Assembly: GCF_019316905.1 (NCBI RefSeq)
Contig: NZ_CP079216.1
Coordinates: forward strand, 806,001-870,000
Reading direction: 5' to 3'
From: Tessaracoccus palaemonis
Lineage (GTDB): Bacteria; Actinomycetota; Actinomycetes; Propionibacteriales; Propionibacteriaceae
DNA: 64,000 bases
Part shown: positions 1 to 64,000 of the stretch, piece by piece
Layout: each line of letters begins with the position of its first letter
Numbering within the stretch: the stretch's first letter is position 1
Translations under genes and position numbers: made by a program
The notes under the pieces: generated by a model
Seen by the model: only the letters and a program-made list of their open reading frames with translations
The model's database searches: none
Told to the model about the DNA's origin: nothing

Positions 1-500
1 CGACGGAACTGCCCGTCATGCTGTACGACATCCCGCACCGCGCCGGGATCGAGATCCCGGAGAGCATGCTCATCAGGCTCGATGCGCACCCGAGGATCCG
101 CGCGGTCAAGGACGCCAAGGGCTCGATCGTGTCGTCCTCGGTCGTGATGGCCAACACCAATCTCGCCTACTACGCGGGAGATGACGCGTACCTGCTGCCG
201 CTGCTCAGCGTCGGCGGCGTCGGCGTCGTCGGGACCTCGACTCACTTCACCGCGCCGGCCGCCCGCGAGATCATCGACCACTTCCTGGCGGGCCGGATCG
301 ACGAGGCGGTGCTGGCCAACCGCCACGCGCTGCCCGCTTTCCAGGGGGTGTTCGCGACGCAGGGCTGCATGATGGTGAAGGAGACCCTCGCCGCCCGCGG
401 ATTCGACGTGGGTCCCTGCCGTGCGCCGATGGGGTCTGCCCCCGAGGACGCCGTCCACCGCTATGTGAACCTGCTTGAGGCGCTGGGCTACGGAGCCTGA
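1..500 (+). CDS. dapA: 4-hydroxy-tetrahydrodipicolinate synthase, C-terminal part
   Basis: The gene is cut by the left edge; the frame is open from base 3 and ends at TGA 498-500, leaving about 165 residues. DapA condenses pyruvate with aspartate semialdehyde in lysine and diaminopimelate synthesis. The visible part has the Schiff-base lysine in the typical context AVKDAKG, then a glycine-rich barrel strand (LLSVGGVGVVGTSTH) and the C-terminal helical region (ALPAFQGVFATQG...MVKETLAARG) usual for this TIM-barrel family. Other members of the DHDPS/NAL aldolase superfamily share this lysine context, so the exact substrate rests on overall resemblance. It is followed by about 120 bases and then the sigma factor gene. 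Confidence 0.85.
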   Translation, partial: TELPVMLYDIPHRAGIEIPESMLIRLDAHPRIRAVKDAKGSIVSSSVVMANTNLAYYAGDDAYLLPLLSVGGVGVVGTSTHFTAPAAREIIDHFLAGRIDEAVLANRHALPAFQGVFATQGCMMVKETLAARGFDVGPCRAPMGSAPEDAVHRYVNLLEALGYGA

Positions 501-511
501 CCCCACGGGCG

Positions 512-537
512 GGAACGATCCGGGCCGCCGGAGCGTT
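512..537 (+). promoter_or_regulatory. Putative ECF sigma-E-type promoter
   Basis: GGAAC at 512-516 is followed after exactly 17 bases by CGTT at 534-537. This matches the GGAAC / CGTT pattern of promoters recognised by actinobacterial SigE-like ECF sigma factors. It lies about 80 bases upstream of the SigE-like gene, where an autoregulatory promoter would be expected. This is pattern recognition only; the start of transcription is not shown. Confidence 0.55.
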
Positions 538-620
538 ATACGGGTCGTAGCGCAGTCCGCCGATCCGCGGCAGTATCACAGGATCGTCACAGACTCGTGT
601 GGGAAGATCAGGAGATGGAG

Positions 621-1211
621 ATGCCGAAGGTGTTCCGGGGCGGTAAGCAGGCCAAGGCGGCCGCAGTAGACGCGTCCTGGACCGCGCCCACCTGGCAGGA
701 GCTCGTCCGTGACCATTCCGCGCAGGTGTACCGCCTCGCGTACCGCCTGACCGGCAATGCCTACGACGCCGAGGACCTGACGCAGGACGTGTTCGTGCGG
801 GTCTTCAAGTCGATCCACACGTTCCAGCCGGGCACTCTCGAGGGCTGGCTGCACCGCATCACCACGAATCTCTTCCTCGACCAGGCTCGTCGCCGTCAGC
901 GGATCCGGATGGACTCGATGAGCGTGGCCCCCGACCACGTGTGGGGCTCGGCCACCGGCCCCGAGGACCTGCACGTCGACGCCGAACTCGACGCCGACGT
1001 CGCCGCGGCGCTGGAGGCGCTGAGCCCCGAGCAGCGCGTGGCCGTCGTCCTGTGCGACATCGAGGGCCTCAGCTACGAGGAGATCGCCTCCGTGCTCGAC
1101 GTGAAGATCGGCACCGTGCGCAGCCGCATCGCCCGCGGACGTGCGGCGCTGCGCGAGGCGCTCGCCCACCGCGCCCCGACGGGAGACCGCACCCGCTACG
1201 CCGGGGTGTGA
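621..1211 (+). CDS. sigE: ECF RNA polymerase sigma factor, SigE-like
   Basis: The protein is a group 4 (ECF) sigma factor of 196 residues. Region 2 spans roughly residues 28-100 ([14 protein letters not shown]...[13 protein letters not shown], then [17 protein letters not shown]). Region 4 spans about 130-185 ([23 protein letters not shown], then [12 protein letters not shown], the DNA-reading helix). I chose ATG 621 because AGGAG at 610-614 sits 6 bases before it; GTG 597 and ATG 615 are in frame but worse placed. The stop at 1209-1211 is followed 2 bases later by the anti-sigma gene, and tatB comes next, the order also found around sigE in mycobacteria. It probably responds to cell-envelope stress and activates its own promoter at 512-537. 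Confidence 0.9.
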
Positions 1212-1213
1212 CC

Positions 1214-2629
1214 ATGGCCTCCGTCCACGAGCGCGTCCGCGAGGACCTCAACGCCTATGTCGACCAGACCCTGCCCCCGCGCCGCTGGGAGCAGATCAGC
1301 TACCACCTCGCCGGCTGCGAGGACTGCCGCGCGGAGATGCTGGCGCTGTGCTCCGTGCGCAACACGCTGGGCGCCTGCCGGGCCTCCAAGGCCCCCAGCT
1401 CACTCGCCGCCCGGCTCGAACAGATCGCAGGCGATCACGCCGACGCCCCGCTCTACCTGGCCGCCGGCCAGGGGCAGCTGCCCACCTCGCGCGTCGCCCG
1501 CCGCATCGCAGCCTCCGGGGCCGCGCTCCTGACCTTCGCCGTCGTCATCGTGGTCCTCGCCGCCCTCGTCGCGCCGGAGCCCGTCCGCATCGCCGACCCC
1601 GTCGGCTCCGCGCGCGAGCAGTTCTCCCTGTCCGCCTCCGCAGTCAGCATCAACGAGGCTGTCGGCGCGGTGCTGCTCGCCTACGAGAAGGGCGCCGATC
1701 TCGGCGCCTCGATCACGTACCAGCCGCGCGGCTTCGACGGCGATACGCACGCCGTGACCGCCGACGATGCGGCCGCGCTGCTGCAGAGCGCCACGGAAGC
1801 CGACGTCGCCTACAGCGGCACACAGCGGGTCTGGGTCTCCGACGGCCAGGGCTACTACCGCAGTGCCGCCGTCCGCGTCGCCAAGCAGCCTGGGGAGGGG
1901 GCGCTGCTCAGCGTGCTCGACGCGCGCGGAGACGAGTTCAGCTCCAGCTTCCTGCCTGACTACATCTCCCGCGAGTACGAGGCACCCGAGGGGTGGAGCT
2001 TCCGGATCGCCGACGAGCTCGAGACCGTGCAGGGTCGCTCCGCCGTGCACCTGACCTCCTCCGAGGACGCGGTCCCCGTCGCCGGCTGGTGGATCGACTC
2101 CGAGACCGGCCTCCTGCTGTGGACCGAACGCTACGACGCGACGGGTGACGTCTCGCTGGCCGTGGGCTTCACATCGCTGAGCTTCGGATCCGCCGACCTG
2201 ACCTCGGCGTCGGCCGACCTGTCGTACTCCCTGCTGCCGGCCAGCTCCAGCGGCGGCGACGGCTGGTGCGTGGGGCTGCCCGCCTGCCCCGCGACGCTGG
2301 CCGGACTGCCGCTCGTCGCCTATTCGTCGGCGGAGCGCGCCGACGGGGCGACCATGGTGCTCGTCTACTCCGACGGCTTCCAGACCGCCGTCGTCGGCTG
2401 CGCCCGCGGCGTGCTGGAGGACGCCGCAGGCACCGTCACCGCGGTCTCCACGAGCCTCCCGTCGGTGCGCGCATGGCAGTACGACGACGACGTGGTCACG
2501 GTGGCCACGAACGGGTCGACTGCTCTTCTGGAGCAGATTGCCGCGCAGCTGCCCGCCGAGGAGCCGCACACCGAGACGCTTTTCGAGCGGGTGGGCGCCG
2601 GCCTCCAGCGGCTCATGCCTGGATCCTGA
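1214..2629 (+). CDS. Membrane anti-sigma factor with zinc finger and large extracellular RseB-like domain
   Basis: This 471-residue protein starts 2 bases after the sigma factor stop and should hold that sigma factor inactive at the membrane. The N-terminus carries the ZAS-type motif H31-x3-C35-x2-C38. One transmembrane segment lies at about 101-120, followed by about 350 extracellular residues. The segment from about 130 to 340 (VSINEAVGAVLLAYEKGAD..., WVSDGQGYYR, VQGRSAVHLTSS, WWIDSETGLLLWTERYD) resembles the MucB/RseB lipoprotein-like fold, so sensor and anti-sigma parts seem joined in one chain. The mycobacterial RseA partner of SigE is much shorter. The zinc-finger and topology calls are firm; the RseB likeness is by pattern. 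Confidence 0.8.
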   Translation: MASVHERVREDLNAYVDQTLPPRRWEQISYHLAGCEDCRAEMLALCSVRNTLGACRASKAPSSLAARLEQIAGDHADAPLYLAAGQGQLPTSRVARRIAASGAALLTFAVVIVVLAALVAPEPVRIADPVGSAREQFSLSASAVSINEAVGAVLLAYEKGADLGASITYQPRGFDGDTHAVTADDAAALLQSATEADVAYSGTQRVWVSDGQGYYRSAAVRVAKQPGEGALLSVLDARGDEFSSSFLPDYISREYEAPEGWSFRIADELETVQGRSAVHLTSSEDAVPVAGWWIDSETGLLLWTERYDATGDVSLAVGFTSLSFGSADLTSASADLSYSLLPASSSGGDGWCVGLPACPATLAGLPLVAYSSAERADGATMVLVYSDGFQTAVVGCARGVLEDAAGTVTAVSTSLPSVRAWQYDDDVVTVATNGSTALLEQIAAQLPAEEPHTETLFERVGAGLQRLMPGS

Positions 2630-2660
2630 GTCCCCGGTCGCGGCAGGTACCCTTGGGGAC

Positions 2661-3080
2661 GTGTTCGGTATCGACGGCGTGGATCTCATCCTCATCCTGG
2701 TGCTCGCCATCGTCCTGTTCGGGCCGGAGCGCCTGCCGGAGTACTCCCGCAAGGCCGCCCGGATCTTCGTCTACCTCCGCGACATCGCGAACAACGCCAA
2801 GAACACGCTCAGCACCGAACTCGGCCCCGAGTACGCGGACCTGGAACTGAAGGACCTGAACCCCAGGACGTTCGTCACGAAGCACATGCGCGAGGAGATC
2901 GCGCTCATCGACGAGGCGAAACGGGAGCTGGAGCAGTCCGCGAAGTCGCTGCAGGAGGGCGCGAAGGACCTCGAGTCGGCCGCGAAGCTGGACCCAGCCG
3001 TCGCGCTGGCCGCGGCCCCGGCGCCCGGGGCGCTCGGCGCGGGTCACGACGTCAGCCCGTTCGACTCCGAGGCGACGTAG
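2661..3080 (+). CDS. tatB: Sec-independent protein translocase subunit TatB
   Basis: The product is a 139-residue Tat translocase subunit that, with TatC, receives twin-arginine precursors at the membrane. It has the standard layout: a short N-terminal transmembrane helix (residues about 7-20), the hinge motif FGPERLP at 20-26, an amphipathic helix, and a long charged tail (EEIALIDEAKRELEQSAKSL) expected to be helical. The start is GTG 2661, which gives the usual FGIDG N-terminus. Its place directly after the sigma-E and anti-sigma genes matches mycobacterial gene order and suggests co-expression with the envelope stress module. TatA is shorter and has no such tail, so TatB is preferred. Confidence 0.88.
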   Translation: MFGIDGVDLILILVLAIVLFGPERLPEYSRKAARIFVYLRDIANNAKNTLSTELGPEYADLELKDLNPRTFVTKHMREEIALIDEAKRELEQSAKSLQEGAKDLESAAKLDPAVALAAAPAPGALGAGHDVSPFDSEAT

Positions 3081-3084
3081 GCCG

Positions 3085-3417
3085 TCAGCCCCCGGGCAGC
3101 TCGTCGACGCTGGTCGCGGCCCGATGGCAGTGCCAGGCCGGCTCCTCGTAGGGGTGCGCGGCGAGCATCGCTGTCACCGCGGCCCGCATGCGCCCGTCGG
3201 CGCACACGCACTCGATCCGGACCTCGTCGACGACCGCCAGCTCCCCCGCCTCCCCGATGAACGGCTCGGCCGCGGTTGAGGGACGGAACCGTCCCTCACC
3301 CGCGGCCGTGAAGCTGCAGGCGGTGTACTCGCCGATCGCGCCAGCCCCCGCTCCCGCCAGTGCGAGGCGCACAGCGTCCGCGTGGGTGGCGGGGGCGAAG
3401 CAGACGATGACGTACAC
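3085..3417 (-). CDS. NIF3/YqfO C-terminal-domain-like small protein
   Basis: This protein of 110 residues resembles the PII/CutA-like domain inserted in YqfO-type NIF3 proteins. Family features are the N-terminal strand MYVIVCFAPATHADAVRLAL, the glycine-rich stretch GAIGEYTACSFTAAGEGRFRP, and the end segment MLAAHPYEEPAWHCHR. The metal-binding halves of full NIF3 proteins are absent, so it is a stand-alone domain, a form known in several bacteria. It starts at GTG 3417, only 10 bases after the mrp stop, and is the last gene of the MFS-mrp operon. No biochemical role is known to me. It converges with tatB, leaving 4 bases between them. Confidence 0.75.
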   Translation of the reverse strand: MYVIVCFAPATHADAVRLALAGAGAGAIGEYTACSFTAAGEGRFRPSTAAEPFIGEAGELAVVDEVRIECVCADGRMRAAVTAMLAAHPYEEPAWHCHRAATSVDELPGG

Positions 3418-3427
3418 CGCGGCTGCC

Positions 3428-4579
3428 TCAGGTGTGCAGCGGCAGGCGCTGGCCGAGCAGGCCGCGCTTCGAGTCTGCGACCTTGGCGGCCAGCTCGATG
3501 ATCGCCGCGGCGGCCGGGTGCTCCGGATGCGTCTCGACGATCGGGGTGCCGCGGTCGCCGCCCGCCAGCAGGGCCTCGTCGAACGGCACCTGTGTGAGCA
3601 GCGGCACGTCGTAGACGAGGCGTTCGGTCAGGGCCTCGGCGACCAGCGTGCCGCCGCCGGCGCCGAACAGCTCGATGCGGTGCGTCTGGCCGCAGTGGGG
3701 GCACAGCGTCTCGAGCCAGCTCATGTTCTCCACGACGCCGAGCACACGCTGCTCCAGGATGTGTGCCATGGTGCCGGCACGCTCCGCCACCTCGGAGGCA
3801 GCCGACTGCGGGGTGGTGACGACCAGCACCTCGGAGGTGGGGATCTTCTGCCCGAGGCTCATCGCCACGTCGCCCGTGCCAGGGGGCAGGTCGAGCAGCA
3901 GGTAGTCGAGGTCGCCCCAGTAGACGTCGGCGAGCAGCTGCGTCAGCGCTCGGTCCAGGATCGGTCCGCGCCAGGCGACGACCTGGTCGCGTGACGGCTT
4001 CAGCATGCCCACCGAGATGACCTTCAGCCCGCCGATCGCCGGGACGGGCAGGATCATGTCGTCGACGACGGTCGGGCGCGCGTCGCCCAGGCCCAGCAGG
4101 TCGGGGATCGAGTGGCCGTAGATGTCGGCGTCGAGGATGCCGACCGAGCGGCCCTGCTTCGCGAGCGCGAGCGCCAGGTTGACCGTGACGGACGACTTGC
4201 CGACGCCGCCCTTGCCGGAGGCCACGGCGATGACACGGGTCAGGTTGCCGGGTTCGGCGAACGGGATCTTCCGCTCGATCTGGCCGCCGCGCAGCATGGT
4301 GCGCATCGCGTCGCGCTGCTCGTCGTTCATGACGCCGAGTTCGACCGACACGCTGCGCACACCCTCGAGCGGCTCGACGGCGGACGTGACGCGGTTGGTG
4401 AGTTCGGCGCGCATCGGGCAGCCCGAGACGGTCAGCAGCACGCGCACCGCGACGTCACCGTCGTCGGTGACCGCGATGTCGTCGACCATGCCGAGCTCGG
4501 TGATGGGGCGGCGGATCTCCGGGTCCTCGACCTGGTGCAGCGCCGCGCGGATATGGGGTAGCAGTGGGTGTTCGCTCAC
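3428..4579 (-). CDS. mrp: Mrp/ApbC-family iron-sulfur carrier P-loop ATPase
   Basis: Mrp/ApbC/Nbp35-type ATPases bind Fe-S clusters and help load them onto target proteins in the cytoplasm. The 383-residue protein has an N-terminal MIP18/DUF59 domain (about 1-90, with VSGCPMRAEL), then a P-loop domain with the deviant Walker A SGKGGVGKSS at 121-130, the switch region DADIYGHSIP and the DLPPGTGD motif. The cluster-binding pair C293-x2-C296 (CPHC) is present. The start GTG 4579 overlaps the TGA of the upstream MFS gene (GTGA), which implies translational coupling. An mrp gene also lies near sigE-tatB in mycobacteria. Confidence 0.9.
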   Translation of the reverse strand: MSEHPLLPHIRAALHQVEDPEIRRPITELGMVDDIAVTDDGDVAVRVLLTVSGCPMRAELTNRVTSAVEPLEGVRSVSVELGVMNDEQRDAMRTMLRGGQIERKIPFAEPGNLTRVIAVASGKGGVGKSSVTVNLALALAKQGRSVGILDADIYGHSIPDLLGLGDARPTVVDDMILPVPAIGGLKVISVGMLKPSRDQVVAWRGPILDRALTQLLADVYWGDLDYLLLDLPPGTGDVAMSLGQKIPTSEVLVVTTPQSAASEVAERAGTMAHILEQRVLGVVENMSWLETLCPHCGQTHRIELFGAGGGTLVAEALTERLVYDVPLLTQVPFDEALLAGGDRGTPIVETHPEHPAAAAIIELAAKVADSKRGLLGQRLPLHT

Positions 4580-5826
4580 TGTTCCAATCTTGCGCCCTCG
4601 GTGGCCCGTTGCAAGTTCCGGGGTCGGCCAAGGGCTTCGCGTGTGGCGTAGAGGAGGCCGCTGACGAGCACGGCGCAGCCCGCCGCGAACGTCACCCACA
4701 GCGATGAGGAGTGGCCGCCGGCCTCCGCTAGCGCGCCGCCCGCCCAGTTCCCGATGGAGGTGCCGAGCGTCACGCCTGCGCTCAGCAGCGTCATCACGAG
4801 CCCGAGGCGGCCGGCCGGCGTCGCGTCGCCGGCCGCGGTGAAGACCGTGACGAGCACGGGTCCGATGGGCGCGCCGACGAGCAGGAACAGCAGCGAGAGC
4901 TGCCAGGGCGCGCCGGCGAGCCACAGCAGCGCGAGCACGGGCACCAGGACGAGGCCGCAGCCGATCCAGCGGCGGGCAGACGACCAGCGCGAGGGCCAGA
5001 GGGCGACGCTGAGGGCGCCCAGCCCCGAGGTGATGCCGATGGCGGCGTAGACCAGGCCGCCGATGTCGGGCTGGCCGGCCTCGGTGACGAACGCCGTCGT
5101 CGTGGTGGCCAGCGACCCGAACACGGTGCCGATACTGAGCATGCCGAGCAGCAGCACCCCGACCAGCGCCCACGGCACCCGGTCGACGGTCGTTGCGGCG
5201 GCCGCGCCCCGGTGCGCCGCACCGGAGGCCGAGCTGCGGTGCAGGGCGAACCAGGGGACCGTCACGACGGTCAGCGCGAGCGCAACCCAGAGCGGGGCGG
5301 CGGGGCCGGCGACGACGGCGATGATGCCGACCGCGGCGGGGCCGAGGACGAAGCTCAGCTCGTCGATCGTGGACTCGTAGCCCTGCGCGGCGGTCAGTGC
5401 GTGCGCGTCGCGCCCGGCCAGCCGCCGGATCCAGCGGACCCTGGTCATCGGTCCGCACTGGGGCACGACGAGACCGGCGCAGAAGGCGGCGGCAGCCAGC
5501 CCCGGCCCGAAGACCAGCGGCTCGTCGCCGGGCGTCCCGGCCGCCAGCAGCCACAGCAGTGAGGCGCAGTAGGCGAGTGCGCCGGCCAGCAGCGTCGCGC
5601 GCTGGCCCCACCGGTCCGCGGCGGCGCCCGACAGCGGGGCGCCGACGGCCACGCCGACGCCCGCGATGGCGGAGGCGGCTCCGGCGGAGGACAGCTGGCC
5701 GGTGGCGTGCGACACGAAGGTCAGGACGCCCAGCACGAGCATGGACAGGGGGAGCCGGGCGAGGGCCGAGACGATGAAGTAGTCGGCGCCGAAGGCGGCG
5801 CGCATGGTCGAGAATCCGGATGACAT
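4576..5826 (-). CDS. Major facilitator superfamily transporter
   Basis: The product is a 416-residue integral membrane protein with about twelve hydrophobic helices and the MFS loop motif after helix 2 (GAAADRWGQRATLLAG), typical of drug or small-molecule exporters. A second half follows from about residue 205 (VPWALVGVLLLGMLSIGTVFG). The start ATG 5826 has AGGAGA a few bases upstream. The gene is the first of three with mrp and the NIF3-like gene and overlaps the mrp start by 4 bases. The substrate cannot be told from sequence, and linkage to an Fe-S carrier does not by itself imply a metal substrate. Confidence 0.8.
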   Translation of the reverse strand: MSSGFSTMRAAFGADYFIVSALARLPLSMLVLGVLTFVSHATGQLSSAGAASAIAGVGVAVGAPLSGAAADRWGQRATLLAGALAYCASLLWLLAAGTPGDEPLVFGPGLAAAAFCAGLVVPQCGPMTRVRWIRRLAGRDAHALTAAQGYESTIDELSFVLGPAAVGIIAVVAGPAAPLWVALALTVVTVPWFALHRSSASGAAHRGAAAATTVDRVPWALVGVLLLGMLSIGTVFGSLATTTTAFVTEAGQPDIGGLVYAAIGITSGLGALSVALWPSRWSSARRWIGCGLVLVPVLALLWLAGAPWQLSLLFLLVGAPIGPVLVTVFTAAGDATPAGRLGLVMTLLSAGVTLGTSIGNWAGGALAEAGGHSSSLWVTFAAGCAVLVSGLLYATREALGRPRNLQRATEGARLEQ

Positions 5827-5945
5827 CAGGTCTCCTGGGTACGGCAGGGCCGTGTCGTGCGCGACGTCCCGACCTCCCGGCGCGCGGTACCCGTGTTCTT
5901 CGGGCATCATACCGACCGGTCCGGCGATGTGGAAAAGCCGCGGAC

Positions 5946-6320
5946 TCAGCTCTCGTTGAGGGCGTCGCCGAGCAGCACGACGCTCATCGCCACCAGCCCC
6001 ACCAGCCACAGCCCCGACAGGCTGCCGAGCAGCACGACGATCGGACCCGCGATCAGCGACACCGTCAGCCGCTCGCGGTAGCCGAGCCTGCTCCTCGACC
6101 CCGGCGCCAGCAGGAACCGCCACATCGCCGCGTAGCCCACGACGAAGACGGCGGCGGCAGCCGCGCCGACCCACCAGCCGCCCGCGATGCGCCACAGTGC
6201 GAGGGCCCCGACGGCCAGCAGCGCGATATGCCCGACGAGCAGGACCACGCCGAACCACCTGACGGAGGTGGCGGGCTCGACCTTGACCTCGGCCACGTCT
6301 CCGGCGCCCTCGTCGATCAC
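5946..6320 (-). CDS. Small hypothetical membrane protein
   Basis: This protein of 124 residues has four hydrophobic segments (about 22-42, 48-67, 85-100 and 102-118) and a short charged N-terminus. I do not recognise a named family. It starts at GTG 6320, which overlaps the stop of the DUF1003 gene (GTGA), so it is the third gene of an operon with the MgtE-like and DUF1003 genes. The context suggests a role linked to membrane or divalent cation balance, which is inference only. About 120 bases without a gene separate it from the MFS start. Confidence 0.65.
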   Translation of the reverse strand: MIDEGAGDVAEVKVEPATSVRWFGVVLLVGHIALLAVGALALWRIAGGWWVGAAAAAVFVVGYAAMWRFLLAPGSRSRLGYRERLTVSLIAGPIVVLLGSLSGLWLVGLVAMSVVLLGDALNES

Positions 6321-6817
6321 GTCGTCTTCTCCTCGGCCTGCGTCAGGCGGTCGCCCAGCTCACGCAGCTCGCCGCGCAGCTCGCCGCGGACGAAGTCCCG
6401 GGTGGCCAGGTCGCCCAGGTGCATCCTGATGGATGCGATCTCGCGGGCCAGGAAGTCCATGTCGGCCCGCGACTGCGCCGCGATCCGGCGGTCCTCCTCG
6501 AGGCTCAGCTGGTCGCGGCGCTCCTGGCGGTTCTGCGCGAGCAGGATCAGCGGCGCGGAGTAGGACGCCTGCGTCGAGAAGAACAGGTTCAGGAGGATGA
6601 AGGGGTACGGGTCCCACCGGAACCCGAACAGGCCGATGACGTTGAACGCGACCCAGAGGACGACGAAGACCGTCATCCAGACCAGGAACTGCGCGGTGCC
6701 CATGAAACTCGCCACGCCCTCGGCGAAGCGGCCGAAGGTCTCGGAGTCGAGGGCCACCTTCGGCATCCGGGAGCGCCGTCCCGGCTGGGACAGGGGGTTG
6801 TGCTCGCGCTCAGACAC
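6317..6817 (-). CDS. DUF1003 family membrane protein
   Basis: The protein has 166 residues and the DUF1003 pattern: a charged N-terminus, two transmembrane helices (GTAQFLVWMTVFVVLWVAFN and YPFILLNLFFSTQASYSAPL) and the conserved tail LILLAQNRQERRDQ followed by a long acidic/basic helix. The family is widespread, with no settled biochemical function. It starts at GTG 6817, overlapping the end of the MgtE-like gene by 8 bases, and overlaps the next gene by 4. A DUF1003 gene beside an MgtE_N/CBS gene is a common actinobacterial pairing as far as I recall, and the overlaps make coupled translation likely. Confidence 0.85.
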   Translation of the reverse strand: MSEREHNPLSQPGRRSRMPKVALDSETFGRFAEGVASFMGTAQFLVWMTVFVVLWVAFNVIGLFGFRWDPYPFILLNLFFSTQASYSAPLILLAQNRQERRDQLSLEEDRRIAAQSRADMDFLAREIASIRMHLGDLATRDFVRGELRGELRELGDRLTQAEEKTT

Positions 6818-8075
6818 CGCTCACCTCGCTCGCCTCGACCTCGTCCATCTGATCGCCGCGCCAGTCGTCGGGCAGCATGTGGTCGAGCACGTCGTCGACC
6901 GTGACCGCCCCGAGCAGGTGGTCCGCGTCGTTGACGACGGGCGCCACGACCAGGTTGTAGGTGGCGAAGAACCGGCTGACCTGGGCCAACGGCGCGTCTG
7001 GGCCCAGGGTCTCCAGGTTGTCGTCCAGCAGCGTCGCGACCAGCGTGGTGGGGGGCTCGCGCAGCAGCCGCTGGGTGTGGACGGCACCGACGTAGCGTCC
7101 CGACGGCGTCTCCAGCGGCGGGCGGGTGACGAACACCATCGACGCGAGCGCCGGGGTCAGCGACTCCTTGCGGACGTTGGCCAGCGCCTGCGCGACGGTG
7201 GCGTCGGTGTCGAGGATCACGGGCTCGGGCGTCATCATGCCGCCGGCGGTGAACTCCTCGTAGATCAGGAGGCGGCGCACGTCGGAGGCCTCGTCGGGCT
7301 CCATGCGCTGCAGCAGGTCCTCGGCGACGTCGGTGGGGAGGTCCCTGATCAGGTCGGCCGCGTCGTCGGGGTCCATCTCTGCGAGCACGTCGGCCGCCCG
7401 CTCGGTGTCCAGTTGGCGGATCAGGTCGATCTGCTCGTCTTCCGGCAGCTCCTCGAGGGCCTCGGCCAGCGTCTCGTCGTCCAGGGCCTCCACGACCGCG
7501 GCAAGCTTGTCCGGCTCCAGGTCGTGCAGCTCCTGCGCGATGTCGGCGGCCTTCATGTCGGAGAACTCCGCGATCAGGTGGGCGGCCGTGCGGCCCGTGC
7601 GCATCACCAGGGAGGGCACCTTCGACCAGGACACGAGCTCCGGCTCGGACCGGGCTCCGAACCCGAACCTGCCCGCCCGGCTGGTTGCCTGCAGGGCGAC
7701 GGTCGTCAGATCCCACTCCCGGTTGCGGACCTGCGCCATCGCGACGTCGAGGATGCGGGTGGGCCGCTCCCTCTCGATGGGCCGGTCCAGCAGGTCAGCG
7801 GCGACCAGCAGCTCGGTCTCGCGGCGCTGGAACTTCCGGGTGTCGACCTGTCCCTGGATGGCGACGTGCGTCGAGGAGACGCCGTGCACGCGCAGCATGG
7901 GCACGAAGATGCGGGTGCGGCCGAACAGCTCCGCGACCAGCCCTTTCACCCTGGGCGGCCGGTTGTCGGCCCGCAGATAACACACCACGTCCTTCACCCG
8001 GCCCACCTGATCGCCCGAGGCGTCGATGATGGGCAGGCCAATGACCCTGGAGATGAAGACCTGCGTGTCGACCAT
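6810..8075 (-). CDS. MgtE N-domain/CBS-pair protein without a channel domain
   Basis: This soluble 421-residue protein combines three parts: an N-terminal PRC-barrel-like segment (about 1-90, GLPIIDASGDQVGRVKDVV), an MgtE_N helical repeat domain (about 165-275, repeats such as ELHDLEPDKLAAVVEAL, ELPEDEQIDLIRQLD and DMDPDDAADLIRDLP-type units) and two CBS motifs (about 280-400). In true MgtE these parts form the Mg-sensing cytosolic gate, but the five-helix channel domain is missing here. It is therefore probably a regulator or sensor that acts with another protein, perhaps the DUF1003 partner. I chose ATG 8075; GTG three codons upstream is possible, and neither has a strong ribosome-binding site. 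Confidence 0.82.
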   Translation of the reverse strand: MVDTQVFISRVIGLPIIDASGDQVGRVKDVVCYLRADNRPPRVKGLVAELFGRTRIFVPMLRVHGVSSTHVAIQGQVDTRKFQRRETELLVAADLLDRPIERERPTRILDVAMAQVRNREWDLTTVALQATSRAGRFGFGARSEPELVSWSKVPSLVMRTGRTAAHLIAEFSDMKAADIAQELHDLEPDKLAAVVEALDDETLAEALEELPEDEQIDLIRQLDTERAADVLAEMDPDDAADLIRDLPTDVAEDLLQRMEPDEASDVRRLLIYEEFTAGGMMTPEPVILDTDATVAQALANVRKESLTPALASMVFVTRPPLETPSGRYVGAVHTQRLLREPPTTLVATLLDDNLETLGPDAPLAQVSRFFATYNLVVAPVVNDADHLLGAVTVDDVLDHMLPDDWRGDQMDEVEASEVSGV

Positions 8076-8147
8076 AAGGATCACAGTAGTGCCCGGCGGC
8101 AGGGTAAGTTCGAGTGGCAGCGCAGACATTCCGTGAGGAGAATCCCC

Positions 8148-8648
8148 GTGACCGAGTCGCTCAGCCCGATGGGCAAGCTCATGAGGCTGGAGTTCCCCCA
8201 GCAAGTGGCCGAGTACCCCACCTACGAGGAGGCACAGGCCGCGGTCGACTTCCTGGCGGACCAGAAGTTCGCCATCCAGAACCTGATGATCGTCGGCTCG
8301 AACCTGAAGATGCTGGAGCGCGTCACGGGGCGACGGACGTGGGGCACGGTCCTGGCGCAGGGCGCGGTCTCCGGCATCACGAGCGGACTCTTCGTCGGCC
8401 TGATGCTCTACCTCTTCATGGCGAACGCGGGGCTGCAGATCGTCTGGGTCGGCCTGGCGATGGGCGTCCTGTTCGGCGTGATCGCCAGCGGGCTCGGCTA
8501 CGCGCTGAGTGGCGGCAAGCGGGACTTCAACTCCGCCCGCCAGACGGTCGCGGCGACGTACGAGGTGCTCGCGGAACACAAGGTCGCCCAGGAGGCGCGC
8601 GACCTGCTCGCCTCCCGACCCGGCGCCCGCGCCGCCATGTTTGAGTGA
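8148..8648 (+). CDS. Membrane protein with general-stress-protein 17M-like domain
   Basis: The protein has 166 residues. The N-terminal part (YPTYEEAQAAVDFLADQKFAIQNLMIVGSNL) resembles the GSP17M/YflT-type domain of general stress proteins, and two glycine-rich transmembrane helices follow at about 68-90 and 97-120. The C-terminal tail is cytoplasmic. The start GTG 8148 has GAGGAG at 8135-8140. The gene is divergent from the MgtE-like operon, with 72 bases for both promoters. It overlaps the next gene by 4 bases (GTGA). The molecular function is unknown. Confidence 0.7.
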   Translation: MTESLSPMGKLMRLEFPQQVAEYPTYEEAQAAVDFLADQKFAIQNLMIVGSNLKMLERVTGRRTWGTVLAQGAVSGITSGLFVGLMLYLFMANAGLQIVWVGLAMGVLFGVIASGLGYALSGGKRDFNSARQTVAATYEVLAEHKVAQEARDLLASRPGARAAMFE

Positions 8649-9250
8649 CCGCCGAGTTCTGGGACGAGCGGTACTCGCACCCCAACCACGTCTTCGGCTA
8701 CCGGCCCAACGACTTCCTCGCCGCGCAGGCCCGTTTCCTGAAGCCCGCTTCCCGCGTGCTGTGCCTCGGGGACGGGGAGGGCCGCAACGGCGTGTTCCTC
8801 GCGTCGAAGGGGCACGACGTCGTCAGCCTCGACTTCTCCCGCGTCGGCCTGACGAAGGCCGAGGCGCTGGCCGCCGAGAAGGGCGTCGGCATCGAGACGC
8901 GCTGCGTCGACCTGGCCGACTGGGCCGACGAGCCGGCCCCGGAGCGGCCGTGGGACGCCGTCGTGATGATCTTCGTGCACCTGCCCGCCGAGCTGAGGCG
9001 CAGGGTCGCGAGGGCCGCCACCGCGCAGTGCGCGTCCGGCGCGATGCTGGTGCTCGAGGCCTACACCCCGGCCCAGCTGATGCTCGGCACCGGCGGCCCG
9101 AAGGACCCCGAGCTGCTCGTCACCCGCGGCGCCGTGCAGGATGACTGGGCGGGGTGGCGCCTCGACGTGCGGCTGCTCGAGAGGCGCATCTTCGAGGGCA
9201 TGGCGCACCAGGGGCTGGGCTCCGTGGTGCAGGCCCTCGGCAAGCTGTAG
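8645..9250 (+). CDS. Class I SAM-dependent methyltransferase
   Basis: The product is a 201-residue methyltransferase. Motif I is LCLGDGEGRN (39-48), followed by the acidic strand-2 end (VVSLDFSRVGL) that binds the adenosyl ribose, and motif IV near WDAVVMIFVHLP. The opening EFWDERYSHPNHVFGYRPNDFL and overall length resemble the TehB/TPMT-like small-molecule methyltransferase group. The start GTG 8645 overlaps the stop of the preceding gene, so the two are coupled. The substrate is unknown; tellurite or thiol chemistry is seen in relatives but cannot be claimed here. Confidence 0.8.
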   Translation: MTAEFWDERYSHPNHVFGYRPNDFLAAQARFLKPASRVLCLGDGEGRNGVFLASKGHDVVSLDFSRVGLTKAEALAAEKGVGIETRCVDLADWADEPAPERPWDAVVMIFVHLPAELRRRVARAATAQCASGAMLVLEAYTPAQLMLGTGGPKDPELLVTRGAVQDDWAGWRLDVRLLERRIFEGMAHQGLGSVVQALGKL

Positions 9251-9317
9251 CACTGGACCCGCCACCCGGGCGCTCGGGTAGGTTGGTCACCGTTGGAACT
9301 CGATGGAGGCACCGCTG

Positions 9318-10142
9318 ATGGAACTGAACACGATCACCTACAACCGGGGCACGAAGGCGCAGCGGATCCTGCTGCTCGGCCCCAGCCTCGGCGGCAACAG
9401 CACACACCAGTGGACCAGGGTCGCCGGTGAGCTGATCGACGACGCCAGGATCGTGTTCGTCGACCTGCCCGGCTCCGGGCTCGGCCCCGTCTGGGACGAC
9501 GCCGACGAGCCCACGCTCGACGCCATCGCGGCCGGCATCGCGGACGCCGCGCGGAAGGCCCGCGAGGAGGCCGGCGCCGACCTGCCCGTCTACTTCGCCG
9601 GCCTGTCGATCTCCGGTGCCACCGGCCTGCACCTGGCGCGCGACTACGACGATCTGTTCTCGGGTGTCGTGGTCGTCGCCTCCGCCGCGACGGTGGGGGA
9701 GCCCGCCCGCTGGATCGAGCGCGCCGAGCAGGTCGAGGCCACCGGAACGCAGCAGCTGGTCGACGAGACCACCAAGCGCTGGTTCACGCCCGGTTTCCGT
9801 GCCGAGCAGCCCGCCGTCGTCTCCATCATCATGGAGGCGCTCTCCAGCGTCGACGACCACTCCTACGCGCAGCTGTGTCGCGCGCTGGCCGAGCACGACG
9901 TGCGCGCCGACCTGCCCTACATCACCACCCCGCTGCTGCTGATCGCGGGCGAGCGCGACACCTCCACCCCGATCGCCAACGTCGAGCTCGTTGCGGAGAC
10001 CGCGCCCCGCGCGTCGCTGCACGTCGTCGCCGGAGCGGCGCACCAGGTGCCCGTCGCCCGCCCCGTCGAGACGGCGAACCTCATCCGCTCGTTCATCACG
10101 GGCAACGTCGCCTCGCTCGTGGTCAGCGAGTCCAGCGACTGA
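9318..10142 (+). CDS. Alpha/beta-fold hydrolase, PcaD-like
   Basis: The product is a 274-residue alpha/beta hydrolase similar in layout to 3-oxoadipate enol-lactonase and related esterases: the oxyanion loop GPSLGGN, the strand-helix turn at FAGLSISG with presumed nucleophile S97, an acid in LLIAGERDTSTP and the catalytic histidine in AGAAHQVP. The nucleophile elbow reads G-L-S-I-S-G, so the usual glycine two residues after the serine is shifted by one. GGAGG at 9305-9309 lies 8 bases before ATG 9318, so I prefer this over ATG 9303. The substrate is unknown. A strong hairpin follows the stop. Confidence 0.78.
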   Translation: MELNTITYNRGTKAQRILLLGPSLGGNSTHQWTRVAGELIDDARIVFVDLPGSGLGPVWDDADEPTLDAIAAGIADAARKAREEAGADLPVYFAGLSISGATGLHLARDYDDLFSGVVVVASAATVGEPARWIERAEQVEATGTQQLVDETTKRWFTPGFRAEQPAVVSIIMEALSSVDDHSYAQLCRALAEHDVRADLPYITTPLLLIAGERDTSTPIANVELVAETAPRASLHVVAGAAHQVPVARPVETANLIRSFITGNVASLVVSESSD

Positions 10143-10160
10143 TCCCGGTCTGATACGCGC

Positions 10161-10188
10161 GTGACCCCGGCCTCCCGGCCGGGGTCAC
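10161..10188. terminator. Bidirectional terminator-like hairpin
   Basis: GTGACCCCGGCC at 10161-10172 pairs perfectly with GGCCGGGGTCAC at 10177-10188 around a TCCC loop. A short T-rich run (GTTCGTTT) follows on the plus strand. It lies between the convergent stops of the hydrolase gene and the aminopeptidase gene and can serve both. Confidence 0.8.
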
Positions 10189-10208
10189 GTTCGTTTCCGG
10201 GTGCGGGA

Positions 10209-11651
10209 TCAGCCCCGGAGGCCGGCCATCCAGGCCTCGACGTCGTCGGCGGTGCGGGGCAGCAGGGCGCCGGAGAGGTTGACGGGGTCGCCGTCGGTGA
10301 TGAGGACGTCGTCCTCGATCCGCACGCCGATGCCGCGGTACTCCTCGGGCACGAGCAGGTCGGTGGACCTGAAGTAGATGCCGGGCTCGACCGTGATGCA
10401 CATGCCGGCCTTCAGGTTCCCTCCGCGGTAGTCCTCGGTGCGGGCGTGCGCGCAGTCGTGCACGTCGAGGCCGAGGTGGTGCGACGTGCCGTGCACCATC
10501 CAGCGGCGGTGCTGCCCGCCCTCGGGGCTGAGTGACTCCTCGACGCTGACCGGCAGCACGCCGAGCTCGGCGAGGAACTCGGCGACGACGCGGATGGCGG
10601 CGGCGTGCACGCCGGAGAACGGGAGCCCGGCCCGGCAGGCCGCGATGCCGGCCTCTTGGGCTGCGAGCACGGCCTCGTAGACGCGCCGCTGAGGCTCGGT
10701 GAACGTGCCGCCGATCGGCATGGTGCGGGTCACGTCGGCCGTGTAGAGGCTGTTCACCTCGACGCCGGCGTCCATCAGGATCAGGTCGCCGTCGCGCAGG
10801 ACGCCGTCGTTGCGGATCCAGTGCAGCGTGTTGGCGTGGTCGCCGCCGGCGGCGATGGTGTCGTAGCCGACCGCGTTGCCGAGGTGGCGGGCGTGCAGGC
10901 CGAAGATGCCCTCGACCCAGCGCTCGCCGCGCCCGTTGGCGACGGCGGCGGGCAGGTCGGCGACGACGGCCTCGAAGCCCACCTTCGTTGCCTCGCAGGC
11001 GCGGCGCAGTTCGCCGACCTCGAACTCGTCCTTGACGAAGCGCGCGTCGGAGGCGACCTCCTGCAGGCGGGCGTCGCCGTCGAGGTCCTCGTCGCCGCGG
11101 GCCTCGTCGACCAGCCCGGTGACGGCCTGGTCGGCCTCGCGGATGACGTACAGCGTCGAGGCCTCCTCCAGGCGCGCCCCGAGGTCGGCGATGTGCGCGA
11201 CGTTCAGTCCGGTGGCCGCGGCCATCTCCTCGGCCGAGTCGCGCTGGCCCACCCACATCTCGCCGTAGGTCGAGTCGGCGTAGAACTCGCGGTCGGTGCG
11301 CGGCGCGCGGGGGCGGAAGTACAAGGTGGCGTCGTCGCCGGCGACGACGAGCACGGCGTCGGGCTCGCGGTCCTCGCCCAGGCCGGTGTAGTAGGCGAAG
11401 GCCGAGTGCGGGCGGAAGCGGAAGTCGCAGTCGTTCGAGCGCTGCTTCAGCGGGCCGGCCGGGATGACCAGCGTCGCGCCCGGGAACTCGGCGGCGAGAC
11501 GCTCGCGGCGGGCCGCAGCCCAGCGGACCGCGGGCAGCTGGGCCGGCAGCTCGGAGGAGTAGGGCGCCCAGTCGCTGACGATGAAGGTCTTGAAGGCCTC
11601 CGAGAAGGGGTCCCGACGGTTTCCGTTGCTGTCTGCGGTGGCGCTGCTCAT
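10209..11651 (-). CDS. pepP: Xaa-Pro aminopeptidase, M24B family
   Basis: The product is a 480-residue metallopeptidase that removes N-terminal residues next to proline in the cytoplasm. An N-terminal AMP_N domain (about 35-185, with PLKQRSNDCDFRFRPHSAFAYYTG) precedes the pita-bread catalytic domain. All five metal ligands are visible: the aspartates in LMDAG and TADVTRT, the histidine in HGTSHHLG, and glutamates in TVEPGIYF and RIEDDVLI. The start ATG 11651 is followed by a short polar leader (SSATADSNGNRRDPF) common in actinobacterial members. It is divergent from the TRIC-like gene with 61 bases between. The symbol is given for the family; the exact peptide preference is unknown. Confidence 0.9.
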   Translation of the reverse strand: MSSATADSNGNRRDPFSEAFKTFIVSDWAPYSSELPAQLPAVRWAAARRERLAAEFPGATLVIPAGPLKQRSNDCDFRFRPHSAFAYYTGLGEDREPDAVLVVAGDDATLYFRPRAPRTDREFYADSTYGEMWVGQRDSAEEMAAATGLNVAHIADLGARLEEASTLYVIREADQAVTGLVDEARGDEDLDGDARLQEVASDARFVKDEFEVGELRRACEATKVGFEAVVADLPAAVANGRGERWVEGIFGLHARHLGNAVGYDTIAAGGDHANTLHWIRNDGVLRDGDLILMDAGVEVNSLYTADVTRTMPIGGTFTEPQRRVYEAVLAAQEAGIAACRAGLPFSGVHAAAIRVVAEFLAELGVLPVSVEESLSPEGGQHRRWMVHGTSHHLGLDVHDCAHARTEDYRGGNLKAGMCITVEPGIYFRSTDLLVPEEYRGIGVRIEDDVLITDGDPVNLSGALLPRTADDVEAWMAGLRG

Positions 11652-11712
11652 GGGTTCGAGTCTAGGCCGACGACGGCGGGTCCCGTATTTCGGATGCCCG
11701 TAGACTGCCGCC

Positions 11713-12417
11713 GTGACTTCCGAGGCCGTGATGGCGTTCCTGCAGTGGGTCGACCTCATCGGCGTGCTGTTCAACGCGATGCTCGGCGCCGTGATCGCCC
11801 GCGGCGCGCGGATGGACATCATCGCCTTCCTGGTGCTCGGCATCATGACCGGGCTGGGCGGCGGCATGATCCGCGACACGCTCCTGCAGGTCGGCCCGCC
11901 CGTCGCGCTGACGGACTGGCGCTACCTGACCACCGCGCTGTGCGGCTGCGGCATCGTCGCGCTGATCCACGTGCCCAAGCGGTGGTGGGACCGCATCTGG
12001 CCCCCGATCGACGCGGTCGCCGTCGGCGCCTGGGCCGCCACCGGCACCATGAAGACGCTCGAGCACGGCTTCGGCGTGCTGCCCGCGCTGATGCTCGGCA
12101 CCATCACCGCCGTCGGCGGCGGCTTCGTGCGCGACGTCGTGCTCCGCCGGATCCCCGGCATCCTGGGCGGCAACACCCTCTACGCGGTCCCGGCCATCCT
12201 CGCGTCGGGCGTCGCGGTGGTGTTCCACCACTTCGGCATGACGGTGATCGGGTCGGTCGCGGCGATCGTCGTCGGGGCATCGACGATCCTGCTCGCGCGC
12301 TGGAAGGGCCTCGTGCTGCCCGTCGCGCACGAGGACGTCACCCTCAACGCGGCGCTCCGCAAGGCGATGCGCCGGTCGAAGGACAGCTGGCGCCCGCGCT
12401 TCCGCCGCGACGCCTAG
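11713..12417 (+). CDS. TRIC-type / UPF0126 membrane channel protein
   Basis: The protein has 234 residues and about seven hydrophobic helices built as an inverted repeat. Each half has the glycine-rich kinked-helix signature: GGGMIRD at 49-55 and GGGFVRD at 135-141. These motifs define prokaryotic TRIC (trimeric intracellular cation channel) proteins, formerly UPF0126/YadS. The C-terminal tail is basic (RKAMRRSKDSWRPRFRRD) and cytoplasmic. The start is GTG 11713. The family conducts monovalent cations; what it transports in vivo in bacteria is unsettled. It converges with the CPBP protease gene, 13 bases apart. Confidence 0.85.
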   Translation: MTSEAVMAFLQWVDLIGVLFNAMLGAVIARGARMDIIAFLVLGIMTGLGGGMIRDTLLQVGPPVALTDWRYLTTALCGCGIVALIHVPKRWWDRIWPPIDAVAVGAWAATGTMKTLEHGFGVLPALMLGTITAVGGGFVRDVVLRRIPGILGGNTLYAVPAILASGVAVVFHHFGMTVIGSVAAIVVGASTILLARWKGLVLPVAHEDVTLNAALRKAMRRSKDSWRPRFRRDA

Positions 12418-12430
12418 CCGCCGGTCGGCC

Positions 12431-13186
12431 TCAGCCCAGCTGCCCGAGTCGACGGCCGCGGACCCCACGCAGCGCGAAGGCCACGAAGATCAGCCCTGCG
12501 ATGCAGACGGCGAAGGTGAGCAGCATCGTCGCGGTCTGGCCCGTGCCCGTCGTGTAGCGGCCCGAGAAGGTCGAGAAGTCCCACAGGCCGTGGAGCAGCA
12601 TCGGCACGATGAGCGTGCCGGTCGACCGGCGCGCCACGTAGAGGACGCTGCCGAGGCAGAACGTGAGCACGACCTGCAGCATCGCGCCGGGGCCGGCACC
12701 GAAGATCCAGTTCGGCAGGTGCATGAGCCCGAACAGCGCGCAGCTGACCAGCCAGACCAGCGGCTCGGTGAGCCTGCCGCGCAGCCCGACGATGAGGATG
12801 CCGCGGGTCGCGGTCTCCTCGCAGAAGCCGACGAGCAGGCTGCCCAGCACGAGGTAGACCAGCATTGTGGCGGTCGTGCCGGAGAGGTCCTTCGAACTGA
12901 GGATCAGGAAGGCCCCCGCGACCATGGCGACGGGTGCGACGACGAGCCACAGCGGTGCCCGCTCCTTCTCGAACAGCACGGGCTTCCACCAGCCGAGCAA
13001 CGAGGCCGCGGCGATCAGCACCACCGCCCCCGAGGCGAGGGGCAGGACATACCAGTGCAGGAGCGTGGACTCGGACTCCGCGATCCGGGCGTAGTCGATG
13101 CCGCCCGCGATCCAGACGCCGTAGAACACCGCGAGGTAGGCCAGCAGGACGGCGATGCCGATCCAGGGCTTCGGTTGAACGCGCAT
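12431..13186 (-). CDS. CPBP-family intramembrane metalloprotease
   Basis: The protein has 251 residues and about eight transmembrane segments, with the three CPBP (Abi/CAAX protease-like) active-site motifs: E123-E124-x3-R128 in EETATRG, FGLMH at 152-156, and H199 with D203 in HGLWD. These bind the catalytic zinc inside the membrane. Family members process prenylated proteins in eukaryotes and self-immunity or signalling substrates in bacteria; the substrate here is unknown. The gene stands alone between the TRIC-like gene and coaA, with ATG at 13186. Confidence 0.87.
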   Translation of the reverse strand: MRVQPKPWIGIAVLLAYLAVFYGVWIAGGIDYARIAESESTLLHWYVLPLASGAVVLIAAASLLGWWKPVLFEKERAPLWLVVAPVAMVAGAFLILSSKDLSGTTATMLVYLVLGSLLVGFCEETATRGILIVGLRGRLTEPLVWLVSCALFGLMHLPNWIFGAGPGAMLQVVLTFCLGSVLYVARRSTGTLIVPMLLHGLWDFSTFSGRYTTGTGQTATMLLTFAVCIAGLIFVAFALRGVRGRRLGQLG

Positions 13187-13249
13187 CGGGATGTCCTTCT
13201 CTGGTCGCGGCTGTGCGACCAGAGACTAGCGGCGATGCGCCGCGTCCTG

Positions 13250-14179
13250 TCAGACCTTCCGGATCCGGATGGAGTCGATCAGGTGGCCCGGTCCCTTGAC
13301 GAGGATCGCGGTGGCCCGGTCGCGCGTCGAGGCGATGTTGTGGCGCAGGTTCGGGCCGTTGACGGTGTCCCACACCTGCTGGCCGAACTCCAACGCATCG
13401 GCGTCCGAATACTGCGTGAAGCGGCGGAAATAGCTGCGCTCGTCGGTGAAGGCAGTGCCGCGCAGGTGCATGAAGCGATCGAGGAACCAGCTCTTGATCA
13501 GGTCCTCTGTCGCGTCGACGAAGACGCTGAAGTCGAAGAAGTCGCTGACGGCCAGGCTCAGGCCGGGATCGATCTCGGCGCGCGCGGGCTGCAGCACGTT
13601 GAGTCCCTCGACGATCAGGATGTCGGGGCTCTCGACCGAGATCCGCTCGTCGGTGATGTCGTAGGTCATGTGGCTGTAGACGGGTGCCTCGACCTTCTCC
13701 TCGCCCGATTTAACGGCCATCACGAAGCGCATCAGCGCCCTGCGGTCGTAGGACTCGGGGAAGCCCTTACGGTCCAGCAGGCCGCGGCGCTGCAGCTCGG
13801 CGTTCGGGTAAAGGAAGCCGTCGGTCGTGACGAGGTCGACCTGCGGGGAGCCCGGGGCGCGACGCAGCAGCTCCTGCAGCAGACGCGAGACGGTCGACTT
13901 GCCCACCGCGACCGAGCCCGCGACGCCGATCACGAACGGCGTGCGCCCCGTCTCCAGGCCCAGGAAGCCGTTGCTCTGCGCGTAGAGCCGCCCCTTGTTC
14001 TCCTTGTACAGGTGGATCAGCTGCGTCAGGGGCCGGTAGACCTCCGCGATGTCGAGCGCGTTCGTGGGGTCGCCGATGCCGCGCAGGCGAGCCAGCGTCT
14101 CCTCGTCCAGATCGATCTGGGTGTTGTTCGAGAGGTCGGCCCACGCGCGGCGCTGCAGCGTGATGAACGGATCGGCCAC
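13250..14179 (-). CDS. coaA: Type I pantothenate kinase
   Basis: CoaA phosphorylates pantothenate in the first step of coenzyme A synthesis. The 309-residue protein has the expected length and the P-loop GVAGSVAVGKS at 85-95, LVTTDGFLYPN, the substrate-site region YDRRALMRFV, the Walker-B-like ILIVEGLNVLQ, and the DFSVFVDA and SWFLDRF segments. The start is GTG 14179, with AAGGAGCC just upstream. It is divergent from glmS, with about 143 bases between the two starts to hold both promoters. Confidence 0.95.
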   Translation of the reverse strand: MADPFITLQRRAWADLSNNTQIDLDEETLARLRGIGDPTNALDIAEVYRPLTQLIHLYKENKGRLYAQSNGFLGLETGRTPFVIGVAGSVAVGKSTVSRLLQELLRRAPGSPQVDLVTTDGFLYPNAELQRRGLLDRKGFPESYDRRALMRFVMAVKSGEEKVEAPVYSHMTYDITDERISVESPDILIVEGLNVLQPARAEIDPGLSLAVSDFFDFSVFVDATEDLIKSWFLDRFMHLRGTAFTDERSYFRRFTQYSDADALEFGQQVWDTVNGPNLRHNIASTRDRATAILVKGPGHLIDSIRIRKV

Positions 14180-14322
14180 GAAGGCTCCTTCAGGTGTGAA
14201 TAACGCCAGAAGCGTACCGTCCGGGCGCCTTGTGGGGGGAGGCGACCCGGCGGACCCGGGGCGCGGAGTGTCGATGGGGTCAATGTCAAGAAACGCTCAC
14301 TGGTCCTGTACGGTTTCAGGCT

Positions 14323-16155
<1,833 letters not shown>

Positions 16156-16159
16156 CGGC

Positions 16160-16924
16160 TCAGTCCTCGAACAGTCGGATCAGCTCGCGCGTGTAGCTGT
16201 CCCGGCCGTCGTCGAACAGCTCGTCGCGGTGGAACTCGTCGACGATCCGTCCGCCGCGTAGCACGATGGAGCGCTCGCTCATGAACTGGACGGCGGACAG
16301 GTCGTGCGAGATGAACACGGCCGAGATGCCGAGTCGGTCCTTCAGGTCCTGCAGCAGGTTCAGCACCCGGGCCTGGATGGAGACGTCCAGGCTGGCGGTG
16401 GGCTCGTCGAACACCATCAGCGTCGGCTCGACGCTGATGGCCCGGGCGATGGCCACGCGCTGTTTCTCGCCGCCGCTGAGCTCCCCGGGCTTGCGGTCGA
16501 GGACCGACTTCGGCAGCTGGACCAAGTCCAGCAGCCGGACGGCGACCTCGCGGGGAGTGCCGGGATCGACGAAGCTCGGGCAGACGTCGCCGCGGATGCG
16601 CAGCGGCTCCATCAGCGACTCGAACATCGTGAGCTTCGAGTTGAAGGAGCTCGCCGGGTTCTGGAACACGACCTGCAGCCGCTGCCTTGACTCCTTCAGC
16701 GCGCCGCCGCGGAGCCCGACCAGGGACCGCCCTTCGAGGAGCACGTCGCCCGAGTCGGGCCGCTCCAGGGTGAGCAGGCAACGGGCGAGCGTCGACTTGC
16801 CGGAGCCTGACTCGCCGACGATGCCGAGGCACTCGCCGGGGCCGACGGTCAGCGACACCCCGTCGACGGCGCGCACGTCGCCGTAGGTCTTGACGAGGTC
16901 ACGGATCTCGAGGACGGGGGACAT
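16160..16924 (-). CDS. ABC transporter ATP-binding protein (DppF/NikE type)
   Basis: The protein has 254 residues and is the second ATPase of the nickel/peptide-type importer. It has Walker A GESGSGKS at 37-44, the Q-loop VFQNPASS, the signature LSGGEKQR, Walker B LMVFDEPTASLD and the switch histidine ISHDLS. It starts at ATG 16924, where the A of ATG is also the last base of the upstream TGA, so it is tightly coupled to the partner ATPase. It is the last gene of the five-gene operon under the cobalamin riboswitch at 21.2-21.3 kb, which points to cobalt or nickel/cobalt as cargo rather than peptides. Confidence 0.9.
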   Translation of the reverse strand: MSPVLEIRDLVKTYGDVRAVDGVSLTVGPGECLGIVGESGSGKSTLARCLLTLERPDSGDVLLEGRSLVGLRGGALKESRQRLQVVFQNPASSFNSKLTMFESLMEPLRIRGDVCPSFVDPGTPREVAVRLLDLVQLPKSVLDRKPGELSGGEKQRVAIARAISVEPTLMVFDEPTASLDVSIQARVLNLLQDLKDRLGISAVFISHDLSAVQFMSERSIVLRGGRIVDEFHRDELFDDGRDSYTRELIRLFED

Positions 16925-17733
16925 CACGCCACTCCTTCCAGTGCGACGGGCAACCTGGCAGGGATGTTCCGCAGGGGCGGGATGGCCGCGATCAGGTTGC
17001 GGGTGATGGCTGCCTTGGGGGCGGTGAAGATGTCGGAGACGGTGCCCCGCTCCTTCACGCACCCGTCCTGCATGATCGCCATGGTGTCGGCGAACTTCCC
17101 GGCGAGGCGCAGGTTGTGCGTGATGAACAGCACCGAGCAGCCCTTCTCCTTCTGGATGTCGGCCAGCTGATCCAGCACCAGCGAGGCGTTGACCGCGTCC
17201 AGCGCGGTCGTCGGCTCGTCGGCGATGATCAGGGCAGGGTCGAGCAGGATCGCCGCAGCGAGCGCGGCCCGCTGCAGCTGCCCGCCGCTGACCTGGAACG
17301 GGTAGCGGTGCAGCAGGTCTCCCGGCAGGGAGAGCCGCTCCAGCGTCGCGGCCGCGTGCTCGCGGCGGCGCTCCGGCTTCCAGTCGGTGTGCGCCTTGAG
17401 CACCTCGTCCAGCTGCTTCCCGATCCGGTAGTACGGGGAGAAGGCCTGCTGGTAGTCCTGGAACACGTAGGCGATCCGGTTGCCACGCAGCTCGCGGTAG
17501 CCGGCCTTCGACAGCGTCAGGAGGTCCGCGCCGTCGAACATGAGCCGGTCAGCCGTCCTCGTGAGGCCGCGCGGGAGCAGGTCGGCGATCGAGAAGGCCG
17601 AGACCGACTTACCCGATCCGGACTCGCCGATGACGGCGAGCCACTCACCCTTGTCAATGGTCAGGTCGATGCCGTGCACCAGCTCCTGGGTGGCCGTGGA
17701 GACGCGAAGGCCGGAGATCTCAAGCAGCGACAT
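16924..17733 (-). CDS. ABC transporter ATP-binding protein (DppD/NikD type)
   Basis: The protein has 269 residues and is the first ATPase of the importer. It contains Walker A GESGSGKS (36-43), Q-loop VFQDYQQAFSPYYR, the signature VSGGQLQR, Walker B LIIADEPTTALD and switch ITHNLR. The C-terminal region with IPARLP corresponds to the oligopeptide/nickel transporter extension, but no obvious cysteine motif is seen there. It overlaps the upstream permease gene by 14 bases and the downstream ATPase by one. It would work as a heterodimer with the product at 16160-16924. Confidence 0.9.
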   Translation of the reverse strand: MSLLEISGLRVSTATQELVHGIDLTIDKGEWLAVIGESGSGKSVSAFSIADLLPRGLTRTADRLMFDGADLLTLSKAGYRELRGNRIAYVFQDYQQAFSPYYRIGKQLDEVLKAHTDWKPERRREHAAATLERLSLPGDLLHRYPFQVSGGQLQRAALAAAILLDPALIIADEPTTALDAVNASLVLDQLADIQKEKGCSVLFITHNLRLAGKFADTMAIMQDGCVKERGTVSDIFTAPKAAITRNLIAAIPPLRNIPARLPVALEGVA

Positions 17734-18541
17734 CGACGTCCTCCTTCCGCGCCCCGCCGGTGGCGTAGCGCTGCTGCAGCTGGTCGCCCAGCCAGTTGGC
17801 GGCCACGACGACGATCAGGATCGCGCAGCCGGGGATGATCATCAGGTACGGCGCGGTGACGAAGTAGGTCTGCGCCTCGTTCAGCATCGAGCCCCACTCC
17901 GGGGCGGGCGGCTGGACGCCGAGGCCCAGGTAGGACAGCGAGGCGACCAGCAGGATGACCTTGCCGATGTCGAGCGTCGCCAGCGCCAGGACAGGGCCGA
18001 TCACGTGCGGCATCATGTGCCGGCGGAGGATCGAGAACGTCGAGGCACCCGAGATGGTGGACACCTGCAGGTAGTCCTTGGCCTTCTCCTGCATCACCAC
18101 GCTGCGGGTGAGTCGGGCGTAGCCGACCCACTTGACGATCACGATCGCGAGCACCAGGTTGCCGAAGCCGGCGCCGAGGATGCCGGCGATGATCATGGCG
18201 ACGATGTACTCGGGCAGGGCCATGAAGGCATCCACCACGCGCATCAGCGCCCAGTCGAGGCGGCCGCCGCGGAAACCGGCGATCAGGCCGATGGGCACGC
18301 CGATGACCACGGAGATGGCCAGGGCGAGCACGGTGAGGCCGACGGTGGTCTGGCCGCCGGTGAGGATGCGGCTGAACACGTCACGCCCGAGCTGGTCGGT
18401 GCCGAACCAGTGCTCCCAGCCAGGTGGCTGCAGGCGGGCGGTCAGGTCGACCAGGTTGGGGTCGTGCGGGGCGATCAACGGGCCGAACGCCAGCAGGACG
18501 AGCAGCACCACCACGATCGCGATCAGGATGCGTTGCTTCAT
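17720..18541 (-). CDS. ABC transporter permease (NikC/DppC type)
   Basis: The product is a 273-residue inner-membrane permease with an N-terminal transmembrane helix, the FGTDQLGRDVFSRIL motif usual for DppC/NikC/OppC proteins, and about five further helices. The ATPase-contact (EAA-type) loop lies around YLQVSTISGASTFSILRRHM. It pairs with the NikB-type permease upstream, overlapping that gene by 4 bases. Its short N-terminal region and motif set are closer to nickel/cobalt and metallophore permeases than to large oligopeptide permeases; this is a judgement by eye. Confidence 0.88.
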   Translation of the reverse strand: MKQRILIAIVVVLLVLLAFGPLIAPHDPNLVDLTARLQPPGWEHWFGTDQLGRDVFSRILTGGQTTVGLTVLALAISVVIGVPIGLIAGFRGGRLDWALMRVVDAFMALPEYIVAMIIAGILGAGFGNLVLAIVIVKWVGYARLTRSVVMQEKAKDYLQVSTISGASTFSILRRHMMPHVIGPVLALATLDIGKVILLVASLSYLGLGVQPPAPEWGSMLNEAQTYFVTAPYLMIIPGCAILIVVVAANWLGDQLQQRYATGGARKEDVDVAA

Positions 18542-19473
18542 GCGCGGGCCTTTCCCTTGAGCGAGATGGCCGGGTCGAGCCAGCGGTAGGACAGGTCGAC
18601 CAGCGTGTTGATGAGGAACACGATGACGCCGATCAGGATGATGAAGGCCTGGATCACCGCGTAGTCGCGGCGGGTCAGGGCCTCGAGCATCAGCTTGCCG
18701 ACGCCGGGGATACCGAAGATCTTCTCCACCACGACCGTGCCGCCGAGCAGCGAGCCCAGGCTCACGCCGGCGATCGTGACGACGGGGATCAGGCTGGCCC
18801 GCAGGATGTGGCGGAAGAAGATCACCTGCTCGCCGAGACCGCGGGACCTGGAGGCCCGGACGAAGTCGAGGTCCTGCGACTCGATCAGGGAGTTGCGCAG
18901 GATCTTGATGTACGGCGGGGCGACCGCGAACGCGAGAGCCACGGTGGGCAGGATCATTCCCCCGTCGCCCATGCCCATGGAGGGGACGACGCCGAGGCGG
19001 ACCGAGAAGACGTTGAGCATGACCAGCGCCAGCCAGAAGGTGGGGATGGAGGCGCCGAGCATGCAGAAGGCGAGGACCCCGCGGTCGGGCCAGCGCCCGG
19101 CGAACCGGGCGCCGACCGCGCCCAGGATGGCGGCGAGGATCAGTGCGAGCGCCAGCGCGTAGCCGGCCAGCATCAGCGTCGCCGGGAAGGCCTTGCCGAT
19201 CTCCGCGATCACGGGTTGACCTGTCATGGCCGACGTGCCGAAGTCGAGGTGGGCAAGGCTGCCCAGGTACGCGAGGTACTGCTGCCAGATGGGCATGTTC
19301 AGGCCCAGTTCCTCGCGCAGTGCCTCGATCTGCTCGTTCGTCACGGCGACCGTGTCGATGCGCAGCATCGACAGCACCACGTCGCCCGGGGCCAGCTTGA
19401 CCACCGCGAAGGCGACCAGGGTGAGGAGCCAGAGGAACACCAGCCCCTCACCCAGCTTCTTGAGAGCGACCAT
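18538..19473 (-). CDS. ABC transporter permease (NikB/DppB type)
   Basis: The product is a 311-residue permease with six transmembrane segments, the N-terminal LAPGD motif of the DppB/NikB family, a periplasmic loop with LGLNMPIWQQYLAYL and DFGTS, and the EAA loop at FVRASRSRGLGEQVIFFRHILR. The start ATG 19473 is 2 bases after the stop of the binding protein gene. It forms the channel with the permease at 17720-18541. The operon order (binding protein, B, C, D, F) is the classic one for Nik/Dpp/Cnt importers. Confidence 0.9.
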   Translation of the reverse strand: MVALKKLGEGLVFLWLLTLVAFAVVKLAPGDVVLSMLRIDTVAVTNEQIEALREELGLNMPIWQQYLAYLGSLAHLDFGTSAMTGQPVIAEIGKAFPATLMLAGYALALALILAAILGAVGARFAGRWPDRGVLAFCMLGASIPTFWLALVMLNVFSVRLGVVPSMGMGDGGMILPTVALAFAVAPPYIKILRNSLIESQDLDFVRASRSRGLGEQVIFFRHILRASLIPVVTIAGVSLGSLLGGTVVVEKIFGIPGVGKLMLEALTRRDYAVIQAFIILIGVIVFLINTLVDLSYRWLDPAISLKGKARA

Positions 19474-19475
19474 GG

Positions 19476-21032
19476 TCAGTTGATGTCCAGATCCTTGGTG
19501 ATCATCTGGAACTCGAACTCGTTGGCCGGCGTCTTCCAGCCCGTCACCGTGTCCTTGAAGGCCGCGGACTCGTTGGGGACCGTGATGTAGCTGTTGTACG
19601 CCTCGGCGTCGATGTACTCGGCGATCTCGCGGGTCTGCTCGGTGCGGGAATCCACGTCGACCTCCTTGTTGAAGGCGTCCAGCATGGACTGCAGCGTCGG
19701 GTCATCGAGGCGGCCGTGGTTCTGCGCGGCGTCCGCGCCGAAGGCGCTGTTCAGGAAGAAGGCGCCGTCGCCCCGGGAGATGGTCAGCAGGGAGTAGGTG
19801 ACCAGGTCCCAGTCGCCCTGGGGCAGGTACTCGTCGATGTTCTCGGCGACGTAGATCTCCATGTCGATGCCGACCTGGCGGGCCTGGTCCTGCACGATCT
19901 GCGCGATCTGCGGGAGTTCGGCGCGCGCCACGTACGTGGCCATCTTCAGTGAGAGGGGCTGGCCGTCACGGGTGACCTTGCCGTCGGCGACGTCGAGGCC
20001 GGCGGCCTCGAAGTGCTGCAGAGCAGCCTCGACGCCGAACTCGTGCTCGGTGGTCTCGGGGGAGAAGGGCCAGTCGCCGGGGAAGACGTTGTAGGCGACG
20101 GTGGCCTGGCCGCCCATCACGGTGTCGACGATCGACTGGCGGTCGACCAGCGCGTCGATGCCGCGCCTGAACTCCTCGTTGTTCCACAGGTCGGCGTTGG
20201 CGCCGGAGTAGTTGTAGAGGAGGTGGTAGACCCGGGTGCCGGACACGGTGTCCACGGTCAGCGACTCGTCGGCCTCCAGCGTGGGGAGGCTCTCGAGGCC
20301 GGGGCGGTAGATGATGTCGGCGTCTCCGGACTGCAGGGCCATGACGCGGGCGTTGGAGTCCTCGTTGGCGGTCATGACGACCTTGTCGAGCTTTGCGGTG
20401 CCGTCCCAGTAGCTGTCGTTGCGGCTCAGCACGGCCTCGCCGGCGATGTCGAAGCTGTCGAACTTGAAGGCGCCCGTGCCGACCGGCAGGTCGCCCTCGG
20501 CGTCGACGTCGGTGATGACGGCGTTGAAGTGCACCAGGTTCGAGATGAGGGCGGGGTACACGTCGGCGGTGGTGATGCTCAGCGTGTGCTCATCGACCAC
20601 CTCCATCGAATCGATGGTGAGCGCGGCCGCGACGCCGGGGTTGACGTCGATGCTGTCCTGCAGGCTGGCCATGACCTTCTCGGCAGTCATCGGCTCGCCG
20701 TTGTGGAACTCGACGCCCTCCCGGAGATGGAAGGTCCAGTGCTGCGCGTCGTCGGTGTCCCAGCTCTCCGCCAGCCAGGGGTAGAGCTCGAGGGTGTCGG
20801 GGTCGAAGCCGACGAGGGTCTCGACGGCACCGGAGTTGAGGATGAATGAGGCCTGCACCTGGTGGGCGTCGGTGGTGTTGGCGGGGTAGACCGTCACGAA
20901 GTTGAGGGTCTTGTCCGCGGCGGTGGCGTCCGCGGTGGAGTCGCTGCTGCCGGAGCCGCAGGCGGCGAGCGCGAGGCTGGCGGCTGCCGCCAGCGCGGTG
21001 AGTGCCCGGGCGAGCGTGGAAGCTCGTTTCAT
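19476..21032 (-). CDS. Nickel/peptide-family substrate-binding lipoprotein
   Basis: The product is a 518-residue solute-binding protein of ABC family 5. A lipoprotein signal with lipobox LAAC puts the lipidated cysteine at residue 25, so the mature protein sits on the outer face of the membrane. The mature chain has the family landmarks (VETLVGFDPDTLELYPWLAESW, WTFHLREGVEFHNGEPMTAEKV, RNDSYWDG, FRRGIDALVDRQSI). Overall form is nearest to NikA/CntA-type metal(-chelate) binders. The first gene after the cobalamin riboswitch, it is expected to be switched off when B12 is plentiful, consistent with cobalt or a cobalt chelate as ligand. Ligand identity is inference. Confidence 0.88.
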   Translation of the reverse strand: MKRASTLARALTALAAAASLALAACGSGSSDSTADATAADKTLNFVTVYPANTTDAHQVQASFILNSGAVETLVGFDPDTLELYPWLAESWDTDDAQHWTFHLREGVEFHNGEPMTAEKVMASLQDSIDVNPGVAAALTIDSMEVVDEHTLSITTADVYPALISNLVHFNAVITDVDAEGDLPVGTGAFKFDSFDIAGEAVLSRNDSYWDGTAKLDKVVMTANEDSNARVMALQSGDADIIYRPGLESLPTLEADESLTVDTVSGTRVYHLLYNYSGANADLWNNEEFRRGIDALVDRQSIVDTVMGGQATVAYNVFPGDWPFSPETTEHEFGVEAALQHFEAAGLDVADGKVTRDGQPLSLKMATYVARAELPQIAQIVQDQARQVGIDMEIYVAENIDEYLPQGDWDLVTYSLLTISRGDGAFFLNSAFGADAAQNHGRLDDPTLQSMLDAFNKEVDVDSRTEQTREIAEYIDAEAYNSYITVPNESAAFKDTVTGWKTPANEFEFQMITKDLDIN

Positions 21033-21191
21033 GGTTGAGTGCCTTTCAGGAGCCACGCCGGGAGTCGGCGTCGAGGTGTGGTTCCTGACGCGCGGGAGCG
21101 GGCGCTACGAAGGCGCGACCGACGGCTCCTGCCACCAGCCGGTGCAGGCGTCGATCCGAAGTCCGTGTCGCGGGACCCGTCAACCCACAAG

Positions 21192-21345
21192 GCCGACTGT
21201 TTTCGGGCTCAGGGTCATCCTTCTCCGGTGCCTTCCCAGGATCTCTCCCAGTGGCATCCAAACCGGAGTCGTCACCTATACCGCTGCGCGTCAGTCCCGG
21301 ATTCTCACCGGAGTTCCAGGTGCCCTTTTGGGGCACCGCCAGCCT
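21192..21345 (-). promoter_or_regulatory. Cobalamin riboswitch, full-length form
   Basis: Read on the minus strand, this leader shows the canonical B12 element in order: GGTGAGAATCCGGG (21296-21309), the following GACTGACGCGCAGCGG, then GCCACTGGGAGAG (about 21243-21256), GGGAAGGCACC (21228-21238) and the 3' box GAGCCCGAAAAC (21199-21210). It sits about 160 bases before the binding-protein start in a 395-base gap that otherwise holds only the promoters of the divergent operons. B12 binding should lower expression of the five-gene importer. Confidence 0.9.
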
Positions 21346-21428
21346 TGCGGAGAGAGCCTAACCCGCGCTGAGGGCGAAGTGGCTGGCGGGGTACGTTTAC
21401 TTATCCGAAACGACAACCAGGAGGATCG

Positions 21429-22334
21429 ATGGTGAGTGTGCAGGTGGCCACCGCGGAGCCCTACCTCGGCGTCAACCCGGACGACAACCTGCTGCTCGCG
21501 TCGCTGCACCGGGCCGGGGCCGACGCGACGCTGGCCGCGTGGGACGACCCGGCACAGGCATGGGACTGCGACGCGGTGATCCTCAGGTCCACCTGGGGTT
21601 ACCAGAGCCGGATCCCGGACTTCCTCGGCTGGCTCGACCGGCTCGACGAGGCCGGCTGCGCGGTGCTGAACCCGACGCAGATGGTGCGCGACAACATCGA
21701 CAAGGCCGTGCAGTTCGAGTGGCTCGACAGGCTGGGCATCCAGCGGATCCCCGAGTTCCGGATCGACCGGCGGGCGCCTGCCGACAGGCTCGTCGGGCAG
21801 CTGCGGGACCACTTCCCGGACGCCGAGGCGTACGTCGTCAAGCCGAGCATCTCCGCCAGCGGGCACCACACGCTCCTTTTCGATCCCGACCGCAACACGA
21901 ACCTCCCGTCCGCCACGCTGGAGGAGGTGGTCGCGCTCGTCGACGACGTGATCGCCCGCGACTGGGACCCGGTCGTGATCCTGCAGCCGTACGCCCGGGA
22001 GATCGAGCAGGGGGAAACCGCCGTCGTGTTCATCGGCGGGGCCTACAGCCACGCCTTCACGCGTTTCCCGGGGGTGATCGCGGGGGGCCGCGGAGCGGAG
22101 GTCACGCAGGCGGCCCCGGAACAGGTGGCGCTCGCGGACCGGGTGCTGGCGGGCCTCCCGACCATGCCCGCCTACGCGCGCGTCGACCTCATCTCCACTG
22201 CGCATGGCCCCGTCGTGATGGAGGTGGAACTGGCCGAGCCGTGGTTGGGGTTCAGCCTCCTGCCCGACGCGGCCCGGGAGCGGGCGGTCGACTCCCTCGC
22301 CGGGGCGGTGGTCGCGGCTAGTGTGAGGGCATGA
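21429..22334 (+). CDS. ATP-grasp domain protein
   Basis: The protein has 301 residues and an ATP-grasp layout: an N-terminal pre-grasp domain (about 1-100, VILRSTWGYQSRIPDFLGWL), a lysine strand (YVVKPSISASG near 140), a central segment VILQPYAREIEQGETAVVFIGGAYSHAF, and the Mg-binding end RVDLISTAHGPVVMEVELAEPWLGF with the acidic ligands. Such proteins ligate carboxylates to amines or thiols (RimK-, cyanophycin- or peptide-ligase-like), but the substrate cannot be named. AGGAGG at 21419-21424 fits ATG 21429. The stop overlaps the acpS start (ATGA). It diverges from the importer operon. Confidence 0.75.
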   Translation: MVSVQVATAEPYLGVNPDDNLLLASLHRAGADATLAAWDDPAQAWDCDAVILRSTWGYQSRIPDFLGWLDRLDEAGCAVLNPTQMVRDNIDKAVQFEWLDRLGIQRIPEFRIDRRAPADRLVGQLRDHFPDAEAYVVKPSISASGHHTLLFDPDRNTNLPSATLEEVVALVDDVIARDWDPVVILQPYAREIEQGETAVVFIGGAYSHAFTRFPGVIAGGRGAEVTQAAPEQVALADRVLAGLPTMPAYARVDLISTAHGPVVMEVELAEPWLGFSLLPDAARERAVDSLAGAVVAASVRA

Positions 22335-22681
22335 TCGTTGGCATCGGCACCGACCTCATCGTCATCGACAGGTTCCGCGAGATGCTGGAGCGTCGGCCGG
22401 GCCTGGCCGAACGCCTGCTGACCCCGCTGGAACGGACGCTGTCGATCGAGTCGCAGGCCGCGCGGTTCTCCGCCAAGGAGGCCTTCGCCAAGGCGCTCGG
22501 CTCGCCGGGCGGCATGCGCTGGCTCGACTGCGAGGTCGTCAAGACCGACGACGGCGTGCCGCGGTTCGTCAACACGGGCACGGTCGCGGCGCGGGTCGAG
22601 GAACTCGGCGTCGGGCGCATCCACCTGTCGATCAGCCACGACGGCGGCTTCGCCACCACGATGGTGGTGTGCGAGGCATGA
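22331..22681 (+). CDS. acpS: Holo-[acyl-carrier-protein] synthase
   Basis: AcpS transfers the phosphopantetheine arm from CoA to acyl carrier protein, making it active for fatty acid synthesis. The 116-residue protein has the family length and the two Mg/CoA motifs: GIGTDLI with D8, and RFSAKEAFAKALG with E50 of KEAFAKA. The C-terminal strand HLSISHDGGFATTMVV is also typical. Start and stop overlap both neighbours in the form ATGA, so the ATP-grasp, acpS and nnr genes are translated as a coupled set. Confidence 0.94.
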   Translation: MIVGIGTDLIVIDRFREMLERRPGLAERLLTPLERTLSIESQAARFSAKEAFAKALGSPGGMRWLDCEVVKTDDGVPRFVNTGTVAARVEELGVGRIHLSISHDGGFATTMVVCEA

Positions 22682-24063
22682 GGACCGTCGTCACCGCCGT
22701 GGGGATGCGCGACGCCGAGCAGCGCTTCTTCGACGCCCACCCCGGCGTCGACCTGATGGGCCGGGCGGCCCGCGCCGTCGCCCGCGTCGCGGCCGAGGTG
22801 AACACAGCGGGGCAGGTGCTCGTGGTCGCCGGCCGGGGTAACAACGGGGGAGATGGACTCTTCGCCGCGTCGATCCTGGCCCAGCATCGACGCGTGCTGG
22901 TGTGGTCCGCGTTCGGGCGCACACACGAGGCCGGGCAGGCGGCCGCACGGGCTGCGGGCTGCCAGTTCGTCGACGCCCTCGGGGCGCTGGAGGCACTGCC
23001 GGACTGCGGACTGGTGATCGACGCGGTCGCGGGCCTCGGCTCGCGCCCGGGGCTCCCGCAGGCACTCGAGACCTTCGCCGCCGCCTGCGAGTCGTCGGCG
23101 ATCGACGTGCTGGCCGTCGACCTGCCGAGCGGGCTGGACGCCGACTCCGGGGCCGAGCAGCCGAGCTTCCGCGCGACCCACACCGTCACGTTCGCCGCGC
23201 TCAAGCCGTGCCACGTGTCGCAGCCCGCCGCCGGGCGCTGCGGGAGGGTACACGTCGTCGACATCGGTGTGGAGATCGACGGCACCCAGCTGCGCCAGGC
23301 CGAGGAGGCCGACGTGGCCGCCTGGTGGCCGACGCCCACCGCCTCCTCAGACAAGTACGCGCGCGGCGTCGTGCTGTTCGACACGGGGTCGTCGCGCTAC
23401 CAGGGTGCGGCGCTGCTCGGCATCGCCGGCGCGCTGCACGCCGGCACGGGCATGGTCCGCTACGCCGGGCCCGTGCACTCCGGCCTCATCCTGACCAGGT
23501 ATCCCAGCGTCGTGATGGGCGACGGTCGGGCCCAGGCTGCGGTCCTCGGCTCCGGCTGGGGCGAGGATGAGGGCGCGTCCGGCCGGGTCTCCAGCGCGCG
23601 ACTGCACGCCCCCGTCGCCGTGGTGGACGCCGACGCGCTCTACAGCCTGCCCGGCAGGATCGACGGCTGGCTGCTCACGCCCCACGCGGGCGAGCTCGCC
23701 CGACTGCTGGGCTGCTCCCGCTCCCACGTCGAGTCGAGCCCGGTCTCGTGCGCCAGGGAGGTGGCCCGGGTGACCGGGGCGACCGTCCTGCTCAAGGGCG
23801 CCACGCAGTATGTCGCGGAGCCGGGAGGCCGCGTGACGATCGCAGTGCCTGGGCCGCACTGGAGCGCGCAGGCGGGATCGGGCGACGTGCTCGCCGGGAT
23901 CTGCGGGGCGCTGCTGGCGGCGGGGCTGCCCGCGTGGCAGGCGGCCGTTGCCGGGGCCAGCATCCAGGCGATGGCGGCGGCGCGCAACCCGGGCCCCTAC
24001 CCGCCCGACGAGCTGGCCCGTCGGCTTCCCGACGTGATCGCTGGGTTGGTCGCCGCGGACTGA
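22678..24063 (+). CDS. nnr: Bifunctional NAD(P)H-hydrate epimerase / ADP-dependent dehydratase
   Basis: The protein repairs hydrated NAD(P)H. It has 461 residues in two domains: YjeF_N epimerase (about 1-210, with VAGRGNNGGDGLFAA and AVDLPSGLDADSG) and a YjeF_C ribokinase-fold dehydratase (about 225-455, with LTPHAGELARLLG, VLLKGATQYVAEPGG and the catalytic loop QAGSGDVLAGICGALLAAG). I chose ATG 22678, which overlaps the acpS stop, over an in-frame ATG three codons earlier. acpS-nnr followed by alr and the tsaE block is a frequent actinobacterial order; here alr is absent and about 5 kb of other genes follow. Confidence 0.93.
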   Translation: MRTVVTAVGMRDAEQRFFDAHPGVDLMGRAARAVARVAAEVNTAGQVLVVAGRGNNGGDGLFAASILAQHRRVLVWSAFGRTHEAGQAAARAAGCQFVDALGALEALPDCGLVIDAVAGLGSRPGLPQALETFAAACESSAIDVLAVDLPSGLDADSGAEQPSFRATHTVTFAALKPCHVSQPAAGRCGRVHVVDIGVEIDGTQLRQAEEADVAAWWPTPTASSDKYARGVVLFDTGSSRYQGAALLGIAGALHAGTGMVRYAGPVHSGLILTRYPSVVMGDGRAQAAVLGSGWGEDEGASGRVSSARLHAPVAVVDADALYSLPGRIDGWLLTPHAGELARLLGCSRSHVESSPVSCAREVARVTGATVLLKGATQYVAEPGGRVTIAVPGPHWSAQAGSGDVLAGICGALLAAGLPAWQAAVAGASIQAMAAARNPGPYPPDELARRLPDVIAGLVAAD

Positions 24064-24134
24064 CCGGCCCCGCCCCGCCCTGAGCCCACGTTCGCTGTCC
24101 CGACCCCGCACCAGTCCTTCCGCGCGTCCCCGTC

Positions 24135-24205
24135 GGCACAAGAATGCGCATATCGGGTACGGCGTCCGTATTCTGCAGCGGCTCCGAAATGGGCATTCTT
24201 GTGCC
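24135..24205. repeat. Palindromic repeat element, copy 1
   Basis: The left arm GGCACAAGAATGCGCAT (24135-24151) pairs with the right arm ATGGGCATTCTTGTGCC (24189-24205) in 16 of 17 positions around a loop containing TGCAGCG. Two related elements lie at 24270-24349 and 25273-25341. This copy is in the gap 24064-24431, which holds no gene that I can support. Confidence 0.75.
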
Positions 24206-24269
24206 GGCTGTCGATGAGCCGCCCCGGCCAGCCCGTCCCCGTATCCACATGTCCCCGAAGCGCCCACCC

Positions 24270-24349
24270 GGCACAAGAATGCCCATGCCGGACGCGGTGT
24301 CCGTATAGTGCAGCGGGTTCGAGATAGGCATTTTTGTGGCTCTTGTGCC
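24270..24349. repeat. Palindromic repeat element, copy 2
   Basis: The left arm GGCACAAGAATGCCCAT (24270-24286) faces ATAGGCATTTTTGTGGC (24324-24340) with a central CCGTAT..TGCAGCG shared with copy 1. A second CTTGTGCC follows at 24342-24349. It ends about 80 bases before the ATG chosen for the DUF559 gene and may therefore lie in its leader. Confidence 0.7.
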
Positions 24350-24431
24350 GCTGTGGATAAGCCGGATCGAGTCATCCACAACCCGTCGGAAGGGGTTGTC
24401 GAGGCCCGATGTGGGGGCGACATTGGGACGC

Positions 24432-25241
24432 ATGATCTACACGGGAGTGCAGTCCTACGCCGATATCCGGGGGTCCGGTGCGCGACGCAGGGACATCGAG
24501 GACGCCTTGGCTGCGGGGACCATCGTCAGGGTGCAGCGAGGCTGGTACGCGGGACGCGACGCCGATCAGAGAGTGGTGCGGGGTCTGGTTGACGGTTGCA
24601 GGCTCGGCTGCCTGACCGGGTGCGCGGTGCACGGCATCTGGACCCCTCGCGACGACCGGATCCATGCGGTCTACGGGAGGGGGAATCAACCGGTGGAACG
24701 GGAGGAATACGTTCTGCATGCCGACCCCGGACCTCGTCCGCGGACTCCCCTCTGGCCCCTGGTCGACTGCCTGCGGCAGGTTGCCCGGCACCACGACACG
24801 GAAACCACCCTCATTGTGGTCGAATCGGCGCTCTACAAGGGGCTTGTCAGCCCGGACGAGGTGCAGGACATCGTCGCTGCGCTTCCGGTGGACCGTCGGG
24901 GGTTCGCCGGCCAACTCCGCCGGGCGGAGTCCGGCACGGAGACCCGCGTTCGGTACTTCCTGAAGCGCCGTGGGGTGGGGGTGCGCCCCCAGGTCGTCGT
25001 GTCGGGGGTGGGCCGCGTCGACCTTCTGGTGGGTCAGAGTCTGATCATCGAATGCGACAGCGATGAGTTTCATCGGAGTCGCGAGCAACAGTTCCTGGAT
25101 CGGGAGCGGGACCTGTCCGCGAGGCTCCTCGGGTACAACACACTCCGGCTGAGCTATGACCATGTCTGGTGGAGGTGGGAGCAGACCCAGGAGAGGCTCC
25201 TATGGCAGACCCGGCGTCGGCATCATGGTCGTCGGCCGTGA
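24432..25241 (+). CDS. AbiEi-like winged-helix / DUF559 nuclease-fold protein
   Basis: The protein has 269 residues. The N-terminal part (SYADIRGSGARRRDIEDAL, AGTIVRVQRGWYAG) resembles the winged-helix domain of AbiEi-type antitoxins. The C-terminal part resembles DUF559, related to Vsr and restriction-type endonucleases: E170 in ESGTETRVRYFL, D197 in GRVDLLV, E207 in IIECDSDEFH, then the helix FLDRERDLSARLLGYNTLRL. Such proteins are common in actinobacterial genomes; no activity is known to me. I use ATG 24432; GTG 24336 lies inside repeat copy 2 and is less likely. Repeats flank the gene on both sides, and no toxin partner is adjacent. Confidence 0.7.
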   Translation: MIYTGVQSYADIRGSGARRRDIEDALAAGTIVRVQRGWYAGRDADQRVVRGLVDGCRLGCLTGCAVHGIWTPRDDRIHAVYGRGNQPVEREEYVLHADPGPRPRTPLWPLVDCLRQVARHHDTETTLIVVESALYKGLVSPDEVQDIVAALPVDRRGFAGQLRRAESGTETRVRYFLKRRGVGVRPQVVVSGVGRVDLLVGQSLIIECDSDEFHRSREQQFLDRERDLSARLLGYNTLRLSYDHVWWRWEQTQERLLWQTRRRHHGRRP

Positions 25242-25272
25242 TGTTCCTGTGTTCCTGTCCACTCAAATCCGT

Positions 25273-25341
25273 GCACAAGAATGCCTATTTCAGGCCTGCT
25301 GGCAGCATGTTGCAGCGCCGCCGAAATGCGCATTGTTGTGC
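25273..25341. repeat. Palindromic repeat element, copy 3
   Basis: The left arm GCACAAGAATGCCTATTTC and the right arm GAAATGCGCATTGTTGTGC (25323-25341) form an imperfect palindrome with the shared TGCAGCGCCGCCGA centre-right segment. It starts 31 bases after the stop of the DUF559 gene, so copies 1 and 2 and copy 3 bracket that gene. Confidence 0.7.
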
Positions 25342-25380
25342 GGGAAAGGGCCGAACGGGAGAAGGATCAGGGCGGACGGG

Positions 25381-25600
25381 CGGGCGCGGCTGGGTCAGGC
25401 GGGCGGGCGCGGCCGGGTCAGGCGGGCGGGCGCGGCCGGGTCAGGCGGGCGGGCGCGGCCGGGTCAGGCGGGCGGGCGCGGCCGGGTCAGGCGGGCGGGC
25501 GCGGCCGGGTCAGGCGGGCGGGCGCGGCCGGGTCAGGCGGCGAGGGCGGCCGGGTCAGGCGGCGAGGGCGGCCGGGTCAGGCGGCGAGGGCGCGGCCGCG
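25381..25600. repeat. 23-bp tandem repeat array
   Basis: A unit of 23 bases (GGGCGCGGCCGGGTCAGGCG plus 3 bases) recurs about seven times from 25381, nearly without change, followed by about two 22-base variants with GAGGGCGG in place of GGGCGCGG. The last units run into the 3' end of the glycosyltransferase gene: each unit contains TCAGGCGG, the complement of that gene's final codons and TGA. The array lies mainly in the 247-base gap between the glycosyltransferase stop and copy 3 of the palindromic repeat. Its length not being a multiple of three, and the stop in every unit, argue against a coding role. Confidence 0.85.
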
Positions 25601-26713
25601 CACCGACATGGAGATGGCCTTGGTGTAGTGGCCGACGAGCTCGGTGCAGATACTCTCCCACGAGCGGTCCAGCGTCGAGGCCCTTGCCGTGTCGCCGAAG
25701 GCCCGACGCTTCGCATCGTCGCCGATCAGGTCGGTGACGAAGCCCCGCATGGCGTGCAGGTCGCCGGGCTCGTAGAGCCAGCCGGTGCGCGAGGGGCTGA
25801 TCAGGTCGATCGGGCCGCCGCGGCGCGGGGCGACGACGGGCAGCCCCGACGCCTTGGCCTCCTGGATGGCCTGGCAGAACGTCTCGAGCTCGCCGGGGTG
25901 GACGAACAGATCGAGGCTCGCCATGGCGCGGGGGAGGTCCTCGCCCGTGAGCTGGCCGAGGAACACCGCGCCGGGGAGTCGCGCCTCAAGCTGGCCCCGC
26001 AGCGGGCCGTCGCCGATCACCACCATGCGGGTGCCCGGGATGTCCGAGAGGACGGCGAGGTCCTCGACGCGCTTCTCGGTGGCCAGCCGACCCATGTAGC
26101 CGATCAGCCGCTCGCCGTTGGGGGCGAACGTGGCGCGGAATGAGGCGTCGCGCTTGGCCGGGTCGAAGCGGCGGGAGTCGACGCCGCGCGCCCACACCCC
26201 GACGCGCGGGATGCCGTGCGTCACGAGCTGGTTCTGCGCGTAGGTCGACGGCGCGAAGTTGAGGCAGGCGAGCGAGTGCACACGGCGCACGTGGTGCCAC
26301 AGGAACTGCTCGAAGTGCCCGAAGCCGTAGCGCGTGGCGAAGCTCGGCAGGTCGGTCTGGAAGATGCCGACGACAGGGATCCCCAGTCGGGAGGCGACGG
26401 ACGCGGCCTTGAAGCCGAGCACCACCGGCGCCGCGAGATGCACGACGTCGGGGTTGAACGACGTCAGGAGACGGGTGACCGTGTGGGTGGTCGTCGTGAC
26501 CACGCGGATGTCGTCGTAGAAGGGGAGACCAACGGAAGCGACGGTCTCGATCGGGAAACCGAGATACTCGGACGGGACCTTGTCGCCGTCCGACGGGGCG
26601 ATGACCATGGCCTCGTGGCCCGTGGCCTTCAGGTGCTCCAGAACGCGCAGCACCGAGTTGGTGACTCCGTTGAGGGTGGGGAGAAAGCTCTCCGCGACAA
26701 TCGCGACTCGCAC
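25577..26713 (-). CDS. Glycosyltransferase family 4, MgtA-like mannosyltransferase
   Basis: The product is a 378-residue GT-B retaining glycosyltransferase of family 4. The N-terminal domain opens with [26 protein letters not shown]; the C-terminal nucleotide-sugar domain has [27 protein letters not shown] and the E-x7-E segment in [24 protein letters not shown]. The closest look-alikes are the actinobacterial GDP-mannose-dependent enzymes of the MgtA / PimB' kind that act on lipid acceptors at the inner membrane. The exact acceptor is inference. The start is GTG 26713. The 3' end merges with a tandem repeat array. Confidence 0.85.
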
Positions 26714-26940
26714 GCTTCGATACTAGCGGGGCGTGCCGTTCGGGCCATGCCCGGCGGGCGAAGGACAGGTGAACATACACCCTCCACCAGGGGTCGGTTC
26801 GGAAATCCCAGAGAAATAGCGTAGAGTGGTCGGGCCCGGCCGCGGCGCATATCGCCCGAGTGACACATGAGCGGGCACCGAGGATCCGCCCCTTCGTAAC
26901 CTGGCGGACGCACCTAGCCCCCTCAGAGGATTCTTCTGTC

Positions 26941-29001
26941 ATGACCCCGCCCCGCAGCAAGCCCCGTTGGTCCGCCGAAAAGCGCGCAGCCAAAGGCAAG
27001 GCACCCCAGCGCAACCGTGGACACCAGTTCGACGGTGACGCCCCCCTGAACCGCAAGCAGCGCCGCGCGCTCCAGTTCGCCGACCGCAAGCCGCAGGACT
27101 ACGCGAGCGCCGACGCCGAGCAGCGCCCCGAGAACACCGAGCGTTCCCAGAGCAGCGACCGCGGCTCCTACAACGACCGTCGTCGTGACGAGCGTGGCGA
27201 CCGCGGTTCCTACGGCGACCGTCGCCGCGACGACCGTAGCGACCGCGGCTCCTACGGCGACCGCCGTCGGGACGACCGTGGTTCCTACGGGGACCGCCGC
27301 CGCGACGACCGTGGTTCCTACGGGGACCGCCGCCGCGACGATCGTGGTTCCTACGGGGACCGCCGCGACGACCGCGGTGGCTACGGCGATCGTCGTCGTG
27401 ACGACCGTGGTTCCTACGGGGACCGCCGCGACGACCGCGGTGGCTACGGCGATCGTCGCCGCGACGGCTACCGTCGCGACGACCGCTTCGAGAACCGCGA
27501 GGACCGTCCGCGCTACGAGCGCGACCGTGACCGCGACCGCCCGAAGTTCCGCTCCGGCTCGGCTCGCTTCGACTCCCGCCGCTCGCTCGAGCCCCGTGGC
27601 CGCGACGACCGCCGCGGCCGCGACGACCGTCGCCCCCGTGACGACCGCGACGAGCAGTCGTTCGACGCCGAGTCCGATCAGATGAGCTGGACCGCCACGA
27701 CGGCGGAGGCCGCCACGGGCGACGTGACGTCCGGCTTCTTCGAGCTCGGCGTCGCCGAGCCGATCGTCCGCGTGCTTGCCGCGCAGGGCATCACCGAGCC
27801 GTTCCCGATCCAGGCCGCCACCATCGGCGACGCTCTGGCCGGCCACGACGTGCTCGGCCGCGGCCGCACCGGCTCCGGCAAGACGCTGGCCTTCGGCCTG
27901 CCGATGCTGACCCGCCTGGCCGCCGGCGACGCCGTCGGCTCGCCCCGCGCCGTCATCCTGACCCCGACGCGCGAGCTGGCGCTGCAGATCGCCGACAACC
28001 TGTCGCCGCTCGCCGCCACGGTCGGCATCGACCTCACCCTCATCGCCGGTGGCATGAGCTACGGCCCGCAGATCCGCGCCTTCGAGCGCGGCGTCGACGT
28101 GGTCGTCGCCACCCCCGGCCGCCTGATCGACCTGATCGAGCAGGGCGCCGCGGACCTCTCGCAGGTCCAGATCCTCGTCCTCGACGAGGCCGACCACATG
28201 GCCGACCTCGGCTTCCTGCCCGACGTCGAGACCATCCTCGACGCCGCTGGCGACGGCCAGCGTCTGCTGTTCTCCGCGACGCTGGACAACGCGGTGGGCC
28301 GCCTGGTCAAGAAGTACCTGAAGGACCCCGTCACCCGCGAGGTCGACTCCGAGAAGGCGTCGGTCACCACCATGGTGCACCGCCCCCTGCTCGTGAAGCC
28401 GCACCACAAGAATCAGGTGACCGCCGAGATCGCCAACCGCGAGGGACGAACGGTCCTGTTCGCCCGCACCCAGATGGGGACCGACCGCATCGCCACGCAG
28501 CTGCGTGAGGCAGGCGTGATGGCCGGCGCGCTGCACGGCGGCCTGACGCAGGGCGCCCGCGCCCGCATCCTCGCCGCGTTCAAGGACGGCCATGTGCCGG
28601 TCCTGGTCGCCACGGACGTCGCGGCCCGCGGGATTCACGTCGACGATGTGACCCTGGTGCTGCAGGTCGACCCGCCGCACGACTCCAAGGACTACCTGCA
28701 CCGCGCCGGGCGCACGGCCCGCGCCGGCCACGAGGGTGTCGTCGCGAGCATCGTGCTGCCGCACCAGCGGAAGATGGGAAACCGGATCCTGACGCAGGCC
28801 GGCGTCCGCGCCGACTTCCTGCCCGTCGATCCCGGCAGCTCCGAGCTCCGCGACGCCACCGGCGCCCGCCCGACCTCCGGAGTCGCGATCCCCGACGCCG
28901 AGTACCAGGCGCTGATCGCGCCGAAGCAGCAGCAGCGCAAGCGCCCCCAGGGCGGCGGACGCGGCGGCCAGTACGGCCGACGCAACCACCGTCGCTACTG
29001 A
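26941..29001 (+). CDS. DEAD-box RNA helicase with arginine-rich repeat N-terminus
   Basis: The product is a 686-residue ATP-dependent RNA helicase. The first 255 residues are basic and low in complexity, including about nine units of the form DRGSYGDRRRDD. The helicase core follows: Q motif (FELGVAEPIVRVLAAQGITEPFPIQ), motif I GRGRTGSGKT, Ia PTRELALQ, II DEAD in VLDEADHM, III SAT, and the C-terminal domain with VLFARTQ, DVAARGIHV and HRAGRTARAGHEG. The tail is again Arg/Gly-rich. Such proteins remodel RNA in ribosome assembly, decay or cold response. Having the long disordered arm at the N-terminus is less common than at the C-terminus. The upstream gap 26714-26940 should hold divergent promoters. 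Confidence 0.93.
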   Translation: MTPPRSKPRWSAEKRAAKGKAPQRNRGHQFDGDAPLNRKQRRALQFADRKPQDYASADAEQRPENTERSQSSDRGSYNDRRRDERGDRGSYGDRRRDDRSDRGSYGDRRRDDRGSYGDRRRDDRGSYGDRRRDDRGSYGDRRDDRGGYGDRRRDDRGSYGDRRDDRGGYGDRRRDGYRRDDRFENREDRPRYERDRDRDRPKFRSGSARFDSRRSLEPRGRDDRRGRDDRRPRDDRDEQSFDAESDQMSWTATTAEAATGDVTSGFFELGVAEPIVRVLAAQGITEPFPIQAATIGDALAGHDVLGRGRTGSGKTLAFGLPMLTRLAAGDAVGSPRAVILTPTRELALQIADNLSPLAATVGIDLTLIAGGMSYGPQIRAFERGVDVVVATPGRLIDLIEQGAADLSQVQILVLDEADHMADLGFLPDVETILDAAGDGQRLLFSATLDNAVGRLVKKYLKDPVTREVDSEKASVTTMVHRPLLVKPHHKNQVTAEIANREGRTVLFARTQMGTDRIATQLREAGVMAGALHGGLTQGARARILAAFKDGHVPVLVATDVAARGIHVDDVTLVLQVDPPHDSKDYLHRAGRTARAGHEGVVASIVLPHQRKMGNRILTQAGVRADFLPVDPGSSELRDATGARPTSGVAIPDAEYQALIAPKQQQRKRPQGGGRGGQYGRRNHRRY
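27160..27480 (+). repeat. In-gene repeat encoding DRGSYGDRRRDD units
   Basis: Nucleotide-level repeats of 30-42 bases run through the N-terminal arm of the helicase gene, keeping the frame. Neighbouring units are almost identical in codon choice, which suggests recent expansion by slippage or recombination. Confidence 0.8.
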
Positions 29002-29035
29002 CCCGCAACCGGACTCGGGACTAGTATCTGCGCCG

Positions 29036-29956
29036 ATGGACGCATCCGACCTGACCCTGCGTGAGGCCTCCGTGGATGACGCTGCAGCACTGCTGCACGT
29101 CATCCGGGAGGCCTTCTCCGCGCGCCGCCCCGTGGACCCGCCGGCCGACGCCCTGACCGACGACGTCACCGACATCGAGGCCGCGCTCATCGCGGGCACC
29201 GGCGTCGTGGGCGAGATCGACGGCGAGATCGTCGCCGGACTCCTGATCGACCGCGAGGGTGACCTCGTGACGCTGCGCCGCGTGTCGGTGCTGCCCCGGA
29301 TCGCCCGCCACGGCGTCGCGGGCGACCTCATCGAGGCCGCGCTGTCGCTGGCGGCCGACCTCGGCGCCTCCCGTGCGACGCTCGTCGTCCGCGAGGAGTT
29401 TCCCGAGCTTGTCGGCTGGTGGCGGGAACGGGGCTTCGAGGTCGTCGGCGAGGAGCCGCCCGTCATCCGGCTGGTCCGCGACCTGCCCGTCGTCATCGAC
29501 GTGCCGACGGCCGACGACATGCGCGAGCTCGGCCGCCGCATCGGTGCACTGCTCCGCAGGGGCGACGTCATCATCGCCACCGGCGAGCTCGGCGCGGGCA
29601 AGACGACCCTGACGCAGGGGCTGGCCGCCGGCCTCGGCGTCACCGGCCCGGTCATCTCGCCGACCTTCGTCATCTCCCGCATCCACCCGAACCCGGGCGA
29701 CGGGCCCGCGCTCGTGCACGTCGACGCCTACCGCCTCGGCGGCGCCGCGGAGCTGGGCGACATCGACCTCGACGCCTCCCTCGCCGACTCCGTCACGCTG
29801 ATCGAGTGGGGGGCCGGCATGGCCGAGTGGCTCGCCGACGACCGCCTCGACATCGACATCGTCCGCGGCGTCGACACCGACGAGCGCGCCGTCTATCTCA
29901 CAGGCGTCGGGCCCCGCTGGGCCGGCGCGCTCGACACCCTGAGGGAGGCCCGATGA
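29036..29956 (+). CDS. tsaE: GNAT acetyltransferase-TsaE fusion
   Basis: The protein has 306 residues and two parts. Residues 1-150 form a GNAT fold (LREASVDDAAALLHVIREAF, VGEIDGEIVAGLLI, LRRVSVLPRIARHGVAGDLI, WWRERGFEVVGEE). Residues 155-306 form TsaE, the P-loop ATPase of the tRNA t6A37 threonylcarbamoylation complex, with GELGAGKTTL at 183-192, SPTFVISRIHP, HVDAYRL and IEWGAG. The fusion joins an acetyltransferase of unknown target to t6A synthesis. The stop overlaps the tsaB start (ATGA). tsaE-tsaB-rimI-tsaD form one operon with overlaps at every junction. Confidence 0.9.
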   Translation: MDASDLTLREASVDDAAALLHVIREAFSARRPVDPPADALTDDVTDIEAALIAGTGVVGEIDGEIVAGLLIDREGDLVTLRRVSVLPRIARHGVAGDLIEAALSLAADLGASRATLVVREEFPELVGWWRERGFEVVGEEPPVIRLVRDLPVVIDVPTADDMRELGRRIGALLRRGDVIIATGELGAGKTTLTQGLAAGLGVTGPVISPTFVISRIHPNPGDGPALVHVDAYRLGGAAELGDIDLDASLADSVTLIEWGAGMAEWLADDRLDIDIVRGVDTDERAVYLTGVGPRWAGALDTLREAR

Positions 29957-30600
29957 GCATCACGCTCGCCATCGACACCAGCCACCACGTCGCCGTCGGC
30001 ATCGCGCGCGACGGCGAGCAGCTGGCCTGCGTCGTCGTGGAGGACACCCGCAGCCACGTCGAGGAGCTGCTGCCATCCGTCGAGGCCGCGTGCGCCGAGG
30101 CAGGCATCGCGCTGACCGACATCGACGACTACGCCGTCGGGATGGGCCCCGGCCCCTTCACCGGCCTGCGCGTCGGCATCGCGACCGCCCGCACTCTCGC
30201 CGCCCTCGCCGGTCGGCCGCTGCATCCCGTCTGCTCGCTCGACGTCGTGGCGCGCCAGTGGGCCGACGCCGGCGCACCCGGGCGCTTCGTCGTCGCCGCC
30301 GACGCCCGCCGCAGGGAGCTCTACTGGCGCGAGTACACCGCGGACGGCGCGCCGGCCGGCGCCCCGCAGGTCTCCGCGCCCGATGCGCTCCCCGCGCTGC
30401 CCGTCGCGGGCGCCGTGCCCGAGGGCTACCGGGACCTGCTCGACTGCCAGGGTCCCGACGCGCTCGACCCGGCGACGCTCGCCGCGGCCTGGCCGAAGCT
30501 CGAGGTCGCCGGCGACGAGCCCTACTACCTGCGCGCCGCGGACGCGACGGTGCCCGGCAAGCCCAAGTCGGCCTTCGGACGCCTGAGGGCGAAGCGGTGA
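29953..30600 (+). CDS. tsaB: tRNA threonylcarbamoyladenosine biosynthesis protein TsaB
   Basis: The protein has 215 residues and the ASKHA-type fold. TsaB is the non-catalytic partner that stabilises TsaD in transfer of the threonylcarbamoyl group to A37 of tRNAs reading ANN codons. The N-terminal motif LAIDTSHHVAVGI, the segment YAVGMGPGPFTGLRVGIATA and DARRRELYW are typical. The start ATG 29953 overlaps the tsaE stop; the TGA at 30598-30600 overlaps the rimI GTG. The C-terminal part is short, as in most TsaB proteins. Confidence 0.93.
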   Translation: MSITLAIDTSHHVAVGIARDGEQLACVVVEDTRSHVEELLPSVEAACAEAGIALTDIDDYAVGMGPGPFTGLRVGIATARTLAALAGRPLHPVCSLDVVARQWADAGAPGRFVVAADARRRELYWREYTADGAPAGAPQVSAPDALPALPVAGAVPEGYRDLLDCQGPDALDPATLAAAWPKLEVAGDEPYYLRAADATVPGKPKSAFGRLRAKR

Positions 30601-31085
30601 TCGTCGAGCCCGCCGTCGCGGGTGATGTGCCGGAGATCGTGGCGCTCGAGGATGCCTTCGACACGCCCTGGTCCGAGGATTCCTGGCGCGCAGAACTCCA
30701 CGGCGACGACCGGCTGGTGCTCGCTGCGCGCCGCCGCAGCGACGGCGTCCTGATCGGCGCCGCGAGCTTCCGCGTCGTCGACGACGTCGCCGAGCTCAAC
30801 CGCATCGTGGTCGCGCCGCAGCAGCGCAGGCTCGGGCTCGCCCGCGTCATGCTCGTCGCCGGCATGCAGTGGGCGATCGGCAAGGGGGCGGCCAGGATGC
30901 TGCTCGAGGTCGACCACGCCAACGACGCGGCCATCGCCCTCTACCGGGGCTACGGGTTCAGGCAGATCGCCGTGCGCCCGGACTACTACGGGCCCGGAGC
31001 CGACGCGCTGATCCTCGAGCGCGGGCTTGAGGGCGTCGACGCCGACTCCGTCGGCATGTGGGACATGGAGGGTGCAGATGAGTGA
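30597..31085 (+). CDS. rimI: Ribosomal protein S18 alanine N-acetyltransferase RimI
   Basis: The product is a 162-residue GNAT enzyme in the standard place between tsaB and tsaD. Acetyl-CoA binding is marked by [27 protein letters not shown], and the tail has [29 protein letters not shown], close to the RimI consensus. It would acetylate the N-terminus of S18 and perhaps other proteins. The start is GTG 30597, overlapping the tsaB stop by 4 bases; the end overlaps tsaD by 8 bases. Confidence 0.9.
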
Positions 31086-32124
31086 GCCGTTGATCCTTGG
31101 CATCGAGTCGTCGTGTGACGAGACCGGCGTCGGCATCGTGCGCGGCCGGACCCTGCTCGCCAACGAGGTCGCGAGCTCCGTGGAGGAGCATGTCCGCTTC
31201 GGCGGCGTCGTGCCCGAGGTGGCCAGCCGCGCACACCTGCAGGCGATCGTGCCTGCGCTCGAGCGTGCCGCCGCGACGGCGGACATCGACCTGGCCGACG
31301 TCGACGCCATCGCCGTGACCGCGGGCCCGGGCCTGATGGGCGCCCTCGTCGTCGGTCTCGCGTCCGCCAAGGCGCTTGCCGCCTATCTCGACAAGCCGCT
31401 CTACGGGATCAACCACCTCGTCGGCCACGTCGCCGTCGATCTGCTCGACCACGGCGAGCTGCCGATGCCGTCGCTCGCGCTGCTCGTCTCCGGCGGCCAC
31501 ACCTCGCTGCTGCATGTGCGCGACATCGCCACCGACATCACCGAGCTCGGTTCCACGATCGACGACGCCGCGGGGGAGGCGTACGACAAGGTGGCCCGCA
31601 TCCTCGGCCTGCCCTACCCGGGCGGACCCGTCATCGACAAGGCCGCCCAGGAGGGTGACCCGACGGCGATCCGCTTCCCGCGCGGCCTCACCGCGCGCCA
31701 CGACCTCGAGAAACACCGCTTCGACTTCTCCTTCTCCGGGTTGAAGACCTCGGTCGCCCGGTGGGTCGAGCAGCGACGCCTCGACGGGCTCGACGTGCCC
31801 GTCAACGACGTCGCGGCCAGCTTCCAGGAGGCCGTCTGCGACGTGCTGACCGCCAAGACGGTCGATGCCGCGACGCATCTCGGCGTCGGCACGATCCTGC
31901 TCGGCGGGGGAGTGGCGGCCAACTCGCGGCTGCGCACGCTCCTCGAGGAGCGTGCGAACGCCGTCGGCATCGAGCTGCGTCGTCCCCGTCCCGGTCTGTG
32001 CACCGACAACGGCGCGATGATCGCCGCCGTCGGCTCCGAGGTCGTCCGCGCCGGGCTCGCGCCCTCGCCCCTGACCATCTCCGCGCACCCCGGCCTGCCC
32101 GTGTCTCAGGTCGTCGTCCGCTGA
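31078..32124 (+). CDS. tsaD: tRNA N6-adenosine threonylcarbamoyltransferase TsaD
   Basis: TsaD is the catalytic ASKHA-fold subunit that transfers threonylcarbamoyl from TC-AMP to tRNA A37. The 348-residue protein has [14 protein letters not shown] at the start, the metal-binding pair H113-x3-H117 ([10 protein letters not shown]), [42 protein letters not shown] and the C-terminal [11 protein letters not shown]...CTDNGAMIA. It ends the t6A operon. The 192 bases after it hold the promoter of the next ABC operon; I see no strong hairpin directly after the stop. Confidence 0.96.
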
Positions 32125-32316
32125 CTAGGGTTTCGTCAGGGGTCCTGTCAAACCTGTGAGCGGCCGTCTCTGAGAACGGTCCCATAAGGCAACAACCTTG
32201 TAACGATCCCGCGCAGTGTCGCTTCGACGTTAAGGAAATCCGGGATTCGCCGCTAATCTCATCTTCACTCGGCCCGCATGGGCCTTGAGAAGTGTCGTTT
32301 ACGACAAGGAGATTCC

Positions 32317-34161
32317 ATGAAGTTCAGGCGAACCACCGCCGCGCTCGGCCTGGTGCTGAGCGGCGCCCTCGTCCTGGGTGCCTGCACCAGCGGTGACGCG
32401 GAGGAGGCGACCGAGTCCAGCTCGGCAGCCACCACCGCCACCTCCGGCACGGGCGAGGCCACCGCCACCAGCGGCTGCCTCCAGGACGCCGGCATCACCG
32501 AGACCGCCGCCGGCGAGGTCAAGTACACCGTCGGCCCCAACGAGTGGTCCGGCTACAACTCGATGACCGCCGCCAACTACTCGACGTACAACTCGGTCAT
32601 CGCGGCCAAGATGTTCTCCGGGTTCACGTACTTCGGTACCGACGGCAGCATCTGCGACGACACGTCGTTCGGGTCCTACGAGGTCACCTCCGAGGATCCG
32701 CTGACCATCAAGTACACGATCTCGGACGACGCCGTGTGGTCCGATGGCACCCCGGTGACCATCAACGACTACCTGCTGGACTGGGCCGCGCAGAACCCCG
32801 AGTTCATCGCCCCCGGCTACGCCTCCGGTGAGGACCCCGACGCCGCCGCCGTGTTCAACCACGTGTCGAACACCGCCGCCGCCGACATCCTCGACGGTCC
32901 GCAGGGCGAGGTCGGCTCCAAGACCTTCACCGTGACCTACGACGCGCCGAACCCGGACTACAAGATCATCATCACCTCGGCGCTGCCCGCGCACGTTGTG
33001 GCGAAGAACTCCGGTCTGGAGCCCGACGAGCTGGCCCAGGCCATCCTCGACAGGGATGCCGACACCGTCAAGAAGGCCGCTGACTTCTGGAACGAGGGCT
33101 GGAACTTCAACCCGGGCGAGCTGCCCGACGCCTCGGAGATGCCCTCCTCCGGCCCCTACAAGGTCAAGGACGGTGGCTGGGTCGCCGGCAACTCCCTGAC
33201 CCTCGAGGCCAACGACCAGTACTGGGGCGCCCCGGCGGCCACGGAGAACCTGATCTTCCGCTTCATCGACCAGGCCGGCATGGTGCAGGCCCTGCAGAAC
33301 GGTGACGTCAACGTCATCGAGCCGCAGGCCACCGTCGACACCCTCGGCCAGCTGCAGGCCATCGGCGACTCGGTCACCGTTGCCGAGTACTCGACCCTGA
33401 CGTGGGAGCACCTGGACTTCAACTTCCGTGACTCCAACGTGTTCTCCGACGCCCAGGGCGGCATCGAGCTGCGTCAGGCGCTGGCCTACTGCATCCCGCG
33501 CCAGACCATCGTCGACACCCTGATCAAGCCGATCTCCTCCGACTCGGTCGTCATGAACGCCCGCGAGGTCTTCCCCTTCCAGGACAACTATGACGCGGTC
33601 GTCGCCGCTGCCTACGGTGGCGAGTACGACCAGGTCGACATCGCCAAGTCGAAGGAACTCGTCGAGGCCTCCGGCATCGAGACCCCCATCGACGTGCGCG
33701 TCGGCTATGCCTCCGGCAACCAGCGTCGTGCCGACGAGGTCTCCGCGATCGCGGCCTCCTGCAAGGACGCCGGCTTCAACGTCATCGACTCCAACTCCGC
33801 TGACTTCTTCAGCAAGGAACTGGTGAACGGCGACTACGAGCTGGCACTGTTCGCGTGGGCGGGCTCCGGCCAGATCACCTCCGGCCAGAACATCTACGCC
33901 AGCAACATGCCGCAGAACTACGGCCAGTACAGCAACGAGACCGTCGACGCCGCGTGGGAGACCCTGGCCTCCTCGCTCGACCCGGCCGTCCAGCTGGAGC
34001 AGGTGAAGGTCATCGAGAAGGAGCTGTGGGACACCCTCTTCGGTATCCCCGTCTTCGCGCACCCCGGCATCGCCGGGTACGACTCGGGCATCAAGAACGT
34101 TCGCCCGACCTCGACGCAGGACGCGATCTCCTGGAACGCGTCGCAGTGGCAGCTCAGCTGA
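32317..34161 (+). CDS. Oligopeptide-type ABC transporter substrate-binding lipoprotein
   Basis: The product is a 614-residue family 5 binding protein with a lipoprotein signal (ALVLGAC, lipidated C23) and a Ser/Thr/Ala-rich linker before the binding domain. Landmarks include FSGFTYFGTDGSICDD, YTISDDAVWSDGTPVTINDYL and ANDQYWGAPAATENLIFRFIDQ. AAGGAG at 32306-32311 precedes ATG 32317. It opens a four-part importer operon (binding protein, two permeases, fused ATPase). Extra length relative to DppA suggests peptide-size ligands, but the ligand is not known. No riboswitch is seen in the 192-base leader. Confidence 0.88.
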   Translation: MKFRRTTAALGLVLSGALVLGACTSGDAEEATESSSAATTATSGTGEATATSGCLQDAGITETAAGEVKYTVGPNEWSGYNSMTAANYSTYNSVIAAKMFSGFTYFGTDGSICDDTSFGSYEVTSEDPLTIKYTISDDAVWSDGTPVTINDYLLDWAAQNPEFIAPGYASGEDPDAAAVFNHVSNTAAADILDGPQGEVGSKTFTVTYDAPNPDYKIIITSALPAHVVAKNSGLEPDELAQAILDRDADTVKKAADFWNEGWNFNPGELPDASEMPSSGPYKVKDGGWVAGNSLTLEANDQYWGAPAATENLIFRFIDQAGMVQALQNGDVNVIEPQATVDTLGQLQAIGDSVTVAEYSTLTWEHLDFNFRDSNVFSDAQGGIELRQALAYCIPRQTIVDTLIKPISSDSVVMNAREVFPFQDNYDAVVAAAYGGEYDQVDIAKSKELVEASGIETPIDVRVGYASGNQRRADEVSAIAASCKDAGFNVIDSNSADFFSKELVNGDYELALFAWAGSGQITSGQNIYASNMPQNYGQYSNETVDAAWETLASSLDPAVQLEQVKVIEKELWDTLFGIPVFAHPGIAGYDSGIKNVRPTSTQDAISWNASQWQLS

Positions 34162-34205
34162 TCGACCGATCTGCTGACTGATTCACCTGTTGCGTGACGT
34201 CACGA

Positions 34206-34235
34206 GGGGCAGGCGGCCCACCGGCCGCCTGCCCC
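34206..34235 (+). terminator. Strong intra-operon hairpin
   Basis: GGGGCAGGCGGCC (34206-34218) pairs perfectly with GGCCGCCTGCCCC (34223-34235) around CACC, followed by TTTCG. It stands between the binding-protein gene and the permease gene of the same transporter. It may act as a partial terminator or a 3' end that stabilises the binding-protein mRNA, giving more binding protein than membrane parts. Confidence 0.75.
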
Positions 34236-34390
34236 TTTCGCGCGCCTACCGCGACACCTCCATCACAGGGCTCCCCGGGGTGCTGGACCTCCCGGGGCGA
34301 CGCGGGGCCATCCGCTGGCGTAAGATCGGGCTTCGCGTCGAAGCGTGGGGCCCCCCTGTGCCCGCGACCGATACCGAATAAGGACCACTA

Positions 34391-35917
34391 GTGATCAGAT
34401 ACATCGCGAAACGGTTGGGGATCTCGTTCCTCATCCTCGTGCTTGGTTCCCTGTTGATGTACGTCTTGACCATCAACTCCGGAGACCCCCTGGGCGACCT
34501 GCGCGAGTCGAACGACCCGAACCGTGAGAACCTCATTGCGCAGCGCACCGCGCACATGAACCTCGACGACCCCTGGTACGAGCGCTACTTCTCGTGGCTC
34601 TCCGGCGCCGCCAAGTGTGTGGTGGGCAGATGTGACCTCGGCCAGGACATTCAGGGCCGCAGCGTCAACCAGCTCGTCCTCACGGCCGCAGGCTCCACGC
34701 TCCGCCTCGTCGTCCTGGCAACCGTTCTTGCGATCGTGATCGGCATCACGCTGGGCATCGTCACGGCCATCCGCCAGTACAGCGGCTTCGACTACGCCGT
34801 GACCTTCGCCGCCTTCATCTTCTTCTCGCTGCCCGTCTTCTGGGCCGCGGTGCTGCTCAAGTACTACGCGGCCATCGAGTTCAACAACTGGATAGCCGAC
34901 GCGACATTCGAGCCACCCACGATCCTCATCACATCGGTGATCCTCGCGTTCATCCTCACCGCCGTGCTCGGCGGCCCGTGGAAGCGACGCCTCATCAGCT
35001 TCGCCGCCGCCGCCGTCGTGTTCGCCGGCGCCATGTTCTACTTCGACGCGGTCACATGGTTCCGCCGCCCCGCACTCGGGCTGCCGATCGTCGCGATCCT
35101 GATCCTCGGCGCCGGCGCCGTGGTCATCGTCATGACGTCCGGCTTCCAGAACAAGCGGGTCCGCAACGCGGTAGCCACGACCGCCGTCGTGACCATCGTC
35201 GGCTATGCCCTGACGCGCGGCATCCTGATGGACGCCGACAGGGTCTCGACGGGCCTGCTGTTCCTCTGCCTGTTCGCCTCGCTCGTCATCGGCCTGATCA
35301 GCGGCTACGCCTGGGGAGGTTTCTCCCGCAAGCAGGCCATGAGCGCCTCGTTCATCACGGGCCTGCTCGCCGCCGTGTTCGCGTTCGTCGACCTGATGCT
35401 CTCGCACTGGTCGCTGTACCTGAAGGACCAGTCCCGGCCCATCCCGACCATCGGCTCGGCGACCCCGAACTACGACCCGACCTACTGGCTCGGCCTGATC
35501 GACACGACGACGCACCTCATCCTGCCGACGATCGTCCTGACGCTCGTGTCCATCGCGAGCTACACGCGCTACACCCGCGCCTCGATGCTGGACGTGCTGA
35601 ACCAGGACTACATCCGCACGGCCCGCTCGAAGGGTGTCTCTGAGCGCAAGGTGATCACCCGCCATGCGTTCCGCAACTCGCTGATCCCGCTCGCCACGAT
35701 CGTGGCCTTCGACTTCGCGGCTCTGATCGGCGGCGCGGTCATCACCGAGACCGTGTTCGGCTGGCAGGGCATGGGCAACCTGTTCAAGACGGGACTCGCC
35801 GCCGTCGACCCGAACCCCGTCATGGCCTTCTACCTGGTCACCGGCACCGCTGCGGTTCTGATGAACCTGCTGGCGGATATCGCCTACGCCTTCCTCGACC
35901 CGCGGATCGCGCGATAG
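34391..35917 (+). CDS. Oligopeptide-type ABC permease (DppB type) with large central insertion
   Basis: The protein has 508 residues, against about 310-330 for a usual DppB. The first part (IRYIAKRLGISFLILVLGSLLMYVL, LDDPWYERYFSWL) and the last part (EAA-loop region YIRTARSKGVSERKVITRHAFRNSLIPLATI, VFGWQGMGNLF) are standard. Between about residues 175 and 335 an added segment carries around five more hydrophobic helices (ITSVILAFILTAVLGG, LGLPIVAILILGAGAVVIVM, LLFLCLFASLVIGLISGY). The role of the insert is unknown. The start is GTG 34391 with AAGGA upstream. It works with the DppC-type permease 10 bases downstream. Confidence 0.85.
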   Translation: MIRYIAKRLGISFLILVLGSLLMYVLTINSGDPLGDLRESNDPNRENLIAQRTAHMNLDDPWYERYFSWLSGAAKCVVGRCDLGQDIQGRSVNQLVLTAAGSTLRLVVLATVLAIVIGITLGIVTAIRQYSGFDYAVTFAAFIFFSLPVFWAAVLLKYYAAIEFNNWIADATFEPPTILITSVILAFILTAVLGGPWKRRLISFAAAAVVFAGAMFYFDAVTWFRRPALGLPIVAILILGAGAVVIVMTSGFQNKRVRNAVATTAVVTIVGYALTRGILMDADRVSTGLLFLCLFASLVIGLISGYAWGGFSRKQAMSASFITGLLAAVFAFVDLMLSHWSLYLKDQSRPIPTIGSATPNYDPTYWLGLIDTTTHLILPTIVLTLVSIASYTRYTRASMLDVLNQDYIRTARSKGVSERKVITRHAFRNSLIPLATIVAFDFAALIGGAVITETVFGWQGMGNLFKTGLAAVDPNPVMAFYLVTGTAAVLMNLLADIAYAFLDPRIAR

Positions 35918-35927
35918 GAGCCCCGTC

Positions 35928-36902
35928 ATGAGTGATCCGAACAACACGCTCCCGAGCGTCGAGCCCGACACGAAGTTCTCCATCGAGGACGACGTCGAGT
36001 CCACCACGACCAGGTCGTACTCGCAGGGGCAGCTGGTGCTGCGCCGCTTCGTGCGCCACAAGGCTGCGATGATCTCGCTGGTCCTGCTGGTCTTCATCAT
36101 TCTGCTGGCCATCACGTCGATCGGCTGGGGGCCCATCCCGGGCTGGTGGGGCAAGACCTTCACCGACACGTATCCGATCGTCAACGAGGCCAAGCCGACC
36201 ATCCAGTTCTGGCCGCCGTCGCTCGGCGAACACCCCTTCGGCCAGGACACCATCGGCAAGGACTACTTCGCACTGGTGATGCGCGGCGCGCAGCAGTCGC
36301 TGCTGATCGCCTTCACCGTCGGTCTTCTCGCGACCTTCATCGGCACCGCGATCGGCGCCATCGCCGGTTACTACCGCGGCTTCGTCGAGGCGTTCCTGAT
36401 GCGCACGACCGACCTGTTCATCATCATCCCGACGCTGGTGCTCGCGGCCGTTCTCGGCCGGATGTCCGACGGCAACATCGTGATGCTCGCCCTCGTCCTG
36501 GCGCTGGTGTCCTGGACGGGGCTGGCGCGCCTGGTCCGCGGCGAGGTCCTTTCGCTGCGGGAGCGGGAGTTCGTGATGGCGGCCCGCGCGCTCGGCACCC
36601 CGTCGCCGCGGATCATCGTGCGGCACATCCTCCCGAACGCGCTCGGCACCATCGTCGTCAACGCCACGTTGCTGATCTCGTCGGCGATCCTGACCGAGAC
36701 GGCCCTGTCGTACCTGGGGTTCGGCGTGAAGGCCCCCGACACCTCGCTGGGTCTGCTCGTCTCCGACTTCCAGAACGCGCTGACGACCCGCCCATGGCTC
36801 TTCTGGATCCCGGGCATGTTCATCCTCGTGATCTCGCTGTGCGTCAACTTCATCGGTGACGGCATGCGCGACGCGTTCGATCCCCGTCAGCAGATGGACT
36901 GA
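35928..36902 (+). CDS. Oligopeptide-type ABC permease (DppC type)
   Basis: The protein has 324 residues with a cytoplasmic N-terminal arm, a first transmembrane helix (MISLVLLVFIILLAITSIGW), the motif HPFGQDTIGKDYFALVMRGAQ common to OppC/DppC, and five further helices. The EAA-type loop is FVMAARALGTPSPRIIVRHILPNALG. It ends with the usual DGMRDAFDPRQ. It is the second permease of the operon, 10 bases after the first and 12 bases before the ATPase gene. Confidence 0.9.
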   Translation: MSDPNNTLPSVEPDTKFSIEDDVESTTTRSYSQGQLVLRRFVRHKAAMISLVLLVFIILLAITSIGWGPIPGWWGKTFTDTYPIVNEAKPTIQFWPPSLGEHPFGQDTIGKDYFALVMRGAQQSLLIAFTVGLLATFIGTAIGAIAGYYRGFVEAFLMRTTDLFIIIPTLVLAAVLGRMSDGNIVMLALVLALVSWTGLARLVRGEVLSLREREFVMAARALGTPSPRIIVRHILPNALGTIVVNATLLISSAILTETALSYLGFGVKAPDTSLGLLVSDFQNALTTRPWLFWIPGMFILVISLCVNFIGDGMRDAFDPRQQMD

Positions 36903-36914
36903 GGTGGCTCAGAA

Positions 36915-38648
36915 ATGACTGAAGCAAACACTGATCAGAAGGTCTTCACGGGAGAGCACCCCGTCCTGGAGTTCGACAACCTGGACGTGAAGTTCAAGAC
37001 CGAGTTCGGCACCGTGCACGCCGTCAAGGGCCTCTCCCTGAAGGTCGAGCCCGGCGAGGTCATGGCACTGGTGGGTGAGTCCGGGTCCGGCAAGTCCGTG
37101 ACCGCCACCACCGCGCTCGGCCTGCTGCCGAAGACCGCGCACATCGAGGGCCGCACTGTCGTCGGCGACGACGTCATCGGGGAGCTGTCCGGACCGGCGC
37201 TGCGCGCCATCCGCGGCCGCCGTGTCGCCATGGTGTTCCAGGAGCCCATGACCGCGCTGAACCCCGTCATCCGGATCGGCGAGCAGCTGACCGAGTCGAT
37301 GGAGGTCCACGGCGTGGCCTTTGGACGCGAGGCCTGGCAGCGTGCCATCGAGTTGCTGGCGGCTGTCGGCATCCCCGCCCCCGAGCGCCGCGTCAAGCAG
37401 TACCCGCACGAGCTGTCCGGCGGCATGCGCCAGCGCGTCGTGATCGCAATGGCGCTGACGTGTGACCCTGAGGTCAGCATCGCCGACGAGCCGACCACCG
37501 CCCTCGACGTGACCGTGCAGGCCGACATCCTCGACCTGCTGCGCTCGCTCAAGGACAAGCTGAACACCGGCATCCTGCTCATCACGCACAACATGGGCGT
37601 CGTCGCCGACATGGCCGACAACGTCGCCGTGATGTTCAAGGGCAACATCGTCGAGCGCGGCCCGGTGCAGGAGGTCCTGCTCAACCCGCAGCACCCGTAC
37701 ACGCAGAAGCTGCTCGCGGCCGTGCCCCACCTGGGCGACGGACATGGGCAGTTCGGCGCCGCTCCCCACGAGGTCGCGGAGGAGGCCGAGGAGGCGCTCA
37801 CCGTCAAGAATCTCGTGGTCGAGTACAAGCGCTCCGGCAAGAAGCCGTTTCGGGCCGTCGACGACGTGAGCTTCGACGTGCGCCGCGGCGAGATCGTCGG
37901 CCTGGTCGGCGAGTCCGGCTCGGGCAAGTCCACCATCGGCCGCGCCCTGCTCGGCCTGATCCCGTCCGAGTCCGGCGAGGTGCAGGTGCTCGGCGAGGAC
38001 CTGCTCAGCATGCGCGGCAGTCAGCTCAAGTCGCTGCGTAAGCGCGTCGGCGTCATCTTCCAGGACCCCGCGGCCTCGCTGAACCCGCGCTTCCCGATCG
38101 GCGACGTGATCTCCGAGCCGCTCTCGGTGCACGGCATCGGCACGGCCAAGGAGCGCGAGAAGAAGGTCCACGAGCTCCTCGAGGCCGTCCAGCTGCCCCG
38201 CAGCGCCTACAACCGCTACCCTCACGAGCTGTCCGGCGGCCAGCGCCAGCGCGTCTCCATCGCCCGCGCGCTCGCCCTGCAGCCCGACCTGCTGATCGCC
38301 GACGAGCCGACCTCGGCCCTCGACGTGTCGGTGCAGGCCTCGGTGCTGGCGATGTTCACCGAGCTGCAGCGCCACTTCGGCTTCGCCTGCCTGTTCATCT
38401 CGCACGACCTGGCGGTCATCGACTCGCTGGCGCACCGCGTCGTCGTGATGCAGTACGGCAAGATCGTCGAGGCGGGAACCCGCGAGGACGTGCTGATGCG
38501 GCCTCAGGAGGAGTACACCAAGCGCCTCCTGGCAGCCGCCCCCGTGCCCAACCCGATCGAACAGAAGCAGCGGCGCCTCGAGCGCCACGCGCTGCTCAAG
38601 GAGCTGGGCGACCAGGTCGTCGAGCTGGACACGCGAGAGCTCAACTGA
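36915..38648 (+). CDS. Oligopeptide-type ABC transporter, fused double ATPase (DppDF type)
   Basis: The protein has 577 residues and two complete ABC ATPase domains joined. Half 1: Walker A GESGSGKSVT, Q-loop VFQEPMTALNP, signature LSGGMRQR, Walker B SIADEPTTALD. Half 2: GESGSGKSTIG, IFQDPAASLNP, LSGGQRQR, LIADEPTSALD, switch ISHDLAVI. Fusion of DppD and DppF in one chain is common in Actinomycetota. Both active sites look intact. It ends the importer operon, 26 bases before the THUMP-like methyltransferase gene. Confidence 0.93.
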   Translation: MTEANTDQKVFTGEHPVLEFDNLDVKFKTEFGTVHAVKGLSLKVEPGEVMALVGESGSGKSVTATTALGLLPKTAHIEGRTVVGDDVIGELSGPALRAIRGRRVAMVFQEPMTALNPVIRIGEQLTESMEVHGVAFGREAWQRAIELLAAVGIPAPERRVKQYPHELSGGMRQRVVIAMALTCDPEVSIADEPTTALDVTVQADILDLLRSLKDKLNTGILLITHNMGVVADMADNVAVMFKGNIVERGPVQEVLLNPQHPYTQKLLAAVPHLGDGHGQFGAAPHEVAEEAEEALTVKNLVVEYKRSGKKPFRAVDDVSFDVRRGEIVGLVGESGSGKSTIGRALLGLIPSESGEVQVLGEDLLSMRGSQLKSLRKRVGVIFQDPAASLNPRFPIGDVISEPLSVHGIGTAKEREKKVHELLEAVQLPRSAYNRYPHELSGGQRQRVSIARALALQPDLLIADEPTSALDVSVQASVLAMFTELQRHFGFACLFISHDLAVIDSLAHRVVVMQYGKIVEAGTREDVLMRPQEEYTKRLLAAAPVPNPIEQKQRRLERHALLKELGDQVVELDTRELN

Positions 38649-38674
38649 GCCGAACCGCCGCCCTCTCGGCGGCC

Positions 38675-39766
38675 ATGACGGAGCCGGATCCCACGTCGCT
38701 GGCGGCGGGGGAGCGGCTCCGTCGCTCGTTCCCGGCCGACGATGTCGCCTGGGCCCTGTCGCAGGTGTCGCTCAGGCGCCAGGGGGCGGCGAAGCTGGAG
38801 CGGGCCGCCGACATGCTGTTCACCCGGGCGGGACTCGAGCAGGCCACCCGCACCCCCGTCGCCCGCTGGCGGGCCGCCCGCCTCGCCGCGGCCGGGGTCA
38901 CCGAGGTGTGGGACCTCGGCTGCGGGATCGGGGCGGACGCCATGGCCTTCGCGGCGGCCGGGCTGCGGGTCGTCGGCGTCGAGGCGGACGAGGCCACGGC
39001 AGAGATCGCCCGTCACAACCTCTCGTTGGTCGGCGGCGGCGATGTGCGCGTCGGGTACGCCGAGGACGCCGAGGTGCCCGCGGGTGCTGCCGTGTTCCTG
39101 GACCCCGCCCGCCGGACCGGCCGCGGCCGGACCTGGAACGTCGCCGACTTCACCCCGCCGTGGGAGTTCGTGACCGCGCAGCTGGCCTCCGACCGGTTCG
39201 TGGCCGTCAAGCTGGGGCCGGGTGTGCCGAGGGAGCTCATCCCGGGTGGCGTCGAGGCCTGCTGGGTCAGCGAGAGCGGAGACACGGTCGAGGCCTGCCT
39301 CTGGAACGCCGTCGGGGCCGGCACCCGCGCCGTCGTACTCCCGGCCGGCGTCGAGCTGACGACCCCCGCCGTACCCCGGACGCTGGATGTGCGCCCCGTC
39401 GGGGAGTTCCTCCTCGAGCCGGACGGCGCCGTGATCCGGGCCGGGCTGCTCGCCGAGATCGCGCCGGAGGCAGATCTCTGGCTGCTCGACGCGCACACCG
39501 CCTACCTGGGCGCCGACCGTCCCATCGCCACGCCGTATGCGACATGTTTCGGCGTGCGCGAGGTCCTCGACTACGACGTGCGTGTGCTGAGGACATGGGT
39601 GCGCGAGCGCCGCATCGGGACGTTGGAGATCAAGAAGCGCGGCCTCGATGTCGACCCCGCGCAGCTCAGGGCGAGCTTGAAACCCAAGGGCCCGGGGGCA
39701 GCGACGCTGATCCTTGCCCGCACGCTCGACGGGGCGCGGGCGATCGTCGCCGAGCGGCTACGTTGA
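38675..39766 (+). CDS. SAM-dependent methyltransferase with THUMP-like domain
   Basis: The protein has 363 residues with a Rossmann methyltransferase core: motif I VWDLGCGIGADAMAFA (about 78-93), acidic strand end VVGVEADEATAEIARHN, and VFLDPARRTGRGRTW as the motif IV region. The C-terminal third (RRIGTLEIKKRGLDVDPAQLRASLKPKGPGAATLILAR) matches the THUMP-like domain found in this family. An RNA substrate is likely from that domain but is not established. ATG 38675 is the first start in the frame and has only a weak ribosome-binding site. The stop overlaps the convergent ECF S-component gene by 9 bases. Confidence 0.8.
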   Translation: MTEPDPTSLAAGERLRRSFPADDVAWALSQVSLRRQGAAKLERAADMLFTRAGLEQATRTPVARWRAARLAAAGVTEVWDLGCGIGADAMAFAAAGLRVVGVEADEATAEIARHNLSLVGGGDVRVGYAEDAEVPAGAAVFLDPARRTGRGRTWNVADFTPPWEFVTAQLASDRFVAVKLGPGVPRELIPGGVEACWVSESGDTVEACLWNAVGAGTRAVVLPAGVELTTPAVPRTLDVRPVGEFLLEPDGAVIRAGLLAEIAPEADLWLLDAHTAYLGADRPIATPYATCFGVREVLDYDVRVLRTWVRERRIGTLEIKKRGLDVDPAQLRASLKPKGPGAATLILARTLDGARAIVAERLR

Positions 39767-40534
39767 CGCGTCCTCCTCGTAGCGGCCGACGCGGTTGGTG
39801 CGTCGCAGGATCCGCAGCAGCGGGTCCCCGATCAGCACCAGCGTGATGATGGTGGTGAACGCACGTCCCAGGTTCCAGCCGAGGGAGGTCGCGAGGCTCC
39901 AGACGAGGAAGCGGTGCAGATTCTCCAGCAGCGGCGCCCCCGCCACGTAGCTCACCTGCGTGCCGAGCCCGAGGTTGAAGGGCCAGAACGACAGGTCGAC
40001 GAGCATGCCGTACAGGAAGCTCGCGACGAACGCGTACACGCACAGCACGGCGATCTCCGCCCATCCCCTGACCCGGGGGAGCAGGCCGGCGAACATGCCC
40101 GTGAAGGCGAAGGCCAGCATCTGGAATGGCAGCCAGGGCCCGACGCCGCCCGTCAGCAGGGCGGAGGTGAACATGGTGGTGCAGCCGAGCAGGAACCCGA
40201 ACGTCGCGCCGAACACCCTTCCGCCCAGCAGCAGCGGCACGAACACGAACTCGATGCCGGCGGTGCCGGCCCCGAGCGGCCGGGCGAGGGCCCCCAGCGC
40301 GGACAGCACGCCCAGCATCGCGAGCGCCTTGACGCCGATGGTGCCGCGCGTGAGCTGCGTGACCATGATCCCGATCACCACCGGGAGGATGATCGCGAAC
40401 ACGAACGGTGACTGCGAGTTGCCGTCGAGGCTCGCCGTCGGGGTGACGATCAGCGGCCACGTGAACGCGAGCAGCGACGCGACGGCGACGAGCGTCAGCA
40501 TCGCGGCCGACGTGAGGTCGACGCGGCGGCTCAT
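39758..40534 (-). CDS. ECF transporter S component (module 1)
   Basis: The product is a 258-residue membrane protein with about six hydrophobic helices, last gene of the first ECF module. Helix-rich segments such as GIEFVFVPLLLGGRVFGATFGFLLGCTTMFTSALL and LLEGL-like turns fit substrate-capture (S) components, which bind a vitamin or metal and topple in the membrane. Its start ATG 40534 overlaps the stop of the ATPase gene (ATGA). Substrate: the module lies behind a cobalamin riboswitch, so a corrinoid or B12 precursor (or cobalt) is the best guess. It is paralogous to the protein at 50598-51488. Confidence 0.8.
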   Translation of the reverse strand: MSRRVDLTSAAMLTLVAVASLLAFTWPLIVTPTASLDGNSQSPFVFAIILPVVIGIMVTQLTRGTIGVKALAMLGVLSALGALARPLGAGTAGIEFVFVPLLLGGRVFGATFGFLLGCTTMFTSALLTGGVGPWLPFQMLAFAFTGMFAGLLPRVRGWAEIAVLCVYAFVASFLYGMLVDLSFWPFNLGLGTQVSYVAGAPLLENLHRFLVWSLATSLGWNLGRAFTTIITLVLIGDPLLRILRRTNRVGRYEEDAST

Positions 40535-42153
40535 GACGCCCTCGCCCCCTGCTCGGCGAGCGCCAGCGCCACCTCGGCGACCGTGAGCACGTCGTGGGGG
40601 TGGAAGACCTTCGCCACCTGCGGGGAGAATCCGGGGGAGGCGCAGCACACCGTGCGGGTCGGGCCGTCCGCGACGACGTCGCCGTCGGCCAGCACGACGC
40701 ACCGGTCGGTGGCCTGGGCGGTGAACTCCACGTCGTGCGTCGAGATGAGCACGCACGCGCCCTCGTCTGCGAGCTGCCGGACGATGTGCGAGAGCTCCGC
40801 CTTCATCGTGTAGTCGAGGCCGCGGGTCGGCTCGTCGAGGCAGATGACCGCCGGCCGGGCGGCGAGCTGGATCGCCAGCACCAGCGCAAGCCGCTGCCCC
40901 TCCGACAGGTCCCGAGGGTTCCGGTCGCCGGGCAGGTCGGCCCCGAGCCGGCTCAGGATGGCGCGCGTGGTGCCCGCCTCCACGTCCGACTCCTTGTCCG
41001 CCTGGGCCAGCTCCTCGTCGACGCTCGGCAGGTACAGCAGGTCCGACGGGGTCTGCGGGACGAGGCTCACCAGGTGCCGGGCGTGCGCGTCGTCGACGAC
41101 GCGCGGGTCGGAGCCGTCGATGTCGAGGGTCCCGGTGCTTGCCACGGCTCCCTGCAGCGCCCACATGAGCGACGACTTGCCGGACCCGTTGCGCCCCATC
41201 AGCGCGACGACCGTCTGCGCGTGCAGCTCGAGGTCGACGCCGACGGCGCGCAGCTGCCCGTAGCGGACCTCCAGCTTCGCCCGCGCGACGGTGCGCAGCC
41301 CCTCGCCGCTCCAGGAGACATTGCCCTCCGGCAGGTCGGGCAGCCGGACGTGCGGCCCGTCGTCGGCGACCTTCCGGCGGGCGTCGCGGACGCTGGTGGC
41401 GACGCTCGGCCAGCCGAGCACGCGGGACAGCTCGGCGAGCGGCGGCGTGACATCGGAGACGCCGAAGACCTCGGCCGTGCTGCCGAACACCGCGCTGCCG
41501 TCGCCGGGCAGCCAGATCGCCGAGTCGGCGTGGTGCATGACGCGCTCGAGCCGGTGCTCGGCCAGCACGACGGTGAGGCCGACGTCGTAGACGAGCGTGG
41601 TGATGGCCGCCAGCACGTCCTGCGCCGCGGTCGGGTCGAGCGCCGAGGTGGGCTCGTCGAGCAGCAGGACGCGCGGCTGCGCGGCGAGCACGGAGGCGAT
41701 GGCGACGCGCTGCTGCTGGCCGCCGGACAGCTCGACGAGCGCGCGGCGCCGCAGCTCCGCGATGCCCATCAGGTCGAGGGTCTCCTCGACGCGCTTGCGC
41801 ATGACCGACGGCGCGAGACCCAGCTGCTCCATGCCGTAGGCGACCTCGTCCTCGACGGTGTCGGTCACGAACCCGGCCAGCGGGTTCTGTCCGACGTAGC
41901 CCACGAGGTCGGCGAGCTCGCGGGGGCGCACGCCGGTGATGTCGCGGCCGTCGATCAGCACCCGGCCGCCCATGGTGGCCCCGCTCGCGTGCGGCACGAG
42001 CGAGTTGACGGTGCCGAGCAGCGTCGACTTGCCGGTGCCCGTCCGGCCGACCAGCACACACAGGTCGGATTCGCGGATGCGGCCCGTCACGCCGGCCAGG
42101 ACGGGGCGCGTCGCCTCGGGCTGCGTGATGGTGAGATTCTCGAACTCGATCAT
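40531..42153 (-). CDS. ECF transporter fused double ATPase, intact (module 1)
   Basis: The protein has 540 residues with two ECF-type ATPase domains in one chain (EcfA1-EcfA2 fusion). Half 1: Walker A GRTGTGKST at 36-44, signature LSGGQQQR at 142-149, Walker B LLLDEP at 163-168, switch LAEHRLERV. Half 2: GRNGSGKSS at 320-328, LSEGQRLAL, ICLDEPTRGLD, STHDVEFTAQATDR. All catalytic residues are kept. It energises the module through EcfT (42150-43307), whose gene it overlaps by 4 bases. It contrasts with the degenerate paralog at 51491-52882. Confidence 0.92.
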   Translation of the reverse strand: MIEFENLTITQPEATRPVLAGVTGRIRESDLCVLVGRTGTGKSTLLGTVNSLVPHASGATMGGRVLIDGRDITGVRPRELADLVGYVGQNPLAGFVTDTVEDEVAYGMEQLGLAPSVMRKRVEETLDLMGIAELRRRALVELSGGQQQRVAIASVLAAQPRVLLLDEPTSALDPTAAQDVLAAITTLVYDVGLTVVLAEHRLERVMHHADSAIWLPGDGSAVFGSTAEVFGVSDVTPPLAELSRVLGWPSVATSVRDARRKVADDGPHVRLPDLPEGNVSWSGEGLRTVARAKLEVRYGQLRAVGVDLELHAQTVVALMGRNGSGKSSLMWALQGAVASTGTLDIDGSDPRVVDDAHARHLVSLVPQTPSDLLYLPSVDEELAQADKESDVEAGTTRAILSRLGADLPGDRNPRDLSEGQRLALVLAIQLAARPAVICLDEPTRGLDYTMKAELSHIVRQLADEGACVLISTHDVEFTAQATDRCVVLADGDVVADGPTRTVCCASPGFSPQVAKVFHPHDVLTVAEVALALAEQGARAS

Positions 42154-43307
42154 GCGGGGACCTTCGGGTCGGGGGTCGCGAAGCCGGGCACGACGAGCAC
42201 GGCGGCGGCCAGCACGGCGGCCGGGGGCAGCGTCGGCCACGTCAGCGGGCTGGTGGAGGGGCTGAGGGCGGCGCCCTGCGTGGAGGACAGCCACAGGAAG
42301 ATGACAAGGGCCGCGACGCCGCAGCCCAGAGTCAGGAACTCGGGGGCGCCCCACGGGGCGGGGCGGTAGACGGTGACGCCGAGCTGTCGCCCGGCCACGC
42401 GCATCCCCCAGACGGTCAGCGCGAGGCCCACCAGCAGCAGGGCGAGCGCGATGAGCGTCGCGGGGCTGAGACCCAGCGCGGCGGCCGCGGTCGTCGGCAC
42501 GCCGAGCAGGGCGTAGATGCCGCCCACGATCAGCAGGAGCGCCACGATCAGCTGCCAGGTGCCGCGACGCGGCTCGTCGGCGCGGCGGGTGCGGCCGTAG
42601 CCGCGGGCCTCCATGGAGCTGGCGAGCAGCAGCGACCCCTCGACGCTGTCCTCGATCACGGGGATCAGCGTGCCGGGGACGGCGGCCAGCCCGCGCCGCC
42701 TGCCGCCGCGGAGCCGCTGGCCGCGCCGGACGCGGTGGACCGACGCGATGAGCTGGGGGATCAGGCCGAGCGCGATCACGACGGCGGTGGAGATGTCGCG
42801 CAGCGCGGCGGGGACGGACTTGAGCGCGGTGCGCGGGTTCGCGAGCGAGTTCGCGGCGCCGACGCACAGCAGCATGACGGCCAGCCGCAGCGCGTCGAAG
42901 AAGGCGAACGCGAGGCCGTCGACGGTGACTGGGCCGCCCAGCGTGATGCCCGCCGCCCAGGCGGGCAGCTGCACCGACGGCAGCGTGAACAGGACCGGTC
43001 CGGAGCGCACGCCGCCGATGACGATCTGGAAGAACAGGCGCATGCCGACGATGAACGCGCCGATCATCAGGTAGATCTTCAGCGACCTGGCCCACGGGGT
43101 GTCGGGGCGGCGGCGCAGCACCACCACGACGACTGCGGCGGCGAGGCAGGCGATGACCAGCGGGTTGGTCGTCAGGCTGACGGCCGCGCTGGCGCTCAGC
43201 GCCCAGCCCCACCAGGCCCACGGGTGCACGAAGCGCCCCTCCCGCCGCTCGTCGGCGACGGGAGGGGCGGCCTCTGCGGGGGCGACCCGGGGCAGCAGGC
43301 GGGGCAT
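42150..43307 (-). CDS. ECF transporter T component (module 1)
   Basis: The product is a 385-residue membrane scaffold of the energy-coupling type. An N-terminal group of helices (SASAAVSLTTNPLVIACLAAAVVVVV), a coupling-helix region with the conserved Ala-Arg-Gly motif in ASSMEARGYGRTRR, and extra C-terminal helices (GLSPATLIALALLLVGLALTVW, APEFLTLGCGVAALVIFLWL) are visible. The Arg in A-R-G contacts the ATPase grooves in known ECF structures. The start ATG 43307 lies 5 bases after the stop of the DUF4430-like gene. The C-terminal extension makes it longer than a usual EcfT (about 265 residues). Confidence 0.87.
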   Translation of the reverse strand: MPRLLPRVAPAEAAPPVADERREGRFVHPWAWWGWALSASAAVSLTTNPLVIACLAAAVVVVVLRRRPDTPWARSLKIYLMIGAFIVGMRLFFQIVIGGVRSGPVLFTLPSVQLPAWAAGITLGGPVTVDGLAFAFFDALRLAVMLLCVGAANSLANPRTALKSVPAALRDISTAVVIALGLIPQLIASVHRVRRGQRLRGGRRRGLAAVPGTLIPVIEDSVEGSLLLASSMEARGYGRTRRADEPRRGTWQLIVALLLIVGGIYALLGVPTTAAAALGLSPATLIALALLLVGLALTVWGMRVAGRQLGVTVYRPAPWGAPEFLTLGCGVAALVIFLWLSSTQGAALSPSTSPLTWPTLPPAAVLAAAVLVVPGFATPDPKVPA

Positions 43308-43312
43308 ACGGC

Positions 43313-43999
43313 TCAGCGGCCGCCGAGCGGGCCGGTCTTCTTCCGACGCCCGACCTGCCAGGCGATCAGCCCGGCGCCGACGGCGACCACCGCGATGCCC
43401 ACGACGATCCAGCCCATCGTGCCCGAGTCCTCGGGGGTCTCTTCCTCGGCCTCCTTGCCCTGCGTGGCCTCGGCTCCGGTGACGGGCAGGTCCTGGGCGG
43501 TTGCCCCGGCCGCGGGTGCGACCTCGGTGCCGTCCTGGACGATCTTCAGCGTCGGGGGAGTGCAGCTCTCCTCGTCGGCCTTGTTGTAGCACCAGGCCTC
43601 GATGGTGCCGCCGGCCGGGACGGTCTCTGCAGGGCCGGCCTGGGCGTAGGCGTACTCGGCGCCCGCGGCCCCCTGCCAGTAGTTCCAGTACTGGCCGTTG
43701 AAGGAGGCCGGGCACTCGGACGGGTGGCCGCCGAGCGTGCAGACGAAGTTGCTGGCGTCGTAGCCGATGGCCACCCCGGCGGTCTCGATGGCCGCGATGC
43801 CGGTGGCCGGGGTGCCGACGCACTCGTTGGCGATGACGGTGCCGTCCTCGTCGACGATCAGCAGCCAGACCTGGTCGGAGGACAGGCACTCGCCGACTGC
43901 GTTGGACTCGCCGTCGGCGTGGGCGGCCTGCGGCGCCGTGAGCAGGGAGAGGGTCATGGCGAGCGCGCCCAGCAGCGCGACCACGAGTCGTCGGGTCAT
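43313..43999 (-). CDS. Secreted, membrane-anchored transcobalamin-C/DUF4430-like protein (module 1)
   Basis: The protein has 228 residues: signal peptide (about 1-28, AHADG cut), an outside domain, a Glu-rich linker and a C-terminal transmembrane helix (196-215) followed by GRRKK. The outside domain has six cysteines (38, 60, 87, 96, 137, 146) and the aromatic motif YWNYW at 104-108, features like the DUF4430 / transcobalamin C-terminal domain that covers bound B12 in animals. The paralog at 44244-44873 has exactly the same cysteine spacing. LPVTG at 171-175 is too far from the helix for a normal sortase signal. The first gene after the riboswitch; probable corrinoid-capture protein (inference). 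Confidence 0.78.
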   Translation of the reverse strand: MTRRLVVALLGALAMTLSLLTAPQAAHADGESNAVGECLSSDQVWLLIVDEDGTVIANECVGTPATGIAAIETAGVAIGYDASNFVCTLGGHPSECPASFNGQYWNYWQGAAGAEYAYAQAGPAETVPAGGTIEAWCYNKADEESCTPPTLKIVQDGTEVAPAAGATAQDLPVTGAEATQGKEAEEETPEDSGTMGWIVVGIAVVAVGAGLIAWQVGRRKKTGPLGGR

Positions 44000-44079
44000 T
44001 CGGAGCTCCTTCGCGCCACGCGAGGAACGAATCCGGTGGGACCGGACGCCGCGCATTCCTCGACGCAACAGTTCAGTGT

Positions 44080-44165
44080 CCGGCCTCCGCAGGTTCCCGG
44101 CTCGGCTCTCGCCTCACGGTTGCGGGTCAGCGCCGGATTCGCACCGGACTTCCCTCTCGGGCCGC
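44080..44165 (-). promoter_or_regulatory. Cobalamin riboswitch, compact form (module 1)
   Basis: On the minus strand the leader reads GGGAAGTCCGGTGCGAATCC, then GGCGCTGACCCGCAACCGTG, a short GC hairpin, and GAGCCGGGAACCTGC. These are the conserved 5' core and the 3' GAGCCxGGAxACC box of the B12 element, but the GCCACTG...GGGAAGG part seen in the 21.2 kb copy is missing. The distance to the DUF4430-like start (43999) is about 80 bases. Three further compact copies share the pattern. Confidence 0.82.
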
Positions 44166-44243
44166 GCCCGCGGTCAGCGGGCATCCGTCAGCCTAGTGCG
44201 CCGGACATGCGCTGTGCCGAAACGCGCGGTGCATTTTTCCTCG

Positions 44244-44873
44244 TCAGCGGCCGCCGAGGGCGCCGGAGGGGCCGGAGCTGCGGCGGCGGGCGAGCAGCAC
44301 CAGGACGACCACTACCGCCGCGAGGCCGGCCGCGGTGCCGATCAGGGCCCAGGGGGTGCCGGAAGGGAGCGCGACGGCGGCGTTGGCGGTGACGGGCAGC
44401 TGCCGGACCTCGTCGAGGGAGGGCAGCTCGCACCGCCTCGCGTCGCCGCCGGTGTAGCACCAGCCCTCGACGGAGCCGGCCGGTGGCCGGTAGCCCTGCG
44501 CCCCGCTGTCCGAGTAGTCCCAGCCGCCGCTGGCGTCGGCGTGGAAGTAGGTCCAGTAGTCGCCGGAGGAGGCGGACGGGCACCGGTCCGGGTAACCGTC
44601 GAGGGTGCAGATGAGGATTCCCTTGCCGTAGCCGATGGCCATCCCGCCGGCGGCCAGCGCCGCCTCGCCGGACTCGGGGGTGCCGACGCACTGGTTCGCC
44701 CGCGTCGTGTCGGCGTCGTCGATGACCAGCAGCCACACGTCGCCCGCCGCGAGGCACTCGTCGATGGTCGTGGCGGTCCCATCCGCAGCGGCGCGCGTCG
44801 GCAGGAGGACGAGGCAGAGGAGCAGGGCGGCGAACAGGGGACGCAGGCGCATGGCGGGGCTCGATTCTGGCAT
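44244..44873 (-). CDS. Secreted, membrane-anchored transcobalamin-C/DUF4430-like protein (end of module 2 operon)
   Basis: The protein has 209 residues with signal peptide (to about residue 30), outside domain and C-terminal helix (174-194) followed by ARRR. Six cysteines at 40, 62, 89, 98, 139 and 148 have the same spacing as in the 43313-43999 product, and YWTYF (107-111) replaces YWNYW. Both proteins end in a basic tail finishing L-G-G-R. The start ATG 44873 shares its first base with the TGA of the lytic transglycosylase gene, so translation is coupled; ATG 44852 is an alternative. It is the last gene of the long operon that begins at 55915, and the module 1 riboswitch follows. Confidence 0.78.
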   Translation of the reverse strand: MPESSPAMRLRPLFAALLLCLVLLPTRAAADGTATTIDECLAAGDVWLLVIDDADTTRANQCVGTPESGEAALAAGGMAIGYGKGILICTLDGYPDRCPSASSGDYWTYFHADASGGWDYSDSGAQGYRPPAGSVEGWCYTGGDARRCELPSLDEVRQLPVTANAAVALPSGTPWALIGTAAGLAAVVVVLVLLARRRSSGPSGALGGR

Positions 44874-45616
44874 CAGGACGCGGCGGACACCCGGTAGCCG
44901 TCGGTCGCGGCGGCCACCAGGTTGTTGTAGGAGACGCTGGGATTGTAGGAGGCCACCGCCCCCATCCAGTCGGACGGGTTGGTCAGGTCGACGCCGCCGG
45001 CGCACAGGTAGCGCCCTGCCGACAGTGCGGCGTCGTCGATGTTCTGCGGGTCCGCGACGCCGTCGCCGTTGCCGTCGGAGCCGTGGTCGGCCCAGGTCGA
45101 GGGGATGAACTGCATCGGGCCGACGGCGCGGTCCCAGACGGTGTCTGCGTCCAGCCTGCCCTCGTCCGTGTCACGGACGGTGAGGGTGGATGTGCCGTCC
45201 AGCGCGATGCCGATCAGCGGCGGCGTCTGCGCGCCGTCGTCGCCGATCGCGCCGCCCTGATAGGTGCCGTGGTGGGACTCGACCCAGCCGATGCCGGCCA
45301 GGGTCGCCCAGTCGAGCCCGCAGGCCGGGTACTGCGCCTGCACCTCGAGGGTCGCCCCCGCGTAGGCGGCCATCGCTCTGGCCGGAATGCCCGTTGCCAC
45401 CGCGGTCGAGGCCACCCAGGCGGCATCCGCGCGGGTGGAGACGCCGACGGGAGCCGCCGCGGCGGAACCGGGCTCGCTCGCCCGCCAGGTGCCCTGGGCC
45501 GTCGGCGAGGCGGTGGGGCCGGGCGGCTGGGCTGTTGGCGCCGGCTCGGGGCCCTGGCAGCCGGCCAGGCACACGACGACGACGCAGAGCGCGGAGCGCG
45601 TGCGGCGGCGGGTCAT
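44873..45616 (-). CDS. Lytic murein transglycosylase lipoprotein
   Basis: The product is a 247-residue lipoprotein (lipobox CLAGC, lipidated C20) with a Pro/Thr/Ala-rich linker and a lysozyme-fold domain. The catalytic glutamate is E113 in GIGWVESHHG. The segment AVGPMQFIPSTWADHG followed by SDGNGDGVADPQNIDDAA, a calcium-type loop, is typical of MltB-like enzymes of Actinomycetota. The enzyme would cut peptidoglycan on the outer face of the membrane. AAGGAGG lies just before ATG 45616. A 77-base gap separates it from the TPR gene, the largest in this operon; it holds only a weak hairpin and a possible TACGAT -10 box. Confidence 0.85.
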   Translation of the reverse strand: MTRRRTRSALCVVVVCLAGCQGPEPAPTAQPPGPTASPTAQGTWRASEPGSAAAAPVGVSTRADAAWVASTAVATGIPARAMAAYAGATLEVQAQYPACGLDWATLAGIGWVESHHGTYQGGAIGDDGAQTPPLIGIALDGTSTLTVRDTDEGRLDADTVWDRAVGPMQFIPSTWADHGSDGNGDGVADPQNIDDAALSAGRYLCAGGVDLTNPSDWMGAVASYNPSVSYNNLVAAATDGYRVSAAS

Positions 45617-45693
45617 GGGCCTCCTTCGTCGTGACTGTGGTCCGCGTGACATCGTAGTGCGGCCCCCTCGGGCGGCCGGGTGCCGCGGGTCGC

Positions 45694-46383
45694 TCACCAC
45701 GTCTTCTGCCCGTCGTCGGTGGTCTGCTCGCCCGTGCGGTCCTCCACCTGTCGCCGCTGCTGCTCGGCCTGCTGCTGGCGGTCGGCCAGCTGCTCGGAGT
45801 TGTCGCTGTCGTCGGTCTCGTCGTCGGCCTCGGTGTCGGGCTGGGTCTGGCCGGACTTCTCCGACAGGCGGTTGCTGGTGTCGTCCAACTGGTCCTGCAG
45901 GTCGCCCGACGGTGCGTCGTCGCCTTCGCTTCCCGTCGCCTCCTCGCCGCACGGCGCCGTGGACAGGATCAGCTGGGCCTGCGTCAGCCGGGCGTAGGAG
46001 CCCGCCTTGTCCGTGTCGGCGAGCTGGTCGGCGCCGGCCTCCAGAGACCAGGCCCAGTTGAGGAGCACCCGGCACTGCACGCCGACCGGGGCGCGGCCCA
46101 TGGCGCGTTCGAAGCTGTCGGCCGCCGCGTCCCACTGCCTGAGCCGGTACTGCGCGGTGCCCCGATCGAAGGCGGGGACCCAGGAATCGACCACCGGCAG
46201 GGTCTCCGCCGCGGCGAACGCCTCGGCGGCCCCCGCGTGGTCGCCCCGGTCGGTGCGGGCGAGACCGACCTGCACCGCGGCCAGCTGGAAGCCCAGCACG
46301 GCGGCCGCGCACAGCAGCGCGATCGCGGGCAGCGTGGTCGCGACGAGCCAGCGGCGGGCCAGCACCTGTCGTCGGGTTCTCAT
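45694..46383 (-). CDS. Membrane-anchored TPR-like protein of the MoxR-VWA cluster
   Basis: The protein has 229 residues: an N-terminal transmembrane helix (about 13-35), one or two TPR-like helical hairpins outside (GDHAGAAEAFAAAETLPVV, WDAAADSFERAMGRAPVGVQCRVLLNWAWSLE), and a long acidic and glutamine-rich tail (QLDDTSNRLSEKSGQ, DSDNSEQLADRQQQAEQQRRQ) expected to be coiled or disordered. TPR proteins of this type accompany BatA/BatB-like VWA proteins in aerotolerance (Bat) clusters. The start overlaps the VWA gene stop by 4 bases. Confidence 0.72.
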   Translation of the reverse strand: MRTRRQVLARRWLVATTLPAIALLCAAAVLGFQLAAVQVGLARTDRGDHAGAAEAFAAAETLPVVDSWVPAFDRGTAQYRLRQWDAAADSFERAMGRAPVGVQCRVLLNWAWSLEAGADQLADTDKAGSYARLTQAQLILSTAPCGEEATGSEGDDAPSGDLQDQLDDTSNRLSEKSGQTQPDTEADDETDDSDNSEQLADRQQQAEQQRRQVEDRTGEQTTDDGQKTW

Positions 46384-47327
46384 CTCACGTCCTCCCTGCT
46401 CCGCCGCCAGTGACGCACGCAGACCGACAGCCCCCACAGGAGGGGGAGCAGGGCCGCCGCTGCGGCGATCCAGGCCAGCGAGCGGCCGGCGGCATCGTCG
46501 CCCGAGACGGCGACGGCCGCCGCCGGTAGGTCGGAGGCGAAAACGCCCGGGGCCGTGCGGTGCTCGTAGCCGCCGCCCAGCTGGGCGGCGATCTGCCGGA
46601 GGTTGTCCTCGTCGATGCGGGAGATCTGAGGAGAGCCGTCGCGCGTGACGTACTCGTCGGAGTCGGGCGTGGTACGCATCCTGCCTCCCTCGGTGGTGCC
46701 GTAGCCGAGCACGAGCGCGCCGTCCAGGTAGGCGGCCGCGGGCGCGAAGGAGCTCGGCGCCTCGGGGCTCGTCTGCTCGCCGTCGCCGAGGTAGACGAGC
46801 AGTCGGTGGGCCTCGGGTCGGGTCGCGGCTGAGTCGGAGAGCAGCTGGGTCGCGAGCGGTTCGGCGGCGGCGATGTCGCTGCCCGTCCCGTAGCTTTCGT
46901 CCCGCCACCCGACGGTCTGCGCGAGCGAGGTGACTGCGCGGGCGTCGGTGGTCCAGGGCAGGGCCTGGGTGGCCTCGTTGTCGCTGACGATCGCGCTGTA
47001 CCGGGCGGCGCCCAGCCGGGAGACGAGCTCGGTGACGTCGGCGGCGACGCCGTCCATCCGGGGCCGGTCGCCGTCGTAGTCCTCGGCGCCCATGGAGGTG
47101 GTGCGGTCGATGACGAGCACGACGTCCAGCCCCGCGGGGGCCTCGGCGGGCTCGTCCGTGGCGGCGAGCGCGGGCTGGGTCGCGATCACGGCCACGAGGG
47201 CCAGCACCGCGAACCCGCGCAGCCAGGGCCCGGTGCGCAGGGCCCCGTGCGAGATCCCGGCGATCAGCCAGACGATGGCCAGCGCGGCGACGAGCGCGAT
47301 CAGCCACCACAGGGGAGTCACCGTCAT
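46380..47327 (-). CDS. VWA-domain membrane protein (BatB-like)
   Basis: The protein has 315 residues with two N-terminal transmembrane helices, a von Willebrand A domain (about 66-280) facing outside, and a C-terminal transmembrane helix (SLAWIAAAAALLPLLWGLSV). The MIDAS motif reads D74-R-T-T-S78, with threonine where serine is usual, so metal binding is plausible. YLGDGEQT supplies a further MIDAS residue. GGAGGAGACG precedes ATG 47327, which also overlaps the stop of the first VWA gene by 4 bases. The tandem VWA pair next to MoxR and DUF58 is the hallmark of Bat/MRP clusters. Confidence 0.85.
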   Translation of the reverse strand: MTVTPLWWLIALVAALAIVWLIAGISHGALRTGPWLRGFAVLALVAVIATQPALAATDEPAEAPAGLDVVLVIDRTTSMGAEDYDGDRPRMDGVAADVTELVSRLGAARYSAIVSDNEATQALPWTTDARAVTSLAQTVGWRDESYGTGSDIAAAEPLATQLLSDSAATRPEAHRLLVYLGDGEQTSPEAPSSFAPAAAYLDGALVLGYGTTEGGRMRTTPDSDEYVTRDGSPQISRIDEDNLRQIAAQLGGGYEHRTAPGVFASDLPAAAVAVSGDDAAGRSLAWIAAAAALLPLLWGLSVCVRHWRRSREDVR

Positions 47328-48283
47328 CGTCTCCTCCTCCCCGCCAGCCAGGCGGCCCCCGCCAACGTCGCGCCGACGAGCATCGTCACGGCGCCGGGCC
47401 ACAGCAGCGCCTCGCCGCGGGCGCGGGGCGGCCCGGCCAGCGCCGTGCGCTCCTGCTTCTCGACCGCCTCCGTGATCGCCGTGACGTCGGTATCGGCGGC
47501 GAGCGGGAGCGTGTCCCCGCCGGTGCTGCGGAGCTGCTGCGTGAGGGCCTGGGTCACCTTGGGCGTGTTGTCGGCCGGGACGATCCCGTACACCAGGACC
47601 CCCTGCTCCACGGCGAGCCCGACGGCCTGCTCCAGCGTGAAGAGAGGTGCTCCCGCCACCTGGTTGTCGGTGGCGAGCACGAGGGTGCGTGACCGGTTCT
47701 GCTCCGGCACGTCGAAACGCTGCAGGCAACTGGCGAGCCCGTCGCCCACCAGCGAGGTCCCGTCCCCGATCTGGGTGCCGGGCAGCACGCGGCCGTCGAG
47801 CCGGTCGCGGGTCGCGGTGAGCTGCTCGGTGATGAATGCCGCGTCGTCGGTCAGGGGGAAGACGGTGATGGCGGAGGCGTCGAACAGCACCAGCGCGATG
47901 CGCTCCCCGTCGAGGTCCGCGGCGAGCCGGAGGTAGGCGTCGATGACGCCGCGGTCGATCTCAGTCATGGAGCCCGACACGTCGAGGCACAAGACGATGT
48001 CGCGGCTGGCCCGCTCGTCGCTCGCGGTGGACGCCGCGACGGGCTGCGCGACCAGCAGGGCCGCGCCCGCCGCGGCGAGCAGGAGGCCGAGGGCCCGCAC
48101 CGTCAACTGGCGGGAGCGGCGGCGCGCCAGCTGGTGGAAGCGCGGCAGGGCGCGCAGCGCTCCGGTGCCGGCGACGGGAGCCCCGCCCCGGTCGCGTCGC
48201 GTCGCGACGAGGAACGATGCGGCCGCCACCGCGAGGATCAGCACCAGGGCGGAAAGGCCGGCGAGGGGTTGGGTCAGCGCCAT
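47324..48283 (-). CDS. VWA-domain membrane protein (BatA-like)
   Basis: The protein has 319 residues with two N-terminal helices (about 8-27 and 61-82), a VWA domain with intact MIDAS D101-V-S-G-S105 and VLFDAS, and a C-terminal helix before GRRRR. VWA domains coordinate a metal and bind partner proteins, here likely remodelled by the MoxR ATPase encoded upstream. The start ATG 48283 overlaps the preceding gene by 10 bases. Most similar in layout to BatA; the cellular target is unknown. Confidence 0.87.
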   Translation of the reverse strand: MALTQPLAGLSALVLILAVAAASFLVATRRDRGGAPVAGTGALRALPRFHQLARRRSRQLTVRALGLLLAAAGAALLVAQPVAASTASDERASRDIVLCLDVSGSMTEIDRGVIDAYLRLAADLDGERIALVLFDASAITVFPLTDDAAFITEQLTATRDRLDGRVLPGTQIGDGTSLVGDGLASCLQRFDVPEQNRSRTLVLATDNQVAGAPLFTLEQAVGLAVEQGVLVYGIVPADNTPKVTQALTQQLRSTGGDTLPLAADTDVTAITEAVEKQERTALAGPPRARGEALLWPGAVTMLVGATLAGAAWLAGRRRR

Positions 48284-48741
48284 GTTGTCACCGCCTCCCG
48301 GACGCGGGCGGCCAGGCCGTCGACCGCGGCGGCGTCCGGCTCCCCGTAGGCGAGGTGGTCCACCTCGTCGGCCAGCCCGGAGACGCGGATCAGCCGGGGA
48401 TCCTTGACCGCGGCCAGCCGCAGCTGCCCCGCGGTCTGGTAGTCGGCGTCGGAGTCGAGCGCGAGGCCGGCGAAGCGTCGCACCGCGCGCCCGATGAGCC
48501 GCGCCCGTTCGGTCGGCTCGGCGGCGGCCATGGCCTCGTCGACGAGCGAGAGGGTCTCCTGCCGCACGAGGTCGAGCGACCGGTCCGCAGCCGGGGGCGT
48601 CTCGCGCCGGAGGGAGCGCCACCGGGTGATGCCCAGCGTGAGGAGGGCGGCCGCCAGGACCACCAGGCCTGCGAAGACGACCCACCACCACCAGGTCACG
48701 GGGACCGCTGGGTGGATGGTTTCGAGGAGATCAGCGGACAT
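48274..48741 (-). CDS. Small membrane protein of the MoxR-VWA cluster (DUF4381-like)
   Basis: The protein has 155 residues: a short outside N-terminus, one transmembrane helix (VTWWWWVVFAGLVVLAAALLTLG, about 15-38), and a cytoplasmic helical part with ERARLIGRAVRRFAGLALDSDADYQTAGQL. The position between DUF58 and the first VWA gene and the topology fit the DUF4381-like proteins of MoxR clusters, which may link cytoplasmic ATPase and membrane VWA proteins. Overlaps with both neighbours (11 and 10 bases). Family assignment is by context and topology. Confidence 0.65.
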   Translation of the reverse strand: MSADLLETIHPAVPVTWWWWVVFAGLVVLAAALLTLGITRWRSLRRETPPAADRSLDLVRQETLSLVDEAMAAAEPTERARLIGRAVRRFAGLALDSDADYQTAGQLRLAAVKDPRLIRVSGLADEVDHLAYGEPDAAAVDGLAARVREAVTTWR

Positions 48742-49606
48742 GGCGCAGCCTCCTGACGAGCGAGACGACGTCGGCGACGACCGTGGCCGGATCCCCGAGC
48801 TCGGCGTGCGCGACGCCGAGCCGCATGAGGGCGTTCGCCCGGAGCGTGGCGCGTCGGGCCCGCTCGTCCGCAAGGTCGCGGCGGAGCCGCTCGTCGTACA
48901 GCCAGTCCGGCAACCGCGCGCCGCGCTCCAGGTCCAGCAGGGGCCCGCCCAGGCGGGGGTCGGTCGGGTCGGCGTCGGGGACGGTCAGCCACAACACGGT
49001 GTGCTGCGCCCCCAGCCGGCGGACCCGGGACTCGAGCTGCGGGTCGAGGAGCACGTCGTCGGAGATGACCGCCACGACCCCGCGGCGGCGCAGGGTCCGC
49101 GCGGCGGTGCCGAGCAGCCGGTCGAGGTCGGTGGGCGCGGCATCGGGGGAGACCGTGGCCTCCGCGGCGGTCAGCTGCCGCTCGAGGTCGACGAGCCGCG
49201 TGGTGGGTCGGGCCGCTCGCGGGCTGCCGTCGTCGCACCAGAGCAGGCCCGCGTGGTCGCCGAAGGCGTGGGCAAGGACCGCGAGGGTGGCGGCGGCATC
49301 GAGGGCCAGGTCCCGCTTCCGGACGCCCGGGGCGGCGAGCCCGGCGAGCTGGACGCCGGTGGTGAGGGCCACCAGCAGCGCGCTGCGACGCTCGGCGACG
49401 TGCCGACGGATCAGCAGCTCGCCCGTCCGGGCGGTGGCCCGCCAGTCGATGTCGGCGACGTCGTCGCCGGCCGCGTACTCCCGCAGGTCGTTGAAGTCGA
49501 GGCTCCGGCCGACGTGGAGGGAAGGGTGGACGCCGTCGAGCTGGCCGACCACCTTGTGGCGGACGGCCAACGCGACGGCGCCGCGGACGCGGGGGATGCG
49601 GGCCAT
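48731..49606 (-). CDS. DUF58 domain protein
   Basis: The protein has 291 residues. It carries the DUF58 signature GRSLDFNDLREYAAGDDVADIDWRATART around residues 33-61, followed by a VWA-like fold in the C-terminal part (VAVISDDVLLDP). DUF58 proteins are cytoplasmic members of MoxR operons and probably bridge the ATPase to its clients. The gene begins at the base directly after the moxR stop (49607) and overlaps the next gene by 11 bases. Confidence 0.88.
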   Translation of the reverse strand: MARIPRVRGAVALAVRHKVVGQLDGVHPSLHVGRSLDFNDLREYAAGDDVADIDWRATARTGELLIRRHVAERRSALLVALTTGVQLAGLAAPGVRKRDLALDAAATLAVLAHAFGDHAGLLWCDDGSPRAARPTTRLVDLERQLTAAEATVSPDAAPTDLDRLLGTAARTLRRRGVVAVISDDVLLDPQLESRVRRLGAQHTVLWLTVPDADPTDPRLGGPLLDLERGARLPDWLYDERLRRDLADERARRATLRANALMRLGVAHAELGDPATVVADVVSLVRRLRHVR

Positions 49607-50605
49607 CTACGGGGTGGGGACGGCGGCGAACAGGTCGTCGATCAGGCCCTCGGGGCGGATCCGCTCGGCGAGGGCCTCGAAGGACAGGATGAGTCGGTGC
49701 CGCAGGACGGGGTACCGCATGGCGAACACGTCGTCGGGCACCGCGTGGTCGCGGCCGTCGAGCAGCGCGGAGGCGCGGGCGGCCTGCAGGAACGCGATCG
49801 CGCCGCGGGGGCTGGAGCCGTACTCGATGCAGCGGGCCCGGTCGCCGGGGAGGTGGTCGTCGGGGCTGCGCGTGACGGAGACGAGCTCGACGATGTAGCG
49901 CTTGATCGGGTCGGCGACGCTCACCCGGCGGACCAGCTGCTGCAGCCTGAGCAGGTCGGCGGTGCTGCAGGCCGGCGGCGCCTGGTCATCGAAGGCCCCG
50001 GTCTCGAGCCGGGTGAGCACCTCGAACTCCTCGTCGGCGGTGGGGTAGTCGATGATCTCCTTCAGGAGGAAACGGTCCAGCTGGGCCTGGGGGAGGACAT
50101 AGGTGCCCTCCTCCTCGATGGGGTTCTGTGTCGCGAGCACCACGAAGGGGTCGGGCAGCCGGTAGGTCGTGCCGCCGATGGTCGTCTGCCGCTCCTGCAT
50201 CGCCTCGAGCATGGCCGACTGCGTCTTGGTGCTGGAGCGGTTGATCTCGTCGAGCAGCACGAAGTTGGCGTGGACCGGGCCGAGCTCGGTCACGAAGCCG
50301 CCGGTCGAGCGGTCGAAGATCTGCGAGCCGATGATGTCGCTCGGCAGCAGGTCCGGGGTGCACTGGACGCGGTTGAAGCTGCCCTCCACCGAGCGGGCCA
50401 GCGTCGACGCGGCCAGCGTCTTCGCCAGCCCCGGCACGGACTCGAGCAGCACGTGGCAGCGGCTGAGCACCGCAACCAGCAGGGCCCGGCGCATCATGGG
50501 CTGCCCCACCACCGTGTCGGAGAACCGGCGGGTCAGGCGGTCGAGCGTGTCCTTCGCCCAGACCAGCTCGTCGGCGGACAGGGGCGTGCGGTCGGATTCA
50601 TTCAT
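49607..50605 (-). CDS. MoxR-type AAA+ ATPase
   Basis: The product is a 332-residue AAA+ ATPase of the MoxR family: Walker A-like ESVPGLAKT at 55-63, RVQCTPDLLPSDIIGS, Walker B with DEIN (119-122, LLDEINRSS), and sensor region VLATQNPIEEEGTYVLPQAQLDRFLL. MoxR proteins act as chaperones for VWA-protein complexes. The start ATG 50605 lies 8 bases inside the ECF S-component gene, so this ATPase is transcribed together with the riboswitch-controlled ECF module. Although AAA+ and VWA proteins recall cobaltochelatase CobS/CobT, the sequence and its DUF58/Bat neighbours fit MoxR. Confidence 0.93.
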   Translation of the reverse strand: MNESDRTPLSADELVWAKDTLDRLTRRFSDTVVGQPMMRRALLVAVLSRCHVLLESVPGLAKTLAASTLARSVEGSFNRVQCTPDLLPSDIIGSQIFDRSTGGFVTELGPVHANFVLLDEINRSSTKTQSAMLEAMQERQTTIGGTTYRLPDPFVVLATQNPIEEEGTYVLPQAQLDRFLLKEIIDYPTADEEFEVLTRLETGAFDDQAPPACSTADLLRLQQLVRRVSVADPIKRYIVELVSVTRSPDDHLPGDRARCIEYGSSPRGAIAFLQAARASALLDGRDHAVPDDVFAMRYPVLRHRLILSFEALAERIRPEGLIDDLFAAVPTP

Positions 50606-51488
50606 CCGGGTCTCCTTGGGCGGTGTTCCAGAGGTTGGCGAGTCGGTCGGAGGAGGCCCTACGGCGCAGCGCCGACGGTGCGACGCGAACCGTGGCTGGC
50701 GGAGAGACCTCGACAGGGAGGGTGCGCGCGTCGTGGAGGCGGCGCAGCAGGTGGATCAGCGGGCCGCCTGCCAGCGCCAGGAACGCGGCGGTGGTGATGG
50801 CACGGGTCAGGTCGTAGCCGACCGACGTCGCCCAGGTGTAGGACGCGAGCCGCTGCGTCGACTCCCAGAGCCCGACGCCGGGCAGGAAGGCCCCTGCGTC
50901 GGCGGCCGTCTCGCTCGGCCAGCCGGTGAGGTTCAGCAGGGCGCCCGACAGCACTCCGAGCGGGAGCGCCAGCAGGGTGGCGCCCGCGGCGGCCGCCTTC
51001 GTCGGGGCGAGGCGCAGCAGGCCGCCCGCCATCCCCCACAGCCCCCACACGAGCACCTGCCCGACGAGCGGGGTGGCGACGGTGTCGGCCGCCACTGCGT
51101 AGCCCAGCGCGCTGACGACACCCGTGAGGAAGCCGGCGGGAGAGCCGAGCACGACGCCGGCGATCAGGGGGAACGCGTAGGCGAACTCCACGCCGCTCGC
51201 GCCCGGGTGCAGGGCCACGGCGGACAGCGATCCGGCGGCGGCCAGGGCGGCGATCGGCGTCAGCGGTCGCCAGGTCCGCCCCGCCGTCAGCCAGAGGCAG
51301 AGGCCCAGCAGGACGCTCAGCGCGATGACGGCGGCCAGCATCCAGGGCAGCTCGGCGCCCAGCGTGGTGGTGTCGGCCGCGCCCGCGGAGTCCCACAGCG
51401 GCCACGTCAGCCAGCCGTAGCCGAGCAGGGCCGTGCCGGCGAGCGCGGCGCGGGGCAGGGCGCCGGTGGTGGGGGAGTCGTGGCGCAT
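50598..51488 (-). CDS. ECF transporter S component (module 2)
   Basis: The product is a 296-residue membrane protein with about six helices and a polar C-terminal tail. It is paralogous to the module 1 S component: both share a G-x-x-G-[IV]-E-F stretch before a helix pair (GASGVEFAYAFPLIAGVVLG here) and a GMAGGLL / GMFAGLL turn. ATG 51488 is preferred because GGAGGT lies 9 bases before it; GTG 51494 overlaps the ATPase stop and is possible. The end overlaps moxR by 8 bases. The substrate is unknown; riboswitch context suggests a corrinoid-related ligand. Confidence 0.75.
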   Translation of the reverse strand: MRHDSPTTGALPRAALAGTALLGYGWLTWPLWDSAGAADTTTLGAELPWMLAAVIALSVLLGLCLWLTAGRTWRPLTPIAALAAAGSLSAVALHPGASGVEFAYAFPLIAGVVLGSPAGFLTGVVSALGYAVAADTVATPLVGQVLVWGLWGMAGGLLRLAPTKAAAAGATLLALPLGVLSGALLNLTGWPSETAADAGAFLPGVGLWESTQRLASYTWATSVGYDLTRAITTAAFLALAGGPLIHLLRRLHDARTLPVEVSPPATVRVAPSALRRRASSDRLANLWNTAQGDPDE

Positions 51489-51490
51489 GC

Positions 51491-52882
51491 TCACCGCACC
51501 TCCGCGAGCGAGTCGAGGACGTCGCCGAGCCTGAGTGGGGAGGCCGCGGGCAGCGCGCGGGCGGCCAGCGGCGGGTCGGGCAGGAGGCGCAGCACCGCGC
51601 GCGGGGTGCCGAACGCGACGACCGTCTCGCCGTCGACGACCAGCACGCGCGAGCACGCCCGCACGAGGAACTCCACGTCGCGGGTCGTGATGATGCGGAT
51701 GCCCGCCGAGCCGGCGGCGAGGCTGCGCTGCGCGGCGATCTGGCCAGCCTGATCGAGGCCGAGTTGGGGCTGCGGGAGCCAGACCGCCCGCTCCAGCGGG
51801 CCGGCGAGCAGCATCCTCAGCCCGGCCTGCTCACCCGAGCTGTGGCTGGACAGCGGCGAGCGGAGCCGGATGGTGGGGCCGACGGCGGCGGCGGTCGAGG
51901 TGCCGTGCGCCCGGTCCCACTGGCGGCAGAGCTCACCCGGGGTCAGCGTGCCGGGCAGCACGCTCGGCACCCGCGTGCCGCGCAGCCGGGCGGTGAGGGC
52001 GCGGGCGACGGGCTCCGGGCGGCCCGCGACCGCGACGACGCCGACGGACTCACCGTCGCCGATCTCGAGGGGCAGGTCGCCGGCCAGACCGAGGTCGACG
52101 GGCGAGACCACGGTTCCGGCCGCGGTGGGCACGCGCCCGCTCCGACGGACCTCGGCAGGCCGCCCGGCGACGAGGGCGGCGACCTGCTCCGGGGTGCGCG
52201 CGTGCGAGGGTGGGATGCGCAGCGCGCGGGACAAGGTCTTCATCGTCGGCTCCCGGACGGTGACCGGGGCCCAGTCCTCCAGCGGCACGGTCGCCTCGCG
52301 CGGCTCGGCCACGTCGTCGGCGAACTGCCACACCTGATCGAGCTGGTGCTCGGCCCACATCACGTGGGCCCCGTCGTCCGCGCGGGCCCGCAGCGCCCAG
52401 CCGAGCCTCGCCCGCCAGGCGCCGTCCAGCGCCGCGCTCGGCTGGTCGACGAGCACCAGCGGCAGCCGGGGGCCGTGCTCGAGGCGGGCCACCGCGACCC
52501 GTGCGCGCAGGTCGGGGGGCAGGGCCGCCACGGGGGACTGGGCGCGGTCGACGAGGTCGTAGTCGGCGGGTGAGGCACCCAGGTCGGCGAGGGCCGCGTC
52601 GACGGTGTGGGGATCGTCGCGCTGCGGATCCACCAGCAGGCAGCGGGCCCGCACGTCGGCCGGGGTCGCGGCGAGGAGGTCGCGGCCGTCCAGCAGTGCG
52701 CGCCCGGAACGGAGTGCGCCGCCGGGGAGCGTGCGGGCGAGGAGCCGCAGCAGGGTGCTCGTGCCCCGCCCGCCGGGGCCGACCAGCGCCGTGATGCGTC
52801 CCGCGGCTGCCGTCAGCGTGACGTCGTGGAGCACCACGCCGCGCGACGGCAGGGCCACGGTCAGGTCCTCGATCTCGAGCAC
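51491..52882 (-). CDS. Degenerate ECF-type double ATPase (module 2)
   Basis: The protein has 463 residues and the two-domain plan of an EcfA1-EcfA2 fusion, but its catalytic motifs are worn. Half 1: Walker A reads GPGGRGTST (35-43), with Thr41 for the essential lysine; the signature motif is replaced by PPDLRARVAV; Walker B is LVLVDQP with Gln147 for the catalytic Glu. Half 2: the P-loop is gone (AVAGRPEPVAR near 285-295), the signature is HSSGEQ, and Walker B reads AVWLPQP. The switch histidine WAEHQ of half 1 remains. The frame is intact with no stops, so it is a maintained pseudo-ATPase rather than a recent pseudogene. The start is GTG 52882. Confidence 0.82.
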   Translation of the reverse strand: MLEIEDLTVALPSRGVVLHDVTLTAAAGRITALVGPGGRGTSTLLRLLARTLPGGALRSGRALLDGRDLLAATPADVRARCLLVDPQRDDPHTVDAALADLGASPADYDLVDRAQSPVAALPPDLRARVAVARLEHGPRLPLVLVDQPSAALDGAWRARLGWALRARADDGAHVMWAEHQLDQVWQFADDVAEPREATVPLEDWAPVTVREPTMKTLSRALRIPPSHARTPEQVAALVAGRPAEVRRSGRVPTAAGTVVSPVDLGLAGDLPLEIGDGESVGVVAVAGRPEPVARALTARLRGTRVPSVLPGTLTPGELCRQWDRAHGTSTAAAVGPTIRLRSPLSSHSSGEQAGLRMLLAGPLERAVWLPQPQLGLDQAGQIAAQRSLAAGSAGIRIITTRDVEFLVRACSRVLVVDGETVVAFGTPRAVLRLLPDPPLAARALPAASPLRLGDVLDSLAEVR

Positions 52883-52885
52883 GGC

Positions 52886-53884
52886 TCAGCCCTCCCGGTC
52901 CGTGAGGAGCGCCGCCACGGGCAGCAGGAGGGTGGCGGCGACGGCGAGGTAGGGGATGCCCGGCCACCCGTCGGAGGGCTGCCAGTCGAGGGCAGCGGCG
53001 CCGGGGAGCCATGAGCGGGCGCAGAAGGCGGCCAGGGCCACCGCGGCGCAGGCCGTGACGGCGGTGGGCCGCTCGCGGGCCGCGCCGATCAGGATCAGCG
53101 GCAGCGATGCCACGGCCAGCACGCCGAGGGGCGACAGCGCCGTCGTCCAGGATGATGCCGCGCCCGTGGCGATCGCGACGACCGCGGCGGGGATCAGGAG
53201 GAGGGCGAACGGCCGGGCGACGGTCGCGGCACGACCCTCGGGCTCCGCGCTGGGCGGGTCGGCCTCTCCGGCGGCGGCGAAGGCGCCTCCTGCCCTTGTC
53301 AGGGTCGGGACCCGCCAGCCCTGGGCGCGGTGGACGTCGGCCGCCAGCCACGACCAGCTCAGCGAGTCGCCGAGCAGACACCACGGGGTCAGAAGCTCGG
53401 CGAGGCGCCCGAACACCGCCCGGGACGTGTGCAGCCAGGCCCTGCCGGGCAGCACGAGCCAGCCCAGCCCGATCAGAGCGACCAGTGCCCAGGCGCGCAC
53501 CCCGGCCGTCAGGGCGGCGGCGAGGCTCCCGACCGTGACCGGCCCGCCGAAGCGCACACCGGGGGCGGGCTGCCAGGAGGGCAGGTCGAGCAGCAGGGTG
53601 CCCGTCCCGGAGCCGGTGACGGCGATGCCGGCGAGCAGGCGCCAGACCAGGGCGAGCGAGCCGATCGCGAGCGCCACGCGGAATGCCGGGCGCCGGGGGC
53701 CGCCGGTCAGGGCGCCCGCCAAGCCGATCATGACCGCGGCGGCCAGCACGGGCACGGGGTTGGTGGTGGTCAGGAGCATCGCGGCGCTGGACAGGAGCAG
53801 GGCCCCCCAGGCCAGGCCCCCGGCGGGGCGCCGGACCCGGGGGGCCGCGGAGGCGTGCCGCGCCGGGTCGAGGACCTCAGTCAT
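52886..53884 (-). CDS. Diverged ECF-type T component (module 2)
   Basis: The product is a 332-residue membrane protein in the place of EcfT, with the same N-terminal design as module 1 (TTTNPVPVLAAAVMIGL compared with LTTNPLVIACLAAAVV) and GGPVTVGSLAAALTAGVRAW matching GGPVTVDGLAFAFFDALRLA. The coupling-helix region has lost the Ala-Arg-Gly motif: HRAQGWRVPTL stands where EARGYGRTRR is in module 1. Together with the degenerate ATPase this suggests that module 2 no longer couples ATP hydrolysis in the usual way. It overlaps the upstream gene by 8 bases. Confidence 0.72.
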   Translation of the reverse strand: MTEVLDPARHASAAPRVRRPAGGLAWGALLLSSAAMLLTTTNPVPVLAAAVMIGLAGALTGGPRRPAFRVALAIGSLALVWRLLAGIAVTGSGTGTLLLDLPSWQPAPGVRFGGPVTVGSLAAALTAGVRAWALVALIGLGWLVLPGRAWLHTSRAVFGRLAELLTPWCLLGDSLSWSWLAADVHRAQGWRVPTLTRAGGAFAAAGEADPPSAEPEGRAATVARPFALLLIPAAVVAIATGAASSWTTALSPLGVLAVASLPLILIGAARERPTAVTACAAVALAAFCARSWLPGAAALDWQPSDGWPGIPYLAVAATLLLPVAALLTDREG

Positions 53885-54809
53885 CGAGGCGCCCCCTGCG
53901 CGAGGTCAGCGGGACGGCCACCAGGACCGAGGCGAGGGCAAGCCCCGCGACGCCGGCCGAGACCCCCTTCACGAGTGCCGTGGGTCGTTGATCCGCGTTC
54001 CGGGCCTCCGCGACCTCCTCGCCGACGGGCGGTGGTGTGCCGAGCGTCGCGCGCGGTTCCTCGTCGCCGGTGGCGTCGGGGGTCGCCGCCCAGGTGACGT
54101 CCGCGGTCCCCGACGTGAGGTTCCTCAGCCGGAAGGTGTAGGGCTTCGCGTCCAGCCCGCGCGGCATCTCGTACGCGACCGTGGCGACGTCGGCGGGACT
54201 CTTCGCGGCGGTGTTGGCCGTCGTCGGATCGGCGGCGGTCGCGTCGTGCCAGGTGCCGTCGTCGTCGGCGTAGTCGACGGCGAACAGCGAGCCGGGGATC
54301 GTGCCGACCAGCTGCAGGTCGAGCACGGCCCCGGCCGGCTTCCGGTCGCCGTAGCCGTCGCCCAGCAGGACCGGGATCCGGCTCCCGAACGGCACGAAGC
54401 CTCCGATGGTCTCGGATGTGTCGGTGCCCTCGACGCCTGCGAGGCTGACCAGTGCCCAGCCGCCGGTCAGGTCGTCGTCGATGGGAGGGACCGCGACGTT
54501 GACGGTCGCCGTGCCCGAGTTCGGCACCGTGACCTCGCCGCCGGTGCTGATGGCGGTGAGCTTCGTCACGGTGTCGCCGTCCAGCGTGGCCTGGTAGACG
54601 ACGACCGTGACGCGGGCGCCCGCGTTGCCGGTGACCACCACCGGGTAGGCGACACCCTCCATGATGCGTGTGTCGAAGCGGAGGGAGCACCCGGCGGCCG
54701 CCCCGTCGCACAGGGCGCTCACCTGGTCGGGGGCTTCGGCGACGGCGGTCCGGCTGAGGCCGGCGAGGGCGCACGCGAGCAGGGCTGTCGCGAGGAGACG
54801 GCGGATCAC
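53877..54809 (-). CDS. Secreted membrane-anchored protein of unknown family (module 2)
   Basis: The protein has 310 residues with a signal peptide (about 1-26), an outside region with one close cysteine pair (C34, C41) and mostly beta-rich sequence (VTVVVYQATLDGDTVTKLTAI, GTATVNVAVPPIDDDLTGGWALVSLAG), and a C-terminal transmembrane helix (GVSAGVAGLALASVLVAVPL) with a short basic-acidic tail. I do not recognise the family. GTG 54809 overlaps the stop of the preceding gene (GTGA). It may be a second surface protein that works with the DUF4430-like product encoded just upstream. Confidence 0.65.
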   Translation of the reverse strand: MIRRLLATALLACALAGLSRTAVAEAPDQVSALCDGAAAGCSLRFDTRIMEGVAYPVVVTGNAGARVTVVVYQATLDGDTVTKLTAISTGGEVTVPNSGTATVNVAVPPIDDDLTGGWALVSLAGVEGTDTSETIGGFVPFGSRIPVLLGDGYGDRKPAGAVLDLQLVGTIPGSLFAVDYADDDGTWHDATAADPTTANTAAKSPADVATVAYEMPRGLDAKPYTFRLRNLTSGTADVTWAATPDATGDEEPRATLGTPPPVGEEVAEARNADQRPTALVKGVSAGVAGLALASVLVAVPLTSRRGRLDD

Positions 54810-55915
54810 TCGTCGTCCAGCGAGCCGGAGGCGGAGGCCGGTCGCAGCGCGGCCAGCGCGAACCCGAGGCCGCCGAGCGCGATGGCGCCAAGTCCGCCCA
54901 GGGTTGCCAGCGATGACCAGCGGGGCACCGGGGCCGCGGCGGCGGTGTCGTCCGGCCCTGCCCCGGCGTTCTCCTGGCCCCACACCTTCGACGGGGACGC
55001 GGAAGGTGTCGGGGAGGGAGATGCGGAGGCGGGGGGCTCCGTCGACGGGGTGGCCGATTGGCTGGGTGGCGTGCTGCTGGGCGTCACGGCGGAGGTCGGC
55101 GTGGCCGAGGGTGGCGCAGAACTCGTCGAGGAGGGCCGCGGGGTAGATGACGGCGTGCGGTCGGCGGAGGGTTTCGTAGTTGCCGTCTTCGTGGTCGACG
55201 AGGTCGGCTTCTTCGTCGCGGTCGGCTTGGCCGTCGCGGTGGGCTTCCCGGTGGCGGTGGGCTTCCCGGTGGCGGTGGGCTTGCCCGATGACGAGGGCTT
55301 TCCCGAGGCCCCGCCGGAGGGCGACCCGCTCGCGTCGGGCGTCGGCGAGGCGCTCGTGGTGGGGGCGAAGGCGGGCGCGTCGCGCGGAGCGATGATCGCC
55401 TGGGAGTCCGTGTTGTCGGTGTAGGTCAGCCCCCAGAAGAGGTCGTAGAAACCGGTCTCCCGGTCCGCAGCGGGCACATAACTGGTCTGCTTCCCGCCGC
55501 GCCAGGCGCCCTCGACCCCCGCGACCATGTGCCAGTAGAACTCCCCGAGGTCGTCTTCGGTTGGCATGCCGACGCCCTCGAGCCCGTTGATGCTGGTGAT
55601 GAGGCCGCCGGTGCCCTGACCGAACTCGATGCCGGCCGACTTCAGGAAGGCAACCTGGTCGCTGCCGAACGGCGTCGTCTTACCGTTTCCCTCGAGCGGG
55701 ATGCAGCGGATCAGGATGCGGCCCTCACGGTCGACAACCGGCGTGTCGTCGCCCTCGTAGGCGCTCCAGTCGAGGACGACGGTCAGGCCCTCGCCCTGCT
55801 GGCAGGCCCCGTCGTGCCAGGTGTCTCCCTCGTCGCCCAGCGCGGGGAGGCCAGACGTCGCCGCGACGGCCAGCAGCGAGGCGCCTACCACCGCCGCCCG
55901 AACCACGAGCCTCAC
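54806..55915 (-). CDS. Secreted DUF4430-like protein with Pro/Thr/Ser stalk (module 2)
   Basis: The protein has 369 residues: signal sequence (about 1-25), a DUF4430-like domain (about 30-180), a 130-residue Ser/Thr/Pro/Lys stalk with PTATGK repeats (212-235), and a C-terminal helix (336-357). The domain has C38 and C71, VVDREGRILIRC (compare VDEDGTVIANEC in module 1), GGLITSINGLEG and EFYWHMVAGVEGAW, which recall transcobalamin C-terminal domains. The stalk would hold the domain away from the membrane, through the cell wall. I chose GTG 55915 since it gives a clean signal peptide and has AGAGGTGG upstream. It is the first gene after the riboswitch. Confidence 0.75.
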   Translation of the reverse strand: MRLVVRAAVVGASLLAVAATSGLPALGDEGDTWHDGACQQGEGLTVVLDWSAYEGDDTPVVDREGRILIRCIPLEGNGKTTPFGSDQVAFLKSAGIEFGQGTGGLITSINGLEGVGMPTEDDLGEFYWHMVAGVEGAWRGGKQTSYVPAADRETGFYDLFWGLTYTDNTDSQAIIAPRDAPAFAPTTSASPTPDASGSPSGGASGKPSSSGKPTATGKPTATGKPTATAKPTATKKPTSSTTKTATTKPSADRTPSSTPRPSSTSSAPPSATPTSAVTPSSTPPSQSATPSTEPPASASPSPTPSASPSKVWGQENAGAGPDDTAAAAPVPRWSSLATLGGLGAIALGGLGFALAALRPASASGSLDDE

Positions 55916-55999
55916 CCGTCCACCACCTCTGCGCACGCGCAGGGTGGGGCCGACCGGCACCGCACGCTGCGCACTCCTCGGCGCATCCGTCCATGTCGC

Positions 56000-56080
56000 A
56001 GTCCTGGTGGTTGTCCGGCTCGGCTTGCGCCTCACGGTTGCGGGTCAGCGCCGGTCTCTCACCGGCTTCCCCACCTCGGG
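56000..56080 (-). promoter_or_regulatory. Cobalamin riboswitch, compact form (module 2)
   Basis: The minus-strand leader shows GGGGAAGCCGGTGAGAGACC, GGCGCTGACCCGCAACCGTG, a short GC hairpin and GAGCCGGACAACC, the same compact B12 element as at 44.1 kb. It lies about 90 bases before the DUF4430-like start at 55915 and would control the longest operon in the window. The Nudix gene diverges on the other side. Confidence 0.82.
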
Positions 56081-56173
56081 ACTGGGCCCGTCCGCGACGG
56101 GCACGGCCAGTCTAGCCATGCTCTGGCGTCGAAGCGGACGAGGAAGTGTGAGTCGGTCGACTAGCGTCGAGGC

Positions 56174-56680
56174 ATGTCCTTCACTCCGGAACTCACCGTC
56201 CTCGGCTACGTCACCGATGCAACCAGGCGGCGCGTGCTGCTGGTGCACCGCATCGCGCGCTCCTCCGACGAACAGCTCGGGAAGTACAACGGGCTAGGCG
56301 GGAAGGTCGAGCCGGGGGAGGACATCGTCGCGGCCATGCGCCGCGAGCTGATGGAGGAGGCGGCCCTCGACGCGACCGACCTCGAGCTGCGCGGCACCGT
56401 CTCCTGGCCCGGCTTCAACGGCCGCGACGTGTTCGGCTTCGTGTTCCTCATCACCGGCTTCACCGGCGTGATCCCCGACTCGAACGAGGAGGGGACGCTC
56501 GCCTGGCACGACGTCGCGACCATGATGCGGCTGCCGATGTGGGACGGCGACCGGCACTTCCTGCCGCTCGTGTTCGACGGCTCCATCGGGCAGTTCCACG
56601 GCGTCATCCCCTACGACGGCGGGCACAGCACCGGATGGCAGGTCACCACGCTGCCGAGTCTTGGCACTCGGCTTGAATGA
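56174..56680 (+). CDS. Nudix hydrolase
   Basis: The protein has 168 residues with a clear Nudix box starting GGKVEPGEDIVAAMRREL and ending MEEAA, preceded by LGKYNGLGGKV. The fold positions and WHDVATMMRLPMWDGDRHFLPLVFDG resemble bacterial 8-oxo-dGTP diphosphatase (MutT/MTH1-like) members. The role would be removal of oxidised or non-canonical nucleotides, though the substrate is not certain. The TGA at 56678-56680 lies within the first CIRCE operator of groESL, so the two loci abut. Confidence 0.85.
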   Translation: MSFTPELTVLGYVTDATRRRVLLVHRIARSSDEQLGKYNGLGGKVEPGEDIVAAMRRELMEEAALDATDLELRGTVSWPGFNGRDVFGFVFLITGFTGVIPDSNEEGTLAWHDVATMMRLPMWDGDRHFLPLVFDGSIGQFHGVIPYDGGHSTGWQVTTLPSLGTRLE

Positions 56681-56687
56681 GTGCTAA
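56661..56687. promoter_or_regulatory. CIRCE operator 1 (HrcA site)
   Basis: TTGGCACTC - 9 bases - GAGTGCTAA matches the CIRCE consensus TTAGCACTC-N9-GAGTGCTAA with one change. HrcA bound here represses groES-groEL and is released on heat shock. It overlaps the last codons and stop of the Nudix gene. Confidence 0.92.
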
Positions 56688-56706
56688 CTCCGCGATAACT
56701 TAGACA

Positions 56707-56733
56707 TTGGCACTCGACCCCGTCGGGTGCTAA
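56707..56733. promoter_or_regulatory. CIRCE operator 2 (HrcA site)
   Basis: TTGGCACTC - 9 bases - GGGTGCTAA is a second CIRCE element with two changes from consensus, 46 bases after the first. Tandem CIRCE boxes before groES are typical of Actinomycetota. Confidence 0.88.
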
Positions 56734-56823
56734 CCGGCCAGGCGGCACCCGCGACGACGCCCGGCCCCTGAATGCAAGCAAGTGACCCGGGTCAACCCGG
56801 ATAACGAAAAGAAAGGTGTTGAC

Positions 56824-57120
56824 GTGGCAACCACGATCAAGCCGCTCGAGGACCGCATCCTCATCCAGCCCCTCGAGGCCGTTCAGACCACCGCCTCCGG
56901 CCTCGTCATCCCCGACACGGCCAAGGAGAAGCCGCAGGAGGGCAAGGTCGTCGCCACCGGCCCCGGCCGCGTCGATGACAAGGGCAACCGCATCCCGCTC
57001 GACGTCGCCGAGGGTGACGTCGTCATCTTCAGCAAGTACGGCGGCACCGAGGTCAAGTACGACGGCCAGGAGTACCTGCTCCTGAACGCCCGCGACATCC
57101 TCGCCGTCGTCTCCAAGTAA
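56824..57120 (+). CDS. groES: Co-chaperonin GroES
   Basis: GroES is the heptameric lid of the GroEL chaperonin. The protein has 98 residues with the family sequence [18 protein letters not shown], the mobile loop [17 protein letters not shown], and [24 protein letters not shown]. The start is GTG 56824, with AAAGG about 9 bases before. It is controlled by the two CIRCE boxes upstream and lies 12 bases before groEL. Confidence 0.97.
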
Positions 57121-58722
<1,602 letters not shown>

Positions 58723-58742
58723 GTCTCTGAACTCTCCCGCGC

Positions 58743-58772
58743 GGCCCCGTCCTGCTTCGGCAGGGCGGGGCC
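58743..58772 (+). terminator. Terminator-like hairpin after groEL
   Basis: GGCCCCGTCCTGC (58743-58755) pairs with GCAGGGCGGGGCC (58760-58772) around a stable TTCG tetraloop, with one G-T pair. There is no T-run, as is common for terminators of high-GC actinobacteria. Confidence 0.7.
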
Positions 58773-58825
58773 GTCCGCATGTCCGGAGTCTCAATGCCGG
58801 GGTCGATGCCTCGCGATCGGAGGAC

Positions 58826-58845
58826 ATAGGTTAGGGTGGCCTACG
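58826..58845. promoter_or_regulatory. Possible DtxR/IdeR iron box
   Basis: ATAGGTTAGGGTGGCCTACG partly matches the DtxR/IdeR consensus TTAGGTTAGGCTAACCTAA; the left half is good and the right half weak. It lies about 65 bases before the gene at 58910. A similar weak site occurs near the DUF1540 gene. Confidence 0.35.
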
Positions 58846-58909
58846 TTGCACATACCGCAACTCCGCAGTTGTGAAATTCACTGGGACCGTCACACGGAGG
58901 AACCGACGC

Positions 58910-59701
58910 ATGACACTGTCGTTCGAGGCGCCGAAGACCGAGGTCGAGGGGCGCGCGGCGTCGCTCGCGCGCAGGCTCGTGGGAGGGGCTGGGGCGGCTT
59001 CGCTCGACGCCTACCGCGTCGGTGAGTGTCTCGAGTTCGTCGCGCACGGCATCGCCGAGGATGGCTCCCTGGTCGTCGCCGCGATGCCCGCCGGCACCCT
59101 GGCCGCCGCAGCCGACGGCGTCCCGATCGACGTGCGGCTCGACGTGGTGAAGCAGGCCCCGGACCCGGCTGTGTCGATCGTGTCCGCCTCGGCGCACCTG
59201 CTCGGGGAACTGGCCTGGGTTCCTGCCTCTGAGGCGGTCCGGGCGGGGCTGCCGGCCTCGGTCGAGGCGATGGCCGATGTCCCCGGCGTCCGGTTCGGCG
59301 TCGTCGCCGTGCGCAGGGCCGTGCTGCACGACCTGACCGGCGCGACCGTGATCGACGAGGACCAGCTCTACTACGAGGCCCCCTCCGACATCGACGCCTA
59401 CGCGGCCTTCGAGAAGGTCGCCGGCCTCGACCAGGGCATGCTCAAGGACCTCTGCTGGGCTGTCATGGTCGACGCGACCCCCGGCCTGGTCATCAGCAAG
59501 CCCGCGATGCCCAGTGTGTGCCAGCACATGGCCGACCGCGTGTTCTGCGTCGACGTCGACGACCGCGGGCTGACGATGATGCTGGTGGGGACCGAGGAGA
59601 CGCTGCTCGTCTACGCAGCCTTCGCCCGCCCCGTAGCCTCGCTGTCGGACCTCGACGAGCGACTCTTCGACCTCATGGGCGCCGCGGTGCTGGCCGCCTG
59701 A
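58910..59701 (+). CDS. Hypothetical protein, possibly iron-regulated
   Basis: The protein has 263 residues, with no signal peptide or transmembrane helix. I do not recognise a named family. The N-terminal half (SLARRLVGGAGAASLDAYRVGECLEFVAHGIAEDGSLVVAAMPAG, then SIVSASAHLLGELAWV) has the strand-rich look of split-barrel proteins related to HugZ-type heme proteins, a weak guess. The C-terminal half has DAYAAFEKVAGLDQGMLKDLCWAV. GGAGG at 58896-58900 supports ATG 58910 over GTG 58871. The possible iron box upstream hints at iron or heme metabolism. A long hairpin follows the stop. Confidence 0.6.
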   Translation: MTLSFEAPKTEVEGRAASLARRLVGGAGAASLDAYRVGECLEFVAHGIAEDGSLVVAAMPAGTLAAAADGVPIDVRLDVVKQAPDPAVSIVSASAHLLGELAWVPASEAVRAGLPASVEAMADVPGVRFGVVAVRRAVLHDLTGATVIDEDQLYYEAPSDIDAYAAFEKVAGLDQGMLKDLCWAVMVDATPGLVISKPAMPSVCQHMADRVFCVDVDDRGLTMMLVGTEETLLVYAAFARPVASLSDLDERLFDLMGAAVLAA

Positions 59702-59714
59702 GGCCGACCCGACG

Positions 59715-59765
59715 CACAACGACGCGGTGCGCGTGAGCCAGGCTCACGCGCACCGCGCCGTTGTG
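59715..59765. terminator. Very long near-perfect hairpin between convergent genes
   Basis: CACAACG-A-CGCGGTGCGCGTGAGCC (59715-59739) pairs with GGCTCACGCGCACCGCG-C-CGTTGTG (59741-59765), 24 base pairs with one mismatch and a single-base loop. It lies between the convergent stops of the gene at 58910 and the DUF1540 gene. Probably a bidirectional terminator; the arms could instead form a cruciform. Confidence 0.7.
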
Positions 59766-59781
59766 TCGAGGGACCGCCGGG

Positions 59782-60057
59782 TCAGCGGACTTCGTAGGTG
59801 GCGCAGGTCGCCGTGTCGGTGACCTCGATGCCCTCCGCGGCGCACATCAGATCCTTGTTGTGCGCGCACTCGAGGCGCTGGCAGGCCCCGACCTGGCCGG
59901 CCGCGGTCGGGAGACCGCCGCGGGCATCGAGGGTGATGAAGGTGACGCAGGAGGGCTTCTCGCCCCCGGCGATGGTGACGGCGAAGGCGGTGCAGCCATC
60001 GGCGTTGTAGGCGCACGAGGTGGTGGCGCAGGCCTTGACGGCGGAAACGGTGCTCAT
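59782..60057 (-). CDS. DUF1540 small cysteine-rich protein
   Basis: The protein has 91 residues with two DUF1540-like Cys clusters: VKACATTSCAYNADGCTAFAVTI ending in a further Cys (SCVTF), and GACQRLECAHNKDLMCAAEGIEV followed by TCATYEV. Four cysteines in each half suggest binding of a metal such as zinc or iron. The function of the family is not known. CCAGGAGGTCG precedes ATG 60057. The promoter region contains TTA-rich motifs that resemble DtxR boxes. Confidence 0.8.
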   Translation of the reverse strand: MSTVSAVKACATTSCAYNADGCTAFAVTIAGGEKPSCVTFITLDARGGLPTAAGQVGACQRLECAHNKDLMCAAEGIEVTDTATCATYEVR

Positions 60058-60078
60058 GACGACCTCCTGGGGTGTGAC

Positions 60079-60097
60079 TTATTACCCTTAGCCTAAG
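60079..60097. promoter_or_regulatory. Possible iron box upstream of the DUF1540 gene
   Basis: TTATTACCCTTAGCCTAAG, read on either strand, keeps the TTAG-N-CTAA core of DtxR-type operators but matches only about 11 of 18 positions. A further partial site, AAACCTAACCTTACTAGGG, lies at about 60126-60144. These are the only AT-rich islands in this part of the window. Confidence 0.3.
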
Positions 60098-60167
60098 CCG
60101 GCTCCGGGTCACTCACAAGGGCAGTAAACCTAACCTTACTAGGGGTTTTGCTGGTAGTCTGGAGGAA

Positions 60168-60191
60168 ATGCGCCAGTTCAATGTTGCCTAA
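60168..60191 (+). other. Tiny open frame with a good ribosome-binding site
   Basis: GGAGG at 60161-60165 is followed by ATG 60168 and seven codons (MRQFNVA) before TAA at 60189-60191, downstream of the AT-rich possible iron box at 60126-60144. It may be a short leader peptide or mark a small RNA; the hairpin at 60232-60270 could end the transcript. It could also be chance. Confidence 0.3.
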
Positions 60192-60231
60192 ATGGGGCTT
60201 TCTAAATTCTCGGCTCACGAATGTGACGTGA

Positions 60232-60270
60232 CAAGGCCCCGGACCCGCGGTGAGCGGGCCCGGGGCCTTG
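60232..60270. terminator. Bidirectional terminator hairpin
   Basis: CAAGGCCCCGG-A-CCCGC (60232-60248) pairs with GCGGG-C-CCGGGGCCTTG (60254-60270), 16 pairs with one mismatch. It lies 10 bases after the stop of the Ig-repeat gene on the minus strand and also downstream of the tiny frame on the plus strand. Confidence 0.8.
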
Positions 60271-60279
60271 TCGGAGGAA

Positions 60280-63200
60280 CTACTTGATCTTCGCCGTGGA
60301 GGCGGAGGACTTACCGGCCGTGGCGTAGCCGGCGAGCGACCCCCAGGCCTTGACCTTGATCGTGTGTCCCTTGTCGGCGGCCTTCAGCGTGTAGGTCGAC
60401 TTCGTCGCCCCGGAGATGGCCTTGCCGCCGCGGTACCACTGGTAGGTGAAGGTCGCCCCGGCCGGCTTCCAGGACCCGGGCTTGGCCGACAGCTTGCTGC
60501 CCACCTTGAGCGTCCCGGTGATCGTCGGCGCGACGACGCTGAACTTCCCGGCCACGACCTTGGCCGTCCTGGCCGAGTACGACCACGCGGTGGTGTAGCC
60601 GTCCTTCGCGCCGTACACGTGCACGGTCAGGGTCTTGCCGAGGGAGTACTTCGTCAGCGCGAAGGTCGACTTCGTGGCCCCCAAGATCGCCTTCCCGTCG
60701 CGGAACCACTGGTAGGTCAGCTTCGTTCCGGTGGTCCAGGTTCCGGGCTTCGCGGTGAGTGTCTTCCCGACCTGGGCGGTGCCGGAGATCGACGCGGCGC
60801 CCTTGGTGAGCGTGCCCGCCACGACCTTGGCGGTCTTGTCGGAGTACCGCGACACGGTCGTGTACCCGTCGAGGGAGCCCGTGGTGTGGACGGTGAGAGT
60901 CGCCCGCTGGTCGTCGGCCGTCAGGGTGTAGGTCGACTTCGTGGCCCCGGCGATCTCCTGTCCGGACCGGTACCACTGGTAGGAGACGCTCACGCCCGCC
61001 GGTTGCCAGGTGCCGGCCGTGGCCGTGAGGGTCTTGCCGACCTGGGCGGTTCCGGAGATGGTCGGCACGGCGGGCTGCAGGTCGCCGGGAGCGACGGCCT
61101 CGGTCGGGTCCGACTCGACGGTTGCGGTGGTGTAGCCCTCCTTGGAGCCGGTGACCTTCACCGTGATGGTCTCGCCCTCGTCGGCTGCGGTCAGCGGGTA
61201 GGTCGACGACGTCGCGTCGGCGATCTCGTCACCGGAACGCAGCCACTGGTAGGTGAACTCCGCGTCCGACGGGTCGGGCGTGCCGAGGTCGGCGGTCAGG
61301 GTCTGGCCGACCTGCGGGGTGCCGGTGATCGTCGGGGTGACGTCCACCTTCGCCAGGGCGATCAGCGTGATGTCGGGCAGCACGGAGTAGTTGCTCCCCA
61401 GCGTCGGGGCGGACGTGTTGACGCCGACGCCGGCCCGGGTGATGAACCGGTGGGTGCCGATCGGGGAGCCGAAGTGCTGCTGCGAGATGTACCCGCCGAC
61501 GAGCGAGAACCCGTCGCCCGCGTCCGCGGGGATGGCGACGGTGAGCTGGTTGGCCGCGGAGAAGGTGAACTGCCCCTTGGCGTCGCCCAGGTAGGAGGCG
61601 CCCGTGGCGGGAACGCCGTCGGTGTAGACGCGGCCCGTGTAGGCGGCCTTCGCCCCGTTGAAGTGCGGGTTGTAGATGCCTGCCATCTTCGGGACCGGGA
61701 TGACGGCGCCGTCGAGGTGGATCGTGACGGTGTCGCCCGGCTCCGGGTCGGCGCCCGGGTCGGTGACGTTGGTGATCACCGGGGTGATGGCCGTCGCTCG
61801 GATGGTCTTGTAGGTGACGGAGTCGCCCTTGGCCGCGCGCACGATGTTGGTGCCCTCGTGGAGGGTGAGACGGTAGGAGCCGTCCTCCTCGGTCAGGGTC
61901 TGGGTGCCCTCGACATCCGGGTTCCAGGCCGTCACCTCGTCGGGCGACCCGGCGACCTCGACGGTGGCCGTCGCGCTGTCGCCGGTGAAGTACCAGGTGT
62001 TCATCTCGCTGTCCCACGGGTCGGTGGACGAGGCCCGCGGGATGGTGATCGCCAGCGAGTCGTCGGCGGGTGCGCCGACGGTGACGGCGACGACGCCGCT
62101 GCGCTTGGACGCGCCGTAGCGCGCGCTACCCGCGTCGATCGCGTCGTAGGTGACCTCGACGATCGCCTCGCCGGCCTTCTCGGCCGTGAGGGTGGCCCAG
62201 CCGGGGTAGGTCGGGTCGGGCTCGATGGAGACGACGTCCTCGCCGGAGACCACGGTGTAGTGGTAGTCAGGTTCGATCATGTAGTTGCTGACCACGTCGC
62301 TGACGATCTGCCAGGGTGCGCGGAAGCTGGCCAGCGGGAACGTGTCCCCGACGCCGAGCTGCAGGTCATTGTCGCCGTTGACGTTCAGCAGGACGGCGGC
62401 GTCGTCGATGGTGCCGTAGGTCCCGGTGCTTCCCGTGTCGGACGGGTCGCCGTCGGGGAAGGTGATGTTGACGTCGTTGAGGTTCTTGATCCAGTTGGCC
62501 TGGGTGATTCTTCCGGGCTGGGTGACCCGGTAGGTGACCGTGCCGTTGGTCGTCGGCACCTGGAAGCGGTGCGTGGTGGTGCCGTCGCCGTTGTCCGTGG
62601 CGTAGGCCTCGTCGATAACGGTCTGGGCGTAGTTCTTGTTCTGCCTCAGCAGGGTGACGGTGGCGTCACTGGGGGCGGTCAGCCCGAAGTTCGACGCCGG
62701 GACGGTGGTGAGCGCCGTGATCGAGTCGGTGACCTGTGCCTGCGTGGCCGTCGGGTTGACGGCGACGGTGCGGGCGGCGGTGCGCTCGGCGGCGGTGGCC
62801 GTCGACGAGGGAGCGTCGACGATCGTGCGGATCAGCTCGGTCTTGTCGACCTGGTCGAAGTAGGGCGGAGAGCCCCAGCAGGCGTCTGCCAGCCCCAGGT
62901 CGCAGCCGTAGCCGTACAGCGTGAACTGCCAGCGGATGACCTGCCCGTCGGTGACGGTGAAGGCCCCGGCGCCGACGTCGGCGGTGGTGTTGTCGACGGT
63001 GTACATCCAGCCGGACATGCCGTTGAAGTCGAACGCCCCCAGGGAGCCGTCGCCGTTGGAGGCGCCGAGCTCGAAGCCGTCCTGCTCGGTGATGTAGGAG
63101 GGGACCGTCGGGGTGAAGGAGTCGTCGACGCCGATCGTCTGGAGGTAGAAGCCGGAGTCGGTGGCCGTGCCGCCGTATTCCGCGTCGATGTCCGCCGCCT

Positions 63201-63438
63201 CCAGGGCATCGAGGGTGGCCTCTGCGGCCGTGGCGCCGTCGGCGACGGTGACCTTGACGGGCTCGACGAAGTAGCCCTGCCCAAGGTTGTAGCCCTCGAC
63301 CGTGACGTAGACGCTGACGTCGTCGGCGGCCCAGGAATAGGCGGGGGCGATGCCCAGGAGCAGCGCCACCGCGGCCAGCATTGACCAGATCGTCCTCGAT
63401 CTGTGCCGGGAACCTGCGGCCCGGTGTGTGTCCAACAT
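60280..63438 (-). CDS. Large secreted DUF4430 / Ig-like repeat protein
   Basis: The protein has 1052 residues with a signal peptide (cut near AYSWA, about residue 37). A DUF4430 domain follows (about 40-180) with YVTVEGYNLGQGYFVEPVKVTV, DGATAAEATLDAL and SGWMYTVDN (142-150), the aromatic motif of transcobalamin-like domains. The middle part is beta-rich (GVVAVTVGAPADD, NGAKAAYTGRVYTDGVPATGASY). The last 330 residues hold four Ig-like repeats of about 85 residues with the pattern GTxQVGxTLTA...YQWxRxGxxIxxATxSTYxL...GYTT. No membrane anchor or sortase motif ends the chain. A compact cobalamin riboswitch precedes it, so it is likely part of the corrinoid capture system. The start ATG 63438 gives the best signal peptide. 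Confidence 0.8.
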   Translation of the reverse strand: MLDTHRAAGSRHRSRTIWSMLAAVALLLGIAPAYSWAADDVSVYVTVEGYNLGQGYFVEPVKVTVADGATAAEATLDALEAADIDAEYGGTATDSGFYLQTIGVDDSFTPTVPSYITEQDGFELGASNGDGSLGAFDFNGMSGWMYTVDNTTADVGAGAFTVTDGQVIRWQFTLYGYGCDLGLADACWGSPPYFDQVDKTELIRTIVDAPSSTATAAERTAARTVAVNPTATQAQVTDSITALTTVPASNFGLTAPSDATVTLLRQNKNYAQTVIDEAYATDNGDGTTTHRFQVPTTNGTVTYRVTQPGRITQANWIKNLNDVNITFPDGDPSDTGSTGTYGTIDDAAVLLNVNGDNDLQLGVGDTFPLASFRAPWQIVSDVVSNYMIEPDYHYTVVSGEDVVSIEPDPTYPGWATLTAEKAGEAIVEVTYDAIDAGSARYGASKRSGVVAVTVGAPADDSLAITIPRASSTDPWDSEMNTWYFTGDSATATVEVAGSPDEVTAWNPDVEGTQTLTEEDGSYRLTLHEGTNIVRAAKGDSVTYKTIRATAITPVITNVTDPGADPEPGDTVTIHLDGAVIPVPKMAGIYNPHFNGAKAAYTGRVYTDGVPATGASYLGDAKGQFTFSAANQLTVAIPADAGDGFSLVGGYISQQHFGSPIGTHRFITRAGVGVNTSAPTLGSNYSVLPDITLIALAKVDVTPTITGTPQVGQTLTADLGTPDPSDAEFTYQWLRSGDEIADATSSTYPLTAADEGETITVKVTGSKEGYTTATVESDPTEAVAPGDLQPAVPTISGTAQVGKTLTATAGTWQPAGVSVSYQWYRSGQEIAGATKSTYTLTADDQRATLTVHTTGSLDGYTTVSRYSDKTAKVVAGTLTKGAASISGTAQVGKTLTAKPGTWTTGTKLTYQWFRDGKAILGATKSTFALTKYSLGKTLTVHVYGAKDGYTTAWSYSARTAKVVAGKFSVVAPTITGTLKVGSKLSAKPGSWKPAGATFTYQWYRGGKAISGATKSTYTLKAADKGHTIKVKAWGSLAGYATAGKSSASTAKIK

Positions 63439-63524
63439 GGTTGACAGTGCCTCTCCCGCGGTATGCACGGAGGCGGCTGCCTGCCCGTTGCGGATCCGCG
63501 ACAACGAAAAAGGTGAAGAGAATG

Positions 63525-63605
63525 CGGCCAGGCATTCCGACTTCGCCAGTTGGCGTCACGGCTGCGGGTCAGTGCCGGATTCACACCGGCTTCCCCTGGG
63601 GCGCA
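63525..63605 (-). promoter_or_regulatory. Cobalamin riboswitch, compact form (Ig-repeat gene)
   Basis: The minus-strand leader contains GGGGAAGCCGGTGTGAATCC, GGCACTGACCCGCAGCCGTG, a short hairpin (GCCAACTGGC) and GAAGTCGGAATGCC at the place of the GAGCCGGA box. The 3' box is the most diverged of the four compact copies. It lies about 90 bases before the Ig-repeat gene. Confidence 0.78.
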
Positions 63606-63730
63606 CCCAGAGCGGTTGCTCACACGCAACCTAACAGAGCCGTCCGCTGTTGCGCATCCCCCAGTTTCCGCCGCGCAGTTTGCGTGGATCGGCTCCGGCA
63701 AGGGGAAGCGGGTGTTATGTTGTGCGTAGT

Positions 63731-63815
63731 CAGGAGAGGGAAAGCCGGTGTGAATCCGGCGCTGACCCGCAACCGTGAGGACGTCGAGGCGTCCGAGCCG
63801 GACCACCTGTCCCGA
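63731..63815 (+). promoter_or_regulatory. Cobalamin riboswitch, compact form (plus strand)
   Basis: The plus-strand leader contains GGGAAAGCCGGTGTGAATCC, GGCGCTGACCCGCAACCGTG, a GGACG..CGTCC hairpin and GAGCCGGACCACCTG. It is back to back with the copy at 63525-63605; about 125 bases between them (63606-63730) must hold both promoters. The 477-base gap 63439-63915 otherwise contains no gene. Confidence 0.82.
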
Positions 63816-63915
63816 CGTTTCCGCCAAGTACTACATCCGTCGCGGACTGCGGATGGGCCAGCGCTCCTCTCGCGCCGCCTGCACGCGCAGCCTCGTGACT
63901 GAGAGGTTTCGCCCC

Positions 63916-64000
63916 ATGTCTTTCATCAGACGATTGTTCCTGCCACTGCTCACGGCGGTGGCGGTTCTCTTCGGTTCCGTCCTCGTCGCGGCCCCCGCCC
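63916..64000 (+). CDS. Secreted protein, N-terminal part only
   Basis: ATG 63916 opens a frame of 28 codons to the window edge that encodes a signal peptide (basic start SFIRRLF, hydrophobic core LPLLTAVAVLFGSVLV, cut site near AAPA). GAGAGG lies about 10 bases upstream. It is the first gene after a compact cobalamin riboswitch, so it is likely another surface protein or binding protein of the B12-controlled set. The family cannot be seen. Confidence 0.6.
   Translation, partial: MSFIRRLFLPLLTAVAVLFGSVLVAAPA

Follow-up and report, generated by a model that had tools for sequence, protein, structure and literature searches.

A MoxR–VWA gene cassette joined to an apparently motorless ECF module behind a cobalamin riboswitch in Propionibacteriaceae

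Gene cassettes encoding a MoxR ATPase with VWA proteins are widespread, their clients being known in few cases. In the 64,000-nucleotide stretch of Tessaracoccus palaemonis DNA analysed here (the window), such a cassette begins inside the gene for the S component of an ECF-type module, in a run of genes behind a cobalamin riboswitch. This arrangement raises the question of whether the cassette is part of a B12-controlled machine and, if so, on what it acts. Coordinates below are those of the window, and all features given lie on its minus strand.

Results

The original prediction described thirteen closely packed minus-strand genes from 55915 down to 44244, and the arrangement was confirmed by the coordinates; from G1 to G13 the junctions are −4, −8, +3, +2, −8, 0, −11, −10, −4, −4, +77 and −1 bases (overlaps negative), with the +2 junction (G4/G5) becoming an overlap of 4 if a GTG start is used instead. 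The moxR start, at 50605, falls 8 bases within the S component gene (50598–51488), as had been claimed. The conserved unit, however, is G1–G11 (45694–55915), not all thirteen genes; its order is surface protein, G2, EcfT-like, EcfA-like, S component, MoxR, DUF58, DUF4381-like, VWA, VWA and TPR protein. The SLT_2/MltB-like lytic transglycosylase (G12, 44873–45616, alternative GTG start at 45697; PF13406, E 1e-7), previously counted as part of the machine, has no tblastn match in the relatives' loci, and no counterpart of the SCO2322-like surface protein G13 (44244–44873; NF040672, E 3.6e-8, 33.9 bits, below the cut-off of 85) was seen there between the TPR gene and the next riboswitch, whose position in seven relatives is −17 to +40 bases relative to the stop codon of the TPR gene. 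G12 and G13 are local additions to the block.

The block arrangement recurs at 27 further places, in Propionibacteriaceae and in a second family of the same order, which is beyond chance; gene order and overlaps are the same in the two families despite S component identities of 31–53%. The junction of S component and moxR, for which a search of related genomes had been proposed, is real and is present in the relatives rather than absent from them, the overlap being found in 24 of the 26 blocks read (window included). Of 293 genomes from the order, 30 have a match to G2, a marker of the block (25 strong, 5 weak); among 396 genomes of the phylum searched, only the organism's own has one. Cutibacterium species also carry the block; one study predicts cobamide sharing on skin from metagenomes (PMC9600381).

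The cobalamin riboswitch upstream of the block (55988–56118) was located with a model, R1 (74.7 bits, E 1.6e-20), built from other riboswitches at these loci, the window copy lying outside the training set; Rfam RF00174 places it at 56009–56071 with 29.7 bits, just under the cut-off of 31.5. By R1, a same-strand riboswitch precedes 26 of 27 testable blocks, nine of the 26 having belonged to the training set, and none was found within 5.5 kb upstream of G2 in the remaining block, L047. It lies ≤1.9 kb from G2 in 21 of the 26 and at 4.4–6.0 kb in five, the distance for L040, in which G2 is absent, being taken from the next block gene. As controls, seven regions around other MoxR genes and 18 short regions gave no R1 match, and 20 regions with ECF-free cassettes gave two weak matches only (17.2 and 15.9 bits). 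The leader folds no better than shuffles (z −0.93). Control of the block by B12, as originally predicted, is thus supported by comparison of the 27 testable blocks, and B12 would repress its expression.

Two extracellular proteins head the block. G1 (54806–55915) is secreted, with a long Pro/Ser/Thr-rich linker and a C-terminal membrane anchor. Its earlier description as DUF4430-like was not upheld, there being no Pfam DUF4430 match in any of eight G1 members and, for the window copy, no match to any Pfam domain at all; its globular part weakly resembles the SCO2322-like G13 and a paralogue of the latter, G14 (hhalign probability 80%), and its predicted structure is not usable (pLDDT 35). G2 (53877–54809) is likewise secreted and anchored at its C terminus; it belongs to no recognised family and has two invariant Cys residues.

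A second cobalamin riboswitch (44071–44197; RF00174, 41.7 bits) heads a separate, neighbouring unit with a complete ECF transporter (39758–43999). Its first gene encodes the surface protein G14 (43313–43999; NF040672, 29.8 bits, below the cut-off of 85), and its other genes encode an EcfT of the CbiQ family (G15, 42150–43307; PF02361, E 6.4e-7) with an SMEARGYG coupling motif, a fused EcfA, each half of which carries GKS and DEP (G16, 40531–42153), and an S component (G17, 39758–40534; PF12822 (ECF_trnsprt), E 2.5e-8). G17, which has no NCBIfam name and matches none of the solved chains, is taken by us to be CbrT-like, in keeping with the riboswitch.

Against this intact transporter, the ECF part beside MoxR appears to have lost its own motor, a feature overlooked in the original prediction. 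The fused EcfA-like protein G4 (51491–52882) is related to G16 (hhalign probability 99.9%), its closest relative within the genome; none of the 25 readable copies has the Walker A Lys or the Walker B Glu, and the second half has no P-loop in any aligned row. In the window the motifs read GPGGRGTST (Walker A) and VDQ (Walker B). Going by these residues, G4 would not supply the ATP-hydrolysing EcfA pair of an ECF transporter. In one studied ECF transporter (PMC10368641), a Walker B Glu-to-Gln change leaves the protein unable to hydrolyse ATP or to transport, and the S component moves through the action of coupling helices. The EcfT-like membrane protein G3 (52886–53884) aligns with G15 over columns 4–176 only (hhalign probability 98.3%) and is missing most of one coupling helix, 6–10 of 20 positions being filled in 17 of 17 aligned rows; an SMEARG-type motif is absent from all 17 and present in five of five G15 rows. 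Several rows (e.g. L039, L041 and L068) retain an Arg within what is left of this helix, so G3 may still make an X-Arg-X contact. The S component G5 (50598–51488) is a paralogue of G17 (31% identity, E 9e-19; profile probability 99.4%) and through it is homologous to other S components; ECF S component Pfam models were matched weakly by two and one of 18 G5 members, and no sequence match to solved S components, cobalamin ones included, was found.

Compared with ECF-CbrT, the block is thus alike in having homologues of S, T and fused A components in one putative operon with a B12 riboswitch in front, and differs in its A protein (no Walker A Lys, Walker B Glu or second P-loop), in the shortened coupling helix of its T protein, in its additional MoxR cassette and surface proteins, and in that no sequence match to a solved S component was obtained for either G5 or G17.

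The cassette itself has the Bat-type order MoxR-DUF58-VWA-VWA-TPR. MoxR (G6, 49607–50605; AAA_3, E 7.1e-58) has intact motifs in 28 of 28 rows and is, as judged from these motifs, the sole apparently intact ATPase of the block. It is followed by the DUF58 protein (G7, 48731–49606; PF01882, E 8.7e-27) and the DUF4381-like protein (G8, 48274–48741; PF14316, 24.3 bits, not reaching the cut-off of 27.2), the latter with one transmembrane segment (21–39) and a cytosolic C-terminal part. The VWA proteins G9 (47324–48283; PF13519, E 2.3e-9; MIDAS-like DVSGS) and G10 (46380–47327; PF13519, E 1.1e-7; MIDAS-like DRTTS) are nearest to Bat models of NCBIfam: the best matches of G9 are BatB and BatA, both far below cut-off, and that of G10 is BatB-like, with 30.2 bits against a cut-off of 350. 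Both VWA domains are predicted to lie outside the membrane, on a topology drawn from hydropathy and charge and in part from visual inspection. The TPR protein (G11, 45694–46383), presumably BatE-like by position, has weak TPR matches and a conserved position, with an N-terminal transmembrane segment and a TPR region also predicted to lie outside.

MoxR-to-TPR cassettes without ECF genes or riboswitch are found in other actinobacterial families, and were confirmed in 20 of 20 regions examined in other Actinomycetota; the block MoxRs form one clade (support 96/84) nested among these. The cassette is a portable unit, which the earlier reading had missed. It shares MoxR, DUF58, DUF4381-like, two membrane VWA and TPR proteins in the same order with the Bat-type operon of Bacteroides aerotolerance and with the ECF-free actinobacterial counterparts; by contrast, in the block it follows ECF and surface protein genes under a cobalamin riboswitch, of which the 20 ECF-free cassettes had neither. 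Cobaltochelatase CobS/CobT and magnesium chelatase also pair an AAA+ protein with a VWA partner, and provide a link to corrin chemistry. A CobNST-type cobaltochelatase was rejected: MoxR reaches no more than 28.6 bits against TIGR02442, whose cut-off is 779, and no CobN-like Pfam match was found among the block genes.

Discussion

The block is probably a B12-controlled system for corrinoid acquisition, a judgement that was lowered somewhat in view of the lack of a match between either S component and a solved one for cobalamin. For the same reason, a corrinoid as the substrate is plausible on the basis of the riboswitches and of neighbouring genes, in particular the paralogy of G5 to the S component of the adjoining transporter. 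The block may be transcribed as one mRNA, and a gate across the cell wall, as originally suggested, is conceivable.

As to what the cassette does, the best overall explanation, which is advanced tentatively, is of an accessory corrinoid-acquisition machine in which MoxR and the VWA proteins remodel or power an ATPase-dead ECF complex. When B12 is low the block would be made, G1 and G2 would capture corrinoid outside the cell, and G5 would reside in the membrane with its EcfT- and EcfA-like partners; with the ATP-using residues of the EcfA-like protein lost, this T/A pair could be at most a docking platform. MoxR, together with the DUF58, DUF4381 and two VWA/TPR proteins, would then remodel or reset the S/T/A complex, standing in for the lost ABC motor in the manner of NorQ/NorD. 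The proposed likeness to NorQ/NorD is that a membrane protein is the target of a MoxR AAA+ ATPase and its VWA partner; the differences are that NorQD is needed for iron insertion into cNOR, whereas the proposed client here is an ATPase-dead ECF complex, and that the VWA domains of the block are placed outside the membrane. Action of MoxR on the ECF complex is possible, if somewhat short of probable; we infer both a physical complex of the block proteins and the direction of force within it. The stronger proposal, that the ABC ATPase of an ECF vitamin importer died and a MoxR AAA+ ring now drives the S component through its cycle via DUF58, DUF4381 and the extracellular VWA/TPR proteins, is rather unlikely. 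Were it true, cytosolic ATP would also do work outside the membrane, giving a functional counterpart to TonB-type energising for bacteria that lack an outer membrane.

The block L075 counts against this explanation, in that T, A and S genes are all missing from it while the riboswitch, G1, G2 and the entire MoxR cassette are there (its genome additionally carries a full block, L046). The surface proteins may be all that the cassette serves, and one block without ECF genes is reason for caution. On such a view, the cassette might mature or display G1 and G2, or remodel the envelope for them, with the dead ECF complex as a passive binding partner not powered by MoxR. The predicted location of the VWA and TPR domains on the same side of the membrane as G1 and G2, and the presence of G2 in 26 of 28 blocks (L052 is cut), are consistent with this proposal; the S gene is, however, present in 27 of 28 blocks and commonly overlaps moxR, and L040 has the ECF genes and cassette without G2, so that we regard it as unlikely, although no other alternative is as credible.

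Less likely again is energising of G5 in trans by the adjoining EcfA/EcfT, with G3/G4 serving as a platform for docking or storage and a mixed complex being assembled or recycled by the MoxR cassette. One ECF module common to several S components is known (PMC5997447), and G16 is the closest relative of G4 in its own genome. All 20 block-bearing genomes of the family have an additional, G17-like S match outside the block, as against 102 of the 177 that lack the block (p = 4e-5, which is not strict because the genomes are related), a co-occurrence that also speaks for the accessory-machine explanation; a stop codon interrupts this match in three of the 20, and both the G16-type EcfA (Walker residues and P-loops) and G15-type EcfT were intact in five of five genomes checked. 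With such an S gene always also present, G5 could borrow the working EcfA/EcfT. That G3 and G4 have kept their fold while losing catalysis, and that their order relative to G5 and moxR is fixed, suggests instead a dedicated complex.

ATPase-dead transporter homologues serving as sensors are known generally, and the block adds to, rather than replaces, an intact transporter; a dead ECF complex signalling outside corrinoid to the cell via MoxR/VWA, without transport, is nevertheless very improbable, given that none of the block genes was identified as encoding a regulator, kinase or sigma factor and that regulation is already supplied by the riboswitch. That an ordinary Bat-like stress cassette lies by chance behind a B12 operon, as its occurrence without ECF genes elsewhere might suggest, was already unlikely and is the least credible reading, considering the single MoxR clade, the near-constant riboswitch, and the order and overlaps shared by two families with divergent S components.

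A literature search found no paper joining MoxR with a cobalamin riboswitch, nor one joining an ECF transporter, AAA+ ATPase and MoxR, and among the matches listed, the parts of the related literature available described nothing of the kind. Returning to the accessory-machine explanation, regulation, gene order and paralogy together name a likely client for a MoxR/VWA system, i.e. a B12-controlled ECF-type complex with a dead motor, and thereby make MoxR/VWA function testable by a vitamin uptake assay. Should MoxR indeed drive or reset this complex, it would be a case of an AAA+ ring taking the place of an ABC motor. The gene set, as kept by some Propionibacteriaceae, suggests an undescribed way of B12 uptake or handling.

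Layout of the locus

The source genome (G000) is a single contig of 3.2 Mb, of which the window, with a G+C content of 71%, occupies C1:806001-870000. The junctions between the genes from 55915 down to 44244 measure -4, -8, +3, +2, -8, 0, -11, -10, -4, -4, +77, and -1 bases; these distances agree with the close packing originally described, and the moxR start does lie inside the S-component gene (8-base overlap). A reading of all thirteen genes as one conserved unit was rejected. The last two, G12 (an SLT_2 transglycosylase) and G13 (a SCO2322-like surface gene), are local to the window, where they sit between the TPR gene and a second riboswitch; G12 has no tblastn match in the relatives' loci, and the G13-like genes of those loci are located elsewhere. 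In seven relatives, the distance from the TPR stop to a second riboswitch is -17 to +40 bases.

The conserved block thus consists of a surface protein (G1), G2, an EcfT-like protein (G3), an EcfA-like protein (G4), an S component (G5), and a cassette running from MoxR to TPR. Pfam recognizes MoxR (AAA_3), DUF58, two VWA proteins and SLT_2, together with a weak TPR match and DUF4381 under the cut-off; the NCBIfam models nearest to the VWA proteins, BatB and BatA, are matched far under their cut-offs. Hydropathy and charges, judged partly by eye, make it likely that G1, G2, TPR and the two VWA domains are outside and that the S and T proteins are in the membrane, with the A protein, MoxR, DUF58 and the tail of the DUF4381-like protein on the inner side. 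The structure prediction for G1 has a pLDDT of 35.

Conservation of the block in relatives

G5 was searched in 197 family genomes, including the source genome, and matched at E 1e-5 or better in 122, the matches falling into a near class (E < 1e-30) and a G17-like class, i.e. resembling the S component of the adjacent ECF unit. The near class comprises the source genome and 18 others, one with two copies. A G2 search found matches in 30/293 genomes of the order, 25 strong and five at E 1e-8 to 1e-14 only (G084, G112, G176, G056, and G009, which are outside the block set); across the phylum the source genome alone matches among 396. The set of 28 blocks is made up of all 19 near loci outside the source genome, eight from the G2 search, and the window. 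For the second family of the order, loci were taken from five of the seven matching genomes, with G328 and G348 left out.

As read by tblastn in 27 loci and by profiles in 14 of those and the window, the order G1-G2-T-A-S-MoxR-DUF58-DUF4381-VWA-VWA-TPR is constant wherever readable, with a few exceptions. Two blocks stop at a contig end (L042 and L052), L040 is without G2, L054 has an A protein without its N-terminal half and no recognized EcfT, and L074 has neither a DUF4381 match nor a separate T match. Second-family blocks carry two copies of G2 with no G1 ahead of them, and in L041/L076 and L044 the G1 position is held by an open frame (386 or 421 codons) without tblastn match to the window G1. 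In a further exception, L075 (G069, C15, 5170-12852), a riboswitch, G1 and G2 are accompanied by the whole MoxR cassette but by no T, A or S gene; the same genome carries a complete block, L046. Two divergent blocks, each with ECF genes and a MoxR cassette, occur in G035 (L049/L050) and G346 (L068/L069). In L068-L073, all from the second family, an opposite-pointing riboswitch precedes surface genes, some of them G1-like or repeat-bearing.

The S-moxR junction recurs in relatives, the two genes overlapping by 1-17 bases in 23 of the 25 with both genes called, and being separated in L055 (+167) and L056 (+176). The start codons used were the plausible starts closest to the preceding stop, a choice biased toward overlap; with starts set by alignment only (19 loci), neither the 17 overlapping loci nor the two gapped ones change. 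A plasmid-borne element was considered and rejected, the moxR DNA and the G5 protein having no match in the plasmid collection. A single-protein scan of genome contigs found nothing.

Riboswitches

Rfam places three minus-strand cobalamin riboswitches (44071-44197, 63510-63653, and 21177-21359) and one plus-strand one (63696-63829) in the window. At least seven matches were found in the genome (150 of 210 first-look candidates scored); two fall near C1:1.29-1.30 Mb and five in the window. Alignment of 20 Rfam matches of these loci yielded a covariance model (R1, 15 pairs), with which 36 sources were searched. At 50 bits or more, upstream and on the same strand, it matches in 26 of 27 testable blocks, the cut L052 being left out; the training set had included nine of these 26, but not the window copy. 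Control of the block by a B12 riboswitch, as originally proposed, gains from this recurrence, although the window copy (56009-56071) taken alone is a candidate slightly under the Rfam cut-off (29.7 versus 31.5 bits). No riboswitch was found within 5.5 kb upstream of G2 in L047. The leader folds no better than shuffled sequences. The distance to G2 (for L040, to the next block gene) is at most 1.9 kb in 21 blocks and 4.4-6.0 kb in five, the intervening stretch containing same-strand open frames in four of those five, with the fifth (G111, L117) left out. In control searches, R1 had no match in 18 short loci and seven regions of 14-17 kb surrounding other MoxR genes, and just two, of 17.2 and 15.9 bits, in 20 ECF-free cassette regions.

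Other riboswitches of the window precede different genes. A DUF4430 surface protein of 1074 residues with Ig-like repeats (60280-63504, minus strand) lies behind one of the pair at 63510-63829, the members of which point in opposite ways 43 bases apart. At 16160-21359 (minus strand), the top-scoring riboswitch among the genome matches listed (83.6 bits) precedes what appears by eye to be a peptide/nickel-type binding-protein ABC importer, unexpected for a B12 regulon. A long inverted repeat directly 3' of a plus-strand gene (59709-59780) gives a sub-threshold Rfam microRNA match, probably by chance.

The ECF genes of the block

G4 aligns over its full length (probability 99.9%) with the intact fused ATPase G16 of the adjacent ECF unit, its closest relative in the source genome. 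Where GxxGxGK[ST] is expected, the Walker A of the window G4 reads GPGGRGTST, the glycines being retained; the lysine is missing in all 25 readable copies (L054 and L052 are unreadable and L075 has no G4), with T, Y, A, G or S there in relatives. Walker B reads DQ, DA, DR, DP or DH where DE is expected, and the second half of G4 has no P-loop. Both sites are retained in G16 in the five genomes checked. G3 aligns with the EcfT protein G15 over the first 176 columns (probability 98.3%). In the 20 residues of G15 that we take to be the end of a coupling helix (EDSVEGSLLLASSMEARGYG), 6-10 positions are filled in 17/17 G3 rows, and the SMEARG-type motif is found in 0/17 G3 rows and 5/5 G15 rows; these counts exclude T proteins recognized by profile only (L051, L055, L056, L069, L072, and L073) and the low-scoring L040.

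According to PMC10368641, X-Arg-X coupling helices transmit motion to the S component, and a Walker B Glu-to-Gln change in the transporter studied abolished ATP hydrolysis and caused severe growth defects where cobalamin uptake was essential. Since the catalytic residues of G4 and the coupling motif of G3 are missing, the ECF part of the block should, by these marks, be unfit to act as an ABC motor; because several G3 rows retain an Arg in the shortened helix, an X-Arg-X contact may still be made.

MoxR and the origin of the cassette

MoxR, by contrast with the A protein, retains Walker A, Walker B and the adjoining motifs in 28/28 rows (one C-terminally cut), and matches solved structures including 2r44 and RavA. 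Block MoxRs are 58-76% identical to that of the window; non-block MoxRs from 15 genomes reach at most 48%, save one partial match (52% over 189 residues). Class-wide, MoxR matched at E 1e-95 or better in 35/394 genomes, including the source genome and one other block genome. Among the matches listed, 20 further cassette regions were chosen by hand; all 20 have MoxR, DUF58, a VWA protein and TPR, 19 a second VWA protein, and 18 a DUF4381-like protein. No open frame in them has its best match (>25 bits) in G1-G5, an ABC ATPase with best match to G16 is present in three, and the genes upstream of 16 ECF-free cassettes appear by eye mutually unrelated.

A tree of 55 MoxRs places the 27 rows from blocks in a single group (96/84; recovered in 98% of bootstrap trees), nested within the ECF-free cassettes, so that, from these sequences, the block looks as if a portable cassette had been joined once to an ECF set. 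Identity as a cobaltochelatase was rejected on weak scores.

Discussion

Within a literature coverage taking in few subscription journals, nothing was found joining MoxR with a cobalamin riboswitch, or ECF transporters with AAA+ ATPases and MoxR; one paper brings together MoxR, riboswitch and vitamin B12, and it names MoxR once, among tabulated regulator-binding sites. Among the titles and abstract openings listed, none dealt with this gene arrangement, and the main text of Cutibacterium/Propionibacterium riboswitch papers (PMC9600381, PMC11494915, PMC5644110) is without MoxR. A Bat-type operon is among the subjects of PMC11834572, and a bifidobacterial MoxR-DUF58 cluster among those of PMC8430577.

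The block probably serves corrinoid acquisition, a judgment somewhat less confident than it had been because neither the G5 profile nor G17 matches a solved S component; for the same reason the substrate call rests on the riboswitches and neighbours, and CbrT is a putative name here. ECF-CbrT is treated in PMC5997447, where the test strain was an E. coli without its B12 importer.

The proposal is that the block would encode a corrinoid-acquisition complex that B12 would repress and in which MoxR/VWA would remodel or reset an S/T/A complex lacking its own motor. NorQ/NorD, as treated in PMC9976466, is the closest worked-out parallel identified for such action. Counting against MoxR acting on S/T/A is L075, in which the cassette accompanies G1 and G2 with no ECF genes. 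Also counting against it, the S component may borrow a working motor: every block-bearing family genome (20/20) also has a G17-like S match, versus 102/177 of those without the block, and in three of the 20 a stop codon falls inside that match. That the cassette and ECF genes are mere neighbours is rejected by their conservation and the MoxR tree.

Elsewhere in the source genome (L125, C1:1286001-1306000), two riboswitches precede what appear by eye to be cobalamin-biosynthesis and cobalt-uptake genes. Given the look of these genes, the host may be able to synthesize or salvage cobamides and yet keep the machine of the block.
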